Assembly: GCA_902629695.1 (NCBI GenBank)
Contig: CACORY010000005.1
Coordinates: 1-64,000, forward strand
DNA length: 64,000 nucleotides
Source: an uncultured Pelagibacteraceae bacterium
GTDB taxonomy: Bacteria > Pseudomonadota > Alphaproteobacteria > Pelagibacterales > Pelagibacteraceae
Reading direction: 5' to 3'
How positions within the stretch are numbered: position 1 is the stretch's first letter; every line of letters begins with the position of its first letter. Shown here piece by piece: positions 1 through 64,000 of the stretch. The translations under genes were made by a program, and so were the position numbers. The notes under the pieces were generated by a model. The model saw only the letters and a program-made list of their open reading frames with translations. It did not search any database and was not told where the DNA came from.

Positions 1-70
1 ATATATTCATGCATTAAACTTGACCAAAAAGTATAATTTTTTTTTGATAAATTTTGTGTAAAGTATTGTT

Positions 71-448
71 ATGAAAAAAAGTCTTCTTAGTTTAATTTTA
101 AGTTTACTCATCTCATCGGTTGCATTAGCACGAAGCACTGGTTGCAAAGAAGGAAATTGTGAAAATGGCTTTGGCAAATGGGTTTATACAGATAAAACTA
201 CATATGAGGGGGAGTGGGTAGGTACTAAAAAAAATGGTCAAGGAGTTGAAACTTGGCCTAATGGATACATCTATAAAGGTGAGTTTAAAAATAGTGAATG
301 GAGTGGAGTAGGTGTTCTAACTTTTCCAGATGGCTCCACCTATGAAGGTGAATGGGCAAAAGGATTTATGAATGGAAAAGGAACTTTTACCTCATCAGAT
401 GGAACACAAAAATCAGGAACATGGAAAAATGGAAAGCTACAAGAATAA
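71..448 (+). CDS. Secreted MORN-repeat protein
   Basis: This is a 125-residue protein with a clear N-terminal signal peptide (two Lys, hydrophobic stretch, ALA-type cleavage near residue 20). The mature part is almost wholly MORN repeats: about four units of the YEGEW...GxG type, at roughly residues 44-66, 67-89, 90-112 and a partial last one. MORN repeats form extended beta-hairpin sheets. Bacterial versions are mostly of unknown function and have been linked to envelope or lipid contacts. The stop codon overlaps the next start (TAATG), so the two genes are probably co-translated. Exported location is supported by the sequence, but no enzymatic role is visible. Confidence 0.8.
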   Translation: MKKSLLSLILSLLISSVALARSTGCKEGNCENGFGKWVYTDKTTYEGEWVGTKKNGQGVETWPNGYIYKGEFKNSEWSGVGVLTFPDGSTYEGEWAKGFMNGKGTFTSSDGTQKSGTWKNGKLQE

Positions 449-999
449 TGTCAAAAGAAAATTATTTAGATAAAATTAAGGATTTGCCAGAAACTGTAAA
501 ACAATTTGGAGGTTTGGTGCTAATAGTCCTTATTATATTTTTTTCTTTTTCAATTTTAAATATTATGTTTGGTGAAGGTGATGAGCTTGTCAAAAAAATG
601 AAATTGGAAGAAGAAAGAATTGCACAGGAAAAAAAATTAAGTGAATTAATATCAAAACTACCTTCAGGAATATTAGTAACTTTTGATGGCACAGATCATT
701 ATAAATTAACAGATGAAGTATATGAACAGGTCTGTAAGGCAACAAAATTAATTCCTCAAAGAGCTATCATGGGTGCTAATTTCCTAAATTTTAGAGCACA
801 CGAAATTTACACAATAAATGGAAACAAAATTGATGAAACATTTGTTAAGTGGGATGAGGAAAAAAATAAGTGTTTTGCTGGTTTTACTGTGAGTGGAAAT
901 AATGTTGGAGTTGATGAGTCAATAACTGTTAGGGGTGAGGCTCTAAGTTTTTTAAGCACAGGAATTGATACTAGGGTTTATTATATAAAAAATTTTTAG
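448..999 (+). CDS. Membrane-anchored hypothetical protein
   Basis: This 183-residue protein is of unknown function. I chose the ATG at 448 because it overlaps the MORN gene stop by one base. The longer in-frame reading from 352 only re-reads the MORN gene. One transmembrane helix lies at about residues 25-45, followed by a charged, coiled-coil-like stretch rich in Lys and Glu and then a soluble domain of about 120 residues containing two cysteines. The topology suggests a single-pass protein with its C-terminal domain in the periplasm, and the neighbour is a secreted repeat protein. I recognise no family. Confidence 0.65.
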   Translation: MSKENYLDKIKDLPETVKQFGGLVLIVLIIFFSFSILNIMFGEGDELVKKMKLEEERIAQEKKLSELISKLPSGILVTFDGTDHYKLTDEVYEQVCKATKLIPQRAIMGANFLNFRAHEIYTINGNKIDETFVKWDEEKNKCFAGFTVSGNNVGVDESITVRGEALSFLSTGIDTRVYYIKNF

Positions 1000-1063
1000 G
1001 AAGGAAAGAAATAATATTATGGATTTAATTTTATCTTAATTTCATATAACTTAATTAGAAATT

Positions 1064-2092
1064 ATGACTGAGTCAGTAATCAAATGTGAAAATGTATATA
1101 AAATTTTTGGAGCTAATGCTGAAAAGATGCTGAAAGATTCAAATGGCAATGTTGATGCTAAAACATTTCAAGAAAACGGCTGCATTGTAGGAGTTAATAA
1201 TGCTTCATTTGAAGTTTCTAAAGGAGAGATGTTGGTTGTTATGGGTTTGTCTGGTTCGGGAAAATCAACTTTATTACGATGTATTTCTAGATTAACTGAT
1301 GCAACAGGTGGAAAAATTTTTATAGAGGGCCAAGATTTATTACAATTAAACAACAAAGACCTAATTGATCTTAGAAGAAATAAAATGGGAATGGTTTTTC
1401 AAAGTTTTGCTTTGCTTCCACACAAAACTGTAGTTGAAAATATAGCTTTTCCACTTCAAATTAAAGGTGTTAAAACTGAAGATAGTATAAGTAAAGCAAT
1501 GGACATGGTTAAGTTAGTCGGACTTGATGGAAGAGAAAATTATTTTCCAAGAGAGCTTTCAGGAGGACAACAACAAAGAGTAGGAATCGCCAGATCATTA
1601 GCTGTAGAACCAGATATATGGTTTTTAGATGAACCTTTTTCTGCTTTAGATCCATTAATTAGAAAAGAAATGCAAGATGAGTTTCTAAGACTTCAGGAAA
1701 AATTACAAAAAACAATTATGTTTATTACTCATGATTTTGATGAAGCTTTAAAACTCGCTGATCGTATTGCAATTATGAAGGATGGTATAATTGAACAGCT
1801 AGACACACCTGCTAATATTGTTTTAAATCCAGCCACTGAATATGTAAGAAAGTTCACTGAAGAAGTACCTAGAGAAAAAGTTTTATTAATTAAAGATGTA
1901 ATGGATAAAACTAAAGATAATCTTGGCGATTTAAAAGTTTTAGAAGATGAAATTATAGAGAATGTAGCTGAAAAAATTCTTACCCAAGAAAAATCAGTGG
2001 CCGTGGTAGATAATAATAATAACATTGTTGGTTCGATAAACCCAGCTAAAATAATAAACACAGTTTTTGGAGGAAGAAAAAATAATAGTTAA
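1064..2092 (+). CDS. proV: Glycine betaine/proline ABC transporter ATPase
   Basis: This is the ATPase of an osmolyte importer (ProV/OpuAA family), 342 residues. The Walker A motif GLSGSGKST is at residues 61-69, the signature LSGGQQQRVGIARS near 166, and Walker B WFLDEPFSALD follows. The C-terminal part after about residue 270 matches the accessory CBS-type region of ProV proteins but is short, so the osmosensing tandem CBS is reduced. The gene sits 2 bases upstream of the fused permease. No periplasmic binding protein (OpuAC/ProX) is seen in the window, so it must be encoded outside it. The likely substrate class is glycine betaine and related quaternary amines, which fits the demethylation genes downstream. 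Confidence 0.93.
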   Translation: MTESVIKCENVYKIFGANAEKMLKDSNGNVDAKTFQENGCIVGVNNASFEVSKGEMLVVMGLSGSGKSTLLRCISRLTDATGGKIFIEGQDLLQLNNKDLIDLRRNKMGMVFQSFALLPHKTVVENIAFPLQIKGVKTEDSISKAMDMVKLVGLDGRENYFPRELSGGQQQRVGIARSLAVEPDIWFLDEPFSALDPLIRKEMQDEFLRLQEKLQKTIMFITHDFDEALKLADRIAIMKDGIIEQLDTPANIVLNPATEYVRKFTEEVPREKVLLIKDVMDKTKDNLGDLKVLEDEIIENVAEKILTQEKSVAVVDNNNNIVGSINPAKIINTVFGGRKNNS

Positions 2093-2094
2093 TT

Positions 2095-4248
2095 ATGGAT
2101 TTTTTTAAGAAATACCCAAAAACATTTCAATGGTTATTTTTATTAGTTATATTTTTCGCATTATGTTTTGCAATTGAAGTTCCTGAAACATATAAATTTA
2201 TTCGAGGTCAAGCAGAATTTGTAAAAGATCCCAATCAGAGTAGCTATGTATTTTTAGGAAAAGAAGTAAGATATTACGCTTTTGATGTTTTCTGGAGATT
2301 ACCGCCACTTCTTGGATGGTTACCAATTTGGATAAATGACTCATTATTCTTCTTAATGAATGAGTGGATGCCGATTGAAGTTTGGAATGAGGACACTCAA
2401 GAATTTAAAAGTCGTCCAATAGTTTTACAAATTAGCAGAAATTTAACTGCTTTCATGACTTTTCTGATAGAATTAATTAGGGAGATTTTGTTAGGTGGTC
2501 TTGAAACTATTGTTGCCTTTACTAGTTGGGATTGGATAGATAAAAATCCATGGGCTGAACTACCAGGATTGCCCTGGACTATTGTTGCAGCAGGTGCAGC
2601 ATTACTTTCATATAAGCTTAGCGGAAAAGGTTTAGCTTTGTTTGCAGGTTTAACTATGATTTACATTTCAGTATTTGGTCAATGGAAACCATCAATGCAA
2701 ACTCTTTCATTTATATTAGTTGCTGCCCCGTTATCATTTATTTTTGGATTAGGATTAGGCATTGCTGCTTTCAAAAGTAAACGTGTCGAGAAAGCTTTAT
2801 ACCCAATATTATTAGTGATGCAGACAATGCCACAATACGCAGTTTTAGTTCCTGCGTTGGTTCTTTTTGGAGTAGGTGACCATGCTGCGGTAATTATAAC
2901 TATGGTTGTAGCTATACCACCAATGATCTTATTAACATTGCTAGGTTTAAGAGCGGTGCCGCCAGAAGTTATTGAAGCTGGAAGAATGAGTGGATGTAAT
3001 AATTGGCAACTAATGTTTAAAGTATTAATTCCAACTGCTAGAAGAGATATATTAATTGGCGTAAACCAGGTAATAATGGTGTGCTTCTCTATGGCAGTTA
3101 TATCTGCTTTTATTGGAGCAAAAGGTTTGGGATTTAATTTATTATTAGCATTAAACCAATTAAATATTGGGTTAGCTCTTGAAGCAGGATTGTGCATTAG
3201 TTTAATTGCAATTCTATTAGACAAGATGTCTTTAGCATGGGCAAATAAACAAACAGATTATTTTGGAAATCTTACATTCTACCAAAGAAATAAAAATCTT
3301 CTATTTTTTGGTGTTATTTTTGTGATTGGAATAATACTTTCATATATTGGAACTTTTTTGTTTAAAGACACTTTTAATTACCTATTTGAAATTCCACACA
3401 ATAAAGGAATATCCACTGCTGATTTTTGGAATAAAGGCGTAGATTGGATTTTTGAAACTTTTTTTGTTTACATTAAAGCATTTAATACCTGGTTAATTCA
3501 AGATGTGCTTCAGCCAATGAGAGCCTTGTATTTAAGAATGCCTGCAATTGCGACTATAGTTTTAGTTGTAGGCGCAGGATACTTAATTGGTGGTGTGCGT
3601 TCAGCCCTAGTAGTTTGTGGTTTAACATTATTTATTGCATTAAGTCCTTGGTGGGACAGAGCATTAGTAACTACTTACATGGCAACTTTTGGTGTAATTG
3701 TATCTTGCGCAATTGGATTTACAGTAGGAACTTTATGTTTTCAAAATAAACATTCAGCTAATTTTATGTTAGGTGTGTGTGATATTTTTCAAACATTTCC
3801 TTCTTTTGTTTATTTAATTCCAGTTATGATGTTATTTGGTATAACCGATACCTCTGTGCTGATAGCAGTCATAGTTTATGCAACGATACCTGCAACCAGA
3901 TATACTATTGAAGGACTAAGAAGTGTTCCAGCTGGTTTGCATGATGCAGCAACTATGTCGGGTGTAAATAAATTTCAAAGATTAACCAAAATAGAATTTC
4001 CTTTAGCATTTCCACATATGATGCTTGGTATAAATCAAACAATTGTATTTGCTTTGTTTATGGTGATTATTGGAGCATTTATTGGTACTGAGGATTTGGG
4101 CCAATATATTCTTAAAGCTTTATCAGATAAAAAAGGTGCAGGAATTGGATTGACACTAGGTATCTGTGTAGCTTTTATAGCTTTAATATTTGATAATTTA
4201 ATTAGAGCTTATGTTCAAAAAAGAAAAAAACACTTAGGTATTGATTAA
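2095..4248 (+). CDS. proW: Fused two-module glycine betaine permease (ProW)
   Basis: This 717-residue inner-membrane permease contains two complete ProW-like modules in one chain. The first lies around residues 170-370 and the second around 500-710. Each ends in an EAA-type coupling loop: VIEAGRMSGCNNW...IPTARRD in the first, and LHDAATMSGVNKFQ...FPLAFPH in the second. A long linker with extra transmembrane helices separates them. Usual ProW is about 350 residues and works as a homodimer, so this is a covalent heterodimer, an arrangement known from alphaproteobacterial homologues. It starts 2 bases after proV and ends facing the convergent tmm gene 7 bases away. Confidence 0.93.
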   Translation: MDFFKKYPKTFQWLFLLVIFFALCFAIEVPETYKFIRGQAEFVKDPNQSSYVFLGKEVRYYAFDVFWRLPPLLGWLPIWINDSLFFLMNEWMPIEVWNEDTQEFKSRPIVLQISRNLTAFMTFLIELIREILLGGLETIVAFTSWDWIDKNPWAELPGLPWTIVAAGAALLSYKLSGKGLALFAGLTMIYISVFGQWKPSMQTLSFILVAAPLSFIFGLGLGIAAFKSKRVEKALYPILLVMQTMPQYAVLVPALVLFGVGDHAAVIITMVVAIPPMILLTLLGLRAVPPEVIEAGRMSGCNNWQLMFKVLIPTARRDILIGVNQVIMVCFSMAVISAFIGAKGLGFNLLLALNQLNIGLALEAGLCISLIAILLDKMSLAWANKQTDYFGNLTFYQRNKNLLFFGVIFVIGIILSYIGTFLFKDTFNYLFEIPHNKGISTADFWNKGVDWIFETFFVYIKAFNTWLIQDVLQPMRALYLRMPAIATIVLVVGAGYLIGGVRSALVVCGLTLFIALSPWWDRALVTTYMATFGVIVSCAIGFTVGTLCFQNKHSANFMLGVCDIFQTFPSFVYLIPVMMLFGITDTSVLIAVIVYATIPATRYTIEGLRSVPAGLHDAATMSGVNKFQRLTKIEFPLAFPHMMLGINQTIVFALFMVIIGAFIGTEDLGQYILKALSDKKGAGIGLTLGICVAFIALIFDNLIRAYVQKRKKHLGID

Positions 4249-4255
4249 TTTAATT

Positions 4256-5587
4256 TTATTTATCTAAAAAAGTTTTTGATGAGTCATCCATTGCCGTTGC
4301 CCATGGTGTGTGGTGAATTGGTGCAACAGAACCAGTTACAGGAGATGAAAAAGATTTATTTCTATAGGTTAATATATCTTCAACTTTATGATGCTCCCAT
4401 TCTTTAAAATGCTTTCTAATTAGTTCAAAATCTATTTTTGGATAATCTGACATTTCATGAAGTTCTTTAGTATATTCAGTTTGGAAATCAATCATTTGAT
4501 CTGGATTTTCTAATTTTTCTTCCATCACGACCCATTTTTTAATATCACTTTCAATTTCTTTATCATTTGGAATTTTAATTTTTTTCATTATCACATCTCT
4601 TGCATACCAAGCCTGACAGTCAAACATATTAAATGTATGAAACTGATCTTGCATACCAAGATATAAAAGTTTGTGATTATCTTGCCAGACAACACCTTTG
4701 TATAATTTTGGTGGATAAAGCCTGTTTCTAGTTTTTAATTGTAAATTTTCCTCTAAAAAAGGAAAATGATGAAGATAACCAGTGCATAAAATTACGACAT
4801 CAGCTTCTTGTTCTGTACCATCTTTAAAAATTGCTTTCTTACCTTCTAATCTATCAAGGTAGTGAACTTCTTTCATACCTTTTGGCCATTTAAATCCCAT
4901 TGGATTATGTCTATATCCAATAGTTACACTTTTTGCCCCGTACTTATTACATTGAAGTGCCACGTCTTCTGCAGAATAGCTACTTCCTAAAACAATTACA
5001 TTTTTATTCCTAAATTCCTCTGCATCTCTGAAGTCATGGGAATGCATAATTCTTCCAGGAAAGGAATTCATTCCATCATATTCTGGAATGAAAGGAACTG
5101 AAAAATGCCCAGTAGATACTACCACGAAATCAAAATTATCTTTTAATACTTTATCGTTAACTTTATCTTGATAACTAACTTCGAATTTATCATTTTTATA
5201 AATTGTATTTACTACCCTTGTATTGAACTTGATTTTACTTTTCAATTTTCCTTTGCTTACTCTTCCAATGATATAGTCATATAAGACTGCTCTAGGAGGA
5301 AAAGATGGAATAGGTTTTCCAAAATGTTCATCAAACGAATAATCTGCAAATTCTAAACACTCTTTTGGTCCATTAGACCAAAGATATCTGTACATACTAT
5401 TGTGTACTGGATCTCCATATTGATCAGAACCAGTTCTCCAATTATAGTTCCATAATCCTCCCCAATCTTCTTGCTTTTCAAAACAAACTATTTCTGGGAT
5501 CTTCTCGCCATTTTTTTCTGCTAACTCAAACGCTCTGAGCATAGACAGTCCACATGGCCCAGCTCCTATAATTGCTACTTTAGTCAT
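4256..5587 (-). CDS. tmm: Trimethylamine monooxygenase (FMO family)
   Basis: This is a flavin monooxygenase that oxidises trimethylamine to TMAO with NADPH and O2. The FAD motif GAGPCG is at residues 8-13, the FMO fingerprint FxGxxxHxxxF at 176-186, the NADPH motif GSSYSA at 201-206 and a CTGY motif further on. Length (443) and the STGHFSVP segment fit bacterial Tmm better than Baeyer-Villiger enzymes. It converges on proVW, in keeping with methylated amine use. The 5' side faces gpsA across about 145 bases that should hold both promoters. Dimethylamine, DMS or other small nucleophiles are possible alternative substrates. Confidence 0.9.
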   Translation of the reverse strand: MTKVAIIGAGPCGLSMLRAFELAEKNGEKIPEIVCFEKQEDWGGLWNYNWRTGSDQYGDPVHNSMYRYLWSNGPKECLEFADYSFDEHFGKPIPSFPPRAVLYDYIIGRVSKGKLKSKIKFNTRVVNTIYKNDKFEVSYQDKVNDKVLKDNFDFVVVSTGHFSVPFIPEYDGMNSFPGRIMHSHDFRDAEEFRNKNVIVLGSSYSAEDVALQCNKYGAKSVTIGYRHNPMGFKWPKGMKEVHYLDRLEGKKAIFKDGTEQEADVVILCTGYLHHFPFLEENLQLKTRNRLYPPKLYKGVVWQDNHKLLYLGMQDQFHTFNMFDCQAWYARDVIMKKIKIPNDKEIESDIKKWVVMEEKLENPDQMIDFQTEYTKELHEMSDYPKIDFELIRKHFKEWEHHKVEDILTYRNKSFSSPVTGSVAPIHHTPWATAMDDSSKTFLDK

Positions 5588-5732
5588 ATGATATTCTGTA
5601 AAATTTAAAATTATTTTACTAACAAATTAATGAAATTTAAAATAAAATAGTCAAATATAATGAAAATTAACAAATGACATTTTTTTTCACGTATGTGTTG
5701 TATTTATAAGATGACTTTAAATCTAGAATAAT

Positions 5733-6689
5733 ATGAAGAAAATATTGGTTATCGGTGGTGGTGCAATGGGGTCAGCTTTTACAATTCCATGTTTAGAAAA
5801 CAAAAATGATGTCACAATTACTGAACCATATAGCAAAAAATTTATAAGGGATTTATCATCTGGAAAAAAATTTCATTCAGCTTTAAAAGTAAAACTTTCT
5901 AATAAACTAAAATTTAAGAAATTTTCTAAGAATTTATTGAGGGAAAGATTTGATCTTATTGTAATCGCCCTGAGTTTACCCGGGATAGATTTTATTGGAA
6001 AAGAGCTAAAAGACAGTAATGTTAAAGCCCCGATTTTAGTTCTTACTAAAGGTCTCAAATATGTAAAAAAAAGTAATAGAATTTTAACAATTTCAGAACA
6101 TCTTAGAAAAGTTTCTGGAACAAGAAATATATCTGTCTTGAAAGGTCCATGTTTGGCAAAAGAATTAGCAAGGAAAAATCAAACAAGCGTTGTTATTGCC
6201 AACAAAAGTATTAATTTTGCAAGGAAAATTGGAAAGAGAATTTCAACAAAATATTATCTTACTGAATTCTCAAAAGATGTGATTGGAGTAGAAGTTTGTT
6301 CAGCTATAAAAAATATATACTCAATGATAATAGGAGCTGGACAAAGTTTGAATATATCATCAAATTTATTTCAAAAATCGATAATTGAGATGAGATATCT
6401 CACAAAGTATTTTAAGGGCAAAGAAGAGACAGCTTTGGGACTCGCCGGAACTGGAGATCTTTATGTGAGTGCAGCAGGAGGCAGAAATAGTAAAATGGGA
6501 AATTATTTAGGAAAAGGATACACATTCAAGACGGCAAAAAAAAAATTCATGCCAAATGATACTGTTGAGGGAGAACAGCTTGTTAGAGAAATTGCGCCTT
6601 TTGTCTTAAAAAAAATAGATAAAAGTAAAGTACCGTTGATGGTAAATTTGATTAGAACAATAATTAAAAATAAAAAAATAAAAATTTAA
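5733..6689 (+). CDS. gpsA: GpsA-like NAD(P)-dependent glycerol-3-phosphate dehydrogenase
   Basis: This 318-residue protein has an N-terminal Rossmann motif (GGGAMGSAF) and the C-terminal all-helical domain of GpsA. Family landmarks are [13 protein letters not shown] (usually GPSFAxE), [11 protein letters not shown] with the conserved Lys, and [12 protein letters not shown] followed by GGRNSKMG. GpsA makes sn-glycerol-3-phosphate from dihydroxyacetone phosphate for phospholipid synthesis. Several motifs deviate from standard GpsA, so it may be a paralogue with another 2-hydroxy-phosphate substrate. The last bases overlap the convergent fhs stop by 4. Confidence 0.72.
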
Positions 6690-8377
6690 AATAAACCTTC
6701 AATTTCACCTTTTTTATTTAGTTTAATTGAGTTGGCTGCTGGAACTTTTGGTAAGCCTGGCATTGTCATTATTGATCCACAAACAACAACTACAAATTCA
6801 GCCCCAGAAGATAATCTTACCTCTCTAATTGGTATTTCATGGTTAGAAGGTGCACCCTTAAGTTTAGGATCGGTAGAAAAACTATACTGTGTTTTTGCAA
6901 TACATACTGGTAAATGTCCATGACCATTATTTTCAAAAATTTTTAATTGATCTTTAACTTCATCACTAGCTGTAATATTGCTAGCTTTGTAAATTTTTTT
7001 GGCAATTAATTCAATTTTATCCCATAATTTGAGATTATCTTTATATAAAAATTGAAATTTATTTTTACTTTTTTTATTAGTACAAATTTTAACAACTTTT
7101 TTTGCAAGGTCAGTTGTCCCTTTTCCACCTTTTGCCCAGTGTTTACACTCACTTACTTCAACTTTCATATTTTCACAAAATTTTAAAACTGTTTTAACCT
7201 CTTTTTCAGTATCTAATGCAAAATGATTAATTGCTACGATTGGTTCTAAACCAAATTGTTTTATATTTAAAATATGTCTTTCTAAATTTACCAACCCTTT
7301 TTTTAATGCTTCTACATTTTCATTTTTTAAGTCCTCTTTTTCTACACCTCCATGCATTTTTAAAGCTCTTATAGTAGCAACAATAACTACACAACTAGGA
7401 GTAAGACCAGCTTTTCTACATTTAATATCTAAAAATTTTTCAGCACCAAGATCGGCACCAAAACCTGCTTCAGTAACTACATAATCCGATAATTTAAGTG
7501 CTGTTTTAGTTGCAATGACAGAATTACATCCATGTGCAATATTTGCAAAAGGACCTCCATGAATAATTGCAGGGTTATTTTCTAAACTTTGAGTTACGTT
7601 TGGTCTTATTGCCTCTTTTAATAAAACCGTCATTGGACCATGAGCATTAAGATCTCTTGCGTAAAGAGGATCTCCCTCTTTATTGTAAGCAATTGTGATG
7701 TTTCCAATTTTTTTTTCTAAATCATTTAAGTCATTAGATAAACAGAATATTGCCATTACTTCTGATGCAACAGTTATGTCAAAACCATCAACTCTCTTAA
7801 AATCTTTAGCTACTCCACTTGTATTGATATCAATAAATCTAAGCGCACGGTCATTCATGTCCATTACACGTTTCCAAACAATTCTGTTTTCATCAATGTT
7901 CAGCTTATTTCCCCAGTAGATATGATTATCAATCATTGCTGATAATAAATTGTGGGCAGACGTTATTGCATGAAAATCGCCAGTGAAATGTAAATTTATT
8001 TGTTCCATAGGAACAACTTGCGCGTAACCTCCACCAGCCGCACCACCTTTCATTCCAAATGATGGACCTAAACTTGGTTCTCTAAGACAAACGATAGATT
8101 TTTTTCCAATTTTATTTAAACCATCATTCAAACCGACTGAAGTTGTTGTTTTTCCTTCACCGGCTGGGGTGGGAGTAATTGCAGTGACTAAGATTAAATT
8201 ACCATCTTTTTTTTTCTTTAATTTGTCCAAGAATTCAAAATTTATTTTAGCTATATGTCTACCCATTGGGCTAAAAGCACTACTTTTATCTGGGACATTG
8301 ATTTTAGCTAAAATTTTATTGATTGGCTTCATCGTAGCTTTTCTTGCTATTTCTATATCTGATTTAAATTTTGTCAT
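6686..8377 (-). CDS. fhs: Formate-tetrahydrofolate ligase
   Basis: Fhs interconverts formate + THF + ATP and 10-formyl-THF + ADP + Pi in the cytoplasm. At 563 residues it has the family length. The P-loop region [16 protein letters not shown] lies near residue 68, followed by [18 protein letters not shown] and the [11 protein letters not shown] segment. It is divergent from soxBDAG, which releases one methyl group as methylene-THF. In that setting Fhs may run in the formate-releasing, ATP-yielding direction (inference). The 122-base gap to soxB should hold both promoters, though I see no clear operator there. Confidence 0.95.
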
Positions 8378-8499
8378 TTGAAGTTTAAATTTTATTAAAA
8401 CGCCTGATTAGTATCTCTTTTTAGTACCTTTGGAAATATCTAAAAATTATATATAAAAAAAATAGGAACTATTTATATTCATTATTATAAAATTTATTC

Positions 8500-9756
8500 A
8501 TGCAAAAATATTCAATATTTAGCTTAATAAAAAACGCTTTTTCTGATCATAAAAAATGGGATTTAGCTTGGAAGGATCCAGCGCCTAAAAAAGAGTACGA
8601 TGTCGTGATTATTGGAGGCGGCGGCCATGGTCTTGCAACTGCTTATTATCTTGCAAAAGAACATAAAATTACAAATGTTGCTGTAATTGAGAAGGGTTGG
8701 ATTGGAGGTGGAAATATCGGAAGGAACACTACAATTATAAGATCAAATTTTATGTATGATGATAATGCAAGATTTAACGAGTTTGGAATGAATTTATGGA
8801 GAAACATGAGCCAAGAATTAAACTTCAACGTAATGTTTTCACCAAGAGGAATAATAAATTTAGCTCATTCAGATGCACAAATGAATGCTTATGCTCGAAG
8901 AGGAAATTCAATGAGACTAAATGGGATCGATGCAGTTTTACTTAATAGGGAAGAAGTTAAAAAAATAATACCAATGGCAGATTTTTCAGATGATGTAAGA
9001 TACCCAATATTTGGAGGGTTGGCTCAACCAAGTGCTGGTACAGCAAGACATGATGCAGTTGCATGGGGTTATGCTCGTCAATCCGACTCTATGGGAGTAG
9101 ATATAATTCAAAATTGTGAAGTCACTGGTTTCGATGTGTCTGGGGGTAAGATTACAGGAGTAAGAACATCAAGAGGTGATATTAAAACAAAAAAAATTGG
9201 TCTTTGTGTTGCTGGTAGCACAAATGTATTAGCTGAAAAGCTTAATATGACACTTCCAATTGAAACTCATTTGCTTCAAGCTTGTGTTTCTGAACCAGTC
9301 AAACCAGTATTAGATGGAGTTGTAACTTTTGGTGCTGGACATTTTTATATAAGTCAATCTGATAAAGGTGAGATGGTTATGGGTGGAGATCTAGATGGAT
9401 ATAATAGTTATGCACAAAAAGGAAATCTTCCAACCATACAACACGTATTAACAGGGGGAGTTGCATTATTTCCATTTTTGAGTCGATTAAAAATGTTAAG
9501 GACTTGGGGAGGAATTATGGATATGTCAATGGATGGCTCACCAATTATTGATAAAACTCATATAGATGGATTATATTTAAATTGTGGTTGGTGTTATGGA
9601 GGTTTTAAATCTGTTCCATCTTCTGGTTGGACATTTGCTCATACTATTGCGCAAGATAGAGTTCATGAATTAAATGAAGGATTTAGTCTAAATAGATTTT
9701 CTAAGGGTTACTTGTTAGATGAGAAGGGTCTTGGAACAAAAACTTGGATTTCATAA
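8500..9756 (+). CDS. soxB: Sarcosine oxidase beta subunit
   Basis: This is the 418-residue beta subunit of heterotetrameric sarcosine oxidase, which binds FAD and the covalent FMN and oxidises sarcosine to glycine. The N-terminal SIFSL and DPAPK segments are typical for SoxB, followed by the dinucleotide motif VIIGGGGHGLATAYYLA at about 36-52. His184 in TARHDAV sits where the family attaches FMN. The first gene of soxBDAG, it ends directly at the soxD start. Length is standard (about 405-420). Confidence 0.95.
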   Translation: MQKYSIFSLIKNAFSDHKKWDLAWKDPAPKKEYDVVIIGGGGHGLATAYYLAKEHKITNVAVIEKGWIGGGNIGRNTTIIRSNFMYDDNARFNEFGMNLWRNMSQELNFNVMFSPRGIINLAHSDAQMNAYARRGNSMRLNGIDAVLLNREEVKKIIPMADFSDDVRYPIFGGLAQPSAGTARHDAVAWGYARQSDSMGVDIIQNCEVTGFDVSGGKITGVRTSRGDIKTKKIGLCVAGSTNVLAEKLNMTLPIETHLLQACVSEPVKPVLDGVVTFGAGHFYISQSDKGEMVMGGDLDGYNSYAQKGNLPTIQHVLTGGVALFPFLSRLKMLRTWGGIMDMSMDGSPIIDKTHIDGLYLNCGWCYGGFKSVPSSGWTFAHTIAQDRVHELNEGFSLNRFSKGYLLDEKGLGTKTWIS

Positions 9757-10023
9757 ATGTTAAATATTAAGTGTCCTTATTGTGGGGACAGGTCTCAAAA
9801 AGAATTTGCCTATGGAGGTGATGGAACAATTACCAGACCAAAACTTAATCAAGAAATAAGTGACGAAGAATGGGATAATTTTGTTTATCTAAGAAAAAGC
9901 CCGAGAGGAAAACACATTGAATTGTGGCATCATATTGCTGGATGCAGACAATGGTTTAAAGTTGAGAGAGATACAACTACTCACGAAATTTTTAAAACTT
10001 TTAAACCAGAGGAAGAATTTTGA
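9757..10023 (+). CDS. soxD: Sarcosine oxidase delta subunit
   Basis: This is the small zinc-binding subunit, 88 residues. Cys6 and Cys9 (CPYCG) plus His59 and Cys63 (HHIAGC) match the usual three-Cys/one-His zinc site of the delta subunit. It starts immediately after the soxB stop and overlaps soxA by four bases (ATGATG type junction), so the four genes should be translated together. It has no enzymatic role of its own but supports the heterotetramer. Confidence 0.93.
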   Translation: MLNIKCPYCGDRSQKEFAYGGDGTITRPKLNQEISDEEWDNFVYLRKSPRGKHIELWHHIAGCRQWFKVERDTTTHEIFKTFKPEEEF

Positions 10024-13019
10024 TGTCGCAAAATTTTAGATTAAATACTGGTGGCTTAATAAATAGAGATAAACCTATTGAATTTAAATTTAATGGAAAG
10101 AAATATATCGGTTATGAGGGTGATACGCTAGCTTCAGCACTACTTGCCAATGGCATACATTTAATTGGACGAAGTTTTAAATATCATCGTCCAAGAGGGT
10201 TTTTTGGTGCAGGAGTTGATGAACCAAATGCAAAAATGCAAGTTGAGATTAACGGTTGCTCAGAACCAAATATTAACGCAACTGAAATAGAACTAGTAAA
10301 CGGTTTATCAGCAACTAGTCAAAATTGTTGGCCATCAGTAAATTTTGATATTGGTGCAATAAATAATTTCTTAAATCGATTTTTTCCTGCTGGTTTTTAT
10401 TACAAAACTTTTATGTGGCCCAAAAGTTTTTGGTACAGAGTGTATGAACCTTTTATTCGAAAAGCAGCGGGATTAGGAATTGCTTCTCTAGAAAAAGATA
10501 AAGAGAGATATGAGCATAAATACGAATATTGTGATTTATTAGTTACTGGCTCTGGACCTGCTGGTTTAGCAAGTGCTTATGCGGCCGCAAATAATGGAGC
10601 AAAAGTAATATTAGCAGAGGATAAACCTAGATATGGAGGGACGCTTTTAACAGATGATGTTACAATAGATAACTTATCTGGAAAAGATTGGTCAGAAAAA
10701 ATTATATCCGAATTAAAAGAGATGCCTAATGTTATTGTTAAAAATAGATCTCAAGTTTTTGGATACTATGATCATAACATGATGGTAATGTTTGAAAGGA
10801 CGGGAGATCATTTAGAAAAAAAAACTAAGTACACACCAAGACAAAGACTTTGGTACATAAGAGCTAAAGAAGTATTGCTATCAACAGGATCTATTGAAAG
10901 ACCTATTGTTTTTGGAAATAATGATACACCTGGAGTTTTTCTCTCAGCTGCTGCAAAAGAATATATGAAAGTTTATGGTGTTCTAATTGGCAAAAAACCA
11001 ATTATTTTTACTAATAACGATAGTGGCTATGAAACAGCTATTGAGTTTAAAAAGAATGGTGTCGATCCAATAGTTTTAGATACTAGAGATGATCAAAACT
11101 CTGAGTTAATTAACGAAGCTAAGGATTTAGACATTAAGATCAAGTTTTCTTATGCAGTGATAGTTGCTCATGGATATAAAAAAGTAAAATCAGCAACAAT
11201 TGGGAAATTAAATAAAGATAAGATAGATTTTGAAAATACAGAACAAATTGATTGCGACTCTATTTGTGTATCTGGATTTTGGACACCAACAGTCCATTTA
11301 GCATCCCAATCAGGCAATAAACTAAAATTTAACGACTCAATAGATGCTTTTGTACCTGACAAATCAAAACAAAATGAACATTCTTTAGGTGCTGCTAATG
11401 GAACATTTACATTACAAGATACTTTAAAAAACAGTTTTAATACCGGGTCAGAAGTTTCTAAAAACATAACTAAAAAAGATGAAAAAATACAAATTCCTAA
11501 TACGAATGAACGAAAATATAGCACTCATGATAAATTTTGGTGCTCTCCACTTCCCAAAGGTAAAAATTATAAAAGATTTGTAGATTTTCAAAATGATGTA
11601 GCTGTTTCTGATATAGAGGTTGCTTTACGAGAGGGGTATAGATCAATCGAACATGTTAAGAGATATACAACACTTGGAATGGCAACGGATCAAGGAAGAA
11701 CGAGTAATTTAAACGGATTACAATTGGTTGCAAATGTTGAAAAAAAAATTGTTCCTCAAGTAGGTCATACTACATTTAGACCCCCTTTTACACCAGTTAC
11801 TATTGGTACAATAGTTGGACGAGAGGTAGGAAAAGAATATATGCCTACTAGAAAAACACCAATGCACCATTGGCATGAAAAAAATAATGCAGTGTGGGTA
11901 GATGCCGGTGCTTGGAAAAGACCAAGATATTACAAAAGAGGAAATGAAAATTTATTTGAGGCATCAAAAAGAGAAGCAAAAAATGTTCGGGAACACGTAG
12001 GTGTTTGTGATGTAACAACTTTAGGGAAAATTGATATTAAAGGTCCAGACGCTGCAGAGTTTTTAAATAGAGTTTACACAAACGCATGGTTAAAACTTCC
12101 AGTAGGTAAAGCACGATATGGAGTAATGCTCAGGGAAGATGGAATTGTGATGGATGATGGGACAACAACCAGAATTTCAGAAAATCATTATCATATGACA
12201 ACCACTACTGCACAGGCTGCAAACGTATTATCGCATTTAGAATATTATCTGCAAATTGTTTGGCCAGAATTAAATGTTAATGTTGTTTCAACAACCGAAC
12301 AATGGGCTGGTGCGGCGATTGCAGGACCTAAATCAAGAGATTTGTTAGCAAGAATTTTCCCTAAAATTGATGTTAGCAACGAGGCACTTCCTTTTATGGG
12401 ATATGTAGAGGGAGATTTATTTGGTGTCAAAGCAAGAATTTTTAGAATTTCTTTTTCAGGTGAGCTCGCTTACGAAATAAATGTTGAGTCTGATTTTGGA
12501 TTATTTATGTGGGAAAAAATAATTGAAATTGGTGAGGAATTTAATATTCAACCTTATGGTACGGAAGCATTGTCGACACTTAGAATAGAAATGGGTCATG
12601 TAGCTGGACCAGAACTAGATGGAAGAACTATACCTTATGATGTTTCGTTAGAAGGTTTAGTATCAAAGAAAAAAGATTTCATTGGAAAGAGATCTTTAGC
12701 TAAAGAAGCATTTAATAAAGCGAATAGACAAAAAATTGTTGGTTTAGTCCCATTGGATAGGAAATCAAGTATTCCAGAGGGATCTCATTTAGTAGAAAAT
12801 AAAAATGCGAAACTTCCAAATCCTAAACTTGGTCATGTTTCTTCATCTTGTTGGAGTGTTGAGAACAATAATCCTTTTTCTCTTGCAATATTAAAAGATG
12901 GAAAAAATATGATAGGAAAAAAGCTTTTTGCGGTCTCTCCACTTAAAAATACTTCCATTGAAGTGGAAGTCATGTCCTCACATTATGTAGACCATGAAGG
13001 AAAGAGAGTAAGATCGTGA
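10020..13019 (+). CDS. soxA: Sarcosine oxidase alpha subunit
   Basis: This is a 999-residue subunit with three parts. The N-terminal Fer2-like/NAD region contains SFKYHRPRGFFGAG. The central pyridine-nucleotide oxidoreductase domain has TGSGPAGLASAYAA near residue 178. The C-terminal GcvT domain, from about residue 600, binds THF and turns the sarcosine methyl into 5,10-methylene-THF. It binds NAD and channels the imine product from the beta subunit. It overlaps soxD and soxG by four bases each. Length is normal for the family (about 960-1010). Confidence 0.95.
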   Translation: MMSQNFRLNTGGLINRDKPIEFKFNGKKYIGYEGDTLASALLANGIHLIGRSFKYHRPRGFFGAGVDEPNAKMQVEINGCSEPNINATEIELVNGLSATSQNCWPSVNFDIGAINNFLNRFFPAGFYYKTFMWPKSFWYRVYEPFIRKAAGLGIASLEKDKERYEHKYEYCDLLVTGSGPAGLASAYAAANNGAKVILAEDKPRYGGTLLTDDVTIDNLSGKDWSEKIISELKEMPNVIVKNRSQVFGYYDHNMMVMFERTGDHLEKKTKYTPRQRLWYIRAKEVLLSTGSIERPIVFGNNDTPGVFLSAAAKEYMKVYGVLIGKKPIIFTNNDSGYETAIEFKKNGVDPIVLDTRDDQNSELINEAKDLDIKIKFSYAVIVAHGYKKVKSATIGKLNKDKIDFENTEQIDCDSICVSGFWTPTVHLASQSGNKLKFNDSIDAFVPDKSKQNEHSLGAANGTFTLQDTLKNSFNTGSEVSKNITKKDEKIQIPNTNERKYSTHDKFWCSPLPKGKNYKRFVDFQNDVAVSDIEVALREGYRSIEHVKRYTTLGMATDQGRTSNLNGLQLVANVEKKIVPQVGHTTFRPPFTPVTIGTIVGREVGKEYMPTRKTPMHHWHEKNNAVWVDAGAWKRPRYYKRGNENLFEASKREAKNVREHVGVCDVTTLGKIDIKGPDAAEFLNRVYTNAWLKLPVGKARYGVMLREDGIVMDDGTTTRISENHYHMTTTTAQAANVLSHLEYYLQIVWPELNVNVVSTTEQWAGAAIAGPKSRDLLARIFPKIDVSNEALPFMGYVEGDLFGVKARIFRISFSGELAYEINVESDFGLFMWEKIIEIGEEFNIQPYGTEALSTLRIEMGHVAGPELDGRTIPYDVSLEGLVSKKKDFIGKRSLAKEAFNKANRQKIVGLVPLDRKSSIPEGSHLVENKNAKLPNPKLGHVSSSCWSVENNNPFSLAILKDGKNMIGKKLFAVSPLKNTSIEVEVMSSHYVDHEGKRVRS

Positions 13020-13600
13020 AGAAAATTTCTTCTTTAGATAATGTGCATCAAAATGGAAAATTTGGTGATTTTGAAAATAAAAATGAGAAAGACTTATTAA
13101 AGATTTCAGAATTGAAGAATGTTTTAATATTCCAATTAGTTCAATATAAAAATTCAAGTTCAGATATCTCAAATATAAAAGTTGACGACCTAAAATTACC
13201 TTCGACTTTAAAATCCTCTTCAAATTCAGATACTAGAATTTTATGGACGGGACCAAAGAATTGGATAGTTATATCTTCTAAAACAGATTTACTTTTAAAA
13301 GATGGAAAACAATTTGATGAAAGTAATTTTGCAATCACAGATTTATCGCATTCAAGAACAATAATTGAAATTCAAGGTGATCTTGTTAATGAAGTTTTAA
13401 AAAAAGGATGTCCTATAAATATTGATAAATTTAATGAGGGTGATTGCACAAATTCAATTTATAACGGAATATCAATTACGATTGATTTCATTTCTAACAA
13501 TCCAAAAAAAGCAAGAATTTTCGGATTAAGAAGCTTTGGAGAGTCTTTGCATCATTCAATAACAGATGGCTCGTTAGAATTTGGTTATCAAAGTAATTAG
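13016..13600 (+). CDS. soxG: Sarcosine oxidase gamma subunit
   Basis: This 194-residue protein is the last gene of soxBDAG, overlapping soxA by four bases (GTGA junction at the soxA stop). The sequence is weakly conserved, as is normal for gamma. Useful landmarks are LWTGPKNWIVIS in the middle and ITDLSHSRTIIEIQG, corresponding to the GPDEWL and DLSxSR segments of SoxG/GcvT-like folds. It completes the heterotetramer and helps bind THF. It converges on the next gene with a 3-base gap. Confidence 0.88.
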   Translation: MKKISSLDNVHQNGKFGDFENKNEKDLLKISELKNVLIFQLVQYKNSSSDISNIKVDDLKLPSTLKSSSNSDTRILWTGPKNWIVISSKTDLLLKDGKQFDESNFAITDLSHSRTIIEIQGDLVNEVLKKGCPINIDKFNEGDCTNSIYNGISITIDFISNNPKKARIFGLRSFGESLHHSITDGSLEFGYQSN

Positions 13601-13603
13601 TTA

Positions 13604-14452
13604 TTAATTCCTTGTTGCAATATAAACACCAACTGAAGCTATTAAAAAACCAATAACATCTATATTCGTTAAAGTTTCATTTAAAAAAAGCCATGCCATT
13701 ATAGCAGAAGTTGCTGGTATTAGAAAAAAAACAGAAACTGTTTTACTAGCTGAATTTTTTTTTATTAAAAACATCAGTATTGTAAATGCACCAAAGGAAA
13801 CAAGAAAAATTTGATGACTCATTGCTATAATAAATGTTTTTGTAAAATAGATGTAGGGCTCTATTAAAAAAATAATTATCATTACATGAAATAAACAACC
13901 ACCCAATGCTTGATAAAAATTACTAACAGATAATGGTAAGTTATTACTCAATTTTTTCTGCCAAATAGTAGAAAACGTAATAGATAACAATGCAATTAAA
14001 GTTGCAATCAAACCAAGTAGAGGAATATCAGAACCAACATCTATTCCTAGCACTAAAGAGGCGCCAACAAAACCCAATAAAACTCCTACCCATTGCTGTG
14101 ATGTAACTTTTTCATTTAAAAACGGTCCGCTCAAAATATTTGTTATAATCGGTTGAAGTGTTACGATTAGAGCAGCTAAACTAGTTGGCATCCCAATTGA
14201 AATCGAATAAAAAACTCCTCCTAAATATAACCCATGAAACAAGATACCACTGAACATTGACTCAATCAGATATCTTTTTTTAATTAATATTGATTGTTTA
14301 AGGTAAATTGAAAACAACAAAAAACCAACAGCGACAAAAAAAAATCTGAAGGCTAGTGCTGCAAAAGGATCGCTATTGTCAATAATTGGTTTTGTTGTGA
14401 TAAAGGCAGAAGACCAAAGTAAAACAAATATAAGTGGAAATATTTTGACCAT
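13604..14452 (-). CDS. EamA/DMT-family transporter
   Basis: This 282-residue integral membrane protein has about ten helices in two repeated EamA halves (roughly residues 1-135 and 145-282). It has a typical start (PLIFVLLWSSAFITTKPII) and a typical end (WLFLNETLTNIDVIGFLIASVGVYIATRN). DMT/RhaT-family carriers usually export amino acids, metabolites or drugs, but the substrate cannot be read from the sequence. It lies downstream of the small unknown gene and the racemase on the same strand, with 19 bases separating it from the former. Confidence 0.88.
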   Translation of the reverse strand: MVKIFPLIFVLLWSSAFITTKPIIDNSDPFAALAFRFFFVAVGFLLFSIYLKQSILIKKRYLIESMFSGILFHGLYLGGVFYSISIGMPTSLAALIVTLQPIITNILSGPFLNEKVTSQQWVGVLLGFVGASLVLGIDVGSDIPLLGLIATLIALLSITFSTIWQKKLSNNLPLSVSNFYQALGGCLFHVMIIIFLIEPYIYFTKTFIIAMSHQIFLVSFGAFTILMFLIKKNSASKTVSVFFLIPATSAIMAWLFLNETLTNIDVIGFLIASVGVYIATRN

Positions 14453-14471
14453 TCCAGGTCTTATAAATTAT

Positions 14472-14882
14472 TTAATCTATAATATTAAGTATTATTAATT
14501 TGTTTTGTTTTGTCTCTTTACACCATAATTCATAACTTTCACACATTCTCCACAAATGATCGAAGGCTCTTTGAGAAATTTCAAGAGGATAATGGCTTTT
14601 AGCATAATATAATTCAGGATATTGAATTAGTTGCTTAATTGATAAATCTTTTTGAATATGAAGTAATCTTAGAGTTTCTTCAGGCACCTTTTTTTTTGAT
14701 ACCTTTTCAATTAATTCATCATGGAATTTCCCACTACTTATATCATTGTAGGTTGTTGTTCCAATAAAGTTTTCAATTGCGTTGATTGTTGTCAGGTCAG
14801 GATTTTTTTTCTTAATCTCACAAACTTTTGAGTAAATTGCTTCTGCAACCAGTAATACATAAGGCTTTTCTTTAGATGACAT
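14472..14882 (-). CDS. Hypothetical protein next to racemase
   Basis: This is a 136-residue soluble protein of unknown family, predicted mostly helical, without signal peptide or membrane segment. It contains a YxLWCKE segment near the C-terminus and two cysteines near residues 113 and 120. Its start overlaps the stop of the upstream racemase by one base (TAATG), so translation is probably coupled. I recognise no catalytic motif. Confidence 0.6.
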   Translation of the reverse strand: MSSKEKPYVLLVAEAIYSKVCEIKKKNPDLTTINAIENFIGTTTYNDISSGKFHDELIEKVSKKKVPEETLRLLHIQKDLSIKQLIQYPELYYAKSHYPLEISQRAFDHLWRMCESYELWCKETKQNKLIILNIID

Positions 14883-15631
14883 TATCTATTTTGATATTTC
14901 CTCATAGCAGCGTTAGCTAAAATCAAATTTGGGTCTAAAAATATTTTTGATGATTTTATTGTCTTAAATGGTTTATAGGCAAAAATAGCAATAGGTAGTT
15001 CTGTACATCCAAGAATAATTTTTTTACATTTTTTTTTAATTAAATAATTAATTGCTGGTCTAATAGCTTTGCTCGCTAATTTCACTCTTCCCATTTTTAC
15101 AAGCCTGATAGCTTTGTTTACTGATTTACTTTGAATAGAATTATTTGGAAACACTAGATTATAATTTTTATCAAAAAACTTATTATAAATACCTGTTTTT
15201 AAGGTTCCTTCCGTAGCAAGCAAACCAATGGAGGAATTTTTTCTACATTTTTTTTTAGCATGCACAAAAACTTCTTTAGGCATATTTACTATCGGTAAGT
15301 TAATTCGTTTTTTTAAGTCATCATACCAATAGTGAGCTGTGTTACATGGTATGACTATAAATTTACAATTACTTTTTTTTAAAAGATTACAACCATTAAT
15401 TAAACTTTTTAAAACAGATGAATATTTTTGTTTAGTTTTTTTATTACTTATTTTGTTTGATAGCTTACCGGTATGGATACCAATCGACTCAGGTCTACCA
15501 GGAATATTTGATTTGTTATAAAGCATAAACAAAGGGTAATCTTGATCGATCTTACCTCTATATAAAATTGCCAGCTTATTGCAAAAATCTAAACCTGCCT
15601 GGGTACCCATTCCACCTAAAATACCAATCAT
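14882..15631 (-). CDS. Aspartate/glutamate racemase family protein
   Basis: This 249-residue protein is of the PLP-independent Asp/Glu racemase superfamily. The start MIGILGGMGTQAGLDF is the RacX/aspartate racemase type. The two catalytic cysteines sit in IPCNTAHYWYDDL and LGCTELPIAI. It probably interconverts L- and D-aspartate or a related acid, but hydantoin racemases and maleate isomerases share the fold. It is followed by the small unknown gene and an exporter on the same strand. Confidence 0.82.
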   Translation of the reverse strand: MIGILGGMGTQAGLDFCNKLAILYRGKIDQDYPLFMLYNKSNIPGRPESIGIHTGKLSNKISNKKTKQKYSSVLKSLINGCNLLKKSNCKFIVIPCNTAHYWYDDLKKRINLPIVNMPKEVFVHAKKKCRKNSSIGLLATEGTLKTGIYNKFFDKNYNLVFPNNSIQSKSVNKAIRLVKMGRVKLASKAIRPAINYLIKKKCKKIILGCTELPIAIFAYKPFKTIKSSKIFLDPNLILANAAMRKYQNR

Positions 15632-15666
15632 AAATTATTTTCTAAATTCTGTTTGTAGAATATTTC

Positions 15667-15724
15667 ATTGGCTATAAAAATAAATTGATTCTTAATAAAA
15701 AAATTAATTAAATTTATAGCCAAT
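15667..15724 (-). terminator. Long hairpin 3' of the cold-shock gene
   Basis: ATTGGCTATAAA at 15667-15678 and its perfect 12-base complement TTTATAGCCAAT at 15713-15724 flank an AT-only loop of 34 bases. It lies 15 bases past the csp stop and about 36 bases before the racemase start. In the csp transcript this could end transcription or protect the 3' end. The closing poly-T run is poor, so stabiliser is as likely as terminator. Confidence 0.55.
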
Positions 15725-15739
15725 TAATTTATGTGAAAA

Positions 15740-15946
15740 TTATGCAGTTTTTAAGTTAACTGCTGAAGGACCTTTAGGACCATCTTCAACATCGAAAGTC
15801 AAAGCTTGACCCTCATCTAAACCGTTCATACCAGCATCTCTCACAGCTGAAACATGAACAAATACATCTTTTTCTTTGTCTTCTCTCTCTATAAATCCAT
15901 AACCTTTGGTTGGATTGAACCATTTTACTTTTCCTTGTAGACTCAT
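15740..15946 (-). CDS. cspA: Cold-shock domain protein
   Basis: This is a 68-residue single-domain CSD protein, an RNA and single-strand DNA chaperone of the cytoplasm. RNP1 KGYGFIER is at residues 14-21 and RNP2 VFVHVSAV at 28-35. The aromatic contact residues Trp9 and Phe10 (KWFNPTKG) are kept. It stands alone with about 115 bases upstream to the GNAT stop, enough for the structured 5' leader usual in csp genes, and a long inverted repeat downstream. Which csp paralogue it is cannot be decided here. Confidence 0.93.
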
Positions 15947-16060
15947 ATTTTTCTTCTTATTATTAGTTTAATTTATTACTTATAATTAAGTAACTTGAGC
16001 TTTGTTTAGAATTTTGAGACTTTTGTCAACTAAATTGATCTATTTATAGGTTTTTAAGTC

Positions 16061-16528
16061 CTAATCGTTGCTTATAAGCTTTGTTAAATAAAGAGAATTT
16101 ATATCTTCTTTGTAATGGGCAAATGGTTCACATAACTCAAAATTACATTTTTTAAATAGTTTTCTGGCAGGTTTAAAAAATTTTCCTGCGCCTGTTTCAA
16201 TACTTATTCTATTTATATCTAGTTTTTTTGCTTCATCAATTAGATGATTAATTACTTTTATTCCGTAACCTTTATTTCTAAAGTTGTCATGAACTCTTAT
16301 AGATTTGAATTCACCATGATTTTTATTTAAAAATTTTAATGCTCCACAGCCCATTAATTTATTGTTTTCCCAAAGACTCCAAAATTTTATTGATGGTATT
16401 TTTAAGCCAGGAATATCTAAGACATGAGCACTTCCCTCGGGAGACGCTGCTCTTAATTCTATAAAATGCTTAGTGAGAAGTTCATTGACTTCAGGATGAT
16501 CAAAATTTCCTTCGATTGAACTTATCAT
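16061..16528 (-). CDS. GNAT-family N-acetyltransferase
   Basis: This 155-residue acetyltransferase has the GNAT fold. The acetyl-CoA binding motif A is IRVHDNFRNKGYGIKVINHLIDEAK, with R/Q-x-x-G-x-G/A read as RNKGYG near residue 85. The end AHYKEDINSLYLTKLI resembles YjaB/ElaA-like small GNATs. Its start overlaps the purK stop by four bases (ATGA), so it is the third gene of the purE-purK operon. The substrate is unknown. Confidence 0.85.
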   Translation of the reverse strand: MISSIEGNFDHPEVNELLTKHFIELRAASPEGSAHVLDIPGLKIPSIKFWSLWENNKLMGCGALKFLNKNHGEFKSIRVHDNFRNKGYGIKVINHLIDEAKKLDINRISIETGAGKFFKPARKLFKKCNFELCEPFAHYKEDINSLYLTKLISND

Positions 16529-17574
16529 TTAATTAAAATTGTTACATGACCCATTTTTCTTTTGTCTTTTATTTCTTTTTTTAAGTAGTCAAAGAAAAAT
16601 TCATTATCTTTTAGTTTGATATTTTGACGGTAAGGTTCAATTTGATTTCCTATTAAGTTAATCATTTTCGCATTTGATAATTTTTTTAAAGGAATTTTTT
16701 TAAGAGAGCAGACAGCTCTAATATGGTTTTCAAATTGACTCACGTTGAATGCATTAATAGTTAGGTGGCCAGAATTATGAACTCTTGGTGCAATCTCATT
16801 GACATATAAATTTTCATTTTTATCAATAAAAAATTCTACACATAAAGTTCCAATATACTTTAATTCCTCTGCAATTTTGATTGTCCAATCTTTCGATTGA
16901 TTAAATATTTTTTCACTCACATCAGCTGGTATTTTCGAATATTTCAATATTTGTTCTTCATGTGTATTTTCTATTGGCTCATAAATTTCATAGTTATTAT
17001 CACCAAATCTTGTAATGATTACAGAAATTTCTTTTTTAAGTGATACAAGTTTTTCTATGATATATTCTTTTGAAAAATCAATATTTAATGTGTCAATATC
17101 TTTTATTTCTTTGATTGGGTATTGTCCTTTACCATCATAACCCATTGTTGTTGTTTTTAAAATTCCTGGTAACAAGCTTTCCAATGAATCTAAATCAGAT
17201 TTTTTTTCAACTGAGGAGTACTGAGTGGTTCTAATACTCAATTTATTTACAAAATTCTTTTCAGCTAATCTATGCTGAATTATTTTATTAACATTAGGAT
17301 CTGGTAAAACAGGTTTTTTTTTACTAATTTCATTTAAGGTTGTGTATGGAATATTTTCGAATTCATAAGTAATAATATTTACTTTATTAATAAATTCTAA
17401 AATTTTATCACTTTCATTATAGTTACCTAATATAAATTCATCACAAAAATTTTGAGCTGGAGCATTTATATCGTCACAGTAAATTATTGATTTGATATTT
17501 AATTTTTTGGCAGCCATTGAAAGCATACTTCCAAGTTGACCTCCACCAATAATTCCTAAATTAATTTCAGACAT
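16525..17574 (-). CDS. purK: 5-(Carboxyamino)imidazole ribonucleotide synthase
   Basis: PurK carboxylates AIR to N5-CAIR with ATP and bicarbonate in de novo purine synthesis. The 349-residue ATP-grasp protein begins with the family signature GIIGGGQLGSMLSMAAKKL. TTMGYDGKGQ near residue 140 and the metal/ATP-site segment VNEIAPRVHNSGH near 265 are also diagnostic. It lies 5 bases behind purE, its pathway partner. Confidence 0.95.
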   Translation of the reverse strand: MSEINLGIIGGGQLGSMLSMAAKKLNIKSIIYCDDINAPAQNFCDEFILGNYNESDKILEFINKVNIITYEFENIPYTTLNEISKKKPVLPDPNVNKIIQHRLAEKNFVNKLSIRTTQYSSVEKKSDLDSLESLLPGILKTTTMGYDGKGQYPIKEIKDIDTLNIDFSKEYIIEKLVSLKKEISVIITRFGDNNYEIYEPIENTHEEQILKYSKIPADVSEKIFNQSKDWTIKIAEELKYIGTLCVEFFIDKNENLYVNEIAPRVHNSGHLTINAFNVSQFENHIRAVCSLKKIPLKKLSNAKMINLIGNQIEPYRQNIKLKDNEFFFDYLKKEIKDKRKMGHVTILIK

Positions 17575-17579
17575 TTAAT

Positions 17580-18071
17580 TTATTTAGGTCTCTTTTTTAC
17601 AGTTTTAGTTTGAGCTAGTCGCCAATTCTTTAATTTTTTTTTTACTTTAAAATTATTATTTGCGATAATTGATGCCGCAAGCAAAGCTGCATTAATTGCA
17701 CCATCTTCACCTATTGCTAAAGTCCCTACAGGAATCCCCTTAGGCATCTGAGCGATTGACAAAAGACTATCCAATCCTTTAAGTTTTTTACTTTCTATTG
17801 GAACTCCTAAAACTGGCAAATTTGTCAAAGCTGAAATCATTCCTGGTAAATGCGCCGAACCTCCAGCTCCTGCAATAATAACACCTATATTGTTTTTATT
17901 AGCTGAAACAGCAAATTCGTACATTCTTTTTGGAGTTCTATGGGCTGAAATTATTTTAGTTTCATAAGTAACTCCAATATTTTTTAGGACTTTCTCTGCC
18001 AATTTCATTGTTTTATAGTCAGACTGGCTACCCATTACTATTGCAACTTTAAGATTGTTATTTTTTTTCAT
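17580..18071 (-). CDS. purE: N5-CAIR mutase
   Basis: PurE class I converts N5-CAIR to CAIR. The protein has 163 residues with MGSQSDYKTMKLA near residue 13, the catalytic SAHRTP near 42 and IIAGAGGSAHLPGM, all standard. It is the first gene of the purE-purK-GNAT operon. The 105-base AT-rich gap to the divergent dipeptidase-like gene should carry the promoters of both units. Confidence 0.96.
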   Translation of the reverse strand: MKKNNNLKVAIVMGSQSDYKTMKLAEKVLKNIGVTYETKIISAHRTPKRMYEFAVSANKNNIGVIIAGAGGSAHLPGMISALTNLPVLGVPIESKKLKGLDSLLSIAQMPKGIPVGTLAIGEDGAINAALLAASIIANNNFKVKKKLKNWRLAQTKTVKKRPK

Positions 18072-18175
18072 GAATTATTAAGCTTAAACTTTATTTCAAA
18101 ATTAGATTAAAATTTCAATAAAATTAATAGAATTTAAAAAAACATATTGATATGGTTTAAATAATTATAAGCAAA

Positions 18176-19141
18176 ATGAAATTTAAAATTGATAATCTTC
18201 AATACTGTAATTGGACCAGAGAAGTTTTTAAAATAAATAGAGAGGCAGGGCTTGATGCAGTACATGTTACAATAGTTTACCATGAGGATTTTAATGAGTT
18301 AGGTGAACAGATTAAGAAATGGCAAAAATTATTTACTGAAAATTCAGATTTAATATTTCTTGGTAAAGACTTTAAAGATATTGAAAAAGCAAATAATGAA
18401 AAAAAAACTGCTATTTTTTTTGGTTTCCAAAACTGCTCTCCTATTGAAGATGATATTAGTTTAGTCGAAAAAGTCCACGAATTAGGTTGTAGGTTTATGC
18501 AATTAACTTATAACAATCAATCTTTATTGGCGACAGGTTGTTATGAGAAAGTTGATAGCGGAGTTACAAATTTTGGAAGGGAAGTAATAAAAGAGATGAA
18601 CAGAGTTGGAGTTGTAGTTGATATGTCTCATTCAGCAGAAAAGAGTACTTTAGATGCAATTGATTTGAGTGAAAAACCAATTGCGATTACTCACGCTAAT
18701 CCGTCATTTTGGCATGCAGCTAAAAGAAATAAATCCTCAGAATTATTAAAAGTACTGAGTGATAGTGGTGGCATTTTAGGATTATCACTTTATCCTCATC
18801 ATTTAAAAGATAATACAAATTGTACAATTGAAAGTTTTTGTGAAATGGTCGCTAGAACAGCAGATATAATGAATATTAAAAATATTGGAATTGGTTCTGA
18901 CCTTTGTTTAAATCAGCCAGATGAAGTTGTTAAATGGATGAGAAATGGGACTTGGTCAAAGAGCACAAATTACGGAGAAGGCACAAGGAATAAACCAGGT
19001 TTTCCAAAACAACCAGAATGGTTTGAGGATGCAAGAGGTTTTGCAAATTTAGAAAGAGGATTAAGCAAGATAGGTTTTCAAGAAATGGAAATTGACGGAA
19101 TACTTGGAAATAATTGGTATAATTTTTATAAAACTATTTAA
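18176..19141 (+). CDS. M19 dipeptidase homologue with a degraded metal site
   Basis: This 321-residue TIM-barrel protein belongs to the renal (membrane) dipeptidase family M19. VVDMSHS near residue 147, ITHANPSFWHAAKRN near 168 and GIGSDLC near 240 keep two His ligands and the catalytic Asp of the family. The N-terminal HxD metal motif (normally DGHxD) is replaced by DNLQYCNW, and the bridging Glu (usual xGxEG) reads FGFQNC, a Gln. Several ligands of the di-zinc centre are therefore missing. A mononuclear hydrolase or a non-peptidase role is more likely than a classical dipeptidase (inference). It leads a four-gene cluster. Confidence 0.8.
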   Translation: MKFKIDNLQYCNWTREVFKINREAGLDAVHVTIVYHEDFNELGEQIKKWQKLFTENSDLIFLGKDFKDIEKANNEKKTAIFFGFQNCSPIEDDISLVEKVHELGCRFMQLTYNNQSLLATGCYEKVDSGVTNFGREVIKEMNRVGVVVDMSHSAEKSTLDAIDLSEKPIAITHANPSFWHAAKRNKSSELLKVLSDSGGILGLSLYPHHLKDNTNCTIESFCEMVARTADIMNIKNIGIGSDLCLNQPDEVVKWMRNGTWSKSTNYGEGTRNKPGFPKQPEWFEDARGFANLERGLSKIGFQEMEIDGILGNNWYNFYKTI

Positions 19142-19143
19142 GT

Positions 19144-20805
19144 ATGGAAGTAGAATTAAGAGATCCTAATGTAATTATGAAACTTTCAAGGCTGGGCTCT
19201 TTCCATCAGTCTAAATTATCATTTTTGAGAAGTTTTTTAAATGAATTTAAAGATTGGGAATATAAAAGAGACTTATTTGATTTAGATAAAAAAGGATTTG
19301 GTGTTGTAGTTTATTCTTTTAAAAAAAAGGATAGAGTTTACTCTTTAATATGTTTTGCAAATGAAATACAGGATGGTGAAAGATCAGATAGAGTAATTGC
19401 TACAAAATGGGATGCAGCATTTACTTTATATGACGGCGTTCCAAATAAAGATGATATTGATAGATTAAAAAAAGAGGTACCTAAACAAGAAGTTGGTAGA
19501 TTATCTTATAAAGAGTTAACATTATCGAGAGCAAATAAATCAGTTAGGGTTTTTGATCATGTTGTAAAAAATTTAAGTAATGGACAACAACCAAATTTAG
19601 ATTTATTAGAAAAAGTTGGTTATCTTTATAGAACAACTGCTGTTTATGGTTCAGGTAAATTTGGACTTGCAGATCGTTTTAGAATTAAAAAAAGAGATGA
19701 AATAAACGGTCCATTTAGATTAGAAATGATGTTAGTTTATCTGGTAAGACAATTTACGTTTGACCAAGTCAATCATGTAGCAAAAAATAAAAATCCAAAA
19801 AAAGCTGTCGAATTAGATACTAAGATCTGTAAAAATCTTGGCATTGGAAATTCAACAGGCTTAGGAATGGCTCCCTTTATAGTTAATCACCCCACTTTGT
19901 TAAATAATTGGATCATGAGTAGAGAAAAAGCATTAAAAAAAATTAGAGAAATAAAAAAAGTAGATATTCATGACAGTAATTTATTTAAAACATGCTTAAA
20001 GAATTCAATTAAAAATATAACTAGTTGGAATACTGAAAGTGAATATCAATTAAAAAAAATAAAAGATCTTTTAAGTGATGTACAAAAATTTTTAGATTTC
20101 GTTGAAAAAAAATTTGATTTTGAAACTGATTATCCATTCAATCAATTGTATCTTTGGGTTGAGAAGAAAACTTGCGAGGAATGCATTGAGTATATTGTTT
20201 CTTTAATGATGGAGCCGTATAATGAAATTATAGAACCGTTAGTAAAACAAATGAGCTCTGAAGAAGATAATTATTTTACTATACCAACAAACAGAAACGT
20301 TGAAGAATTAAAGTTGATAATTGAAACTAAATATTCAAATATTTTATCTATTAATTTTGAAAAAAAACAAAATTTTAAAAAATTTTGGTTTATTTCAAAA
20401 AATAAAGAAGAGCCAAGAATTGCTGACAGATTTAAGGAAGAAGGATCTGATTTAGAACAACCTTTAGCAATCGCTAGAGATATAAAAAAATTATATGAAA
20501 AGTTATTAATAATAAAAAAAGATATGAAAATTGATGAGTTTTTAAGTGAGAATTCAGATTTAAGACATGTAGTTAGAAGAGCTTTTATAATTGAAAATTT
20601 TCCTTATTCCGAAATACAAGATAATACAATTAGTGAAAATACAATTCCAATAGATATGTTAAGACTGAAATTATCTTTTTTTGGCGCCCTAAAATTTGAT
20701 CCACGTTCTGATAAATGGCTGAGAATATGTATGTTTCAAGGTGCACCATTGCCAAGTGAATTAAAGAATTATGATGATCATTGGGTTTATAGTGCAAACT
20801 CTTAA
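19144..20805 (+). CDS. Uncharacterised 553-residue protein of the M19/DUF3726 cluster
   Basis: This is a large soluble protein with no family I can name. It has no signal peptide or membrane helix. Visible features are a Phe/Lys-rich N-terminus, a conserved-looking segment VGYLYRTTAVYGSGKFGLADR near 158-178, then mixed helical regions with KKTCEECIEY near 345. The end WLRICMFQGAPLPSELK suggests a compact C-terminal domain. It starts 2 bases after the M19 gene and ends 3 bases before the DUF3726 gene, so a shared pathway is probable. Its function is unknown. Confidence 0.6.
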   Translation: MEVELRDPNVIMKLSRLGSFHQSKLSFLRSFLNEFKDWEYKRDLFDLDKKGFGVVVYSFKKKDRVYSLICFANEIQDGERSDRVIATKWDAAFTLYDGVPNKDDIDRLKKEVPKQEVGRLSYKELTLSRANKSVRVFDHVVKNLSNGQQPNLDLLEKVGYLYRTTAVYGSGKFGLADRFRIKKRDEINGPFRLEMMLVYLVRQFTFDQVNHVAKNKNPKKAVELDTKICKNLGIGNSTGLGMAPFIVNHPTLLNNWIMSREKALKKIREIKKVDIHDSNLFKTCLKNSIKNITSWNTESEYQLKKIKDLLSDVQKFLDFVEKKFDFETDYPFNQLYLWVEKKTCEECIEYIVSLMMEPYNEIIEPLVKQMSSEEDNYFTIPTNRNVEELKLIIETKYSNILSINFEKKQNFKKFWFISKNKEEPRIADRFKEEGSDLEQPLAIARDIKKLYEKLLIIKKDMKIDEFLSENSDLRHVVRRAFIIENFPYSEIQDNTISENTIPIDMLRLKLSFFGALKFDPRSDKWLRICMFQGAPLPSELKNYDDHWVYSANS

Positions 20806-20808
20806 ACT

Positions 20809-21420
20809 ATGAAGTCTCTTAGTGAAATAGAAACAACATCAAAAAGAGCATCTAGAGCAGCAGGGTTTTCGTGGGGAGTTTCTGAAGAAGTTGGCAAATG
20901 TGTGAGATTATTAGAACTTTTTGGATTACCAGGTATTGTAAATCTAAATTCTTATTTAAAAGAAAAAAACATAAACGATTTTGAGAATTTAAAATTAATT
21001 GGGAATGAAAATAAACCTAAGAATAATTCATTTTGCCCAATTTATTTAGGAGTAAGTTTAATAGATCAAATAAGAACCGTTGAGTCATTTAAGAGTTGTT
21101 CGTTTATAAATATTGCTTATCCAATATTATTTATTCCTTTTTTAAGTCGAGCTTCTGAAGTTATAGGTAAAAAAATTTTATTTATTTTTGATAATAATCA
21201 ATTTTTATTAAATTTTAATTTATGCATCTCTTCAAATCTTACTAAAAAACAATATCCAAATTTAGCAAAAAAAATTAAGATTAATTTTTTAGAAAACACA
21301 GATAATTTTAGTGAATTAGAATGGAAAAGTCTTTATAAACTTTCAGAAGAGACTTTTGTAGAAGAAACAGAAAGTTTAAAACAAGGTGCAGCAGGAGCTG
21401 GCTTAAATGACAATGATTAA
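20809..21420 (+). CDS. DUF3726 family protein
   Basis: This 203-residue protein has the N-terminal signature of DUF3726: SLSEIETTSKRASRAAGFSWG, then EEVGKCVRLLELFG. The end is Gly/Ala-rich (KQGAAGAGLNDND). No biochemical role is established for this family to my knowledge. Its position directly behind the degraded dipeptidase homologue and the 553-residue unknown suggests a common process. The following cysteine microprotein overlaps its end by 14 bases. Confidence 0.75.
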   Translation: MKSLSEIETTSKRASRAAGFSWGVSEEVGKCVRLLELFGLPGIVNLNSYLKEKNINDFENLKLIGNENKPKNNSFCPIYLGVSLIDQIRTVESFKSCSFINIAYPILFIPFLSRASEVIGKKILFIFDNNQFLLNFNLCISSNLTKKQYPNLAKKIKINFLENTDNFSELEWKSLYKLSEETFVEETESLKQGAAGAGLNDND

Positions 21421-21574
21421 AGTTGAAGATTTAAAAGAAAAAGATTTAAAAGAATTGGATGACATATGTGATGAATGTAAAAAAGAAGATGAAAGTGTAT
21501 CTCAAAATCTAATTCTCACAGGTTTTAAAATATGTAAATCCTGTCGAGTATCTAAGACAATATTTCCTTTTTAA
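21407..21574 (+). CDS. Four-cysteine microprotein, zinc-ribbon-like
   Basis: This is a small gene of 55 residues. Translation gives two CxxC pairs, CDEC near residues 21-24 and CKSC near 43-46, on an otherwise charged chain (EDLKEKDLKELDD). The spacing suits a zinc ribbon or rubredoxin-like knuckle. It begins inside the DUF3726 gene (ATGACAATG, start at 21407 or 21413) and its stop overlaps the convergent YIP1 gene by four bases. Coupled translation with DUF3726 argues that it is real. Confidence 0.62.
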   Translation: MTMIKVEDLKEKDLKELDDICDECKKEDESVSQNLILTGFKICKSCRVSKTIFPF

Positions 21575-22113
21575 ATATGATTAATTGGTAAAGCATTCAT
21601 TCGACTCATCACAAAAGCAATAGACAAAAAAGCAATAATTAAAAAAGCTAAAAAGATTATTCCAAAAGATTTAAAATTTGATTTAAGATTTAGTATTTCT
21701 CTTGTTGAAATTATTAACGAAGCAAAAATCCAAAATTGAGTTAGAAAAATAATTGGTATCATTAATTCAGGTGTTATAGCAAAAAATCTTAATAATCCTG
21801 GCGCATGAGCAAATCCTACCCCAGTAAGAACTTTCTTAAAGGAAACTTTAGTTTGCTTATCAGGAAAAATTTTTACACCAATGACAAATATAAGTATCGC
21901 CCAAATAAACCAAGTAAGAATTGCAGTCAATCCTGACATTGCTACAGCAGTCTTAATTACGGTATTAGCAGCAACCGCGCCTGCTATACCATCTAAAATC
22001 ATAATCATTCCAGCAAAATAAATTGATGCCTCACCAAAATTTTTGTTATCACTGTATAGAGATTTGTCTAATTTAATTGACTTAAATACAATATTGAGAA
22101 ATTCACCAAACAT
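21571..22113 (-). CDS. YIP1-family integral membrane protein
   Basis: This 180-residue membrane protein has about five hydrophobic helices and a Yip1-domain look (LNIVFKSIKLDKSLYSDNKNFGEASIYF at the start, GVGFAHAPGLLRFFA in the middle). Bacterial YIP1 proteins are of unknown function. Its start directly follows the stop of a 34-residue single-helix microprotein on the same strand, so the two are likely co-translated. It converges with the cysteine microprotein gene. Confidence 0.72.
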   Translation of the reverse strand: MFGEFLNIVFKSIKLDKSLYSDNKNFGEASIYFAGMIMILDGIAGAVAANTVIKTAVAMSGLTAILTWFIWAILIFVIGVKIFPDKQTKVSFKKVLTGVGFAHAPGLLRFFAITPELMIPIIFLTQFWIFASLIISTREILNLKSNFKSFGIIFLAFLIIAFLSIAFVMSRMNALPINHI

Positions 22114-22218
22114 TTATTCTTTTTTATTTTTTTGCTCTTTATATGAAATAATTAATGGAAATATTATTAAAGCAATAATAATGATAATGCAAATTCCAAT
22201 TAAAAAAGCTTTAGACAT
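22114..22218 (-). CDS. Single-helix membrane microprotein
   Basis: This is a 34-residue reading frame. It starts MSKAFLIG, continues with an Ile-rich hydrophobic helix of about 20 residues and ends in a charged tail (YKEQKNKKE). The stop codon is followed immediately by the ATG of the YIP1 gene, and there is a terminator hairpin just upstream for the previous unit. It may be a small membrane partner of YIP1. The support is position and composition only. Confidence 0.5.
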   Translation of the reverse strand: MSKAFLIGICIIIIIALIIFPLIISYKEQKNKKE

Positions 22219-22230
22219 GTGAAATAAAAA

Positions 22231-22254
22231 GGGAGGGGATTATATTCCCCTCCC
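22231..22254 (-). terminator. Terminator of the metF/gcvT-like operon
   Basis: GGGAGGGGA at 22231-22239 pairs perfectly with TCCCCTCCC at 22246-22254 over a 6-base loop. It is a GC-rich stem in a very AT-rich background. Read on the minus strand it follows the stop of the GcvT-like gene by 9 bases and is followed by a run of five T. This is a convincing intrinsic terminator. Confidence 0.85.
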
Positions 22255-22262
22255 AAAAAATA

Positions 22263-23621
22263 TTAACCTTTAACAACTTCTCTAGTATTTGCGTTGTAAG
22301 ACTCTTTAAAGGGTATATCTACCACCTCGGCATCAACAGGTTTTCCTGGGGCGTCAGAGTATTTTTCGGGTAAATGTATTTTATATTTTGATCCAACTTT
22401 TCCTTTTGGAAAACCATTTGTATTTAAAGTACCATCAAAAGGAATGTAGCCCATAGCTATATTCTTTTTCTTTTCAGGATGATACCATGGAGAGGTTACA
22501 AATCCTACTGGGTCACCACCACTTTCATTTGATATTAACCAAAAATCTGGTGCATAATCTTCAATAGGTTTACCACCTAGTTCAAAACCAACTAATTGTA
22601 ATTTATAGGGTTTTTTTCCAGCTTTCAAATCGGCACCCATTTTTTCCAAAGCTTTTTTTCCAACATAATCAGCTTTTTTATTCCATTCACCTTTTCCGGA
22701 TAATGAAACTTGATAACCTAAATTACATTGAAAAGGATTGTGTTGTTGATCCATATCTTGTCCCCAAGAAAGAATCCCAGCTTGAATCCTTCTGTGGTGC
22801 GCAGGCGCAATAACCATAAGATTGTGTTTTTTTCCAGCTTCAAGAACCGCATTCCACATATCTTCTGCATATAGTGTTGCATTTCTTAAATAAATTTCAT
22901 AGCCGGCTTCACCGGAGAAACCAGATTGAGAAATTACACAACTTCTTCCACCAACTTTTACTTCTGCCAAACCATAAAAAGGCATATTGTCAAAATCAAC
23001 TTGATCTCCACATAAATCTTTCATTAGAGCTTTTGATTTAGGACCTTGAATTTGAACCGGACACGCGTCAATTTCTTCAACTGTGCAATTGAATCTTCCA
23101 TCGGCATTAACGCCTTGTAAATACATTCCAATATCGGAATCTGATAAAGAAAACCAAAACTCATCCTTTGAAATTCTCAAAAGAATTGGATCATTTAAAA
23201 CTCCTCCATATGCATTACATAAAATTACATACCTTGCTCTCATAGGTGAAATTTTTGTTGCATCTCTTGTTATAACGTAATCGACAAATTTTTCTGCATC
23301 TGGTCCTTTAACTTGTATTTGTCTTTCAACAGCTACATTCCACATTGTAACATGGTTTACTATTGCATCGTACTCAACCATCGCTCCACCATCCTCAGGT
23401 TTAACGTAACCTCTTGGATGATAAATACGGTTATAAACAGTTGCTCTCCAGCAACCTGCTTGCATTGATAAATGCCAATAAGGTGATTTTCTTACTCTTG
23501 TTGAAATTAACATTTCAACTTTTGTTGGTCCGCTTTGTCTTAAATTATATGGTACTTTCCTATCTGATTGATCAACGGTAGTAACATGTTTTAGTTTAGT
23601 ATAGTCAAATTCTTTAGACAT
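22263..23621 (-). CDS. GcvT/DmdA-like THF-dependent methyltransferase
   Basis: This protein of about 452 residues is related to the glycine-cleavage T protein and to the DMSP demethylase DmdA. Typical GcvT segments are WHLSMQAGCWRATVYNRIYHPRG, VQIQGPKSKALMKDL, SGFSGEAGYEIYL and AGILSWGQDMDQQHNPFQCNLG. SAR11 DmdA is about 370 residues with a different N-terminus, so this is a longer paralogue. I chose the ATG at 23621 because AAGGAG sits 7 bases before it. The ATG at 23627 lies only one base after the ribosome site. It overlaps the MetF-like gene by 8 bases, so it probably passes a substrate methyl to THF. The substrate is not known. Confidence 0.8.
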   Translation of the reverse strand: MSKEFDYTKLKHVTTVDQSDRKVPYNLRQSGPTKVEMLISTRVRKSPYWHLSMQAGCWRATVYNRIYHPRGYVKPEDGGAMVEYDAIVNHVTMWNVAVERQIQVKGPDAEKFVDYVITRDATKISPMRARYVILCNAYGGVLNDPILLRISKDEFWFSLSDSDIGMYLQGVNADGRFNCTVEEIDACPVQIQGPKSKALMKDLCGDQVDFDNMPFYGLAEVKVGGRSCVISQSGFSGEAGYEIYLRNATLYAEDMWNAVLEAGKKHNLMVIAPAHHRRIQAGILSWGQDMDQQHNPFQCNLGYQVSLSGKGEWNKKADYVGKKALEKMGADLKAGKKPYKLQLVGFELGGKPIEDYAPDFWLISNESGGDPVGFVTSPWYHPEKKKNIAMGYIPFDGTLNTNGFPKGKVGSKYKIHLPEKYSDAPGKPVDAEVVDIPFKESYNANTREVVKG

Positions 23622-24387
23622 AACCATTCTCCTTCAACCACTTGTTAGTTTCCTTCAAGCCGCCGAATGTATAAATGTGGAAGAAATCAGTATGCGATTT
23701 AACTTTCCCAATTAATTCATTAGGGTCTTTAGGTTTCAATAAATCTAAAGCCTTACTAAAGTTAGATTTAAGAAAGTTTAAGGAATTTTTTGCTCCAACA
23801 ATATTAGCAAATTTTATTAAGCTAGATATTTTTAGAGGGCCAGTAATTCCCACATGTACTGGTACGCTTTGTTTAGAGATAAAATCTATAATTGGCTGGG
23901 GATCTAATAACCATTGAGTTACTATATAGTCAGCGTAAGGCTTTTTATCAATCATAGCTTTTTCTAAATCTGAGTCGGATATATCAGGACTCCCCTCTGG
24001 GTGTCCAGCAATTCCTATTGTCATCTTCTCAAAATAACCAGTTTCTAAAAGTTGAAAAGAACTATCAAATTTTCCCATTGGTTCTCTCCCACCACCAATT
24101 ATTAGAACTTGTTTAACACCTCCGTCTTTACATCTAGAGATATAATCTTTAAGTTGTTCCTCATTTTGCATCGATCGTGCAGGGAAATGGGGCACTGGAT
24201 TGAAACCTTTTTTTACCAACTCAACTGCCTGTTGAGCAGTCTCTTTATAATCTCCACCTGGTAGCATTGTGATATATACATCACTTACCGGTGGGACTGT
24301 ATCAAGATCAGTTTGCGGTCCAATTTCTAAAGAAAATTTCATGTCTTTATCATTATATTTTTTAAAAAAGCTGTCAAAGAAATTCAT
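23614..24387 (-). CDS. Methylenetetrahydrofolate reductase-like protein
   Basis: This 257-residue TIM-barrel flavoprotein is of the MetF family. It has SLEIGPQTDL near the start, PHFPARS, IAGHPEGSPDIS and an IVTQWLLDPQP segment (E. coli has ITQFFFD). I start it at the ATG at 24387. The longer frame to 24456 uses TTG and runs into the divergent oxygenase start. It is translationally coupled to the GcvT-like gene. Together they would move a methyl as 5-methyl-THF and re-oxidise it to methylene-THF, as MetF partners do in aryl-O-demethylation systems (inference). Confidence 0.82.
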   Translation of the reverse strand: MNFFDSFFKKYNDKDMKFSLEIGPQTDLDTVPPVSDVYITMLPGGDYKETAQQAVELVKKGFNPVPHFPARSMQNEEQLKDYISRCKDGGVKQVLIIGGGREPMGKFDSSFQLLETGYFEKMTIGIAGHPEGSPDISDSDLEKAMIDKKPYADYIVTQWLLDPQPIIDFISKQSVPVHVGITGPLKISSLIKFANIVGAKNSLNFLKSNFSKALDLLKPKDPNELIGKVKSHTDFFHIYTFGGLKETNKWLKENGYV

Positions 24388-24420
24388 ATATATATGTGGC
24401 GAAATTAGTTGCCAAAATAT

Positions 24421-25635
24421 ATGCCCATGATAATTTTTTTTGTGATCCAGAATCAAAAAAATTTACCTTTATCTGAAATACTAAATATTGATAAACTTTA
24501 TAATGTAGACAAGCCCATAGAAGTAGCCAACGGTTTACCTAATGAGTGTTATACGAATAAAGATTACTTAGCCTTTGAGAGAGAAAAGATATTTTTTAAT
24601 AAATGGACGGTTATCGGTGTTGGTAATTCAATACCAAATCCTGGAGACGCTAAACCTTACAATCTATTAGGAATTCCTTTGATAATGATTAGGGATAAGA
24701 AAAAAAAAATTAGGGTTTTTCACAATGTATGTAGCCACAGAGGATTTAAATTATTAGATAATAGCTGCAATTTAAAAAATGTTATCAGATGTCCATATCA
24801 TTCCTGGTCTTATGACTTTAGGGGTAATCTTATTGCAACTCCTCATATCGGCGGACTAAACAATCATCAATCTGAAAAATTTGATAAAACAAAAAGTAAT
24901 TTAAAAGAAGTGAGAACTAGAATTTGGATGGATATTATATTTGTGAATATAAATTCAAATGAAATTAATTTTGATGATTATATGAAACCACTTGAGCAAA
25001 GATGGGCAAAATTTATTACTCGCGATGATCAAAAATCAATCGTTCACTCAAATGATTATGGTTATTTCAATTTAGATGTAAAATGTAATTGGAAATTTGC
25101 TATAGAAAATTATTGTGAAAGTTATCATTTGCCTACAATACATCCAGAGCTTAATAAAGTTTCAAATATAGACGATCATTATCATATACAAAGTCTGCCT
25201 AATAGATTTGCTGGTCAAGGAAGTAAAAAATACGAACAATTAATTAAAGGTAACAAAAAATTTAAAAATTTTCCTCACTGGGATAAAAATCTGGTTAAAA
25301 ATTCAGAATATATAGCTTTATTTCCTAATGTGATGATAGGCTTACACATAGATCATTTTTATATTTTTTGGTTGGAACCAATTACGATTAATAAAACTAA
25401 AGAGCATATGCAAATGTATTATGTTGGTAATGAAAGTGCCAATGGTGAAGAATTAAAAGAATTGAGAAAAGAAAATGTAAGATTTTGGAAAGATGTTATG
25501 TTGGAAGATGTAAGTGCTATAGAGGGAATGCAAGAAGGGAGAAATTCACCTGTTTACAATGGTGGAAATTTTTCACCAGTCATGGATCAACCAACTCATC
25601 AATTCCATAAATGGATAGCAAATAGTTTATTATGA
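24421..25635 (+). CDS. Rieske non-heme iron oxygenase alpha subunit
   Basis: This protein of about 404 residues resembles glycine betaine/choline/carnitine monooxygenases. The Rieske [2Fe-2S] ligands are CSH...CPYH (CSHRGFKLL and RCPYHSW). The catalytic domain has NWKFAIENYCESYHLPTIHPEL with the two iron His ligands. It probably hydroxylates an N-methyl or C-H bond of a small cation and needs a reductase, which I do not see nearby. The start is uncertain: TTG 24409, ATG 24421 or ATG 24427. It is divergent from the MetF/GcvT-like pair and leads a tightly packed plus-strand string. Confidence 0.85.
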   Translation: MPMIIFFVIQNQKNLPLSEILNIDKLYNVDKPIEVANGLPNECYTNKDYLAFEREKIFFNKWTVIGVGNSIPNPGDAKPYNLLGIPLIMIRDKKKKIRVFHNVCSHRGFKLLDNSCNLKNVIRCPYHSWSYDFRGNLIATPHIGGLNNHQSEKFDKTKSNLKEVRTRIWMDIIFVNINSNEINFDDYMKPLEQRWAKFITRDDQKSIVHSNDYGYFNLDVKCNWKFAIENYCESYHLPTIHPELNKVSNIDDHYHIQSLPNRFAGQGSKKYEQLIKGNKKFKNFPHWDKNLVKNSEYIALFPNVMIGLHIDHFYIFWLEPITINKTKEHMQMYYVGNESANGEELKELRKENVRFWKDVMLEDVSAIEGMQEGRNSPVYNGGNFSPVMDQPTHQFHKWIANSLL

Positions 25636-26039
25636 AAATAATTTTAATAATGGGACTACCTGGATCAGGAAAAACTACGCTAGCAAATGAATTAGGTCCA
25701 TTGCTGAAAGCAAAAAGATTAAATGCTGATGAAGTAAGAAAAGAAGCAAATGATTGGGATTTTTCTGAAGAGGGAAGAAAAAGACAAGCAAAAAGAATGG
25801 CAGATTTTGCTTTAAATATGAGAGAGGATGGAAGTTATGTTGTTGCAGATTTTATTTGCCCAACACCAGAGGCTAGAAGTTTGTTTCCCGCAGATTATAT
25901 AGTTTGGATGGACACAATAAAAGAAGGAAGGTTTGATGATACTAATAAGATGTTTGTCAAACCTGATAACTATGACTTTCATGTTACAACACAAGATGCT
26001 AAAAATTGGGCACCCAAAATATACAAAGAAATAAAATAA
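25632..26039 (+). CDS. Adenylylsulfate-kinase-like P-loop kinase
   Basis: This 135-residue protein has Walker A GLPGSGKTT at residues 8-16, then LNADEVRKEANDWDFSEEGRKRQ and VVADFICPTPEAR, which line up with the LDGDNVR, FS..DR and FISP motifs of APS kinase (CysC). It is shorter than CysC (about 200 residues). Its start overlaps the Rieske gene by four bases and its stop overlaps the next gene by one. SAR11 generally lacks assimilatory sulfate reduction, so a different small-molecule kinase role is likely. Confidence 0.75.
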   Translation: MKIILIMGLPGSGKTTLANELGPLLKAKRLNADEVRKEANDWDFSEEGRKRQAKRMADFALNMREDGSYVVADFICPTPEARSLFPADYIVWMDTIKEGRFDDTNKMFVKPDNYDFHVTTQDAKNWAPKIYKEIK

Positions 26040-26413
26040 TGGCTTATAAATGGGATAATAAAAAACCAACTGCGCAAATGTTAGGAAGATGGCAACCATT
26101 TCATGATGGTCATTATACTTTATTTAAAGAGATAATAAAAAAAACAGGCCAAGTTTGTATACAAATAAGAGATGTCCAAGGAGTAGATGATAATCCTTTT
26201 GACTTTGAAACTGTTAAGAAAAATATTGAGGAAAGACTTAACCCAGAGTTTGAAGGTCGTTTTAAAATTATATTAGTTCCTAACATTACAAATATTTGTT
26301 ATGGAAGAGGAGTAGGATACAAAATCGAAGAGATAGTATTGTCTGATGAAATACAGAAAATTTCAGCCACTAAAATCAGAGCCAAGATGAGAGAAGAAGG
26401 TAAGCTTAAATAA
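26039..26413 (+). CDS. HxGH nucleotidyltransferase
   Basis: This 124-residue protein is of the nucleotidylyltransferase alpha/beta-phosphodiesterase superfamily. The active-site motif is GRWQPFHDGHYTLF (HxGH read as HDGH, near residues 22-25) and the C-terminal ISATKIR equals the usual ISSTxIR. Such enzymes transfer AMP or CMP to a phosphate or sulfate. It overlaps the APS-kinase-like gene (TAATG), forming a kinase/nucleotidyltransferase pair. The substrate is unknown. I reject the upstream extension because it runs into the kinase. Confidence 0.78.
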   Translation: MAYKWDNKKPTAQMLGRWQPFHDGHYTLFKEIIKKTGQVCIQIRDVQGVDDNPFDFETVKKNIEERLNPEFEGRFKIILVPNITNICYGRGVGYKIEEIVLSDEIQKISATKIRAKMREEGKLK

Positions 26414-26421
26414 AACTTTCA

Positions 26422-27195
26422 ATGAATATTAAAGTTAAATATTTACAAAGTGGGATTTCAATTATAACAATGAATGAACCTAAAACTTATAATTCTTTAT
26501 CTTATAAAAACTTAAAAAATCTGATTAGAGTTTTTCAAAAGCTTGATAAAGAAAAAAGAACAAAAGTGATTATTCTGGAAGGCGCTGGCAAAGGTTTTAG
26601 CGCTGGACACAATTTGAGAGAAGTAAAAAATTTGAAAGTAAAGAACAGATATCAAAAATTGTTTAATTTATGTTCTAAATTGATGATACAAATTGTTGAG
26701 GGAAAAAAACCAGTTATTGCAAAAGTTCATGGAGCAGCATATGCAGCTGGCTGCCAGCTAGTTGCAAGTTGTGATTTGGCATTTAGCACAAAAGATGCAT
26801 TTTTTGCAACACCAGGAGTAAATATTGGATTATTTTGTAGCACACCAATGGTAGCAGTAAGTAGAAAAATTAATAGAAAACCTATGATGAAAATGTTGTT
26901 AACAGGAGAACCTATTAGAGCTAATTATGCAAAAGAAATTGGATTAATTAATGATTATTTTTCGAAATCAAAATTAAACACAGAAGTTTTAAAAGTTGCA
27001 AAGAAAATTGCTTCAAAATCTAATCTTACAATTAAAATTGGCAAGCAGGCTTTTTATAAGCAGCTAGAGATGCCTTTGAAAAAGGCTTACTCATATACCA
27101 GTAAAATGATGACAATAAATATGATGACAATGGACGCTAAGGAGGGCATTTCAGCTTTTTTAGAAAAAAGAAAACCTAAATGGAAAAATAAATAA
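26422..27195 (+). CDS. Enoyl-CoA hydratase/isomerase family protein
   Basis: This 257-residue crotonase-fold protein has oxyanion-hole segments ILEGAGKGFSAGHNLREV near 50-67 and AKVHGAAYAAGCQLVASCDLAF near 97-118. It resembles the ECHDC3-type clade (SAGHNLRE). The usual Glu pair of hydratases is not plainly placed, so it may be an isomerase or another crotonase activity. It lies 8 bases behind the nucleotidyltransferase and overlaps the next small gene by one base. Confidence 0.85.
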   Translation: MNIKVKYLQSGISIITMNEPKTYNSLSYKNLKNLIRVFQKLDKEKRTKVIILEGAGKGFSAGHNLREVKNLKVKNRYQKLFNLCSKLMIQIVEGKKPVIAKVHGAAYAAGCQLVASCDLAFSTKDAFFATPGVNIGLFCSTPMVAVSRKINRKPMMKMLLTGEPIRANYAKEIGLINDYFSKSKLNTEVLKVAKKIASKSNLTIKIGKQAFYKQLEMPLKKAYSYTSKMMTINMMTMDAKEGISAFLEKRKPKWKNK

Positions 27196-27377
27196 TGATA
27201 AAAAATATTATAATTATAATTTTTATAATTATTGGCTTACTTATTATTTATAATTTTAGAGATCATAATCAAAAAAGAGCCATAGATGCATGTATAGCGG
27301 GTAGTCAAAAACTTGATAAACCTATGACATTAGAGGAAGCAAAAATTTTCTGTGAGAATAAAATTAAGAGTAAGTAA
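27195..27377 (+). CDS. Small single-pass membrane protein
   Basis: This is a 60-residue protein with one strongly hydrophobic N-terminal helix (residues 3-21, Ile-rich) and a soluble tail containing two Cys (DACIAG and FCENK), which could form a disulfide in the periplasm. It has one-base overlaps (TAATG type) with both neighbours, so it is part of the operon. I recognise no family. Confidence 0.6.
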   Translation: MIKNIIIIIFIIIGLLIIYNFRDHNQKRAIDACIAGSQKLDKPMTLEEAKIFCENKIKSK

Positions 27378-27811
27378 TGAGTGACATTAAAGAGATTCTA
27401 TCTAAATATAAATCGATCGCTATGGTAGGAGTTAGTAATAATTCAACCAAAGCATCAACTATTGTTATGAAATATATGCAGAAATACGGTTTTAAAGTTT
27501 ATCCTGTTAATCCAAAAGCCAAGGGTCAAAAAATTTTAGGTGAGGAAGTTTACGAAAGAATAACAGATATAAAAGATGGGGTAGATATTGTTGATGTTTT
27601 TAGACCATCTAATGAAGCTTTGGAGATAGCAAAAGATGCAATCAATATAAATGCTAAAGTTTTGTGGTTACAATTAGGTATTAAAAATGAAGAAGCAAAA
27701 AAATTAGTAAAAAAAAATAATATAGAATACGTTGAGGATAGATGTACAAAAATGGAATATCAGAAACATTTTTTAAAAATTAGACAGGCATTTCCAGTTT
27801 TACAAGATTAG
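27377..27811 (+). CDS. CoA-binding domain protein (YccU-like)
   Basis: This 144-residue Rossmann protein is of the CoA_binding_2 family. It has SIAMVGVSNNSTKAS near residue 13, VYPVNPKAKGQKILGEEVY and VDIVDVFRPSNEA, and ends with the ECTKMEY-type motif seen here as EDRCTKMEYQ. Family members bind CoA, but the reaction is not established. It sits in the packed plus-strand operon between the small membrane gene and the quinone reductase. Confidence 0.85.
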   Translation: MSDIKEILSKYKSIAMVGVSNNSTKASTIVMKYMQKYGFKVYPVNPKAKGQKILGEEVYERITDIKDGVDIVDVFRPSNEALEIAKDAININAKVLWLQLGIKNEEAKKLVKKNNIEYVEDRCTKMEYQKHFLKIRQAFPVLQD

Positions 27812-28381
27812 ATGAAAAAAATATTTCTTATATATGGTCACTATGATGACAAATCATTTAATGCAGCAATAAGAGATACTTTTATAAAAACAGCAGAGGA
27901 AAAAGGACACAGTGTTGATACAGTTGATCTTTATAAAGAAAAATTTGATCCAGTTTTTGCTGGTGAGGAACCAGATAATACAGTTTTGGATCACAGAAAA
28001 AGAATTGAAAACTCTGATGCTATAGTTCTTATAGCACCAATATGGAACTTTAGAATGCCAGCCATTGTTGAAGGATGGATAGATAAAGTTCTTGCTCCAC
28101 CATGGGCATTTAGATTTAAAAAATTGTTTGGAAATTATGGATATCCTTTAGGAAATTTAAAAGGTAAAAAAGCAATCGTATTTTGCACTTATGGATCTCC
28201 TCAATTTGCCGTAAGAACTTTTTTTTTAAATATGCCTACTAAACGATTAAGAAGAGGTGTATTTAACATATGTGGCATAACGGATGTTGTTTATAAACGA
28301 TACTTTGCTGTACCATTTGTTAGCGAGAAAAAAAGAAAACAATTTCTGGATGATGTTAAAAAAACTGCTCATAACGTTTAA
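27812..28381 (+). CDS. NAD(P)H dehydrogenase (quinone), flavodoxin-like fold
   Basis: This 189-residue flavoprotein is of the KefF/MdaB/NQO1 family. It has an N-terminal IYGHYDDKSFNAAIRD FMN-phosphate segment, then IVLIAPIWNFRMPAIVEGWIDKVLAPPWAF, a hallmark of the family. It probably performs two-electron reduction of quinones or similar electrophiles in the cytoplasm. It starts with no gap after the CoA-binding gene. Confidence 0.85.
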   Translation: MKKIFLIYGHYDDKSFNAAIRDTFIKTAEEKGHSVDTVDLYKEKFDPVFAGEEPDNTVLDHRKRIENSDAIVLIAPIWNFRMPAIVEGWIDKVLAPPWAFRFKKLFGNYGYPLGNLKGKKAIVFCTYGSPQFAVRTFFLNMPTKRLRRGVFNICGITDVVYKRYFAVPFVSEKKRKQFLDDVKKTAHNV

Positions 28382-28826
28382 TGTTTTAGTAATATATTCT
28401 TTTTCTATAATTGAATTAAGAGCAGATTTATTAAATCCAAGTAATTCAATAAAACCTAAAGAGGTGGTCGAAATTCAATTGAATGGCCTTATGAATAATG
28501 ATAATGAATTTGAAGATAGTGGCATAGAACAAACTTGGAATTTTGCGCATCCAAGTAATAAAAAAAATACTGGACCTTTTCCCAATTTTAAAAAAATGAT
28601 AAAAGGAAGATCTTACCAGATGCTATTAAATCATATTAATCATACAATTACCGAAGTTGGTAGTAGTGACAAATGGGCTCAATTTGAGGTAATAATATTA
28701 GATAGGGAAAAGATTTATCACAAATTTAATTGGCAGGTTGAAAAATATACTGATGATGGGCCTTTAAAAGATTGCTGGTTAACTACAATGGTCTCAAGCC
28801 CAATTCCATTGGGAAGTTCAATTTGA
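28353..28826 (+). CDS. DUF4864-like exported protein
   Basis: This 157-residue protein has an N-terminal signal peptide (MLKKLLITFNVLVIYSFS, cut after about residue 24). The mature part has the DUF4864 pattern: VVEIQLNGL, then FAHPSNK, MIKGRSYQMLLN, and a two-strand end with DCWLTTMV. I start it at the ATG at 28353, which gives a proper signal peptide. The frame upstream only re-reads the quinone reductase, which it overlaps by 29 bases. Its function is unknown. Confidence 0.72.
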   Translation: MLKKLLITFNVLVIYSFSIIELRADLLNPSNSIKPKEVVEIQLNGLMNNDNEFEDSGIEQTWNFAHPSNKKNTGPFPNFKKMIKGRSYQMLLNHINHTITEVGSSDKWAQFEVIILDREKIYHKFNWQVEKYTDDGPLKDCWLTTMVSSPIPLGSSI

Positions 28827-28882
28827 TCATTCATAATACAATTTTGTTTCGAAATGAATAAAAATTTAGTAGAAATCGTTTA

Positions 28883-31315
28883 ATGAAAACTAAAACAAAA
28901 GTAGTAGTTGTTGGTGGTGGTGTAGTTGGTGTAAGTGCGCTTTATCATTTAGCAAAAAAAGGATGGTCAGATGTTGTTTTAGTAGAAAGAAAAGAATTAA
29001 CTTCCGGTTCAACTTGGCATGCTGCAGGACTATTGCCACTCTTTAATATGAGCTATTCTGTGGGGCAACTTCATAAGTATGCAGTTAATCTTTATAAAAA
29101 ATTAGAAGAGGAAACAGGAAAAAATGTTGGTTTTAGTGTTGTATCAAATATTCGTCTAGCAAGTACAAAAGATAGAATGGATGAATACCATCAATATGCT
29201 GGTGTAGCAAAAACCATCGGTGTTGATGTAAAATTTTTAACACCTAAAGAAGTAAAAGAAATTTGGCCTTTATGTCATACAGATGATTTAGTTGGAGCAA
29301 TTCAGCACCCTGAGGATGGATATATTCAGCCAGCTGATTTAACTCAAGCACTTGCTACAGGTGCAAGAAATATGGGAGCTGAAATTTATAGAAACACAAG
29401 TGTCATGGCAATGAGACAAACTAAAGATGGCTGGATTGTTGAAACAGATAAAGGCGCTATAGAATGTGAACATGTAATTTCTTGTTCAGGAAACTTTGCA
29501 AGACAAACAGGAGAGATGGTAGGATTGGATATTCCAGTAATACCAGTTGAACATCAATATATTGTAACTGAACCACATCCTGAAATTCAAAAAAGAAAAA
29601 AAGAAGGACTTCCTGAAATGGGAGTGCTTAGAGATAGTGATAGCAGATGGTATATGAGAGAAGAAGCTGGAGGGTTAATTCTAGGTCCTTATGAAGATGG
29701 AGCACCTGCATGTTATGTTGAGGGACCATCAAAAGACTCAGAATATGAATTGTTTCAAGAAGATCTAGACCGTCTTGCGCCGCATATAGAAGGAGCGATA
29801 CATCGTGTTCCAGCTTTTGGTGAGGTTGGTGTAAAAAAAGTTTATAATGGAGCAATTTGTTATACTCCAGATGGCAATCCTATAGTTGGTCCTGCTTGGG
29901 GGTTAAAAAACTTTTGGATAAATGAGGGACATAGTTTTGGTATTACTGCAGCAGGTGGTGCAGGTTGGCAACTTGCTGAATGGATTGTCGATGGCGAACC
30001 TACAATAGATATGCTTGGTGTTGAACCAAGACGTTATGGAAATTATGCAACTAAATCATATTTGAAGGCTAAAAATGAGGAAGCATATAGCCATGTTTTT
30101 ATTGTTCATTATCCTGATGAAGAAAGACCAGCAGCTAGACCTCTAAGAACTTCACCTTGTTATGAAAGAATGAAAAATCTTGGTGCTGTGTTTGGACAAA
30201 AATTTGGGTGGGAGAGACCAAACTTTTTTGCAACAGATGGTATGGAGCAAAAAGATGATTGGTCTTTTAGGAGATCTAAATGGTTTGATGCAATTAAAAA
30301 AGAATGTGAAAATGTAAAGAAAAATGTCGGTCTTTTAGATATGACGGCTTTTGCGAAATGCAGAATAAGAGGTCCTAAAGCAGAGGAATTTTTAGATTAC
30401 TTAGTCGCTAACAAACTTCCTAAAAAAGTTGGAAGAATAAATTTGTGTCACGCATTAAATACTAAAGGCGGTGTCCATTCTGAATTTACAATAATGAAAG
30501 AAGCGGAGAATAGTTATTATCTAGTATCTGCTGGAGCAAATTTAAGACTTGATCATGATTGGATACAAAAATGGATGCCAACTGATGGTTCAGTTATTTT
30601 CGAAGATCTAACTAATAGCACAGGAGTACTTGTTGTTGCTGGTCCAAAAGCTAGGGAGTTGATGCAAAAAGTTTCTACAGACGATTTTTCAAATGAAAAC
30701 TTTAAATGGCTAACTGCTAAAAATGTGAATGTAGGATATGCTCCTGTAAATGCGATGAGAGTAAATTTTGTTGGAGAGCTAGGCTGGGAATTACATCACC
30801 CAATTGAGTATCAAAATCATATTTTTGATAGATTGATGGAAGCGGGAAAAGATTTAGGGATTAAACCTTTTGGAATTCGGGCAATGAATAGTTTGAGAAT
30901 TGAAAAATCTTATAAACTTGTAGGAACAGAATTATCAATTGAATATTCACCTTACGAGTCTGGCCTAGATAGATTTATTCATCCAAATAAAGGTAAATTT
31001 ATTGGACTCGAAGCTCTAAATAAGTGGAGAGAAAAAGGTTTTGATAATAAACTAGTTACACTTGAAGTTCACAATACAACAGACTCTGATGTATTAGGAA
31101 ATAATCCGGTTTATAAAGATGATAAAGTAGTTGGAAGAGCTACAGGTGGTGAATATGGGTTTAGAGTAGATAAATCAATTGCATTAGCAATGGTTAAACC
31201 AGACTTAGCTAACGTTGGTGAAAAACTTAAAGTTGATATTCTCGGTAAGATGTACGAAGCTACTATCTTAGAAGAAAGTCCCTATGATGCAGATAACAAA
31301 TTATTAAGAGCTTAA
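28883..31315 (+). CDS. Dimethylglycine dehydrogenase-like (FAD + GcvT)
   Basis: This 810-residue enzyme oxidatively demethylates an N-methyl glycine, placing the methyl on THF. The FAD domain starts [21 protein letters not shown]. His46 in [10 protein letters not shown] is the position of covalent FAD attachment in dimethylglycine and sarcosine dehydrogenases. The second half, from about 430, is a GcvT-type folate domain ([23 protein letters not shown]). Overlapping etfB and followed by etfA and ETF-QO, it should pass electrons to ETF. Dimethylglycine is the best guess, with sarcosine an alternative. Confidence 0.9.
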
Positions 31316-32064
31316 TGAAGATTTTAGTCGCAGTAAAAAGAGTTATTGATTACAACGTTCAAGTTAGAGTTAAAGAAGATAATACTGGTGTGGTTACAGA
31401 TAACGTCAAAATGTCAACAAATCCACCAGATGATAATGCAATTGAGGAAGCAGTAAAAATTAAGGAGGCAGGTAAGGCCACAGAAGTTGTTGCTGTTAGC
31501 ATTGGGGAAGAGAAAGCTCAAGAAACAGTTCGTAAAGCATTAGCTGTCGGAGCTGATAAAGGTATTCTTGTAAAAGTTGACGGTGTTTTAGAGCCATTAG
31601 CTGTTTCAAAACTACTACAAAAAATTGTTGAAAAAGAAAAACCCGATTTAGTTTTTATGGGCAAACAAGCAATTGACGATGATTGCAATCAAACAGGACA
31701 GATGTTAAGTGCATTATTAAATTGGCCGCAAGCAACTTTTGCATCAAAGATTGAAATTAAAGATAAAAAGTTAGAGGTTACAAGAGAGATAGATGAAGGT
31801 TTAGAGACTATAGAAATTAATATTCCAGCCATTGTTACTTGTGATTTAAGACTAAATGAACCAAGATATGCTTCATTACCAAACATAATGAAAGCTAAGA
31901 AAAAACCTATTGAACAACTTAATGCGTCAGATTTAGGAGTAGATACATCATCAAGAATCGATCAAATTAAGGTTGAAGAGCCTCCAAAAAGAAAAGCTGG
32001 AATAAAGGTTTCAAGTGTGGCTGAGTTAGTACAAAAGTTAAAAAATGAAGCAAAGGTAATATAA
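31315..32064 (+). CDS. etfB: Electron transfer flavoprotein beta subunit
   Basis: This is the 249-residue ETF beta subunit, which binds AMP and accepts electrons from flavin dehydrogenases. It starts [20 protein letters not shown]. The AMP-site segment [20 protein letters not shown] near 117-136 and [14 protein letters not shown] (the recognition loop) are standard. The DMGDH stop overlaps its start, a strong sign that DMGDH is its donor. Confidence 0.96.
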
Positions 32065-33018
32065 ATGGCAGTTTTATTAATTGCAGAACATAATAATAAA
32101 GAGCTAAAGTCTTTTACGCTCAATGCTGTTACTGCAGCATCACAAATTGATTCAGAAGTGCACGCTATTATTATTGGCAAAGACTGTGAGGAAGGAGCAA
32201 AAGCACTATCACAATTACCTTTAGTAAAAAAAGTTATTCATGTTGAAGCGGCACATTATGAAAATTTTGTTGCTGAAAATTTTGCTCCAGTAATAGTTAA
32301 ATTAGCAGATAACTATTCTCATATTGTGTGCTCAGCAAATACTTTTGGTAAAAACTTAATGCCAAGAATTGCTGCAGCTTTGGATACATCGCAAATTAGT
32401 GATATTATTAAAGTAATTTCTCCTGATACTTTCTTAAGACCTATTTATGCTGGAAACGCTTTTGCTACTGTTAAAAGTAAAGATGCAAAAAAATGTGTAA
32501 CTATAAGACCTACCTCTTTTGATCCTTGCGAAAGTTCAGGTGGATCAGCTTCAATTGAAAAAGCAGAAGCAGGTGAAGAATTTGCGCACACAAAATTTAT
32601 CAAAAGGGAAGAGATTAAATCTGATAGACCAGAGCTTGGTACTGCAAGAATTGTAATTTCTGGCGGTAGAGGAATGCAAAATGGTGATAATTTTAAATTA
32701 ATTACCTCAATTGCAGATAAACTTAATGCAGCTATAGGTGCTTCAAGGGCTGCGGTGGATGCTGGCTACATTAGTAACGACCACCAAGTAGGTCAAACAG
32801 GAAAGGTTGTTGTACCAGATTTATACATAGCAGTTGGAATATCTGGAGCTATTCAGCATTTAGCTGGAATGAAAGAAAGCAAAATAATTGTTGCAATAAA
32901 TAAAGATGGTGAGGCACCAATCTTTAGTGTTGCAGATTATGGTCTTGAAGCTGACCTTTTTGAAGCTCTTCCTCAATTTCTAGAGGAATTGAACAAATTA
33001 AACACTATACAAAAATAA
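32065..33018 (+). CDS. etfA: Electron transfer flavoprotein alpha subunit
   Basis: This 317-residue alpha subunit holds FAD. The C-terminal FAD domain has VISGGRGMQNGDNFKLI, GASRAAVDAGYISNDHQVGQTGKVV and LYIAVGISGAIQHLAGMK, all family hallmarks. It follows etfB directly and precedes the ETF-quinone oxidoreductase by 24 bases. Confidence 0.96.
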   Translation: MAVLLIAEHNNKELKSFTLNAVTAASQIDSEVHAIIIGKDCEEGAKALSQLPLVKKVIHVEAAHYENFVAENFAPVIVKLADNYSHIVCSANTFGKNLMPRIAAALDTSQISDIIKVISPDTFLRPIYAGNAFATVKSKDAKKCVTIRPTSFDPCESSGGSASIEKAEAGEEFAHTKFIKREEIKSDRPELGTARIVISGGRGMQNGDNFKLITSIADKLNAAIGASRAAVDAGYISNDHQVGQTGKVVVPDLYIAVGISGAIQHLAGMKESKIIVAINKDGEAPIFSVADYGLEADLFEALPQFLEELNKLNTIQK

Positions 33019-33042
33019 AAGAATCTGTAAAAAATTAATATT

Positions 33043-34662
33043 ATGTCCAGAGAGACAATGGAATACGATGTAGTTATTGTAGGTGGAGGTCCATCTGGTT
33101 TGTCCACTGCAATAAAATTAAAACAATTAGACTCTAACTTAAATGTTTGTTTATTAGAAAAAGCCTCAGAAATTGGAGCACATATACTAAGTGGCAATGT
33201 ATTTGAAACTAGGGCATTAGATGAATTAATTCCTAATTGGAAAGATTTAAACTCACCAATTAAAACAAAAGTTACTAAAGAAAAATTTTTATTTTTAGGA
33301 AAATCAAAATCTTTAAGCTGGCCAACTTGGTTATTACCTTCGGTTCAACAAAATCATAAAAATTACATTATTAGTCTTGCCAATTTATGTAGATGGTTAG
33401 CAGAGCAAGCCGAAGCTTTAGGTGTTGAAATTTTTCCAGGTTTTCCTGCAAGTGAAGTTTTGTACAATGGTGATGGTTCTGTGAAAGGTGTTGCAACACA
33501 AGATATGGGTACAGATAAAGACGGAAACAAAAAAGATAGCTTTGAACCTGGAATTGATTTGATTGGTAAAGTTACAGTATTTGCGGAAGGTTGTAGAGGA
33601 CACTTAGGTAAACAACTGATAAAAAAATTTGAGTTAGATAAAGGTAAAGATCCTCAACAATATGGAATTGGTTTTAAAGAAATTTGGGAAATAGATGAAA
33701 AAAATCATGAGGAAGGTTTGGTGATGCATACAGCAGGATGGCCATTGGATAATAAAACTTATGGTGGAAGTTTTATGTATCACGCAGAAAATAAACAGAT
33801 TTTTTTAGGATATGTAATTGGTTTAGATTATCAAAATCCTCACTTGTCTCCATTCGATGAATTTCAGAGATTTAAAACCCATCCTTCAATAAAAAAAATA
33901 ATTGAAGGTGGAAAAAGAATTTCTTATGGAGCTAGAGCTTTAATTGAGGGTGGCTTTCAAAGTTTACCGAAAATGTTTATGCCTGGAGCATTATTAATTG
34001 GTTGTGATGCTGGTACATTAAATATGCCAAAAATAAAAGGCTCACATACTGCTATGAAAAGTGGAATTTTAGCTGCTGAAACAATAGTAGAAAGTATTAA
34101 GAATAATAGAGACTTATCAGTTTATGAGGAGAAATTTAAAAAAAGTTGGTTGTATGATGAATTATTTACGGCAAGAAATGTTAAACCTAGTTTTAGTTGG
34201 GGTTTAATTTTAGGGATTTTTTTTACAGGTATTGATCAAATATTATTTAGAGGAAAATTGCCATTTACCTTGAAACATAATCATGCTGATCATGAAACAT
34301 TGAAATTAGCCAGCGAAATGCCAAAAATAGATTATCCAAAGCCTGATAATATTATAACTTTTGACAAGACCAGTTCTGTCTATTTAACGGGCACAAACCA
34401 TACCGATAATCAACCTGTGCATTTAAAGTTAAAAGATCCGTCTTTACCTATTAATTATACTTTAGACAAATTTGATGAACCTGCACAAAGATATTGTCCT
34501 GCAGGAGTTTATGAAGTGCAAATGGAAAATGGTATTAATAAATTTGTTATAAATTCACAAAATTGTATTCATTGTAAAACTTGTGATATTAAAGAACCCT
34601 CTCAAAATATTACATGGGTTACACCTGAGGGTGGGGGTGGACCAAAGTATGGAAATATGTAA
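33043..34662 (+). CDS. ETF-ubiquinone oxidoreductase
   Basis: This 539-residue membrane-associated iron-sulfur flavoprotein oxidises reduced ETF and reduces ubiquinone. It has the FAD motif VVIVGGGPSGLSTAIKLK at about 10-27 and a C-terminal [4Fe-4S] region with CPAGVYE, then NCIHCKTCDIKEPSQNITWV, giving the four Cys ligands. Hydrophobic patches around 390-400 (GLILGIFFTGID) would sit on the membrane. It completes the DMGDH-EtfBA-ETF-QO chain. Confidence 0.95.
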   Translation: MSRETMEYDVVIVGGGPSGLSTAIKLKQLDSNLNVCLLEKASEIGAHILSGNVFETRALDELIPNWKDLNSPIKTKVTKEKFLFLGKSKSLSWPTWLLPSVQQNHKNYIISLANLCRWLAEQAEALGVEIFPGFPASEVLYNGDGSVKGVATQDMGTDKDGNKKDSFEPGIDLIGKVTVFAEGCRGHLGKQLIKKFELDKGKDPQQYGIGFKEIWEIDEKNHEEGLVMHTAGWPLDNKTYGGSFMYHAENKQIFLGYVIGLDYQNPHLSPFDEFQRFKTHPSIKKIIEGGKRISYGARALIEGGFQSLPKMFMPGALLIGCDAGTLNMPKIKGSHTAMKSGILAAETIVESIKNNRDLSVYEEKFKKSWLYDELFTARNVKPSFSWGLILGIFFTGIDQILFRGKLPFTLKHNHADHETLKLASEMPKIDYPKPDNIITFDKTSSVYLTGTNHTDNQPVHLKLKDPSLPINYTLDKFDEPAQRYCPAGVYEVQMENGINKFVINSQNCIHCKTCDIKEPSQNITWVTPEGGGGPKYGNM

Positions 34663-35031
34663 TTAAGAAATATCTATCGCAAATTTTTTCAGGGTTTCAA
34701 TGGGAAGAAGTTTTAAGGTATTTTCATGAGTACTTTTCAAGTAAATAGGACAACCCTTACCTGCTTCAACTGCTCTTGCATACCAACTTGCACAAACACA
34801 CCAACCATCTCCGTCTTTTAAGCCTGGAAAACCAAACTCAGGGTGAGGTGTAATTAAATCATTACCAGCCTCTTTACACCACTCTAAAAATTCAGATGTT
34901 ACTTTGGCGCAAACAGTATGTACACCATGATCATTTTCATCTGTATTACAGCATCCATCTCGATACCATCCGGTAAGAGGATCCATTGAACATCTCTCTA
35001 AATTTTCACCTAGTACATTTTTCTGTTTCAT
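34663..35031 (-). CDS. DUF2237 family protein
   Basis: This is a 122-residue Cys/His-rich protein with the DUF2237 pattern: KNVLGENLERCSMDPLTGWYRDGCC, then GDDGWCVCASWY-like (GDGWCVCASWYARA) and GCPIYLKSTHENTL. Function is unknown, and family members are small cytosolic proteins. Its start overlaps the upstream oxygenase by four bases, so they are co-translated. Confidence 0.85.
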   Translation of the reverse strand: MKQKNVLGENLERCSMDPLTGWYRDGCCNTDENDHGVHTVCAKVTSEFLEWCKEAGNDLITPHPEFGFPGLKDGDGWCVCASWYARAVEAGKGCPIYLKSTHENTLKLLPIETLKKFAIDIS

Positions 35032-35675
35032 AGATTTGAAGTTCCATAAACATTATATATGTTTTCATCTATTTTAGCGTTGAAAGATATTGACCTTCTT
35101 TCCTCGTTACTTTCATAGAATGGATAAACCGTATGCATTAAATAATTTGGAAAAAAATAAAAGTCACCAACTTTAGGTTCAATATCAAATACAGACTCTG
35201 AGCTAAACATTCTATTTCCATGTATTAAAGATAGATGACCATTGGCATTTGATTTTTTTGAAGATTGAAAAGTTTTTCCAAAATTTTTTGGTACTTTCAG
35301 ATACCCTACACCTGAAACATGTCCTGAATGGTAATGTACAGGATTGTATTCATTTTGAAATTGTCTTACAACCCAACTTGATACTATTTCAAGTTTCGTA
35401 ATTTTTTTTCTTTCAGATAATTCAATCCACTTAGAAACAGCTTTAACAAGAAAATTAGAAAATCCAGATTTATCACAAAACGTTGGTTCTAATTTAAATT
35501 CCTGCTTTACATTACCTGCTAATCTTTTTCCCCAGTCTAAATCTTTTGATTTGTCTTCATCTAAAATTATTTTATCAACATACTCATTTAGTTTTTTTAT
35601 TAAATCTTCTGGAATAGTTACCTTTGCAATCGATGGTCCAAACGGTTTATAAACTTGTATTTTATTTTCTGTCAT
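35028..35675 (-). CDS. Putative 2OG-Fe(II) oxygenase (TIGR02466-like)
   Basis: This 215-residue protein has a double-stranded beta helix. The likely iron site is YNPVHYHSGHVSG near 113-125 and the distal His in LMHTVYPFYESNEERRSISFN, followed by the Arg that binds 2-oxoglutarate. The pattern fits uncharacterised 2OG oxygenases of the TIGR02466 type common in marine bacteria and phages. The substrate is unknown. It lies between hisI and DUF2237, overlapping the latter. Confidence 0.75.
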   Translation of the reverse strand: MTENKIQVYKPFGPSIAKVTIPEDLIKKLNEYVDKIILDEDKSKDLDWGKRLAGNVKQEFKLEPTFCDKSGFSNFLVKAVSKWIELSERKKITKLEIVSSWVVRQFQNEYNPVHYHSGHVSGVGYLKVPKNFGKTFQSSKKSNANGHLSLIHGNRMFSSESVFDIEPKVGDFYFFPNYLMHTVYPFYESNEERRSISFNAKIDENIYNVYGTSNL

Positions 35676-35683
35676 TGATAATC

Positions 35684-36151
35684 TTAAATTTTTGTTGGAT
35701 TTGGTTGTCCTTTGTAAATTTTTTTAGGATCAAATTTTTTTTCTTTTTCAGTAAATTTCATTTTTACATTTCTTCCATTTTCAATTTTTCCAAGAGGTAT
35801 TGATCTATAAAAACATGATCTATAACCAACGTGACAACTGGCGCCATCTCCAATATCAACTGTAAGCCAAATAGAATCTTGATCGTCATCGATTCTTATT
35901 TCTTTAACCTTTTGAACAAATCCACTTGTTTTTCCTTTGTGCCATAATTCTTTTCTAGATCTGCTAAAATAGTGAGCCTCTTGAGATTCAATCGTTTTTT
36001 TTAAGGCTTCAACATTCATGTATCCATGCATCAAAACATCTTTTGTTTTTTCACAAACAGTCACTACAGGTATTAAACCATCGTTATCAAATTTTGGAGA
36101 AAGAAGCTCTCCTTCTTCAATTTCAAGTACATTTTCTCTTTTTTTGAACAT
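35684..36151 (-). CDS. hisI: Phosphoribosyl-AMP cyclohydrolase
   Basis: HisI opens the adenine ring of PR-AMP, step three of histidine synthesis. At 155 residues it has the expected core HYFSRSRKELWHKGKTSGFVQKV near residue 55 and the metal-binding DIGDGASCHVGYRSCFYR, with Cys residues for zinc. It is alone, without other his genes. It is divergent from folE across 76 bases. Confidence 0.93.
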   Translation of the reverse strand: MFKKRENVLEIEEGELLSPKFDNDGLIPVVTVCEKTKDVLMHGYMNVEALKKTIESQEAHYFSRSRKELWHKGKTSGFVQKVKEIRIDDDQDSIWLTVDIGDGASCHVGYRSCFYRSIPLGKIENGRNVKMKFTEKEKKFDPKKIYKGQPNPTKI

Positions 36152-36227
36152 ATTCGGTGATTATGTAGCACATATCTGGATATATTAAATATTTTAAAAA
36201 TAAGTATTTATAGGTATAAAACGTCCT

Positions 36228-36842
36228 ATGAAATTAGTAAAAAATACAGACCCTAATAAAGATCAAAAGAAAATCTCTGATAAAGATGCAGAGGAAGCTT
36301 TTAAAACAATTTTGACATGGATGGGAGAGGACCCGGGTAGAGAAGGTCTTTTAGAAACACCAAAAAGAGTTGTAAAAGCTTTTAAGGAGTATTTTAAGGG
36401 TTACAAAGAGGACCCCAGCCAAGTTTTAGATAAAACTTTTGGAGATGTTGATGGTTATGATGATATGGTTATTCAAAAAAATATTTCTGTTCAAAGTCAT
36501 TGTGAGCATCATATGGCGCCAATTATTGGAAAAGCTCATGTTGCTTATATACCTAGAGATAGAGTAGTGGGTTTAAGTAAATTGGCAAGGGTTGTTGAAG
36601 TTTTTTCAAAAAGGTTGCAAACCCAAGAGAGATTAACTATGCAAATTGCGAATACACTAATGAAATCTCTTGATGCAAAAGGTGTCGCAGTAACTATCGA
36701 CTCAACACATCAGTGTATGACCATGCGAGGTATTAAAAAAGAGCAAGCGTCTACAGTAACAAATTATTACTTAGGTCAATTTAAAGACGATCTAAGTTAT
36801 CAAAATAGATATTTAAGATTTATAAGTATTTCAAAAGAATAA
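36228..36842 (+). CDS. folE: GTP cyclohydrolase I
   Basis: FolE makes dihydroneopterin triphosphate from GTP, the first step to tetrahydrofolate. The 204-residue protein has LLETPKRVVKAFKEYF, the zinc/catalytic SHCEHHMAPIIGKAHVAYIP and the closing STHQCMTMRGIKKEQASTVTNYY. Folate supply suits a region so rich in THF-dependent demethylases. The next gene starts one base later with GTG. Confidence 0.96.
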   Translation: MKLVKNTDPNKDQKKISDKDAEEAFKTILTWMGEDPGREGLLETPKRVVKAFKEYFKGYKEDPSQVLDKTFGDVDGYDDMVIQKNISVQSHCEHHMAPIIGKAHVAYIPRDRVVGLSKLARVVEVFSKRLQTQERLTMQIANTLMKSLDAKGVAVTIDSTHQCMTMRGIKKEQASTVTNYYLGQFKDDLSYQNRYLRFISISKE

Positions 36843-36843
36843 A

Positions 36844-37848
36844 GTGTCAGATCAATTTAAAGCTCTAATTTTAGATCAAAAAGGTGAAGAGTTTACTAGA
36901 GAGGTTAAATCAATAAATAAAAAATTTCTGAAAGATGGGGATGTAAAAGTAAAAGTTCATTACTCAGGTTTAAATTATAAAGATGCATTGATTTTAAAAA
37001 ATGGTGCGAGATTAGTTAAAGAATTTCCACATATCCCAGGGATAGATTTTTCTGGAGTAGTTGAAGAGAGTAATCATAAAAATTTCAAATCTGGCGATGA
37101 AATAATTTTAACAGGATGGAGAGTTGGTGAAATTTATTTTGGAGGATATTCGAAATACGCAAATGTAAACGGAGATTTTTTGGTCAAAAAACCGAAAAAT
37201 CTTGATTTAAGAAAATCAATGATTTTAGGAACAGCAGGACTTACTGCTCTAATGTGTTCTTTTACAGCGAAAGCTACGAGAGAAGAACTTTTACTTGGAG
37301 AAAAAGTTAAAAATGTAATAGTAAGCGGTGCCTCAGGTGGTGTGGGAAGTATGGCAGTAATGATGTTAAGTAAACTTGGTTGTGATGTAACAGCTATTAC
37401 TGGAAAAGATAGTAATATAGATTATCTAAAATCTTTAGGTGCAAAAAGCGTAATAAAAACAAGCGAAATGACTAAAGACGCTAGACCACTTGATAAAGGA
37501 TTGTGGGATGGTGCTGTTGATACTGTTGGTGGAAAAGTGTTAGAAAATATTCTCGCCCAAATGAAAGATGGTGGAATTGTTTCTGCTTGTGGAAATGCAG
37601 CAGATATTAAAATAAATACAACTGTGATGCCATTTATAATAAGGGGTGTAAAATTATGGGGTATAAATTCTGTAACCGCTTCTATTAAAAGAAGACAATT
37701 TTTGTGGAATGAGGTAGGAAAGCTTCTAGACTTTGAGGTTCTTGAAAAATCAATTAAGGAAATATCTTTAGAGGAAGTAATTAACATATATCCAAAAATG
37801 CTTAAGGGTGAAACTTCAGGGAGGTATTTGGTTAACTTAAATAGATAA
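36844..37848 (+). CDS. acuI: YhdH/AcuI-type zinc-independent MDR oxidoreductase
   Basis: This 334-residue medium-chain reductase starts with GTG at 36844, one base after folE. The family segments YSGLNYKDALILKNG, PGIDFSGVVEES and ASGGVGSMAVMMLSKLGCDVTAITGK mark the YhdH/AcuI clade. AcuI reduces acryloyl-CoA to propionyl-CoA, the detoxifying step in DMSP breakdown, and YhdH proteins share this activity. Which of the two names fits better needs phylogeny. It overlaps the LysR start by one base. Confidence 0.82.
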   Translation: MSDQFKALILDQKGEEFTREVKSINKKFLKDGDVKVKVHYSGLNYKDALILKNGARLVKEFPHIPGIDFSGVVEESNHKNFKSGDEIILTGWRVGEIYFGGYSKYANVNGDFLVKKPKNLDLRKSMILGTAGLTALMCSFTAKATREELLLGEKVKNVIVSGASGGVGSMAVMMLSKLGCDVTAITGKDSNIDYLKSLGAKSVIKTSEMTKDARPLDKGLWDGAVDTVGGKVLENILAQMKDGGIVSACGNAADIKINTTVMPFIIRGVKLWGINSVTASIKRRQFLWNEVGKLLDFEVLEKSIKEISLEEVINIYPKMLKGETSGRYLVNLNR

Positions 37849-38738
37849 TGGACTGGGACAAATTAAAAATATTTCATGCAGTTGCGGAGGCTGGAAGTTT
37901 TACTAATGCAACGATAAATTTAAACTTAAGTCAATCAGCAATAAGTAGACAAATTCAATCTTTAGAACAAGATTTAAAAGTTCAATTATTTGAAAGACAT
38001 GCCAGAGGTTTAACGTTGACTGAAAACGGTGAATATGTATTTAAAACAGCCCATGAAGTTATAAGTAAATTGAAAGAAGTTGAAACTTCTTTAGGAGATC
38101 AAAAAAATAAACCCACAGGTAAATTAACAATTACCACTGTAAGAAGTTTTGGAACACATTGGTTGACACCTAGAATTCAGGAATTTATGAGATTAAACCC
38201 CGAAATCGAGATAGAATTAATCTTTGAAGATAAAGAGCTAGATTTAAGCACTAGACAAGCAGACATAGGTATTTTTATGAGAAGACCAAAACAACTAAAT
38301 TACATCCAAAAAAAATTAGTTGATTTAAAATACTATATTTATGGTTCTAACAAATATCTTGAAAAATTTAGTATGCCTAAAACAACTAATGATTTGAATA
38401 AACATAAATTTATTTCTTTTGGAAAAGGGGCACCTTCGCCTGTATATAACCCAGACTGGGCTTTAAAACTAGGTATGCCAGATGGAAAAAAAAGAAAACC
38501 AATAATGAAAGTTAATAGTGTTATGGGTTTGTTATTGGCAGTTGAGGCAGGTGTAGGGTTGGCTGCTTTACCAGAATATTTAGTAAGTAACTCTAATAAC
38601 ATAATTAAAGTATTGCCAAGATCAGAGGGTCCAATAACTGAAGCTCACTTCGTTTACCCTCAATCATTGAAAAACACGGCTAGAGTTCAGGCTTTTAGAA
38701 ACTTTCTGTTTAGTAAAATTGGTGATTGGAAGTCATAA
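37848..38738 (+). CDS. LysR-family transcriptional regulator
   Basis: This 296-residue regulator has an N-terminal winged HTH (AVAEAGSFTNATINLNLSQSAISRQIQSLEQDLKVQLFERHARG, about residues 9-52) and a C-terminal effector domain with the LysR substrate fold. It is the last gene of the folE-acuI-lysR run, so it may act on the reductase, or on the iron operon that begins about 100 bases downstream. The effector is unknown. Confidence 0.92.
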   Translation: MDWDKLKIFHAVAEAGSFTNATINLNLSQSAISRQIQSLEQDLKVQLFERHARGLTLTENGEYVFKTAHEVISKLKEVETSLGDQKNKPTGKLTITTVRSFGTHWLTPRIQEFMRLNPEIEIELIFEDKELDLSTRQADIGIFMRRPKQLNYIQKKLVDLKYYIYGSNKYLEKFSMPKTTNDLNKHKFISFGKGAPSPVYNPDWALKLGMPDGKKRKPIMKVNSVMGLLLAVEAGVGLAALPEYLVSNSNNIIKVLPRSEGPITEAHFVYPQSLKNTARVQAFRNFLFSKIGDWKS

Positions 38739-38781
38739 TTTATTCTAAAAAGTCAACTTACGAGTGCGACATTCTTGCGAT

Positions 38782-38812
38782 TGATAATCAATATCATTGC
38801 GAATAGTTATCA
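38782..38812. promoter_or_regulatory. Putative Fur-type operator (two tandem 7-1-7 sites)
   Basis: TGATAATCAATATCA at 38782-38796 is a 7-1-7 inverted repeat with one mismatch to the classical Fur half-sites TGATAAT/ATTATCA. A second, weaker copy (TGCGAATAGTTATCA, 38798-38812) follows, 16 bp on. Both lie 27-57 bases upstream of the ferric iron binding protein gene, where a repressor would cover the promoter. The sequence match is seen directly. Which regulator (Fur, or an alphaproteobacterial Irr/RirA/Mur type) is inference. Confidence 0.68.
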
Positions 38813-38838
38813 TTCACATTCAAACAAATGAGGAAATA

Positions 38839-39867
38839 ATGAAAAAAATAACAATTTTAGCATTGATTACCTCTTTATTTGCAAGTGCTTTTGCAATTGC
38901 TGATGAAGTAAATATTTTTAATGCTAGGCATTACAAAGCTGATGGAGAGCTTTATGCCAAATTTACAAACAAGACTGGGATAAAAGTTAATCTGATAAAT
39001 GGAAAATCAGGTGCCTTAGAAAAAAGAATACTTGAAGAAGGTGCTGATTCTTCTGCAGATCTTTATATCACAGCAGATGCTGGAAGATGTGGTGCTATGG
39101 ATGCAAAAGGTGCACTTCAAGGTGGTTTAACATCTGCAGCTATTAAAGATGCTGTTCCAAAAAGCTTTAGAACTAATAAGTGGGTTGGAATCGCAAAAAG
39201 AGCTAGAATAATTTATTATTCACCTGAAAGAGTTACTGGTGCAGAGTTATCTGGAATGACTTATGAAGGTCTTGCTGATCCTAAGTGGAAAGGTAGATTG
39301 GTAATTAGAAAATCTAGCAACATTTATAATAAATCTCTTGTAGCTTCATTGATTAAAAACAATGGAAAAGCAGCAACAGCTGCATGGGCTGAAGGAGTTG
39401 TTGCTAACATGGCAAGAACACCAACAGGTAATGACAGAGCACAAATTATGGCTGTAGCAGCTGGTGAAGCTGATATAGCAGTAGCTAATACTTACTATTT
39501 AGCTCTTATGTTATCTGGTAAAAAAGGCGCTGAACAACAAGAAGCTGCAAAAAAAGTTAAAGCATTCTTTCCTAATCAAAATGATAGAGGAACACACATG
39601 AATGTAAGTTGTGCAGCTCTAGTTAAAGGCGCACCTAATAAAGCTAACGCTGTTAAACTTGTCGAGTTTTTACTAACTCCTGAGTCTCAAGAGCATTTTA
39701 CAAATAATACTTTTGAGTTTCCAATGATTAATGGTGTTTCTCCAAGTCCATTAGTAGTTAATAATTTAGGTTTAGATTTCAAACAGGATATGAAAACTAA
39801 GCTTTCTTCTTATGGAAAAAATCAAGCTGCTGCAGTAGAAGTAATGACAGCTGCTGGATGGAAATAA
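38839..39867 (+). CDS. fbpA: Ferric iron ABC transporter binding protein
   Basis: This 342-residue periplasmic protein is of the FutA/FbpA (AfuA) class. The signal peptide MKKITILALITSLFASAFAIA leads into EVNIFNARHYKADGELYAKFTNKTGI, the family start with Tyr. Tyrosines that could bind Fe(III) occur near DLYITADAGR and again in ANTYYLALM. I chose the ATG at 38839 because AGGA lies a few bases upstream and it gives a clean signal peptide. It is the first gene of the iron operon, with an adjoining Fur-like operator. Confidence 0.92.
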   Translation: MKKITILALITSLFASAFAIADEVNIFNARHYKADGELYAKFTNKTGIKVNLINGKSGALEKRILEEGADSSADLYITADAGRCGAMDAKGALQGGLTSAAIKDAVPKSFRTNKWVGIAKRARIIYYSPERVTGAELSGMTYEGLADPKWKGRLVIRKSSNIYNKSLVASLIKNNGKAATAAWAEGVVANMARTPTGNDRAQIMAVAAGEADIAVANTYYLALMLSGKKGAEQQEAAKKVKAFFPNQNDRGTHMNVSCAALVKGAPNKANAVKLVEFLLTPESQEHFTNNTFEFPMINGVSPSPLVVNNLGLDFKQDMKTKLSSYGKNQAAAVEVMTAAGWK

Positions 39868-40037
39868 TGAGAGAAAAAAAAAAATTTATGTCTAATATTG
39901 ATTTAAATAAATCTTCTAAAGCATGTTCCCCATGTCATTTAGAGTGTAAAAAAATCAATAAAAGAATAAATAATAGAAAACTTTCAGAAATTGAAACTAA
40001 GGAAGTTCCGCATCTCCTAAAAGTATTTAATTTTTGA
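39867..40037 (+). CDS. CxxCH microprotein of the iron operon
   Basis: This is a 56-residue reading frame whose ATG overlaps the fbpA stop (TAATG). It carries KACSPCHLECKK, a CxxCH followed by a third Cys, on a lysine-rich chain with no signal peptide or membrane helix. A CxxCH can bind heme only after export, and none is predicted, so metal or thiol chemistry is more likely. A hairpin follows 13 bases after the stop. Confidence 0.55.
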   Translation: MREKKKFMSNIDLNKSSKACSPCHLECKKINKRINNRKLSEIETKEVPHLLKVFNF

Positions 40038-40050
40038 TTTTTTCTGACAG

Positions 40051-40093
40051 TGTCCATGCCTTTGGTTGGTTCTCCTTCCAAAGCATGGATACA
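40051..40093 (+). terminator. Hairpin between microprotein and Prx-like gene
   Basis: TGTCCATGCCTTTGG at 40051 pairs with the strand ending at 40093 (CCAAAGCATGGATACA) with small bulges, and a T run follows at 40102-40108. It could be a partial terminator that lowers expression of the permease genes relative to the binding protein, as often happens in ABC operons, or an mRNA stabiliser. Confidence 0.55.
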
Positions 40094-40136
40094 AAAATAA
40101 ATTTTTTTCTGCTGAGAGAGTGTTCACGTGATCAAG

Positions 40137-40685
40137 ATGTCTCCTTATTATGATGAACACTCTTTGAACAGATTAAAGATGACTAAAATGAAATCTGGTT
40201 TTAGATTAAACGAAATGAATTTTAGCTTAGATAACTTTTCCCAAAATTCAAAAAAAATTTTTGAAAAAAAAAGGGTAACACTCTTCAGTATTAGTCAAAA
40301 TTTAATAAGTGAAAAAACAGATTATCTAATAAAAAATTTTGAAAATAATTATGATAGTATTAAAAAACTTGGTATTCACGAAATTTATTATTGTGGTTTA
40401 GAAAATTTTATAAATCTCAAAAAAAGATTTAATAAAATTAAGATAAATAAGATAAAAATTTTACCTGATGAAAAAGGTGTTTTCGCTGAACATCTTGGCA
40501 TGCTTACTTTTCAAAGTAAAGAAAATAAAAAGTATCAAGATAAAAATTATATGGCAATTATTACAGATGGAATAATTGAAAAATGGTGGGAGGATATCTA
40601 TAATTTAAAAAATACTGATAAAGATTCACATATAAATGTAATTAAAGCTGAAAACTGCTTAGAATATCTTCATGGAGCAGAGTAA
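40137..40685 (+). CDS. Peroxiredoxin-5-like protein lacking the catalytic Cys
   Basis: This is a 182-residue protein from the ATG at 40137 (a GTG at 40128 is also possible). The order of segments follows Prx5: RVTLFSIS, a helix, LGIHEIYYCGLENF, KIKILPDEKGVFAEHLGMLTF, YMAIITDGIIEKWW, ENCLEYLHG. In Prx5 the second segment holds TxxC with the peroxidatic Cys, but here it reads SISQNLISEKTDYL with no Cys. A catalytic peroxidase is unlikely, and a structural or redox-sensing role within the iron operon is possible. It lies 38 bases before the permease gene. Confidence 0.7.
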   Translation: MSPYYDEHSLNRLKMTKMKSGFRLNEMNFSLDNFSQNSKKIFEKKRVTLFSISQNLISEKTDYLIKNFENNYDSIKKLGIHEIYYCGLENFINLKKRFNKIKINKIKILPDEKGVFAEHLGMLTFQSKENKKYQDKNYMAIITDGIIEKWWEDIYNLKNTDKDSHINVIKAENCLEYLHGAE

Positions 40686-40723
40686 TTAATATTATTTATA
40701 TTAATTTATAATATAAAAGTATA

Positions 40724-42349
40724 ATGAATAGAAATTTAAATATTTGGTTTTTATCCTCTCTATTCATATCTTTAATTGTAATTATTCCAATATTAACTGT
40801 CTTCTCAAGTTTCTTTGAAAATACCTCAGATTATTTTGGTATACTAAAAAATACATTCCTTTTTGAATATATAATAAATTCTATTTTTTTATTAGTGAGT
40901 GTGTTATTTTTAACATTTATAATTGGAACAGGTTCAGCTTATTTAGTATCTTTTTATGAGTTTCCATTAAGTAATTTTTTTAAATGGGCATTAATTTTGT
41001 CTTTTGCTGTTCCTCCATATATTTATGCATATTCTTTAACAGCCTTTTTTGAGAATTATGGCACCGCATATACAATTTTAAAAAATTTTTTTGGAGAAGC
41101 GAATTATAACAAACATATACCAAAGTTTGATGGCATGTTAGGGAGTGTATTATCTATATCTTTGTCATTATTTGGATATGTTTATATTCTTGCTAGAGCA
41201 TCTTTTCTTTATCAGTCACAAAATTTAATAGATTTAGGAAAAAATCTTGGTTTTTCAAATTTTAAATCTTTTTATTCAATAATTCTCCCATCAGCTAGAC
41301 CAGCTATTGTTGCTGGTTTATCTTTGGTAGCGATGGAAACTTTAGCTGAATTTGGAGCAGTTGATTTTTTTTCTATTAATACTCTTACAACTGGAATTTA
41401 TAATTCTTGGATTGCTTTTGATGATTTAGCTTTTGCTAATCAATTGTCATTTTTTTTACTGTTATTTATATTTGCATTATTTATATTAGAAAATTTATCT
41501 AGAAAAAAAGCTAAATACCATTTTAATTCAAGAGGTGGTTTCAAAAGAAAAAAGAAATTAAGATTAACCAAAAATAAATCTCTTTTAGCTTTCATTTTCT
41601 GTTTTTTGATTTTCTTTTTGAGTTTTTTGTTTCCTTTAAGCCAAATGCTTTATTGGACAATAAAATTTCCCGAAAATTTATTCGATTTAAATATATTTAA
41701 ACTTTTTTTAAATACCGTTTATTTAGTTTCTATATCTAGTTTAGTATTGATTTTATTCTCCCTAGTTTCAAATTACGGGAACAGAGTATCTAATAATAAA
41801 GTATTAAATTTATTTTCAACATTATCAATTTCAGGTTATGCAATTCCAGGAGTTATATTAGCAGTTGCTTTTATCACTTTTATTGCATGGTTTGATAACA
41901 ATATAATTAAAAGCTTCGGTTTTTTATCTATAAAGAAATTATTTTTTGGCTCGATACTCGGTCTAGTATTAGTTTATTTCATTAGATTTTATTCTCTAGC
42001 ATTTAATGGAATAAAATCTGGATATGAAAAAATTAATATTTATGTTGATGAAACTGCGTATTTACTTGGTTACTCTAAGAGAAAAACTTTTATGAATATT
42101 CATATTCCTTTTTTAAGAAACTCTCTTTTATTTGTAGGTATTTTGATTTCTTTAGAAATAATTAGAGAATTACCGATCACTCTAATATTAAGACCTTTTA
42201 ATTTCGAGACTTTTGCAACTACCGCCTATATTTCGGCGTCTGAGGATTTACTAGAAGCTGCTGCAGTTCCATCATTATTTTTGATTTTAATTGCTGCATT
42301 ATTCATTATGATAACTTCAAAATATATACTAAGAGATAATGATGAATAA
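40724..42349 (+). CDS. fbpB: Ferric iron ABC transporter permease
   Basis: This 541-residue inner membrane permease with two fused modules (about 12 helices) is typical for FbpB/SfuB. Each module has an EAA loop: DLGKNLGFSNFKSFYSIILPSARPAI near 165 and DETAYLLGYSKRKTFMNIHIPFLRN near 443. It overlaps the ATPase gene by 11 bases. Together with the upstream binding protein it forms a Fe(III) importer. Confidence 0.92.
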   Translation: MNRNLNIWFLSSLFISLIVIIPILTVFSSFFENTSDYFGILKNTFLFEYIINSIFLLVSVLFLTFIIGTGSAYLVSFYEFPLSNFFKWALILSFAVPPYIYAYSLTAFFENYGTAYTILKNFFGEANYNKHIPKFDGMLGSVLSISLSLFGYVYILARASFLYQSQNLIDLGKNLGFSNFKSFYSIILPSARPAIVAGLSLVAMETLAEFGAVDFFSINTLTTGIYNSWIAFDDLAFANQLSFFLLLFIFALFILENLSRKKAKYHFNSRGGFKRKKKLRLTKNKSLLAFIFCFLIFFLSFLFPLSQMLYWTIKFPENLFDLNIFKLFLNTVYLVSISSLVLILFSLVSNYGNRVSNNKVLNLFSTLSISGYAIPGVILAVAFITFIAWFDNNIIKSFGFLSIKKLFFGSILGLVLVYFIRFYSLAFNGIKSGYEKINIYVDETAYLLGYSKRKTFMNIHIPFLRNSLLFVGILISLEIIRELPITLILRPFNFETFATTAYISASEDLLEAAAVPSLFLILIAALFIMITSKYILRDNDE

Positions 42350-43400
42350 AAATTTTTTTGAAATAAAAGATGTCACTTTTTCTATAGGTGGAATGAATAA
42401 AGTAAATGACGTAAATATTTCTATAAAAAATGAAGGAGATATAATATGTATTCTTGGACCTTCTGGAATTGGCAAAACAACAATGTTAAGAACTATTGCA
42501 GGTTTAGAAAAAATAAACAAGGGAGAAATAACTCTTAAAGATAAAGTTATGTCATCTAAAAAAATTCATGTTGAGCCAGAAAAAAGAAATATTGCTTTAT
42601 CTTTTCAAGAAAATTCTTTATTTCCTCATTACACAATAAGTAAGAATATTTATCTTGGTCTTAAGAAAAATTCTATTAATAATAAAAATATTAACGCAAA
42701 TGAGATAATTAAGATTTTAGATATCAGCGAAATTTTAGATAAATACCCACACCAAATAAGTGCTGGAGAGGCTCAAAGAGCATCATTGGCACGATCTATA
42801 ATTTCACAACCAGATCTTTTGTTACTCGATGAACCTCTTTCTAATGTAGATCAAAGTTTTAAGGAAGAAATTCAAGTAAATTTAAAAAAAATTTTGAACG
42901 ATAACAGAGTTACAACAATTGTGGTAACTCATGACTCATATGAGGCATTTTATTTAGGCAGCAAATGTGCACTTATTTTAAATAATGAAGTAAAGCAGTT
43001 TGATGATCCTTATAATGTTTACCATTTTCCGAATTCTGTTGAAGTTGTAAATTTTTTAAATAGAGGAATATTATTACCGGCTAAGGTAACGGGAGGGAAC
43101 TCTCTTGAAAATGATGATTTAGGAATTATTAAGGGAAAATTCATCAAACATTATCCAACAGGTTCTAAGGTGCAACTATTACTCCAGCCAGAGGATCTAG
43201 AACATGATGACAATAGTAATTTGAAATTAGAGGTTGTTGATAGAAAATTTAGAGGAACAAACTTCATTTATACATTAAAAACAGCAAGCAATAGATTAAT
43301 ACCAGTTGCTGTTCATACTCATCATTGGGAACAACATGAAATCAATGAAAAATTCGGGATTAAAAGACCAATTGAACTTGAGCATGTAGTTTGTTTTTAA
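42339..43400 (+). CDS. fbpC: Ferric iron ABC transporter ATPase
   Basis: This 353-residue ATPase has Walker A GPSGIGKTT near residue 36, signature ISAGEAQRASLARS, Walker B LLLLDEPLSNVD, and a C-terminal regulatory TOBE-like domain (about 240-353). Signature variant SAGEAQ replaces the usual SGGQQQ. It energises the FbpB permease. The start overlaps fbpB by 11 bases. Confidence 0.92.
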   Translation: MMNKNFFEIKDVTFSIGGMNKVNDVNISIKNEGDIICILGPSGIGKTTMLRTIAGLEKINKGEITLKDKVMSSKKIHVEPEKRNIALSFQENSLFPHYTISKNIYLGLKKNSINNKNINANEIIKILDISEILDKYPHQISAGEAQRASLARSIISQPDLLLLDEPLSNVDQSFKEEIQVNLKKILNDNRVTTIVVTHDSYEAFYLGSKCALILNNEVKQFDDPYNVYHFPNSVEVVNFLNRGILLPAKVTGGNSLENDDLGIIKGKFIKHYPTGSKVQLLLQPEDLEHDDNSNLKLEVVDRKFRGTNFIYTLKTASNRLIPVAVHTHHWEQHEINEKFGIKRPIELEHVVCF

Positions 43401-43423
43401 TAGAAAATTAACTATCTATTTAA

Positions 43424-44116
43424 ATGACTAATTTTAAAGTTTTTCTTAAAGGTATTATTGATGTGAGCCCATTAATGATACCAGTGGTACCATTTGGTCT
43501 AATTTTTGGTGTACTAGCTATCGATGTTGGATTCAGTCCATTAGAAACAATAGGAATGTCTTTAATAGTTTTTGGTGGTGCTTCTCAAATAGTTCTTTTA
43601 CAATTATTTTCGGGGGGAGCTTCTTCTTTGGTCATTATAAGTTCAGTTGGAGCTGTAAATTCACGTCATCTACTTTATGGAGCTGTAGTATCTGAGCATT
43701 TATCAGATTTAAAATTGATTTGGAAAATTATTATCTCATATTTTTTAATTGACCAGGCATATGCAATATCAAATGAGTACCTAAAGAAAAATAAAGATCA
43801 AAATAGATATTTTCATTTAGTTGGGGCTGGCGCAACATGTTGGGTAATTTGGCAATCAACTACTTTTCTAGGAATCATACTGGGTGCGGCGATACCAGAA
43901 AAACTCGGGTTAAGCTTCGCTGTTCCCTTAACTTTTTTAGCACTTTTAGTTAATGATTTTAGGAAATTTATAAATGTTATTGTGATAGTTGTGTCTGGGT
44001 TGGTTGCTACACTCGGATATAATTATATTCCTTTCAAAGCATATGCAATAGTTGCTGGTTTAACAGGTTTGCTAGTAGCTATGATATTTACAAAAATGGT
44101 TAAAACAAATGAGTAA
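43424..44116 (+). CDS. azlC: AzlC-family branched-chain amino acid exporter subunit
   Basis: This 230-residue membrane protein with about seven helices matches AzlC/YgaZ (VSPLMIPVVPFGLIFGVLAIDVG near 12, GGASQIVLLQLFSGGAS, RHLLYGAV). With AzlD it forms an exporter of branched-chain or related amino acids such as azaleucine and valine. The azlD gene overlaps by 8 bases, confirming the pair. Confidence 0.93.
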   Translation: MTNFKVFLKGIIDVSPLMIPVVPFGLIFGVLAIDVGFSPLETIGMSLIVFGGASQIVLLQLFSGGASSLVIISSVGAVNSRHLLYGAVVSEHLSDLKLIWKIIISYFLIDQAYAISNEYLKKNKDQNRYFHLVGAGATCWVIWQSTTFLGIILGAAIPEKLGLSFAVPLTFLALLVNDFRKFINVIVIVVSGLVATLGYNYIPFKAYAIVAGLTGLLVAMIFTKMVKTNE

Positions 44117-44423
44117 TTGGGCTTTAATAATATATTGTGGATTGATTACTTATCTTACAAGATTTTCAATGATAGCATTAATAAAAAAGGAAATGTTTAA
44201 TGATAGAATAAGACAAGTTTTGTCTTATGTACCATCAGCAATATTTCCAGCTATTATTTTTCCAGCTATTTTTTTAGATAATTCAGGGTTAATTCTATTC
44301 AAGGATAACCCAAAGATTATTGCTGCAATAATTGCCACAATAATTGGAATTTTTTCAAGAAGTATAATTGCGACAATATTTTCAGGATTAGCATCTTATT
44401 GGTTTACAATATTTGTTGTATAA
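44109..44423 (+). CDS. azlD: AzlD-family branched-chain amino acid exporter subunit
   Basis: This 104-residue protein with four helices is the partner of AzlC. The family segment ITYLTRFSMIALI followed by VPSAIFPAIIFPAIFL is recognisable. Overlap with azlC supports translational coupling. It ends 6 bases before the thioredoxin-fold gene, which may share the transcript. Confidence 0.9.
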   Translation: MSNWALIIYCGLITYLTRFSMIALIKKEMFNDRIRQVLSYVPSAIFPAIIFPAIFLDNSGLILFKDNPKIIAAIIATIIGIFSRSIIATIFSGLASYWFTIFVV

Positions 44424-44429
44424 AAGATT

Positions 44430-44798
44430 ATGAAAAAATTTTATATTTTAATTTTTTATTTTTTTATTTTCAATAGTGGTGCAATAGCTAAAGAAACAAC
44501 TTTTAATAAAGAGTTGTTTGATAAAGCTCAGTCTGATGGGAAAATTGTAATAGTAAGTTCTTGGGTAAAATACTGTACATCTTGTGCTAGTCAGATGAAG
44601 GTTTTAGATAAAGCTAAAAATGATTTTGAAAATATTGAATATTTTAAATTTGACGTAAGAAATAAAGAAATAGCCAAATTATTAAATGTTCAATATCAAA
44701 CAACACTTTTAATATTTAAAGATAATAAAGAAATTTACAGAAGTGTAGGTGAAACAAGTAAAGATTTAATCTATAAAGCTATACTATCTTCAATTTAA
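44430..44798 (+). CDS. Exported thioredoxin-fold protein
   Basis: This 122-residue protein has a signal peptide (MKKFYILIFYFFIFNSGAIA) and a thioredoxin domain. The redox motif is KYCTSCASQM, a CxxC (CTSC) in place of CGPC, like the DsbD C-terminal or thiol-disulfide interchange type. The cis-Pro region reads YQTTLLIFK, with Thr at the usual Pro position, so activity may be altered. It probably works in the periplasm. Confidence 0.78.
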   Translation: MKKFYILIFYFFIFNSGAIAKETTFNKELFDKAQSDGKIVIVSSWVKYCTSCASQMKVLDKAKNDFENIEYFKFDVRNKEIAKLLNVQYQTTLLIFKDNKEIYRSVGETSKDLIYKAILSSI

Positions 44799-44799
44799 T

Positions 44800-45480
44800 T
44801 TACCTACCTAGATTTATATTTCTAGCAACATTTGTTTCAAGTTTTGCAGGTTTCTTTAAATCTAAATTATTCATAATCTCTATATATTCATCAACACTAC
44901 TTACTTGTAATCTTGGGTTTTGTTTTTTTTCTTTACCAATTGTACTTACTTTTTCTCCCTTATAATCGTGAGCAGGATATAAAAAAGTTTCTTCAGGTAA
45001 TTTTAATAGGTTATTAAATATTGAATCGTAAGCATCTTTAGCGTTACCATTTTGAAAATCTGTTCTACCTGTCCCATTAATTAATAATGTGTCACCAGAA
45101 AAAAGATAATTATCCATTAAAAAACTGTAACTATCAGATGTATGTCCAGGAGTATACATAGCTCTAATTTTTAAAGTATCTAAATTTATATATTCGCCAT
45201 CTTTAACTTTTATCTCTACAGTATTTGCTGGGGAATGATCACCCATTATTGTTGTGCACTTGGTTATATCTTTAAGTTTTGAAGCACCAGTTACATGATC
45301 TGCATGGATATGGGTATCTATTACCTTCACTAAATTTAAATTTAAATCTTTTAACAATTGTACATATTGATTTACATTTTCAATTACTGGATCGATGATT
45401 AATGCCTCTCTTCCTTTAGCTGAGGCAATTAAGTAAGTGTAAGTGCTGGATTTTTGATCAAATAATTGTTTAAAAATCAT
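44800..45480 (-). CDS. ETHE1-type sulfur dioxygenase (MBL fold)
   Basis: This 226-residue metallo-beta-lactamase-fold protein is of the persulfide/sulfur dioxygenase group. It has the metal motif THIHADH near 58, YTPGHTSDSYSF, FSGDTLLINGTGRTDFQNG and YPAHDYKG, all in order. It oxidises glutathione persulfide to sulfite with O2 in known homologues. I use the ATG at 45480. The longer frame begins with TTG at 45486. It converges with the thioredoxin-fold gene. Confidence 0.88.
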   Translation of the reverse strand: MIFKQLFDQKSSTYTYLIASAKGREALIIDPVIENVNQYVQLLKDLNLNLVKVIDTHIHADHVTGASKLKDITKCTTIMGDHSPANTVEIKVKDGEYINLDTLKIRAMYTPGHTSDSYSFLMDNYLFSGDTLLINGTGRTDFQNGNAKDAYDSIFNNLLKLPEETFLYPAHDYKGEKVSTIGKEKKQNPRLQVSSVDEYIEIMNNLDLKKPAKLETNVARNINLGR

Positions 45481-45502
45481 AATCAAATATTATCATATAA
45501 GT

Positions 45503-45940
45503 ATGAAAACCACTACATTTGACTGGTCATGTAAGCATACATGGAGACAAAGTGCAAAAAATACAGCCTGGTGTTTACTTGGTTGTTCAATTGGTGACTT
45601 CGGTACTATCTTATTTTTCCAATTAACAAAAATACCATTTCCTGTTTTAGTGATAATGGTATTAGCAATTATAAATGGATTGGTTACGAGTGTTATACTT
45701 GAAACAATTATATTAATTCAACAAAATCTTGAATTTAAAAAAGCTTTTAAAACGGCTTTAGGTATGAGTTTTATCTCCATGATAAGTATGGAAACCACAA
45801 TGAATTTGACAGATTATTTTTTAACTGGTGGAGCAATATTAACTTGGTGGGTTGTACCTTTAATGCTTATTGTTGGTTTTTTAACACCATGGCCATACAA
45901 TTATTGGAGATTAAAAAAATATGGCATCAACTGTCATTAA
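45503..45940 (+). CDS. DUF4396 family membrane protein
   Basis: This 145-residue protein has four transmembrane helices and the DUF4396 start (FDWSCKHTWRQSAKNTAWCLLGCSIGDFGTI). The cysteines at about 10, 24 and 28 are typical of the family and could bind metal, but its function is not established. It starts 22 bases from the divergent sulfur dioxygenase and overlaps the methyltransferase gene by 20 bases. Confidence 0.8.
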   Translation: MKTTTFDWSCKHTWRQSAKNTAWCLLGCSIGDFGTILFFQLTKIPFPVLVIMVLAIINGLVTSVILETIILIQQNLEFKKAFKTALGMSFISMISMETTMNLTDYFLTGGAILTWWVVPLMLIVGFLTPWPYNYWRLKKYGINCH

Positions 45941-46631
45941 AAATTGGGATAATAAAACTTGGTTATCTTCAAAAGATTATATTGAATCATTTAATAATTT
46001 TTTAATTAAAAATATAAAAATTAATTCAAATTGTAAAATTTTAGATATTGGATGTGGTCGTGGAAAGATTTTAGGTTCTTTAAGATCAAAAATTAAACTT
46101 AAAGAAAAACCATTAGGGATAGATATTGTTAATCATAAAGATAGAGATAAAAGAATTAATTTTAAAAAAATAAATGCTTTAAATCTTTCTTTCAGAAAAG
46201 ATCAAAAATTCGATTTAATTTTAATCAAACAAACAATTCATTTGATGAAATTTGGTGAAATCAAAAAATTATTAAAGATATTAAAAAGAAGTGTAAATCC
46301 AAAAGGTAAAATTTTAATCTTCACTTTAGATACTGGTAAAAATGAAATCCCAACTTTTAAATTAATGAAATATAAACTTAATAAATCACTTAATAGAGAT
46401 AAAAAGATATTAAGAATTATTACAGATTTATATCCTCAAAGAATTAAAAAAAAATTTATTTTCGATGTTAAAATAGATAAAGAAAAATATTTAGATATGA
46501 TTAAAAAAAGATACATTTCAACTTTAATACCTTTTTCAAAAAAGCAATTAATTGAAGGAATTCAAGAAATTAAAATAAAATATAGCAAAGTACTAAGATT
46601 TAAAGATAAATTGATTTGTATAATTTTATAA
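45921..46631 (+). CDS. Class I SAM-dependent methyltransferase
   Basis: This is a 236-residue Rossmann methyltransferase. The SAM motif I is ILDIGCGRGKILG near residues 39-51, then motif II FDLILIKQTIHLMKFGEI and post-motif III KGKILIFTLDTG. It is very lysine-rich. The substrate is unknown. It overlaps DUF4396 at its start and converges with cytochrome b561 at its end. Confidence 0.82.
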   Translation: MASTVIKNWDNKTWLSSKDYIESFNNFLIKNIKINSNCKILDIGCGRGKILGSLRSKIKLKEKPLGIDIVNHKDRDKRINFKKINALNLSFRKDQKFDLILIKQTIHLMKFGEIKKLLKILKRSVNPKGKILIFTLDTGKNEIPTFKLMKYKLNKSLNRDKKILRIITDLYPQRIKKKFIFDVKIDKEKYLDMIKKRYISTLIPFSKKQLIEGIQEIKIKYSKVLRFKDKLICIIL

Positions 46632-47153
46632 AATTTTTTTTAATAAATTTTCTTTAAAAAATATTTTATGTATTATAACGGCGGAAATATGCAATGTTAT
46701 CAATGCAATGAGTGTATAATTTCCAATTATGTGAATTTCATAAAATATTTCTGCTAAATTAAAATTGTCTTGAATTTCAAGATTAAATAAAAACATGTTC
46801 AGTTCCTCCCCATTATATAGTTTTTTTAATGCACCTGAGATAGTAATGACCAAAACTGCTGCATATAAAAGGACATGATTTAACTTAGCTATAATCTTTT
46901 GTCCTGGAAAAATATTATGTTTTAATACTGGAGTTGGATTAAAAGTTTTATAAATTAGTCTGAATAAAGTTAAGTAGAATATACTTAAACCAAGAGTTAC
47001 ATGAATACTTTCAATAGTTAACCTTTTTTCACTAAAATCCATATCAACTAAATAAAAACCTAAAGGAATTTGAATAACTAATGCTGCGGCACTTAACCAA
47101 TGAAATATTTTTGATATGAATCCATATTCTGTTATGGTATTTGTTAATTTCAT
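46626..47153 (-). CDS. Cytochrome b561 family protein
   Basis: This 175-residue membrane protein with four helices is of the bacterial b561 (CybB) class. Conserved His in KIFHWLSAA (near 16-18), IESIHVTLG, KLNHVLLYAA and LITLHISAV are the four positions expected for two b hemes. It starts base to base with the divergent cytochrome c', a likely redox partner. Confidence 0.88.
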   Translation of the reverse strand: MKLTNTITEYGFISKIFHWLSAAALVIQIPLGFYLVDMDFSEKRLTIESIHVTLGLSIFYLTLFRLIYKTFNPTPVLKHNIFPGQKIIAKLNHVLLYAAVLVITISGALKKLYNGEELNMFLFNLEIQDNFNLAEIFYEIHIIGNYTLIALITLHISAVIIHKIFFKENLLKKIL

Positions 47154-47615
47154 ATGTTTACAAAATATAACATTTTAAAGTTTAAGTATATTTTGTTTAT
47201 TTCGATTTTTGTCACTTTGTCGCTTCCAGCTAATTCAGAACTTTCAGTTGAAGAGATAATTAAAGCAAGAAAAGCATTATTCAGTAAGAATTATAGCATT
47301 GCCAAAAAAGTTCAAACTTTTTCAAGCAAAGGTGAATTTGAAAAAGCAAAAAGTTTAATGATTGAGATGAGTGAAAATTATAAAACTTTAATAGAGTATT
47401 TTCCTGATAATACTAAAGAAGGATTTAAAACTGAGGCTTTGCCATCAATCTGGGAAAACAAAGATGAATTTAATGATTTGATGAAAAAATCGTCAAATGA
47501 CATGATAAAGTTGGCCTCAATAATTGAAAATACAGATGATGTGAAAGCTTCTCTTGGAGAACTTATGTGGGGAAATTGTAAAGCCTGTCATAGTAAGTTT
47601 AGAGCACCGCATTAA
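47154..47615 (+). CDS. Cytochrome c' (c556-like)
   Basis: This is a 153-residue periplasmic heme protein. A signal peptide (about 1-27) leads into a four-helix bundle with the CKACHSKF heme site at the C-terminus, as in cytochrome c'/c556. The start codon touches that of the divergent b561 gene with no intergenic base, so the promoter and ribosome site must lie in the other coding region. It probably accepts electrons from b561. Confidence 0.88.
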   Translation: MFTKYNILKFKYILFISIFVTLSLPANSELSVEEIIKARKALFSKNYSIAKKVQTFSSKGEFEKAKSLMIEMSENYKTLIEYFPDNTKEGFKTEALPSIWENKDEFNDLMKKSSNDMIKLASIIENTDDVKASLGELMWGNCKACHSKFRAPH

Positions 47616-47630
47616 TTTTATTTAAAAAAT

Positions 47631-47678
47631 AATAGAGGTTCGCTCTTTTAGTTTCTATTCAAAAAGAGCTCCTCTATT
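47631..47678 (-). terminator. Strong two-part hairpin, probable minus-strand terminator
   Basis: AATAGAGG (47631-47638) pairs perfectly with CCTCTATT (47671-47678), and inside it GCTCTTTT pairs with AAAAAGAGC. On the minus strand the stem is followed by TATTTTTTAAA, a terminator-like tail. On the plus strand it lies 16 bases after the cytochrome c' stop, so it may serve both directions. Confidence 0.72.
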
Positions 47679-47748
47679 GAGCCTTTTTGGCTATTAAATC
47701 CAAATGGATTTTAAGTTTTTTGTTTTTTTGAAAAATTAAATTTGCCAG

Positions 47749-47775
47749 CTAAGTATCAGGTGGCATTAGTTTCAT
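47749..47775 (-). other. Eight-codon mini-ORF with perfect ribosome binding site
   Basis: On the minus strand AAGGAGGT (47790-47783) lies 8 bases before an ATG at 47775 that opens the reading frame MKLMPPDT and stops with TAG at 47751-47749. Such a perfect Shine-Dalgarno site is rare in this genome. Downstream lie two small hairpins and the strong terminator-like hairpin at 47631-47678. It could be a leader peptide, a tiny protein, or part of a small RNA. Nothing shows expression. Confidence 0.45.
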
Positions 47776-47813
47776 TATAATTACCTCCTTAATTCAAAAA
47801 TAAATTTTAAGAT

Positions 47814-47870
47814 GGTTGTATTCAATAAATTTATTTTATTAAAATGAAAATATATTTCTTGAATACAACC
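47814..47870. repeat. Perfect 12-bp inverted repeat
   Basis: GGTTGTATTCAA at 47814-47825 and TTGAATACAACC at 47859-47870 are exact complements separated by 33 bases of A/T. Each arm contains TTGTATTCAA, itself nearly palindromic, a shape used by GntR-type regulators. It may be a double operator or an RNA hairpin for the transcript upstream of the small membrane gene at 47925. With the hairpins at 47631-47711 it fills the 309-base gap between genes. Confidence 0.6.
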
Positions 47871-47924
47871 TGTCGAAGTTATAGATTCGCTGCATTTAAA
47901 ATATTTCTCTTCAAAATAGAAAAA

Positions 47925-48104
47925 ATGAAATACATAACTGGTCTTATCAACTTGATTATCAGCTTAGTTGTTTCAACTATTATTATTTATGCAATTAATT
48001 TCATCGCTGGTTTTGCTGGAGCAGATTATACTTTCACTAATGGTGAAGTATTTGTGATTTGGATATTGATGGCAATACTTGTAAATAATTGTTTCAATAA
48101 ATAA
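47925..48104 (+). CDS. Small two-helix membrane protein
   Basis: This 59-residue protein (start at 47925 after an A-rich stretch) has two hydrophobic helices, at about 4-24 and 40-55, joined by a short loop AGADYTFTNGE. The frame extends upstream to 47844, but the extra 27 residues read through the inverted repeat and do not look protein-like. Function unknown, 8 bases ahead of the next gene. Confidence 0.58.
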   Translation: MKYITGLINLIISLVVSTIIIYAINFIAGFAGADYTFTNGEVFVIWILMAILVNNCFNK

Positions 48105-48112
48105 AATTTTAA

Positions 48113-48400
48113 ATGAAAAATACAGTTAAGACTGACGATATAATCTTAAACTTTTTTAAACAAATTTGTGATGAGAAAGATGATAAAAAATGTATTGAGC
48201 TTGGCAATAGCTGGATAAATGCTATGGAAACTAATTTGAATAAGATGGAACTAAATCTAAACGATCAAGATAAAATTAAATATAAAGAAGATATTCAAAA
48301 TAATCGCAATCATCTAAATAGTCTTAAAGGAAAAGATTCATCTGAATGGAGAAAATATGCAATCAAATGTATGATTGAAATAATGGATAATAAGGTGTAA
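48113..48400 (+). CDS. Hypothetical 95-residue soluble protein
   Basis: This is a charged, helix-rich protein without signal peptide or membrane segment. It has three Cys (ICDEKDDKKCIEL and IKCMIEI) and no recognised motif. Its stop codon overlaps the very start of the TPP aptamer region, so it is either the end of the previous transcript or is read through into the riboswitch. I cannot assign a function. Confidence 0.55.
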   Translation: MKNTVKTDDIILNFFKQICDEKDDKKCIELGNSWINAMETNLNKMELNLNDQDKIKYKEDIQNNRNHLNSLKGKDSSEWRKYAIKCMIEIMDNKV

Positions 48401-48403
48401 AAA

Positions 48404-48478
48404 TTTCATCTTAAGGGGTGTCTTTACAGACTGAGATTAAACCCTAAGAACCTGTCCGGTAATTCAGAAAGGGAAAAC
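48404..48478 (+). ncRNA. TPP riboswitch (THI element)
   Basis: The conserved THI-box segments occur in order: AGGGGTG (48414-48420), CTGAGA (48431-48436), ACCC (48441-48444), GAACCTG (48448-48454), CGG-AAT and GGGAA (48471-48475). The GGGAA lies only 4 bases before the thiV start codon, so TPP binding would hide the ribosome site. That makes it a translational switch. The placement in front of an SSS transporter is known in SAR11. Confidence 0.93.
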
Positions 48479-48479
48479 A

Positions 48480-49922
48480 ATGGATAAAACATTTTTTATA
48501 AGTCAATCTACATCGCTAACATTAATAATCTTTATAAGTTTTATTTTTGCAATTCTTGGCCTTTTTCATTCAAAAAAATATCAAGGACTTAATAACTATT
48601 TAACAGCCAATAGAAACATTGGTCTATTTTCTTTAACTACAAGTTTAACTGCTTCTGCGTTAGGCGCGTGGATTTTATTTGGACCTGCCTCTGCTTCAAC
48701 GTGGGGTGGAATTGGATCAATAATTGGATATTCATTAGGAACAGCATTCCCAATGTTTTTTTTAATATATTTAGGAAAAAAAATAAGAAAAGAATTTCCA
48801 AAAGGATCTTCTTTAATTGAATTTATGAGAAAAAAATTTGGAAAAAGTTTATTTAAACTTATCCTTTTGATGACTATCTTTTATATGTTTATTTTCTTAT
48901 GTGCAGAAGTAACTGCAGTAGCAGTTCTTATTAATTATATATCAGGTACAGAACTATGGATTACAGCCTTGATCGTATTAATCTCTACATTAACATATAC
49001 TTTATATGGTGGCTTAAAAGCTTCAATATTTACAGATAATATTCAAATGATTGTAATTGGAATTCTATTATTAATTTCTATTTTCTACGTTAATTCTTTT
49101 ACCGGTACTCAATTTTCTTTTGATTTTATTAAAGAAAAGAATCCTCATTTATTAAGCAGTTCGTATATTCCAAGCTATACAGCCGGTTTAACATTTTTTA
49201 TTGCAGTTGCTGCAACTAACTTATTTCATCAAGGTAATTGGCAACGTGTATATGCAGCAAAAAATTTTGAAACATTAAAGAAAAGTTTAATAATTTCTTT
49301 TTTTTTAATTATACCTATTGTTTTTTATATGGGGTTTGCTGGAATGGTTGCTTTCTCGATAGACTCAACAATTAGACCAGATCTTGGTTTTTTTTCATTG
49401 CTTCTTAAAGAGCAAAATACCTTATTATCATTATTAATAATAATACTTGGCTTAGCTCTCACTATTTCAACAATAGATACTTTGATAAATGCAATATCAA
49501 GTTTAATTGTTGTAGATGGTAAAGCTACATTTAATTTAAACAATAAAACAGATTATTTGAGATTTTCAAAATATATTATTCTTTTTTTATGTCTAATTTC
49601 ATTTATTGTTGCTTCAAAAGGATTTGATATTTTGTATTTATTTTTAATAGCAGATTTATTTTGCTGTGCTTTTGTATTAACTGTTTTTTATAGCTTTTAT
49701 AATAGAAATATTAATGAAAAAACGGCATATATCTCAATTATAATTGGGCTAATTGGTGGTTTTATGATATTTCCTACTCCAGATTTTTCTAAAAGTTTAT
49801 TAGTTGGATTTTTAATGCCTAGAGATCTGTTTGGACCCTTTGTATTACAATCATTATTATTTTTGTCTTTTGTAATTGCAACTTTTTTACCATTAGTAGT
49901 TTTTAAAACCAAAAAATTTTAA
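48480..49922 (+). CDS. thiV: SSS-family thiamine-precursor (HMP) transporter ThiV
   Basis: This 480-residue sodium:solute symporter has about 13 helices. The core segments are [22 protein letters not shown] near 50-72, [28 protein letters not shown] near 239-266 and [13 protein letters not shown]. With its TPP riboswitch directly in front, it is best read as ThiV, the predicted carrier of the thiamine pyrimidine precursor (HMP) that SAR11 cells cannot make. The substrate rests on the riboswitch and on published SAR11 work. Confidence 0.9.
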
Positions 49923-49969
49923 TATTACTCGATTGTATTAAAAAAATTAATAGTTATAAGTCTGACTCA

Positions 49970-50905
49970 ATGACAGATAATCAGATAATTATTAACAATC
50001 TTTCAAAAGTTTATGATAATGGTTTTGGTGCACTTAAAAAAATTAGTCTTAAAGTTAAACAAGGTGAAATTTTTGCCATGCTTGGACCAAATGGTGCAGG
50101 AAAGACAACTTTAATCAATATAATTTGTGGGATTGTAACTCCCTCACTTGGGAAGGTTACCATTGACGGCTTTGATATAATTAAGGATTATCGTGAAACT
50201 AGATCTAGAATAGGAATGGTTCCTCAAGAATTAAATTTAGAGAATTTTGAAACAGTTTTTGATACAGTTTCATATTCCCGAGGATTGTATGGAAAATCTC
50301 CGAAACCAGAATATATAGAAAAAATTTTAAAAAAATTGAGCTTATGGGAAAAAAAAGATGAAAAATTAAGACAATTATCAGGTGGAATGAAAAGAAGAGT
50401 TTTAATTGCTAAAGCTTTGTCTCATGAACCAAAAATATTATTTTTAGATGAACCAACAGCAGGAGTTGATGTAGAATTAAGAAAAGAAATGTGGAAAGTG
50501 GTAGATTCTTTAAGAAAAACAGGAGTAACAATTATTTTAACAACTCATTACATTGAAGAGGCTGAAGCAATAGCAGATAGGGTTGGTGTTATTAATCAAG
50601 GTGAAATTATTCTTGTTGAAGAAAAAAAAGAATTATTAAAAAAGATGGGTCAAAAAACACTTACAATTGAATTACAAGAGAAAATAGACGAAATACCAAA
50701 ATCATTAGAAAGATATAATTTAAATATTGGAGATAATAAAATGTATTTGAACTATACGTACAGTCTTAAAGAGAAACAAACAGGTATAACAAATTTATTA
50801 CAAGATTTAAAAGACACCGGCTTAAAATTAAGAGATTTAAAAACAGAACAAAGCAATCTTGAGAAAATTTTTGTGAATTTAGTAAAGGAGAATAATGAAA
50901 TTTAA
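49970..50905 (+). CDS. ABC-2 type exporter ATPase (YadG-like)
   Basis: This 311-residue ATPase has Walker [10 protein letters not shown] near residue 38, [33 protein letters not shown] and the His-loop [16 protein letters not shown]. The first part resembles YadG/DrrA. The permease gene overlaps its 3' end by 11 bases. It likely exports a hydrophobic compound or polysaccharide, but the substrate is unknown. Confidence 0.9.
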
Positions 50906-51662
50906 TTATTATGGTTTTAAAGCTATATATGTTCATGAGATGAATAGATTTTTGAGAACTGTAGCTCAGTCTCTTCTCTCACCAGTAATTTCTACATCTT
51001 TATATTTTGTCGTTTTTGGGTCAGTGATTGGTAGTTATATTCAAAAAATTGATGATGTAAGTTATGGCTCATATATCGTTCCAGGTTTATTAATGTTAAC
51101 ATTGCTAACCCAATCTATAAGCAACACCTCTTTTGGAATATTTTTTCCAAAATTTAATGGAACTATTAACGAGATTTTAGCAGCACCTATTTCAACTCTT
51201 GAAACTGTTTTAGCTTTTGTTGGAGCAGGAGCTACCAAAACTTTGATTGTTGGCGCTGTAATTTATTTCACTGCTACATTTTTTGCTGATGTGACTGTTA
51301 AATATCCAATCTTAATGATTTTTTTATTAGTTTTAGTTTCTTTTACTTTTGCATTATTTGGTTTTTTAATTGGTGTTGTCAGTAAAGACTTTGAACAAAT
51401 GTCTATTATTCCATCATTAGTCATCACACCAATGGTATTTTTAGGAGGCAGTTTATATAGTTTGGATATGTTACCTCCATTCTGGCAGACTATCTCTTAT
51501 TTTAATCCAGTAGTTTATTTAATTGATAGCTTAAGATTTTCATTTTATGGAATATCAGATTTTAATATTTGGATAAGCATAGGATCTATGATGTCATTTT
51601 TAGTGATATGTGTATTGTCTGTCTCAAAATTATTAAAAAAAGGTTACAATATTAAATCTTAA
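50895..51662 (+). CDS. ABC-2 type exporter permease (YadH-like)
   Basis: This 255-residue inner-membrane permease has six helices and the ABC-2 pattern, with [37 protein letters not shown] near the end, a hallmark of the YadH/DrrB type. It is coupled to the ATPase by an 11-base overlap. A terminator hairpin begins at the stop codon. Confidence 0.9.
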
Positions 51663-51684
51663 CTGACCCATTTCTGGGCCAGTT
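51661..51684. terminator. Bidirectional terminator between exporter and aceA
   Basis: AACTGACCCA (51661-51670) pairs with TGGGCCAGTT (51675-51684) with a single mismatch and a 4-base loop, then ATTTACT follows. It sits between the convergent ABC permease and isocitrate lyase genes and can serve both. Confidence 0.72.
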
Positions 51685-51714
51685 ATTTACTAATATACAA
51701 GAGGAATTGTTTTA

Positions 51715-52989
51715 TTAAAATTGTTCGGACTCTGTTGAGTCTTTCATTGCAGTTGTCGAGCTTTTTCCGCTACTGATTGTATTAGAAATAGCATCAAAAT
51801 AAGAAGTACCAACTTCTCTTTGATGTTTTACACTTGTGTAACCATCTTTCTCACGAGCAAATTCTTTTTGTTGAATTTTTGAATAAGCGCTCATACCTTC
51901 TTTTTTATATTTTTCAGCTAATTCAAAAATAGCAATATTTTGTGTATGAAATCCAGCAAGAGTTATAAATTGAAATTTATAACCCATTTTACTTATTTCT
52001 TGTTGAAAAGTAGAAATTTCATCATCTGACAAGTGTTTTTTCCAATTAAAAGATGGAGAACAATTATAAGCTAAAAGTTTACCAGGGTATTTTTTATGAA
52101 TTGCATCTGCAAATTTTTTTGCCTCTTCAAGATTTGGTGTTGCAGTTTCACACCAAATCAAATCAGAATATGGTGCATAAGCTAATCCCCTTGAGATAGC
52201 TTGATCAATACCGGCTTTTACATAATAAAAACCTTCGGGTGATCTTTCACCAGTTAAGAAAGGTTTATCATTTTCATCATAATCATTAGTAATTAATTTT
52301 GCAGCATTTGCATCTGTTCTTGCTAATATAATTAATGGGACGTCTGCTATATCAGCAGCAAGTCTTGCTGCTTTTAAATTTTTTATCATTGTACCAGTTG
52401 GTACAAGAACTTTTCCACCCATATGACCACATTTTTTTTCACTCGCTAATTGGTCTTCGAAATGGACTCCTGCAGCACCAGCTTTAATAAATTTTTTTGT
52501 AAGTTCAAATACATTTAAAGGTCCCCCAAAGCCTGCTTCTCCATCAGCTATTATAGGTAACATGTAATCTACTTTTTTATTTTCTTCCATATCACCATCA
52601 ACAAGTTCCATGTGTTGTATCTGGTCAGCTCTAATTAATGCATTATTCATTGTCTCTACTAATTTAGGAGCACTATCATATGGGTATAAAGATTGATCAG
52701 GATACATTTCGCCAGCACTGTTAGCGTCAGCTGCAACTTGCCAACCACTCAAATAAATAGCTTTTAAACCAGCTTTTGCGTGTTGAACAGCATGATTTCC
52801 AGATAATGAGCCAAGTGTATTTATATAAGACTCAGAATTTAATAAATTCCACAATTTACTAGATTGTTGTTTGCACAAAGAATACTCTATTTTTATAGAA
52901 CCTTTTAACCTTTTAACTTCCTCTGGAGTATAATCCCTTTTAATCCCTGCAAATCTTTTTAAATCGTATGAGATATTCTCTGCACTCAT
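51715..52989 (-). CDS. aceA: Isocitrate lyase
   Basis: AceA splits isocitrate to glyoxylate and succinate, opening the glyoxylate shunt. The 424-residue protein carries the catalytic KKCGH at 185-189, the metal site region [11 protein letters not shown] near 146-156 and [10 protein letters not shown] near 315. Length is standard for bacterial ICL. Malate synthase is not in the window. A 53-residue microprotein gene lies 60 bases upstream on the same strand, followed by a repeat array and a divergent regulator. Confidence 0.96.
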
Positions 52990-53049
52990 ATATCAAACCT
53001 TCTGTATTTAAAATTTTTTTAAAAATGAATTAAGTTGAACGAGATAGGG

Positions 53050-53211
53050 CTATTTTGAGTCGTTTAGGGTCTCAACTAGATCTTTCATTCCACTTGAACC
53101 CCAATCACAATGATCGTCCCTCATGTATATCCCTCTACTATTATGTTTAGCAAGGTCTTCATGATTTATGATTTGAGCTTCATTTTCACTATTTTTAAAT
53201 TTATCGTCCAT
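53050..53211 (-). CDS. Microprotein upstream of aceA
   Basis: This 53-residue frame on the aceA strand reads as protein throughout: INHEDLAKHNSRGIY, then MRDDHCDWGSSGMKDLVETL. It may begin at 53211 or at the internal ATG at 53124, which has GAGGG six bases before it and gives a 24-residue peptide. Either way its stop lies 60 bases before the aceA start. The mix of His, Cys, Asp and Trp is unusual for a chance frame. I know no family, but a link to the glyoxylate shunt is suggested by position. Confidence 0.58.
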   Translation of the reverse strand: MDDKFKNSENEAQIINHEDLAKHNSRGIYMRDDHCDWGSSGMKDLVETLNDSK

Positions 53212-53312
53212 GTAAATTTTATAATTTACAGAATTTACAAAATCTACAAAAATGATTATTTTACTTGTAAATTTGGTTTATTTTTTGTAAATTAAAATTT
53301 ACAAAATTTACA
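53211..53312. repeat. Operator array of ATTTACA/TGTAAAT repeats
   Basis: Eight copies of the 7-mer (one variant) fill the gap between the microprotein and the regulator. Direct copies start at 53224, 53233 and 53242 (the last reads ATCTACA) and at 53297 and 53306, each group at a 9-bp period. Inverted copies start at 53211, 53266 and 53286. This looks like a multi-site operator for the double-HTH regulator encoded next to it, controlling both itself and aceA. Confidence 0.7.
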
Positions 53313-53316
53313 AATT

Positions 53317-55011
53317 ATGGAAAAAACTCAACAAATTGGTTTAAAAATAAGAAGTTTTAGAAAAAAATTAGGTCTTCAAGCAAAAAAATTGGCAGAACAA
53401 CTCAATATATCACCAAGTTATTTAAATTTGATCGAAAGTGGAAAAAGAAGCTTGGATGCAGAACTTTTACTTAAAATCTGTCAAGAACTTAGAATAGAAT
53501 TGACTGATTTAAAAAGTGAAAAAGAAATTGACCTAGACAATTCTAAACTAGCAATATCAAAATTTTCTAAAGGAAAAAATATTAGTAAATTAGATTTAAA
53601 GATTGGTCCAAAGATAAAGGCATTCAGAAGACAATTAGGACTTCAGGCAAATAAATTTGCAGAACAATTAAACATTTCTCCAAGTTATTTAAATCTAATT
53701 GAGAGCAGCAAGAGAAAAATTGATGGTGATTTGTTAATTAAGATTAGTAAAGAATTAAGAGTTGATCTGTCAGATTTAACAAGCAAGAGTGATATTAATT
53801 TAGAAAATGATATATCAAATCTTTTAGATGATCAACTATTTGAAGATTTAGATATTCTTGGACCAGAAGTAAAAGATTTAGTTAATACAAATCCAAAAAT
53901 TGCTAAAGCCTTAATTAAACTTGGAGATAATTTTAAACAAAGAGATCACGAAATAATTAACAAGGTTGAAAATATTTCAGGTAAGATAATAGATAGTAGG
54001 AAAACTGCATTTCCAGGAGAAGTAATATCAGATTTTCTTCAAGAAAATAAAAATTATTTTCCTAGATTGGAAGATTTCGCTAATTCTATTTTTGAAAAAG
54101 TACAAAAGAATAATAGAACAAGATATGTCGCACTTTGTGATTTTTTAAAAAAAGAATATTCAATTATTGTAAAAGATGTCATTCCAGAAGAAAAAAAACC
54201 ATTTTCGAAAGTATTTAATGAAAGTAAAAGAGAACTTTTGTTAAGTGATTACAACTCTCTTGAAACAAAAAAATTACATGCTGCTGCTCAGATTGTTCAA
54301 GAGGGTGCCATAGATATCGTTAATGATTATTTATCGAATTTTAGATTTCCGTCAGAGGAGTCAAAAAAATTAACTAAAGTAGCATTATTAAATTATTCTG
54401 GAGCAGCTATATTAATGCCTTATAAACTTTTTCATACAGAGTGTAAAAAACTCAAATATGACTTAGAGTTATTGCAAAATACGTTTGCAACATCTTTCGA
54501 GCAAGTTGCACATAGAGTTACATGCTTACAAGATGAAAGGTTGCCAGGGATACCTTTTCATTTTTTAAGAGTAGATATGGCAGGAAATATTTCAAAAAGA
54601 TTTTCTTTATCTGGAATCGAAATTCCAAGGTATGGAGGAGCTTGTCCTAGATGGAACGTTTACTCAGCTTTTACAAGACCTGGAGTAATACAGGCAGCTG
54701 TAAGTAAAATGACAAATGGAGAAAAATATGTATGTATAGCAAAAACTGTCGAAAAGGGAGTGGGAAGATTTGGTCAATCTAAAAGTATTTTGTCTATTGG
54801 TTTAGGTTGTGAGGCCAAATATGCTAAAGAGTTTGTTTATACAGAAAATTTAGATATTTCAGATAAAAAAACCGAAATTCCAATTGGTGTATCCTGTAGA
54901 ACCTGCGATAGATTAGACTGTTCACAAAGAGCTTTTCCACCTTTACATAAAAAGTTTGATGTTGATATCAATGCAAGAGGTGTTTCAATTTATGTTGGTG
55001 ATAAAGATTAA
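53317..55011 (+). CDS. Double-HTH ScfR/RamB-type regulator of aceA
   Basis: This 564-residue regulator is of the short-chain fatty-acid/acetate group (XRE HTH plus DUF2083). It has two nearly identical HTH domains: residues about 5-62 and about 90-150, each with FRKKLGLQAKKLAEQLNISPSYLNLIESGKR-like sequence. Family members normally have one. The C-terminal half ends with GVSCRTCDRLDCSQRAFPPLH, the conserved Cys cluster. It is divergent from the aceA unit with the repeat array between them. Confidence 0.9.
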   Translation: MEKTQQIGLKIRSFRKKLGLQAKKLAEQLNISPSYLNLIESGKRSLDAELLLKICQELRIELTDLKSEKEIDLDNSKLAISKFSKGKNISKLDLKIGPKIKAFRRQLGLQANKFAEQLNISPSYLNLIESSKRKIDGDLLIKISKELRVDLSDLTSKSDINLENDISNLLDDQLFEDLDILGPEVKDLVNTNPKIAKALIKLGDNFKQRDHEIINKVENISGKIIDSRKTAFPGEVISDFLQENKNYFPRLEDFANSIFEKVQKNNRTRYVALCDFLKKEYSIIVKDVIPEEKKPFSKVFNESKRELLLSDYNSLETKKLHAAAQIVQEGAIDIVNDYLSNFRFPSEESKKLTKVALLNYSGAAILMPYKLFHTECKKLKYDLELLQNTFATSFEQVAHRVTCLQDERLPGIPFHFLRVDMAGNISKRFSLSGIEIPRYGGACPRWNVYSAFTRPGVIQAAVSKMTNGEKYVCIAKTVEKGVGRFGQSKSILSIGLGCEAKYAKEFVYTENLDISDKKTEIPIGVSCRTCDRLDCSQRAFPPLHKKFDVDINARGVSIYVGDKD

Positions 55012-55022
55012 AATTTTTTTTT

Positions 55023-55187
55023 ATGATTAAATTTATTCTTCCTGCAGTAATAATTTTTTTAATAGTTCTATTCTGGGAAAAAATAAGTGAAAAAATAAAA
55101 AAAAGATTTAATATTCAAGTAAACTATATAGCATTAACATTATTTTTATTAGTTTTAGGAATAATAATGGCATTATTATATTTTTAG
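55023..55187 (+). CDS. Small two-helix membrane protein
   Basis: This 54-residue frame has two hydrophobic helices (about 4-18 and 35-53) separated by a charged stretch EKISEKIKKRFN. It begins 11 bases after the regulator gene on the same strand. The regular helix-loop-helix composition supports coding. I recognise no family. Confidence 0.5.
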   Translation: MIKFILPAVIIFLIVLFWEKISEKIKKRFNIQVNYIALTLFLLVLGIIMALLYF

Positions 55188-55191
55188 TTTT

Positions 55192-55311
55192 ATGAAAAAT
55201 TTTGATTTAACTAATTACGAAGAAAAAGAAACTGATGGTATATTTACACTTAAAAAGTTAATATTCCAAAAACCAATAAGTTCACTAGGAATAAGCTTCT
55301 TATGTCTTTAG
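55192..55311 (+). CDS. Short frame before the GNAT-like gene
   Basis: This 39-residue frame (MKNFDLTNYEEKE...FLCL) starts 4 bases after the previous stop and ends 4 bases before the next ATG. It might be a small protein or the remnant of the 5' part of a longer gene. The packing supports it; nothing else does. Confidence 0.35.
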   Translation: MKNFDLTNYEEKETDGIFTLKKLIFQKPISSLGISFLCL

Positions 55312-55315
55312 AAAA

Positions 55316-55984
55316 ATGGAATTAAAGAAAAAACTAAGACCTAGTATCAAAGCGCGCATAAGAAAAATGGGTTTAAAAAATAAATTAAGACCTAGTATCA
55401 AAGCGCGCATAAGAAAAATGGGTTTAAAAAATAAATTAAGACCTATTAAAGCAAATATTAAAATAAATAAGGAAATTATTGACCAAAATATAGGAAGTTT
55501 CTTTGATTGGATTAAGGGAGCACAATTAATTGAACTTAAAAAATGTAATACAGATGAAGACCCTGTAAGACCTGAATTAGATAATATATTTAGAAGAAGC
55601 TATGGTAGAAAAATTTATGGTGTTAAATATGCAGGTGAAATTCATGCTGTAATGTGTTTTGCTTATACTAATCTAATTCCAAAAAATGTTGAGGAGCTAG
55701 GAAAGTTTAGTCATGATGCATTTTTACAAAGTGCACAAAGAGACCAAAAAGTTGGAAAAATTGCCATTGCTTATACTGTGTGGTCGAAAAAAAAAGGGGG
55801 TGGAAAACTTATCGTCAAAGAAGTCTTTAAAAAAATTAAGAAATCAAATCATCTAAATAGATTAATTACTTTATCTCCCTTGACAGATATGGCTACAAAA
55901 TTTCATACAAGAAATGGTGCTAAGCTAATCCAGGTAAACGAAACAACTCAAAATTTTGAATATAAAGTAATCAAGGATACCTAA
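55316..55984 (+). CDS. GNAT-like protein with basic N-terminal repeats
   Basis: This 222-residue protein begins with two copies of a 17-residue basic unit (KLRPSIKARIRKMGLKN) and a diverged third. After about residue 45 it has an acetyltransferase-like domain (GVKYAGEIHAVMCFAYTN, KIAIAYTVWSKKKGGGKLIVKEVFKKIKKSNHLNRLITLSPL, KFHTRNGAKLIQVNE). The acetyl-CoA loop reads KKKGGGK. Position suggests a free-standing enzyme of unknown substrate. Confidence 0.62.
   Translation: MELKKKLRPSIKARIRKMGLKNKLRPSIKARIRKMGLKNKLRPIKANIKINKEIIDQNIGSFFDWIKGAQLIELKKCNTDEDPVRPELDNIFRRSYGRKIYGVKYAGEIHAVMCFAYTNLIPKNVEELGKFSHDAFLQSAQRDQKVGKIAIAYTVWSKKKGGGKLIVKEVFKKIKKSNHLNRLITLSPLTDMATKFHTRNGAKLIQVNETTQNFEYKVIKDT
55336..55437 (+). 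repeat. 51-bp tandem duplication inside a gene
   Basis: A 51-base unit (AAGACCTAGTATCAAAGCGC onward) occurs twice back to back at 55336-55386 and 55387-55437, identical at the bases I compared apart from one position near the junction, with the start of a diverged third copy after 55438. It adds KLRPSIKARIRKMGLKN to the protein for each copy. It contains GCGCGC, rare in this AT-rich genome. Near identity points to a recent event. Confidence 0.9.
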
Positions 55985-55995
55985 TATAATTTCAA

Positions 55996-56544
55996 ATGAA
56001 AAAAATATTATTTTTTCTTATCTATATCTTATTATTTTTAAATCAATCTTTTGCAGATGATAGAAAAAGTGAACTTGATAAACTTTTTAAAAAATTACAA
56101 AGTAATAATTCAAATTTATCATTTAAGGTAGAACAAAAAATTTGGAAAATTTGGAGTACTCATCCACAAAAAAAGGATCTTACAAATTTGCTTAATGAAG
56201 GTTCTAATTTTCTTAAAAATAATCAATTATTAAAAGCAAAAAAAATTTTTACTAAAGTAATAGAAAAAGATCCTAAGTGGCCAGAAGCATGGAATAAACG
56301 GGCAACAGTTTTATATCTTCTGGGTGAATTTAAAAAATCACAAAAAGATATAGATAAAGTCTTAGAATTAGAGGAAAGACACTTTGGAGCTTTAGCAGGT
56401 CAAGGTTTAGTTAATATTCAATTAAAAAATTATGAAAAAGCTATAAACAGTTATAAAAAGGTACAAGAAATCTATCCTTCAATGAAATCTCCTAAAATTA
56501 TGATAAAAGAGATTGAGATGTTGATTAAAAAACAATCAATTTAA
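55996..56544 (+). CDS. Exported TPR-repeat protein
   Basis: This 182-residue protein has a signal peptide (about 1-21) and at least two TPR units in the second half: LNEGSNFLKNNQLLKAKKIFTKVIEKDPKWPEAWNKRA, then EAWNKRATVLYLLGEFKKSQKDIDKVLELEE, and a third YEKAINSYKKVQEIYPS. TPR domains mediate protein contacts. It lies 4 bases before the alcohol dehydrogenase gene, and no partner is known. Confidence 0.78.
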   Translation: MKKILFFLIYILLFLNQSFADDRKSELDKLFKKLQSNNSNLSFKVEQKIWKIWSTHPQKKDLTNLLNEGSNFLKNNQLLKAKKIFTKVIEKDPKWPEAWNKRATVLYLLGEFKKSQKDIDKVLELEERHFGALAGQGLVNIQLKNYEKAINSYKKVQEIYPSMKSPKIMIKEIEMLIKKQSI

Positions 56545-56548
56545 AAAT

Positions 56549-57715
56549 ATGAGTAAATTTAATTGGAACTATCCGACAACTATGTGGGTTGGAAATGATA
56601 GAGCGCAAGATCTCAATTTAGCATGTAAATCATTAAGTATAAAAAAACCTTTACTAGTTACTGATAACAGCTTGGTTGAATTAGACATTATTCAAAACAT
56701 ACTAAAAGATTTAAAAAATAAAAATATTGATTTTCAAGTTTTTTCAAATGTTATTGGAAATCCCACTGGGGCAAATGTAAACGAAGGTGTTGAATTTTTT
56801 AAAAAAAAAAATTGTGATGGTGTAATCGCATTTGGAGGTGGAAGTGTATTAGATGTTGGAAAAGCTATTGCGTTCATGTCTGGTCAAATTTTACCAATAT
56901 GGGATTTTGAGGATGTAGGTGATAACTGGAAAAAAGCTAATTCAACTAATATTCCACCAATTATTGCAGTGCCAACAACTGCAGGAACAGGATCTGAAAC
57001 TGGAAGAGCCTCAGTTATTTTAAATGAGAAAACAGGAGTTAAAAATATTATATTTCATCCAAAATTTTTACCCTCTATAGTTATATTAGACCCATTGTTA
57101 ACAATAAAACTTCCTCCAAAAATTACAGCAGCAACTGGCATGGATGCTTTTGCACATAATTTAGAGGCTTATTGTGCACCAGGGTTTCATCCAATGGCTG
57201 ATGGAATAGCTTTGGAGGGCATGAGATTAATTAAAGATTGGTTATTGGAGGCAGTGAATAATGGATCAAATATTGAGGCAAGAATGAATATGTTAACAGC
57301 TGCAAGCATGGGTTCAACTGCGTTTCAAAAAGGTCTTGGTGCAATACATTCATTAAGTCACCCAATTAATGCTTTAAACAACATTCATCATGGTCTATCA
57401 AATGCAATATTCATGCCTTATGTTTTAACTTTTAATAAAGAAATGATAGAGGAAAAAATTGTTAAAATTTGTAAATATTTAGAGATCAACGATAAAACTT
57501 TTAATGGATTTCTTGATTGGTTAATAGATTTCCGAAAAAAGCTTAATTTGCCACATAAATTATCTGATGTAATTGATGAAAAAGATCTTGATTTAGATCG
57601 ACTTTCTGAAATGGCTCTTAAAGATCCATCTACAAGTGGGAATCCAAAAAAATTGAATAAAAAAGATATGAAAATTTTGTATCAACACAGTATATCTGGA
57701 GAATTATTTAGATGA
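56549..57715 (+). CDS. Iron-containing alcohol dehydrogenase
   Basis: This 388-residue group III dehydrogenase has the NAD segment FGGGSVLDVGKAIAFM near 95-110 and PTTAGTGSETGRASVI. The Fe(II) ligands are Asp and His in GMDAFAHNLEAY and the two His of SLSHPINALNNIHHG. The family oxidises alcohols or reduces aldehydes of varied kind, and the substrate is not evident. It overlaps the glutamine amidotransferase gene by four bases. Confidence 0.93.
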   Translation: MSKFNWNYPTTMWVGNDRAQDLNLACKSLSIKKPLLVTDNSLVELDIIQNILKDLKNKNIDFQVFSNVIGNPTGANVNEGVEFFKKKNCDGVIAFGGGSVLDVGKAIAFMSGQILPIWDFEDVGDNWKKANSTNIPPIIAVPTTAGTGSETGRASVILNEKTGVKNIIFHPKFLPSIVILDPLLTIKLPPKITAATGMDAFAHNLEAYCAPGFHPMADGIALEGMRLIKDWLLEAVNNGSNIEARMNMLTAASMGSTAFQKGLGAIHSLSHPINALNNIHHGLSNAIFMPYVLTFNKEMIEEKIVKICKYLEINDKTFNGFLDWLIDFRKKLNLPHKLSDVIDEKDLDLDRLSEMALKDPSTSGNPKKLNKKDMKILYQHSISGELFR

Positions 57716-58506
57716 AAAATTTAAAAATTTTAATTGTTGAAGGAAATTTAAAAGAGGAAAATCAAAATTTTACAAAAGTTGGCATCCAAACTCATACTGA
57801 AAGTCTAAGAGATAGTTTGGGTCATTTTACTGACAGTTTAAATTTTGAAGTGATAAATCCATCTTCTGATAAAAATATTCATTTAATAAATGATAAGTTA
57901 TCTAGATTTGATGGACTTATTTGGGGAGGAAGTAGTTTAAATATTTATAATGATACACCAGAAATAAGAAGACAAATTGAATTTATGAAAGAGTGCCAAA
58001 AAAAAGTAAAAAATATTCTTGCTATTTGTTGGGGTATGCAAGTAGCTGTTACAGCAGCAGGTGGTGAGGTTAGGAAAGCACAAAAATCCCATATCGGAAT
58101 TGCAAATGAAATTACTCTTAATCACGAAGGTTTGAAAAATTTGATTTATAAAAATAAAGACCAAAAGTTTAATTCTCCAGCTTTCAATTTTGATGAAGTT
58201 GTGAAATTACCAAAAAATGGTATTTGTTTAGCTTCAAATAAGGTTAATAATATTCAAAGTATATATTTTAATGTAGGTGATACCAAAATTTGGGGTTTAC
58301 AATATCATCCTGAAATTACATATGAAAAAATGATCAGTTTAATTGAGTTTAGAAAAGATAGATTAATCAATAACCGAAAGGCTTTTAAAAATGAAGATGA
58401 AATTAAAAAACACATATTGTTTATTAAAGATGAAATACCTGTGTCAAATAAAGCACAAAGAATGATTGAGTTAAAAAATTGGTTAGATAATATAAACTAT
58501 AATTAA
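57712..58506 (+). CDS. Class I glutamine amidotransferase protein
   Basis: This 264-residue protein has the catalytic triad Cys106 (LAICWGMQ), His199 and Glu201 (LQYHPEITY). It resembles GMP-synthase-type or gamma-glutamyl hydrolase (GATase1) domains without a synthase partner. It may act as a hydrolase of gamma-glutamyl compounds. It overlaps the dehydrogenase gene and is directly followed by rseP. Confidence 0.82.
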   Translation: MKNLKILIVEGNLKEENQNFTKVGIQTHTESLRDSLGHFTDSLNFEVINPSSDKNIHLINDKLSRFDGLIWGGSSLNIYNDTPEIRRQIEFMKECQKKVKNILAICWGMQVAVTAAGGEVRKAQKSHIGIANEITLNHEGLKNLIYKNKDQKFNSPAFNFDEVVKLPKNGICLASNKVNNIQSIYFNVGDTKIWGLQYHPEITYEKMISLIEFRKDRLINNRKAFKNEDEIKKHILFIKDEIPVSNKAQRMIELKNWLDNINYN

Positions 58507-59619
58507 ATGTTAAGTTATATAATTCCTTTTATTGTTTTAATTTTAGTAGTTGTTTTTATTCATGAATATGGCCACTATTATTTTGCTAGAAAATATGGAG
58601 TTGGAGTAACCGATTTTTCAATAGGATTCGGAAAAGAAATTTTTGGTTGGAATGATAAATCAGGCACTAGATGGAAAATTTGCTGGATACCACTCGGAGG
58701 TTACGTAAAATTTTTTGGGGATCGAAATGTTTTTTCACAAGCGGATCAAGAAAAACTCCTTGCAAAATATAACGAAGTAGATAGACAAAAATTATTCGTA
58801 TTAAAACCTTTATATCAAAGAGCTTTAATTGTTTTTGGTGGTCCTTTAGCTAATTTTTTATTAGCTTTAGTAATTTTTTTCTCAATTTATACTTTTGTTG
58901 GTAAAGATTTTACACCTGCAGTGATCGCTGAAGTTCAAAAAGACAGCCCAGCTATGGTGGGTGGTTTAAAACAAAACGATGTAATTTTAGAAATAGATGG
59001 CAATAAAGTTGAGAGTATTATGGACGTTTCAAAATTTATAATGATGTCTACTGATAATTTAATTGATTTTAAAGTAAAACGTTCCTACGACGAACTAATT
59101 TTAAGAATTAAACCTGATACAATTTTGGGTGAGGATAACTTAGGCAACAAGATAAATAAAAGAATTGTTGGTATAAAATTAAGTGCTTATAACAATGAAA
59201 TAAATCATGTAAAATTAGGTCCCGCTCAAGCAGTATTCCACGCTGCTCATGAAGTTTATTATGTAACCACATCTTCCTTGAAATATTTAAGTGCAATGGT
59301 ATTTGGTAAAGCAGACACATCTCAATTGGGTGGTCCAATTAGAATAGCAAAAATTTCTGGACAAGTAGCAGAATTTGGCCTCTTAGCTTTTGTAAGTATG
59401 ATGGCTTATATTTCGATTAGCCTTGGATTGATTAATCTTTTTCCTATTCCGATGTTAGATGGTGGGCATTTGATGTTTTATGCTTTTGAAAAAATTTTAG
59501 GACGTCCTTTGTCACAAAAAACTCAAGAAGGTTTTTTTCGAATCGGGATGTTTTTGTTACTTTCACTGATGTTTTTCACAACCTTTAATGACCTAAAAGA
59601 CCTTGGATTATTTAATTAA
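58507..59619 (+). CDS. rseP: Site-2 zinc metalloprotease RseP
   Basis: This 370-residue intramembrane protease has the zinc motif HEYGH at 19-23 in the first helix, a single PDZ domain (about 128-200) and FPIPMLDGGH with the third ligand near 317. It cuts anti-sigma factors and leftover signal peptides within the inner membrane. Usual neighbours (dxr, bamA, lpx genes) are absent here, and it stands at the end of the dehydrogenase/amidotransferase run. Confidence 0.93.
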   Translation: MLSYIIPFIVLILVVVFIHEYGHYYFARKYGVGVTDFSIGFGKEIFGWNDKSGTRWKICWIPLGGYVKFFGDRNVFSQADQEKLLAKYNEVDRQKLFVLKPLYQRALIVFGGPLANFLLALVIFFSIYTFVGKDFTPAVIAEVQKDSPAMVGGLKQNDVILEIDGNKVESIMDVSKFIMMSTDNLIDFKVKRSYDELILRIKPDTILGEDNLGNKINKRIVGIKLSAYNNEINHVKLGPAQAVFHAAHEVYYVTTSSLKYLSAMVFGKADTSQLGGPIRIAKISGQVAEFGLLAFVSMMAYISISLGLINLFPIPMLDGGHLMFYAFEKILGRPLSQKTQEGFFRIGMFLLLSLMFFTTFNDLKDLGLFN

Positions 59620-59774
59620 TTTTTTTGAAAAAATTTTAAAAAATCAGTAAAATCAAGCTTTTTTCAATATTACACCATATGTTGTGTATAACTTTTTTTT
59701 TAATACTAAAAAAAGTCTTGATTTATCAACACTTTTGATAAAAATGGTAATTAACCTAATAAACCGGAGCTAAA

Positions 59775-60050
59775 ATGAATAAAAAACAACTAGTTGTCAA
59801 ACTTTCAGGTGCTTTAAATTTAAGTAAAGCTGATGCTGAAAGGACTTTTGACACAATAACCAACACTATTCTTGATGCTTTAAAAGCTGATGACTCAGTG
59901 AAAATTGCTGGTTTTGGTACTTATAAAGTTGCCAAAAGAAAAGCAAGAGTTGGAAGAAATCCAAGAACAGGTGAACAGATTCAAATTGCTGCATCACAAA
60001 AAGTTAAGTTCTTGCCAGCCAAAGCACTTAAAGAAGTATTTAACAAATAA
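59775..60050 (+). CDS. hupB: HU-family DNA-binding protein
   Basis: This 91-residue nucleoid protein has the HU/IHF fold. Start NKKQLVVKLSGALNLSKADAERTFDTI and the arm segment FGTYKVAKRKARVGRNPRTGEQIQI with the RNPRTG tip. It bends DNA and compacts the chromosome. It is monocistronic, with CCGGAG 9 bases upstream and a strong terminator 9 bases downstream. Closer to HU than IHF by the PRTG tip. Confidence 0.94.
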   Translation: MNKKQLVVKLSGALNLSKADAERTFDTITNTILDALKADDSVKIAGFGTYKVAKRKARVGRNPRTGEQIQIAASQKVKFLPAKALKEVFNK

Positions 60051-60058
60051 TATTTTTA

Positions 60059-60092
60059 ACAGCCTTAATGATTAAAACCATTAAGGCTGTTT
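60059..60092 (+). terminator. Terminator of the HU gene
   Basis: AACAGCCTTAATG (60059-60071) and CATTAAGGCTGTT (60080-60092) are perfect complements over an 8-base loop, followed by TGTGTATG. A second 7-bp perfect hairpin (GTATGCA/TGCATAC, 60096-60114) follows without a T run. The first is a sound terminator. Confidence 0.8.
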
Positions 60093-60158
60093 GTGTATGC
60101 ATAAAGTGCATACCCAATTTTCCTAATCAGCGTTAGTTATTAATGTTGATCAAAATAT

Positions 60159-60185
60159 AAGACGTCTCTTGAACAGGGAGGTCTT
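60159..60185 (+). promoter_or_regulatory. Hairpin covering the amtB ribosome binding site
   Basis: AAGAC (60159-60163) pairs with GTCTT (60181-60185), extended by four more pairs across one mismatch, so GGAGG (60177-60181) lies within the stem, directly before the amtB ATG. It could hold translation low until opened. This is a sequence observation, and control by it is inference. Confidence 0.5.
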
Positions 60186-61487
60186 ATGACTAAATTAATA
60201 AAAATAATAAGTGCGCCGCTTATTAGTTTAATTTTTTTGTTAAACATGAGTAGTGCAGGTTATGCGGATACAACGGTATCCCCAGAAATAGGGTTTATAT
60301 TTAACACTCTACTTTTTTTAATTTGTGGATTCTTGGTCATGTTTATGGCTGCAGGATTTGCGATGTTAGAGTCAGGAATGGTTACATCTAAAAGTGTATC
60401 TGTTATCTGTGCAAAAAATATTGGTTTATTTTCAATAGCAGGAATAATGTTTTGGCTTGTGGGTTATAACTTAGCTTATGGAATTGATCCAGGCGGTTAT
60501 ATTGGTAAGTTTATTCCATGGACTGATGGCAGTAAAATAGGTACTGGATATTCTGATGGTTCAGATTGGTACTTTCAAATGGTGTTCTGTGCAACAACAG
60601 TATCAATAGTATCTGGAACAATGGCTGAAAGAATTAAATTATGGCCATTCTTTACATTCGCTGCAGTGCTTTCAGGAATTTTATATCCAATCGTTATGGG
60701 TTGGCAGTGGGGTGGAGGCTGGTTAGCAACATTAGGTTTTTCTGATTTTGCTGGTTCAACTTTAGTACACTCAACTGGTGGTGCAGCTGCCTTAGCTGGC
60801 GCAATAATAATTGGTCCTAGACTTGGAAGATTTACAAAATCTGGTGCTCCGGCTCCGCTTAAACCATTTGCAGCTTCTTCAATACCATTAGTAACAATTG
60901 GTGTATTCATTTTATGGTTAGGTTGGTTTGGTTTTAACGGTGGTTCACAATTAGCAATAGGAACAGCCGCAGATGCAATAGCTGTATCTAAGATTTTTAT
61001 AAATACATTTTTAGCTGGTGCAGGTGGTGTGCTCGGTGCAGCCACAATCACAAGACTTCATTTTGGTAAAACAGATGTAATTCAAATGTTGAATGGATGT
61101 ATTGGTGGATTAGTTGCGATTACTGCAGAGCCTTTGTTACCAACACCTTTTACAGCAATATTAATTGGTGCTGTTGGTGGAATGATCGTAGTATATGGTA
61201 CAAAATTACTATTCTCATTACAAATTGATGATGTAGTTGGTGCTATACCTGCTCACCTATTTGCCGGTATTTGGGGTACTTTAATAGTTCCTGCAACAAA
61301 CACTGGCGCAAATTTTAGTACTCAATTGATTGGTGTACTTTCAGTAAACATATTTATTTTTATAGTAGCGTACATTATCTTTAGTTTAATGAAAGCAACT
61401 ATTGGCTTAAGGTTAAGTAAAGAAGGTGAAACTAGAGGTACTGACGTTACTGAAACAGGTGTAATTGCTTACGCAATAAGAGACTAA
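60186..61487 (+). CDS. amtB: Ammonium transporter
   Basis: This 433-residue Amt family protein carries ammonium into the cell. A signal peptide (about 1-27) precedes 11 helices with the family segments FAMLESGMVTSKSVSVICAKN, DFAGSTLVHSTGGAAALAGAIIIGPR and the twin His pore residues (VHSTGG and AHLFAGIWG). GlnK is not seen next to it. Double terminators follow. Nitrogen supply fits an oligotrophic ocean bacterium. Confidence 0.96.
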   Translation: MTKLIKIISAPLISLIFLLNMSSAGYADTTVSPEIGFIFNTLLFLICGFLVMFMAAGFAMLESGMVTSKSVSVICAKNIGLFSIAGIMFWLVGYNLAYGIDPGGYIGKFIPWTDGSKIGTGYSDGSDWYFQMVFCATTVSIVSGTMAERIKLWPFFTFAAVLSGILYPIVMGWQWGGGWLATLGFSDFAGSTLVHSTGGAAALAGAIIIGPRLGRFTKSGAPAPLKPFAASSIPLVTIGVFILWLGWFGFNGGSQLAIGTAADAIAVSKIFINTFLAGAGGVLGAATITRLHFGKTDVIQMLNGCIGGLVAITAEPLLPTPFTAILIGAVGGMIVVYGTKLLFSLQIDDVVGAIPAHLFAGIWGTLIVPATNTGANFSTQLIGVLSVNIFIFIVAYIIFSLMKATIGLRLSKEGETRGTDVTETGVIAYAIRD

Positions 61488-61497
61488 TTGCGCAATT

Positions 61498-61549
61498 AAG
61501 GGACTCTTTGCTCTCTGTGTATCAAAGATTACTCATCAAAGAGTCCCTT
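61498..61549 (+). terminator. Long stem after amtB
   Basis: AAGGGACTCTTTG (61498-61510) and CAAAGAGTCCCTT (61537-61549) are perfect 13-base complements, with a 26-base loop, starting 10 bases after the amtB stop and followed by TAAATTTACTT. A large hairpin of this kind may be a terminator or a structured 3' end or a small RNA. A second terminator lies 28 bases further. Confidence 0.7.
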
Positions 61550-61576
61550 TAAATTTACTTCCTCAAGTTAGTCAAT

Positions 61577-61604
61577 AAAAAGCCCCTCCCTCAAGGGGCT
61601 TTTT
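61577..61604. terminator. Bidirectional terminator between amtB and bcp
   Basis: AAAAAGCCCC (61577-61586) and GGGGCTTTTT (61595-61604) with an 8-base loop give a classical intrinsic terminator that ends in T runs on both strands. The bcp stop codon lies inside it at 61603, so the terminator overlaps the coding end. Confidence 0.9.
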
Positions 61605-62070
61605 ATTTTTGAAAATTTTCAAGTGTGTTTAGAACTTCTTTCGCATGATTTTTTACTTTGACGTTTTTCCAAATTTTTAAAACTATTCCTTTTTTATCAA
61701 TTAAAAAAGTAGATCTTATAATTCCCATAAACTCTCTTCCCATAAATTTTTTCTTCCCCCAAACTTTATATTTTTTAATAACATCAATTTTTCCATCCGA
61801 CAAAAGATCAAATTTTATTTTAAACTTTTTCTTAAATTTATGATGACTTTTAATATTATCTTTTGAAATCCCTAGTACTTTACATTTTAATTTGTTAAAT
61901 TTTGGGAGTAATTTGTTGAAATCATTCGTTTCTATAGTACATCCGGGCGTATCATCTTTTGGATAAAAATATATTACAATATAATTACCAAGTGTATCTT
62001 TTAGGTTTAATTTATTCTTTCCAGTTGATGGCAATTTAAATAAAGGAGCTTTTGCTTTTTCTTTGATCAT
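61603..62070 (-). CDS. bcp: Bcp-type peroxiredoxin
   Basis: This 155-residue thiol peroxidase of the Bcp/PrxQ group reduces hydroperoxides in the cytoplasm. The peroxidatic Cys sits in DDTPGCTIETNDF near residue 45. The resolving Cys found five residues later in many homologues is absent, so it is probably of the 1-Cys type. Its stop lies inside the shared terminator. It follows the glycosyltransferase-like gene with no gap. Confidence 0.9.
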   Translation of the reverse strand: MIKEKAKAPLFKLPSTGKNKLNLKDTLGNYIVIYFYPKDDTPGCTIETNDFNKLLPKFNKLKCKVLGISKDNIKSHHKFKKKFKIKFDLLSDGKIDVIKKYKVWGKKKFMGREFMGIIRSTFLIDKKGIVLKIWKNVKVKNHAKEVLNTLENFQK

Positions 62071-63117
62071 TTAAGGCGTGTTTTCTTCCCAAATTTTTTT
62101 CCAATCAAAATTTGGAGGAAGACCATAAATGGTATTTATGTTTGTTGCATGCATTGCTAGGGATGGAATAGGGGAAAAGCAATATTCTTTTTCATAAATT
62201 TTATGAAGTATTAGTTCCATTGGATGATGTCTTTTAGATCCCATCAATTTAAATTTATCCAAATATTTAATTATCATTTTTTTACTAGTCAAAAACGTTA
62301 CCAAGGTTTCATTTACTGTTCGCCAATGTCTCATGTTTCCAAAAAATAATTTTGTATTTTCAATTGTTGAATATAGGTAAGGGTAATCAGCTGGACATAA
62401 AAATATCTCCTTATTTAATTGTGAGCTAATTTTTTCGTAAGTAAACAGCATTTCAGTAATCGCATCTCTCGTATGAATATAATCATCTTCCAAAAAATAA
62501 AATAAATCTGAATTATCAGTTTCAGCAATTTGAATAGATTTTAATATATTTCTCATGTTAGAAATCATATTTTTTGATATTTTTTCTCCATTAACATCTG
62601 TTGGACTTATTTCGTTTACAAATTCATTTTCATTTAAATTAATTATTTTAGTTTCTAAATTAGTAATTTTGAGAATTTCATTTATTCTTGTGAGATTTTC
62701 TTGATTTGATTTATCATCAGTAATTAATATTTTTATTTGTAAATCTTTATAAAATTTTTTAGCTTGCTCACAAGATTTGATTACAGATTTAATTGTTCTT
62801 AAGGTGTATTCAATTTTTGGTAGATCAAAAATTCTTTTTTTATTTTGATCCAGCATTACTTGATTTTTGTCTGTGTCACCAAAAGAATAGGATCTTATTA
62901 TGATTGTTAAACTATTAATCTTGTTGGTAATTTTTGTGCTACCCAAAGGCACTGTAACGGACTTTGTTCCACTTTTACTTAAATTTTCATTAGCAAATTT
63001 TTCATTAGACGGTATTTCAAGTGTTGATTGGTCAATAATTTCAAAACCAAATTTTCTTACGATTTTACCTAAAAATTTAGAAAAAAAATTTTTTTTTTTA
63101 GCTGATTTATTTTTCAT
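62071..63117 (-). CDS. GT-A-like glycosyltransferase, unassigned
   Basis: This 348-residue protein has a basic N-terminus and then a nucleotide-sugar-transferase-like domain: SLTIIIRSYSFGD near 69, KILITDDKSNQENLTRINEIL near 129 and FYFLEDDYIHTRDAITEML near 205, where EDDY takes the place of the DxD metal motif. It is likely a membrane-peripheral transferase for cell-surface glycan. It abuts bcp. Confidence 0.62.
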   Translation of the reverse strand: MKNKSAKKKNFFSKFLGKIVRKFGFEIIDQSTLEIPSNEKFANENLSKSGTKSVTVPLGSTKITNKINSLTIIIRSYSFGDTDKNQVMLDQNKKRIFDLPKIEYTLRTIKSVIKSCEQAKKFYKDLQIKILITDDKSNQENLTRINEILKITNLETKIINLNENEFVNEISPTDVNGEKISKNMISNMRNILKSIQIAETDNSDLFYFLEDDYIHTRDAITEMLFTYEKISSQLNKEIFLCPADYPYLYSTIENTKLFFGNMRHWRTVNETLVTFLTSKKMIIKYLDKFKLMGSKRHHPMELILHKIYEKEYCFSPIPSLAMHATNINTIYGLPPNFDWKKIWEENTP

Positions 63118-63164
63118 AAAAAAAATATTGTTATATATTAATATTTATCTTAAATATTATAAAT

Positions 63165-63548
63165 ATGAAAATAACAACTTCAGCAGAACTAGTTGATAAA
63201 GCTTTAAAAGAGATAAAAACATTAACTATCGACGAAGCGCACTCAAAAATGACAGAAGGAAAGTCAAATATTATTGATATACGAGATATAAGAGAACTTC
63301 AAAATAGTGGGAGAATAGAAGGTGCAGTTCATATACCAAGAGGTATGCTTGAATTTTGGCTAGATCCTGAAAGTGCTTACTTTAAAGAAGGAAAATTAGA
63401 TTTAAACAAAGAAATGGTTTTATTTTGTGCAGGAGGATTTAGGTCTGCATTAGCAGCAAAAACTTTAAAAGATATGGGTTTTGAAAAAGTATCTCATATT
63501 GATGGAGGGTTTGGAGCTATGAAACAGGGTAAATTTAAAGTAATTTAG
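63165..63548 (+). CDS. Single-domain rhodanese
   Basis: This 127-residue sulfurtransferase has the catalytic Cys88 in FCAGGFRSALAAKTLKDMGF, IIDIRDIRELQNSGRIEGAVHIPRGMLEF near 36-64 and the GGF end. It moves sulfane sulfur to thiols or cyanide. It converges with the next gene with a 4-base overlap. The ETHE1-type dioxygenase at 44800 could share sulfane-sulfur chemistry with it. Confidence 0.9.
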   Translation: MKITTSAELVDKALKEIKTLTIDEAHSKMTEGKSNIIDIRDIRELQNSGRIEGAVHIPRGMLEFWLDPESAYFKEGKLDLNKEMVLFCAGGFRSALAAKTLKDMGFEKVSHIDGGFGAMKQGKFKVI

Positions 63549-64000
63549 GAATTATATTCATCAAGAGCATATTCAAGTCTATCTTGCCCCCAAAAAAGTT
63601 TTTCATTCACAACAAATGTAGGTGCTCCAAAAACATCATTTTCAAATGCTAAATTTGTAAGATTTTTTAGTTCTTCTTTTACTTTAATTTCTTTAATTCC
63701 TGCTAAATATTTTTTTTCATCTATATTGCAATTTGACAATATCTTTTTAACATTATCATCTTGAGAAATATCAACATTGTCTTTCCAATATGAGTCAAAA
63801 CAAATATCAAAAAATTTTTTTTTGATCTGCTCGTCAATAAAAAGATAACCTCTCATTAAATTAAGAGAATTCAAAGGAAATTTTTCATTCCATTTAAATT
63901 GTATATTATTCTTTTGAGCAATTAACGAACAGTCATTTTTCATATTTTTCATTTTTCGTTTATTAAATGCAGGAGCTGTTATTCCACCAAGATTATGTAA
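63545..64000 (-). CDS. DsbA-fold isomerase (HCCA isomerase-like), 5' end beyond window
   Basis: This is the C-terminal part of a 2-hydroxychromene-2-carboxylate isomerase/DsbA-family protein. The end FGAPTFVVNEKLFWGQDRLEYAL is the family hallmark. The frame stays open upstream of the Met at 63952 through LGGITAPAFNKRK, which matches the family's LGGIF segment, so the real start lies past base 64000. It is therefore partial, not a short 135-residue gene. A glutathione-dependent isomerase or a general thiol oxidoreductase role remain possible. Confidence 0.82.
   Translation of the reverse strand, partial: LHNLGGITAPAFNKRKMKNMKNDCSLIAQKNNIQFKWNEKFPLNSLNLMRGYLFIDEQIKKKFFDICFDSYWKDNVDISQDDNVKKILSNCNIDEKKYLAGIKEIKVKEELKNLTNLAFENDVFGAPTFVVNEKLFWGQDRLEYALDEYNS

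Follow-up and report, generated by a model that had tools for sequence, protein, structure and literature searches.

A dipeptidase homologue with an incomplete metal site, encoded in tight packing with a protein of no recognised family, raises the question of what such a cluster does in a marine bacterium of the SAR11 group. The locus lies on the forward strand (+) of a 64,000-nucleotide stretch of DNA from an uncultured Pelagibacteraceae bacterium (hereafter the window), and encodes a 321-residue M19 protein (18176–19141), a 553-residue protein referred to here as P553 (19144–20805), a 203-residue DUF3726 protein (20809–21420) and a 55-residue, zinc-ribbon-like CxxC-CxxC microprotein (21407–21574). 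The sequence-only reading had described gaps of 2 and 3 bases followed by a 14-base overlap, which the ORF calls reproduce. The genes look constrained in sequence comparisons: dN/dS is ∼0.07 for P553 and 0.14 for DUF3726 against locus L033, and comparison with L034 gives a dN of 0.069 and a dS of 1.71 for the M19 gene, and 0.132 and 1.73 for the CxxC gene, with dS near saturation in both. Because the substitutions in the M19 metal site are common to its homologues and the genes appear constrained, a decayed pseudogene is ruled out. No Rfam match was found at gathering thresholds, and scans for promoters and terminators gave signals no higher than in shuffles.

The first protein belongs to the M19 family (PF01244, 239 bits against a curated cut-off of 26). 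The HxD motif provides first-metal ligands in M19 di-zinc dipeptidases; the PF01244 match begins only at profile position 39, and the N-terminal part expected to hold this motif is therefore unmatched. In order, the protein carries the motifs KIDNLQYCNW, GFQN, DMSHS, ITHAN and GSD, so that, as first noted, the C-terminal motifs DMSHS, ITHAN and GSD are present while DNLQYCNW stands in place of DGHxD and Gln in place of the bridging Glu. In alignments to 3id7 and 1itq, Q85 aligns with the bridging Glu (E125 in 1itq) and H152/H173, R184 and D242 align with their counterparts; in the 1itq alignment, Y112 aligns with a His. The same pattern recurs across 111 aligned loci, of which 99 are from the SAR11 family and two of those are the window's own. 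The HxD is absent (DNLQY in the window), with Leu at position 8 in 107/108 loci and Tyr at position 10 in 104/108, and the bridging position is Gln in 110/110 aligned loci, mostly SAR11. The second half-site is kept (H152 in 110/111; H173, R184 and D242 in all 111), as are Q85, N86 and Y112.

The closest PDB entry, 2i5g (E 8e-56), is an "amidohydrolase" from P. aeruginosa. It likewise has no HxD, shows GFQN for GxE with Gln at the bridging position, and keeps the His pair, RNKS and GTD. The di-metal site that had been called broken is instead the common state of an M19 subfamily with a solved structure, here termed the GxQN half-site subfamily, which is expected to share the amidohydrolase fold; some of its members have no P553 nearby. 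Homology to renal (membrane) dipeptidase (1itq, 3id7) is at the family level and includes equivalents of H152, H173, R184 and D242, whereas the window protein has other residues in place of the first-metal ligands, bridging Glu and binding His. No paper naming PA5396 or PA5397 was among the literature matches listed, in a search that included renal dipeptidase.

The third protein was correctly identified as DUF3726 (PF12525, E 4e-20, 72 bits against a curated cut-off of 22.1). Its structural model (pLDDT 87) resembles the fold of the Ldh_2 enzymes (PF02615), which include ureidoglycolate and sulfolactate dehydrogenases and delta1-piperideine-2-carboxylate reductase: 15 Ldh_2 entries gave Z scores of 8.8–10.6 (rmsd 3.2–8.1, 155–185 residues aligned), compared to 4.2 for the next entry, and with Foldseek the best Ldh_2 E-value was only 0.011. 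The window protein has no PF02615 match at E ≤ 1; DUF3726-type proteins of distant clusters do match, the best at 36.2 bits, below the cut-off of 38.8. Ldh_2 chains are 312–361 residues long, well above the length of the DUF3726 protein. The SHG His is catalytic in Ldh_2 enzymes; when 11 DUF3726-type proteins were aligned with three full-length Ldh_2 sequences, none of the 11 had it. The Ldh_2 cofactor stretch is also lost in these proteins, although a Natrinema relative keeps part of it. Judged from the model and these alignments, DUF3726 is a shrunken, catalytically bare Ldh_2 fold. A literature search on DUF3726 found no paper.

P553, as had been stated, belongs to no recognised family: no match was found at E ≤ 1 in Pfam, NCBIfam or PHROGs, nor at E ≤ 5 among PDB sequences, and the one profile match recorded is insignificant (E 1.2). 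The family has at least 580 relatives in the genome contigs searched. A model built on an alignment of SAR11 sequences only reached a mean pLDDT of 70, with low confidence over several conserved motifs, and gave no PDB fold match (Foldseek best E 0.53, VIA best Z 3.2); with a model of this quality, the missing match does not argue for a new fold. In Mesorhizobium sp. 131-2-1, a single reading frame encodes both P553 and DUF3726. A fusion as a common feature is ruled out by a survey of 61 loci, in which the two are fused in 1, separate in 50 and undetected as a pair in 10.

To what extent the four genes stay together differs between them. Among 385 alphaproteobacterial genomes, 50 carry both M19 and P553, 3 P553 only, 6 M19 only and 326 neither, with kinship uncorrected and M19 counted from 400 bits, a score gap picked after the scores were seen. 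An M19 gene lies within 6 kb at 47 of the 55 P553 places in these genomes, on the same strand in 46 of the 47. M19, P553 and DUF3726 are a conserved three-gene unit, and this part of the proposed four-gene unit stands; the fourth gene does not follow. The CxxC microprotein was detected by tblastn in 74/80 SAR11 loci and is present in 4/5 loci of the same genus, but in none of the ten loci from other SAR11 genera that extend far enough downstream to show it. In L017, one of these ten, an unrelated CxxC ORF lies upstream; a further locus, L018, stops within P553 and is not counted. From its distribution, the microprotein is a lineage-specific addition within SAR11.

In 47 P553 contexts outside SAR11 (±5 kb, some shortened by contig ends), M19 was found in 42 and DUF3726 in 38, along with Ldh in 18, aldehyde dehydrogenase (ALDH) in 17, a BCCT transporter in 7, a betaine-ABC binding protein in 6 and a LysR regulator in 7; at least one of ALDH and Ldh is present in 27 contexts, and neither in 20. 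The order LysR-ALDH-M19-P553 occurs in all seven clusters on six named plasmids, with a BCCT gene between M19 and P553 in two; DUF3726 is listed in six of the seven, Ldh in four and a betaine importer in six. In two of them, Aliiroseovarius and Phaeobacter, the operon abuts soxBDAG and an AraC-type regulator, and these are the only clusters read in which an mgd-type sox operon with this regulator adjoins the module. The plasmid of Phaeobacter inhibens DSM 17395 carries ALDH, M19, P553 and DUF3726 in duplicate; PGA1_RS18995 to RS19015 encode LysR, ALDH, M19, P553 and DUF3726. At ∼50% identity, the AraC-type regulator resembles one from a dmmA-carrying Parasedimentitalea locus, and the adjoining SoxA matches that locus at 78–86% in three pieces and 53–60% in two. 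A dmm-tmaR-mgd arrangement such as that at the Parasedimentitalea locus is described for R. pomeroyi in PMC13390433. The two roseobacter/rhizobial cluster ALDHs tested scored best against ketoglutarate-semialdehyde-type models, though below cut-offs, whereas the Natrinema and S. meliloti cluster ALDHs scored best against other models.

In the window there is no ALDH beside the triad, and the ALDH and Ldh_2 genes of the window's genome sit on other contigs. The unlinked Ldh_2 orthologue is present in 13 of the 18 SAR11 genomes with P553 against 2 of the 42 others, kinship uncorrected, and among genomes at least 90% complete in 6/6 against 0/21. SAR11 ALDH scores best against models other than the ketoglutarate-semialdehyde type; a semialdehyde-dehydrogenase-like ALDH is uninformative as evidence in SAR11, with a match in 58/60 genomes. 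Of eight loci from other genera of SAR11, four have betaine ABC genes immediately before the triad and another has one gene in between; in two, an ALDH orthologous to one of genome G000 comes directly after the triad. In the window, ABC importer genes read by eye and by identity as ProV/ProW-like lie ∼14 kb upstream (1064–4248, +). The product of 1064–2092 is 46–50% identical to the ProV-like proteins encoded immediately before the triad in other genera of SAR11; one of these proteins, L264 ProV, scores above the proV subfamily cut-off, making this a candidate betaine importer. Between importer and triad (8500–13600, +) are a soxB-like gene (8500–9756), a soxA-like gene (10020–13019) and a third named soxG by position, with TIGR01373 and TIGR01372 above cut-offs. 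They are candidates for a downstream step of the sarcosine oxidase/N-methylglutamate dehydrogenase (Mgd) type. The window's SoxA is 43–45% identical to mgd-type SoxA, compared to 41% for the second copy of G000, beside which no methylamine genes were seen by eye. This SoxA type is found in 15/18 SAR11 genomes with P553 against 4/42 others, again uncorrected for kinship, a link that is weaker in the more complete genomes (5/6 against 2/21).

It is very probable that M19, P553 and DUF3726 are the core of a module that catabolizes an imported betaine. I put a probability of roughly 0.6 on homarine (N-methylpicolinate) being the substrate, degraded to N-methylglutamate. The individual steps can be assigned only tentatively. 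P553 would open the methylated ring with DUF3726, a dead Ldh_2 stub, as its structural or substrate-holding subunit; the half-site M19 protein could then act on the product of ring opening by hydrolysing a C–N bond, such as that of an N-formyl-N-methyl amide. An aldehyde dehydrogenase would oxidize the freed C5 aldehyde, an Ldh_2 enzyme would reduce the C=N bond to give N-methylglutamate, and a Mgd/Sox-type enzyme would release glutamate and a one-carbon unit. The module holds no known ring-opening oxygenase.

The homarine genes reportedly form an operon of six genes, homABCDER, present in SAR11. PMC13390433 states that Mgd takes part in homarine catabolism, and cites a published pathway (Ferrer-Gonzalez et al., 2026, Nat Microbiol 11:1531); passages on homarine in PMC12817926, PMC9038784 and PMC9723723 deal with it solely as a metabolite of diatoms. 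A betaine-type substrate and, to judge from Aliiroseovarius and Phaeobacter, a possible Mgd link would be common to that pathway and the module, and the two may be identical. Particular to the window are the extra microprotein and the lack of linkage to ALDH and Ldh_2 genes. The proposal of an undescribed pathway or complex holds in part: three of the genes form a conserved unit, but it is doubtful that the pathway is undescribed, since homarine catabolism, which the neighbourhood fits, is the subject of a 2026 paper.

Soil bacteria and a haloarchaeon carry relatives of the module, and the substrate may therefore vary. The same module could, with similar chemistry, serve trigonelline, proline- or hydroxyproline-betaine, or a range of N-methylated heterocycles, the adjacent transporter setting the substrate. 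The variety of transporters (BCCT, glycine-betaine-type ABC, ABC importers of unstated substrate, tripartite types) and the soil and rhizosphere hosts fit this alternative, and a ketoglutarate-semialdehyde-like ALDH would also suit hydroxyproline betaines. The mgd-type neighbours point, however, to an N-methylglutamate intermediate, which on chemical reasoning is better for homarine than for trigonelline or proline betaine, and I consider another betaine rather unlikely.

The window's own neighbours, which include trimethylamine monooxygenase, Sox-type, dimethylglycine-dehydrogenase-like and GbcA-like genes, could instead suggest auxiliary genes of glycine betaine or methylamine C1 metabolism, handling a side product or cofactor with no pathway of their own. 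This is improbable, as only 18 of 60 SAR11-family genomes carry the triad and, outside SAR11, it may come with a regulator, transporter and dehydrogenases of its own. Least probable is a peptide or amide hydrolase operon in which M19 acts as a mono-metal dipeptidase assisted by P553 and DUF3726: the Pfam match and the retained His pair, Arg and Asp would allow it, but nearly all aligned homologues have other residues in place of HxD, bridging Glu and binding His, and the named cluster neighbours are mostly betaine importers and dehydrogenases, with an unassigned ABC importer near one cluster. The earlier suggestion of a role other than peptide degradation is in line with this.

DUF3726 is here assigned to a fold, many genes named "membrane dipeptidase" appear to be mis-named, and the function of the P553 family is the remaining testable enzymatic puzzle. 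More speculatively, P553 might found a new class of enzymes able to open an N-methylpyridinium ring with no known oxygenase cofactor, in complex with two repurposed enzyme relatives, a dead Ldh_2 stub and a half-site M19 hydrolase; with other transporters, this machinery might act on other amines in rhizobia and haloarchaea. For SAR11 itself, the module would, if the homarine reading is right, provide a DNA signature for those members that use a nitrogen-containing osmolyte of seawater.

The four reading frames that the sequence-only reading had picked out are present in the window exactly as described: M19 (321 amino acids; 18176–19141, +), P553 (553 amino acids; 19144–20805, +), DUF3726 (203 amino acids; 20809–21420, +) and a 55-residue CxxC-CxxC microprotein (21407–21574, +). 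They lie in a 964 kb SAR11 genome of 80% completeness, and the best 80 relatives of P553 in named genomes all come from Pelagibacteraceae/Pelagibacterales. At the 80 SAR11 loci that matched best in a P553 search, M19 accompanies P553 in all 80, DUF3726 in 79 and the microprotein in 74. Four of the five same-genus loci have the microprotein, against none of the 10 informative loci from other SAR11 genera, so that of the proposed four-gene cluster M19, P553 and DUF3726 stay together and the microprotein drops out.

P553 is carried by 18/60 SAR11-family genomes, and by 53/385 Alphaproteobacteria and 29/398 Pseudomonadota genomes, two sets that overlap in some genomes. Counting M19 of this type from at least 400 bits, the 385 alphaproteobacterial genomes divide into 50 with both proteins, 3 with P553 alone, 6 with M19 alone and 326 with neither (Fisher p 3e-52, kinship ignored). 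M19 lies within 6 kb of P553 at 47 of the 55 P553 places, and 12 of the 59 M19 places have no P553 nearby. Contexts were fetched for 47 of the 55 P553 places, leaving aside 3 SAR11 places and 5 fragmentary or unrequested ones; these 47 contain M19 in 42 cases, DUF3726 in 38, Ldh in 18, an aldehyde dehydrogenase (ALDH) in 17, and Ldh or ALDH in 27.

The match of the window M19 to PF01244 is strong, yet starts only at profile position 39. Alignment to solved M19 enzymes, including 1itq, shows that the bridging Glu is replaced by Gln and a binding His by Tyr, and that the second-site His pair, Arg and Asp are retained. I then compiled these residues at 111 loci, 99 from the SAR11 family (two being the window's own copy) and 12 from plasmid clusters. 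Q85 and N86 are each found in 110/110 aligned sequences, Y112 in 111/111, H152 in 110/111, and H173, R184 and D242 each in 111/111, while the N-terminal L8 and Y10 are found in 107/108 and 104/108. PDB entry 2i5g aligns with the same residue pattern, and GxQN occurs in 10/10 further alphaproteobacterial M19 loci, chosen among those without P553 nearby. Because these states are shared so widely, the site first described as broken is, judged from the alignments, a subfamily trait and no local break.

The predicted DUF3726 model (pLDDT 87) retrieved only Ldh_2 enzymes in its top 20 Foldseek rows (best E 0.011), and VIA returned 15 Ldh_2 entries at Z 8.8–10.6 (rmsd 3.2–8.1), the next entry standing at 4.2. 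Proteins in its place in distant clusters match PF02615 in Natrinema (4.8e-9), Variovorax (0.005) and S. meliloti (0.1); a sequence search gave no PF02615 match for that of Alloyangia. The SHG motif is absent from 11/11 aligned DUF3726-type proteins, as is the cofactor stretch except for a part kept in Natrinema; both are functional motifs of Ldh_2. Judged by its fold and missing motifs, DUF3726 is most plausibly an inactive, truncated paralogue of the Ldh_2 enzyme also present in a number of these operons.

Eight SAR11 loci from other genera were compared, seven picked for an ALDH match near P553, plus G002. Betaine ABC genes directly precede the three genes in four, with one gene between in a fifth. 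An ALDH 76–85% identical to G000:C7 of the window's genome (L120, 4983–6416) follows directly in two, after one gene in one and farther along in four; this type was not seen in L265. An agmatinase-family gene, assigned from its relative in the window's genome, immediately follows DUF3726 in two genomes of one genus (L260, 5576–6538; L265, 3023–3982). In the window's genome this ALDH and the Ldh_2 gene (L118, 5783–6778) sit on other contigs. The unlinked Ldh_2 orthologue (at least 79% identity) nevertheless tracks P553 in SAR11, occurring in 13/18 P553 genomes vs 2/42 others, and in 6/6 vs 0/21 at completeness of at least 90%. SoxA (sarcosine oxidase/N-methylglutamate dehydrogenase type alpha) of the window type (10020–13019) follows P553 less cleanly, with 15/18 vs 4/42, and 5/6 vs 2/21 at that completeness. 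G051, the sole P553-less genome among six same-genus relatives, lacks both.

Outside SAR11, the order LysR, ALDH, M19, P553 runs through all seven clusters read on six named plasmids, two of them having a BCCT gene between M19 and P553. Six of the seven have an annotated DUF3726, four encode an Ldh family oxidoreductase, and six carry an importer of the BCCT or glycine-betaine ABC type. An unannotated Caballeronia locus, its reading frames read by eye, resembles them. In a haloarchaeon the order is ALDH-P553-Ldh_2-like-BCCT, with no M19 match within the stretch examined. Alloyangia, Bosea and, from reading frames, S. meliloti pSymB (L025) share a different order, IclR-P553-small protein-M19-ABC importer; in S. 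meliloti, apparent aminotransferase and semialdehyde-dehydrogenase-like ALDH genes lie downstream (by eye); Variovorax has a P553 cluster carrying tripartite-transporter genes. This second family of P553/small protein/M19 clusters (L025, L027, L028, L029), with IclR regulators and, for transport, either ABC importers of unspecified type or genes for tripartite transporters, probably serves another amine substrate.

In the window, a trimethylamine monooxygenase (4256–5587, −) scores above the NCBIfam equivalog cut-off (743 vs 675 bits), marking the region as a methylated-amine island. Several other genes were noted in the window. An amino-acid racemase, over the asp_race and under the cysteate racemase CuyB cut-off, shares a 1-base overlap with a 136-residue protein that has no Pfam or NCBIfam match (together 14472–15631, −). 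A protein with a GcvT domain resembles DmdA but scores far under that family's cut-off (231 vs 410 bits); it adjoins a 280-residue protein with no NCBIfam match at E ≤ 1e-15 (together 22263–24456, −); their relatives occur in 78/80 and 67/80 SAR11 loci, respectively. A RamB-like regulator (53317–55011, +; below cut-off) with an apparently tandem-duplicated N-terminal helix-turn-helix lies 327 bases from isocitrate lyase, and the protein at 55316–55984 (+), with no NCBIfam match at E ≤ 1e-15, repeats the 17-residue stretch KLRPSIKARIRKMGLKN at its N-terminus.

For the proposed betaine catabolic module, the most likely substrate is homarine. In Aliiroseovarius and Phaeobacter, soxBDAG and an AraC-type regulator adjoin the module operon. 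Their SoxA proteins are 86.6% identical to each other, and 78–86% (three pieces) or 53–60% (two pieces) identical to that of a dmmA-bearing Parasedimentitalea locus, whose AraC-type regulator is about 50% identical to theirs. In the record of P. marina pW43C the sox alpha gene (L269, 11524–14449) is broken and spread over several frames. According to PMC13390433, R. pomeroyi has a dmm-tmaR-mgdABCD arrangement, and Mgd reportedly participates in homarine catabolism. On chemical grounds, homarine would yield N-methylglutamate if C6 were lost, as ring C2–C5 plus the carboxyl make up the glutamate skeleton. For two roseobacter/rhizobial ALDHs the highest scores, still below cut-off, came from 2,5-dioxovalerate/ketoglutarate-semialdehyde models, which would fit a C5 aldehyde from homarine; model scoring gave no such preference for the SAR11, Natrinema and S. 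meliloti ALDHs. The published homarine pathway is reportedly encoded by a six-gene operon, homABCDER, that occurs in SAR11. For the individual module proteins I infer roles that include P553 as a candidate enzyme and M19 as a putative metal-binding protein.
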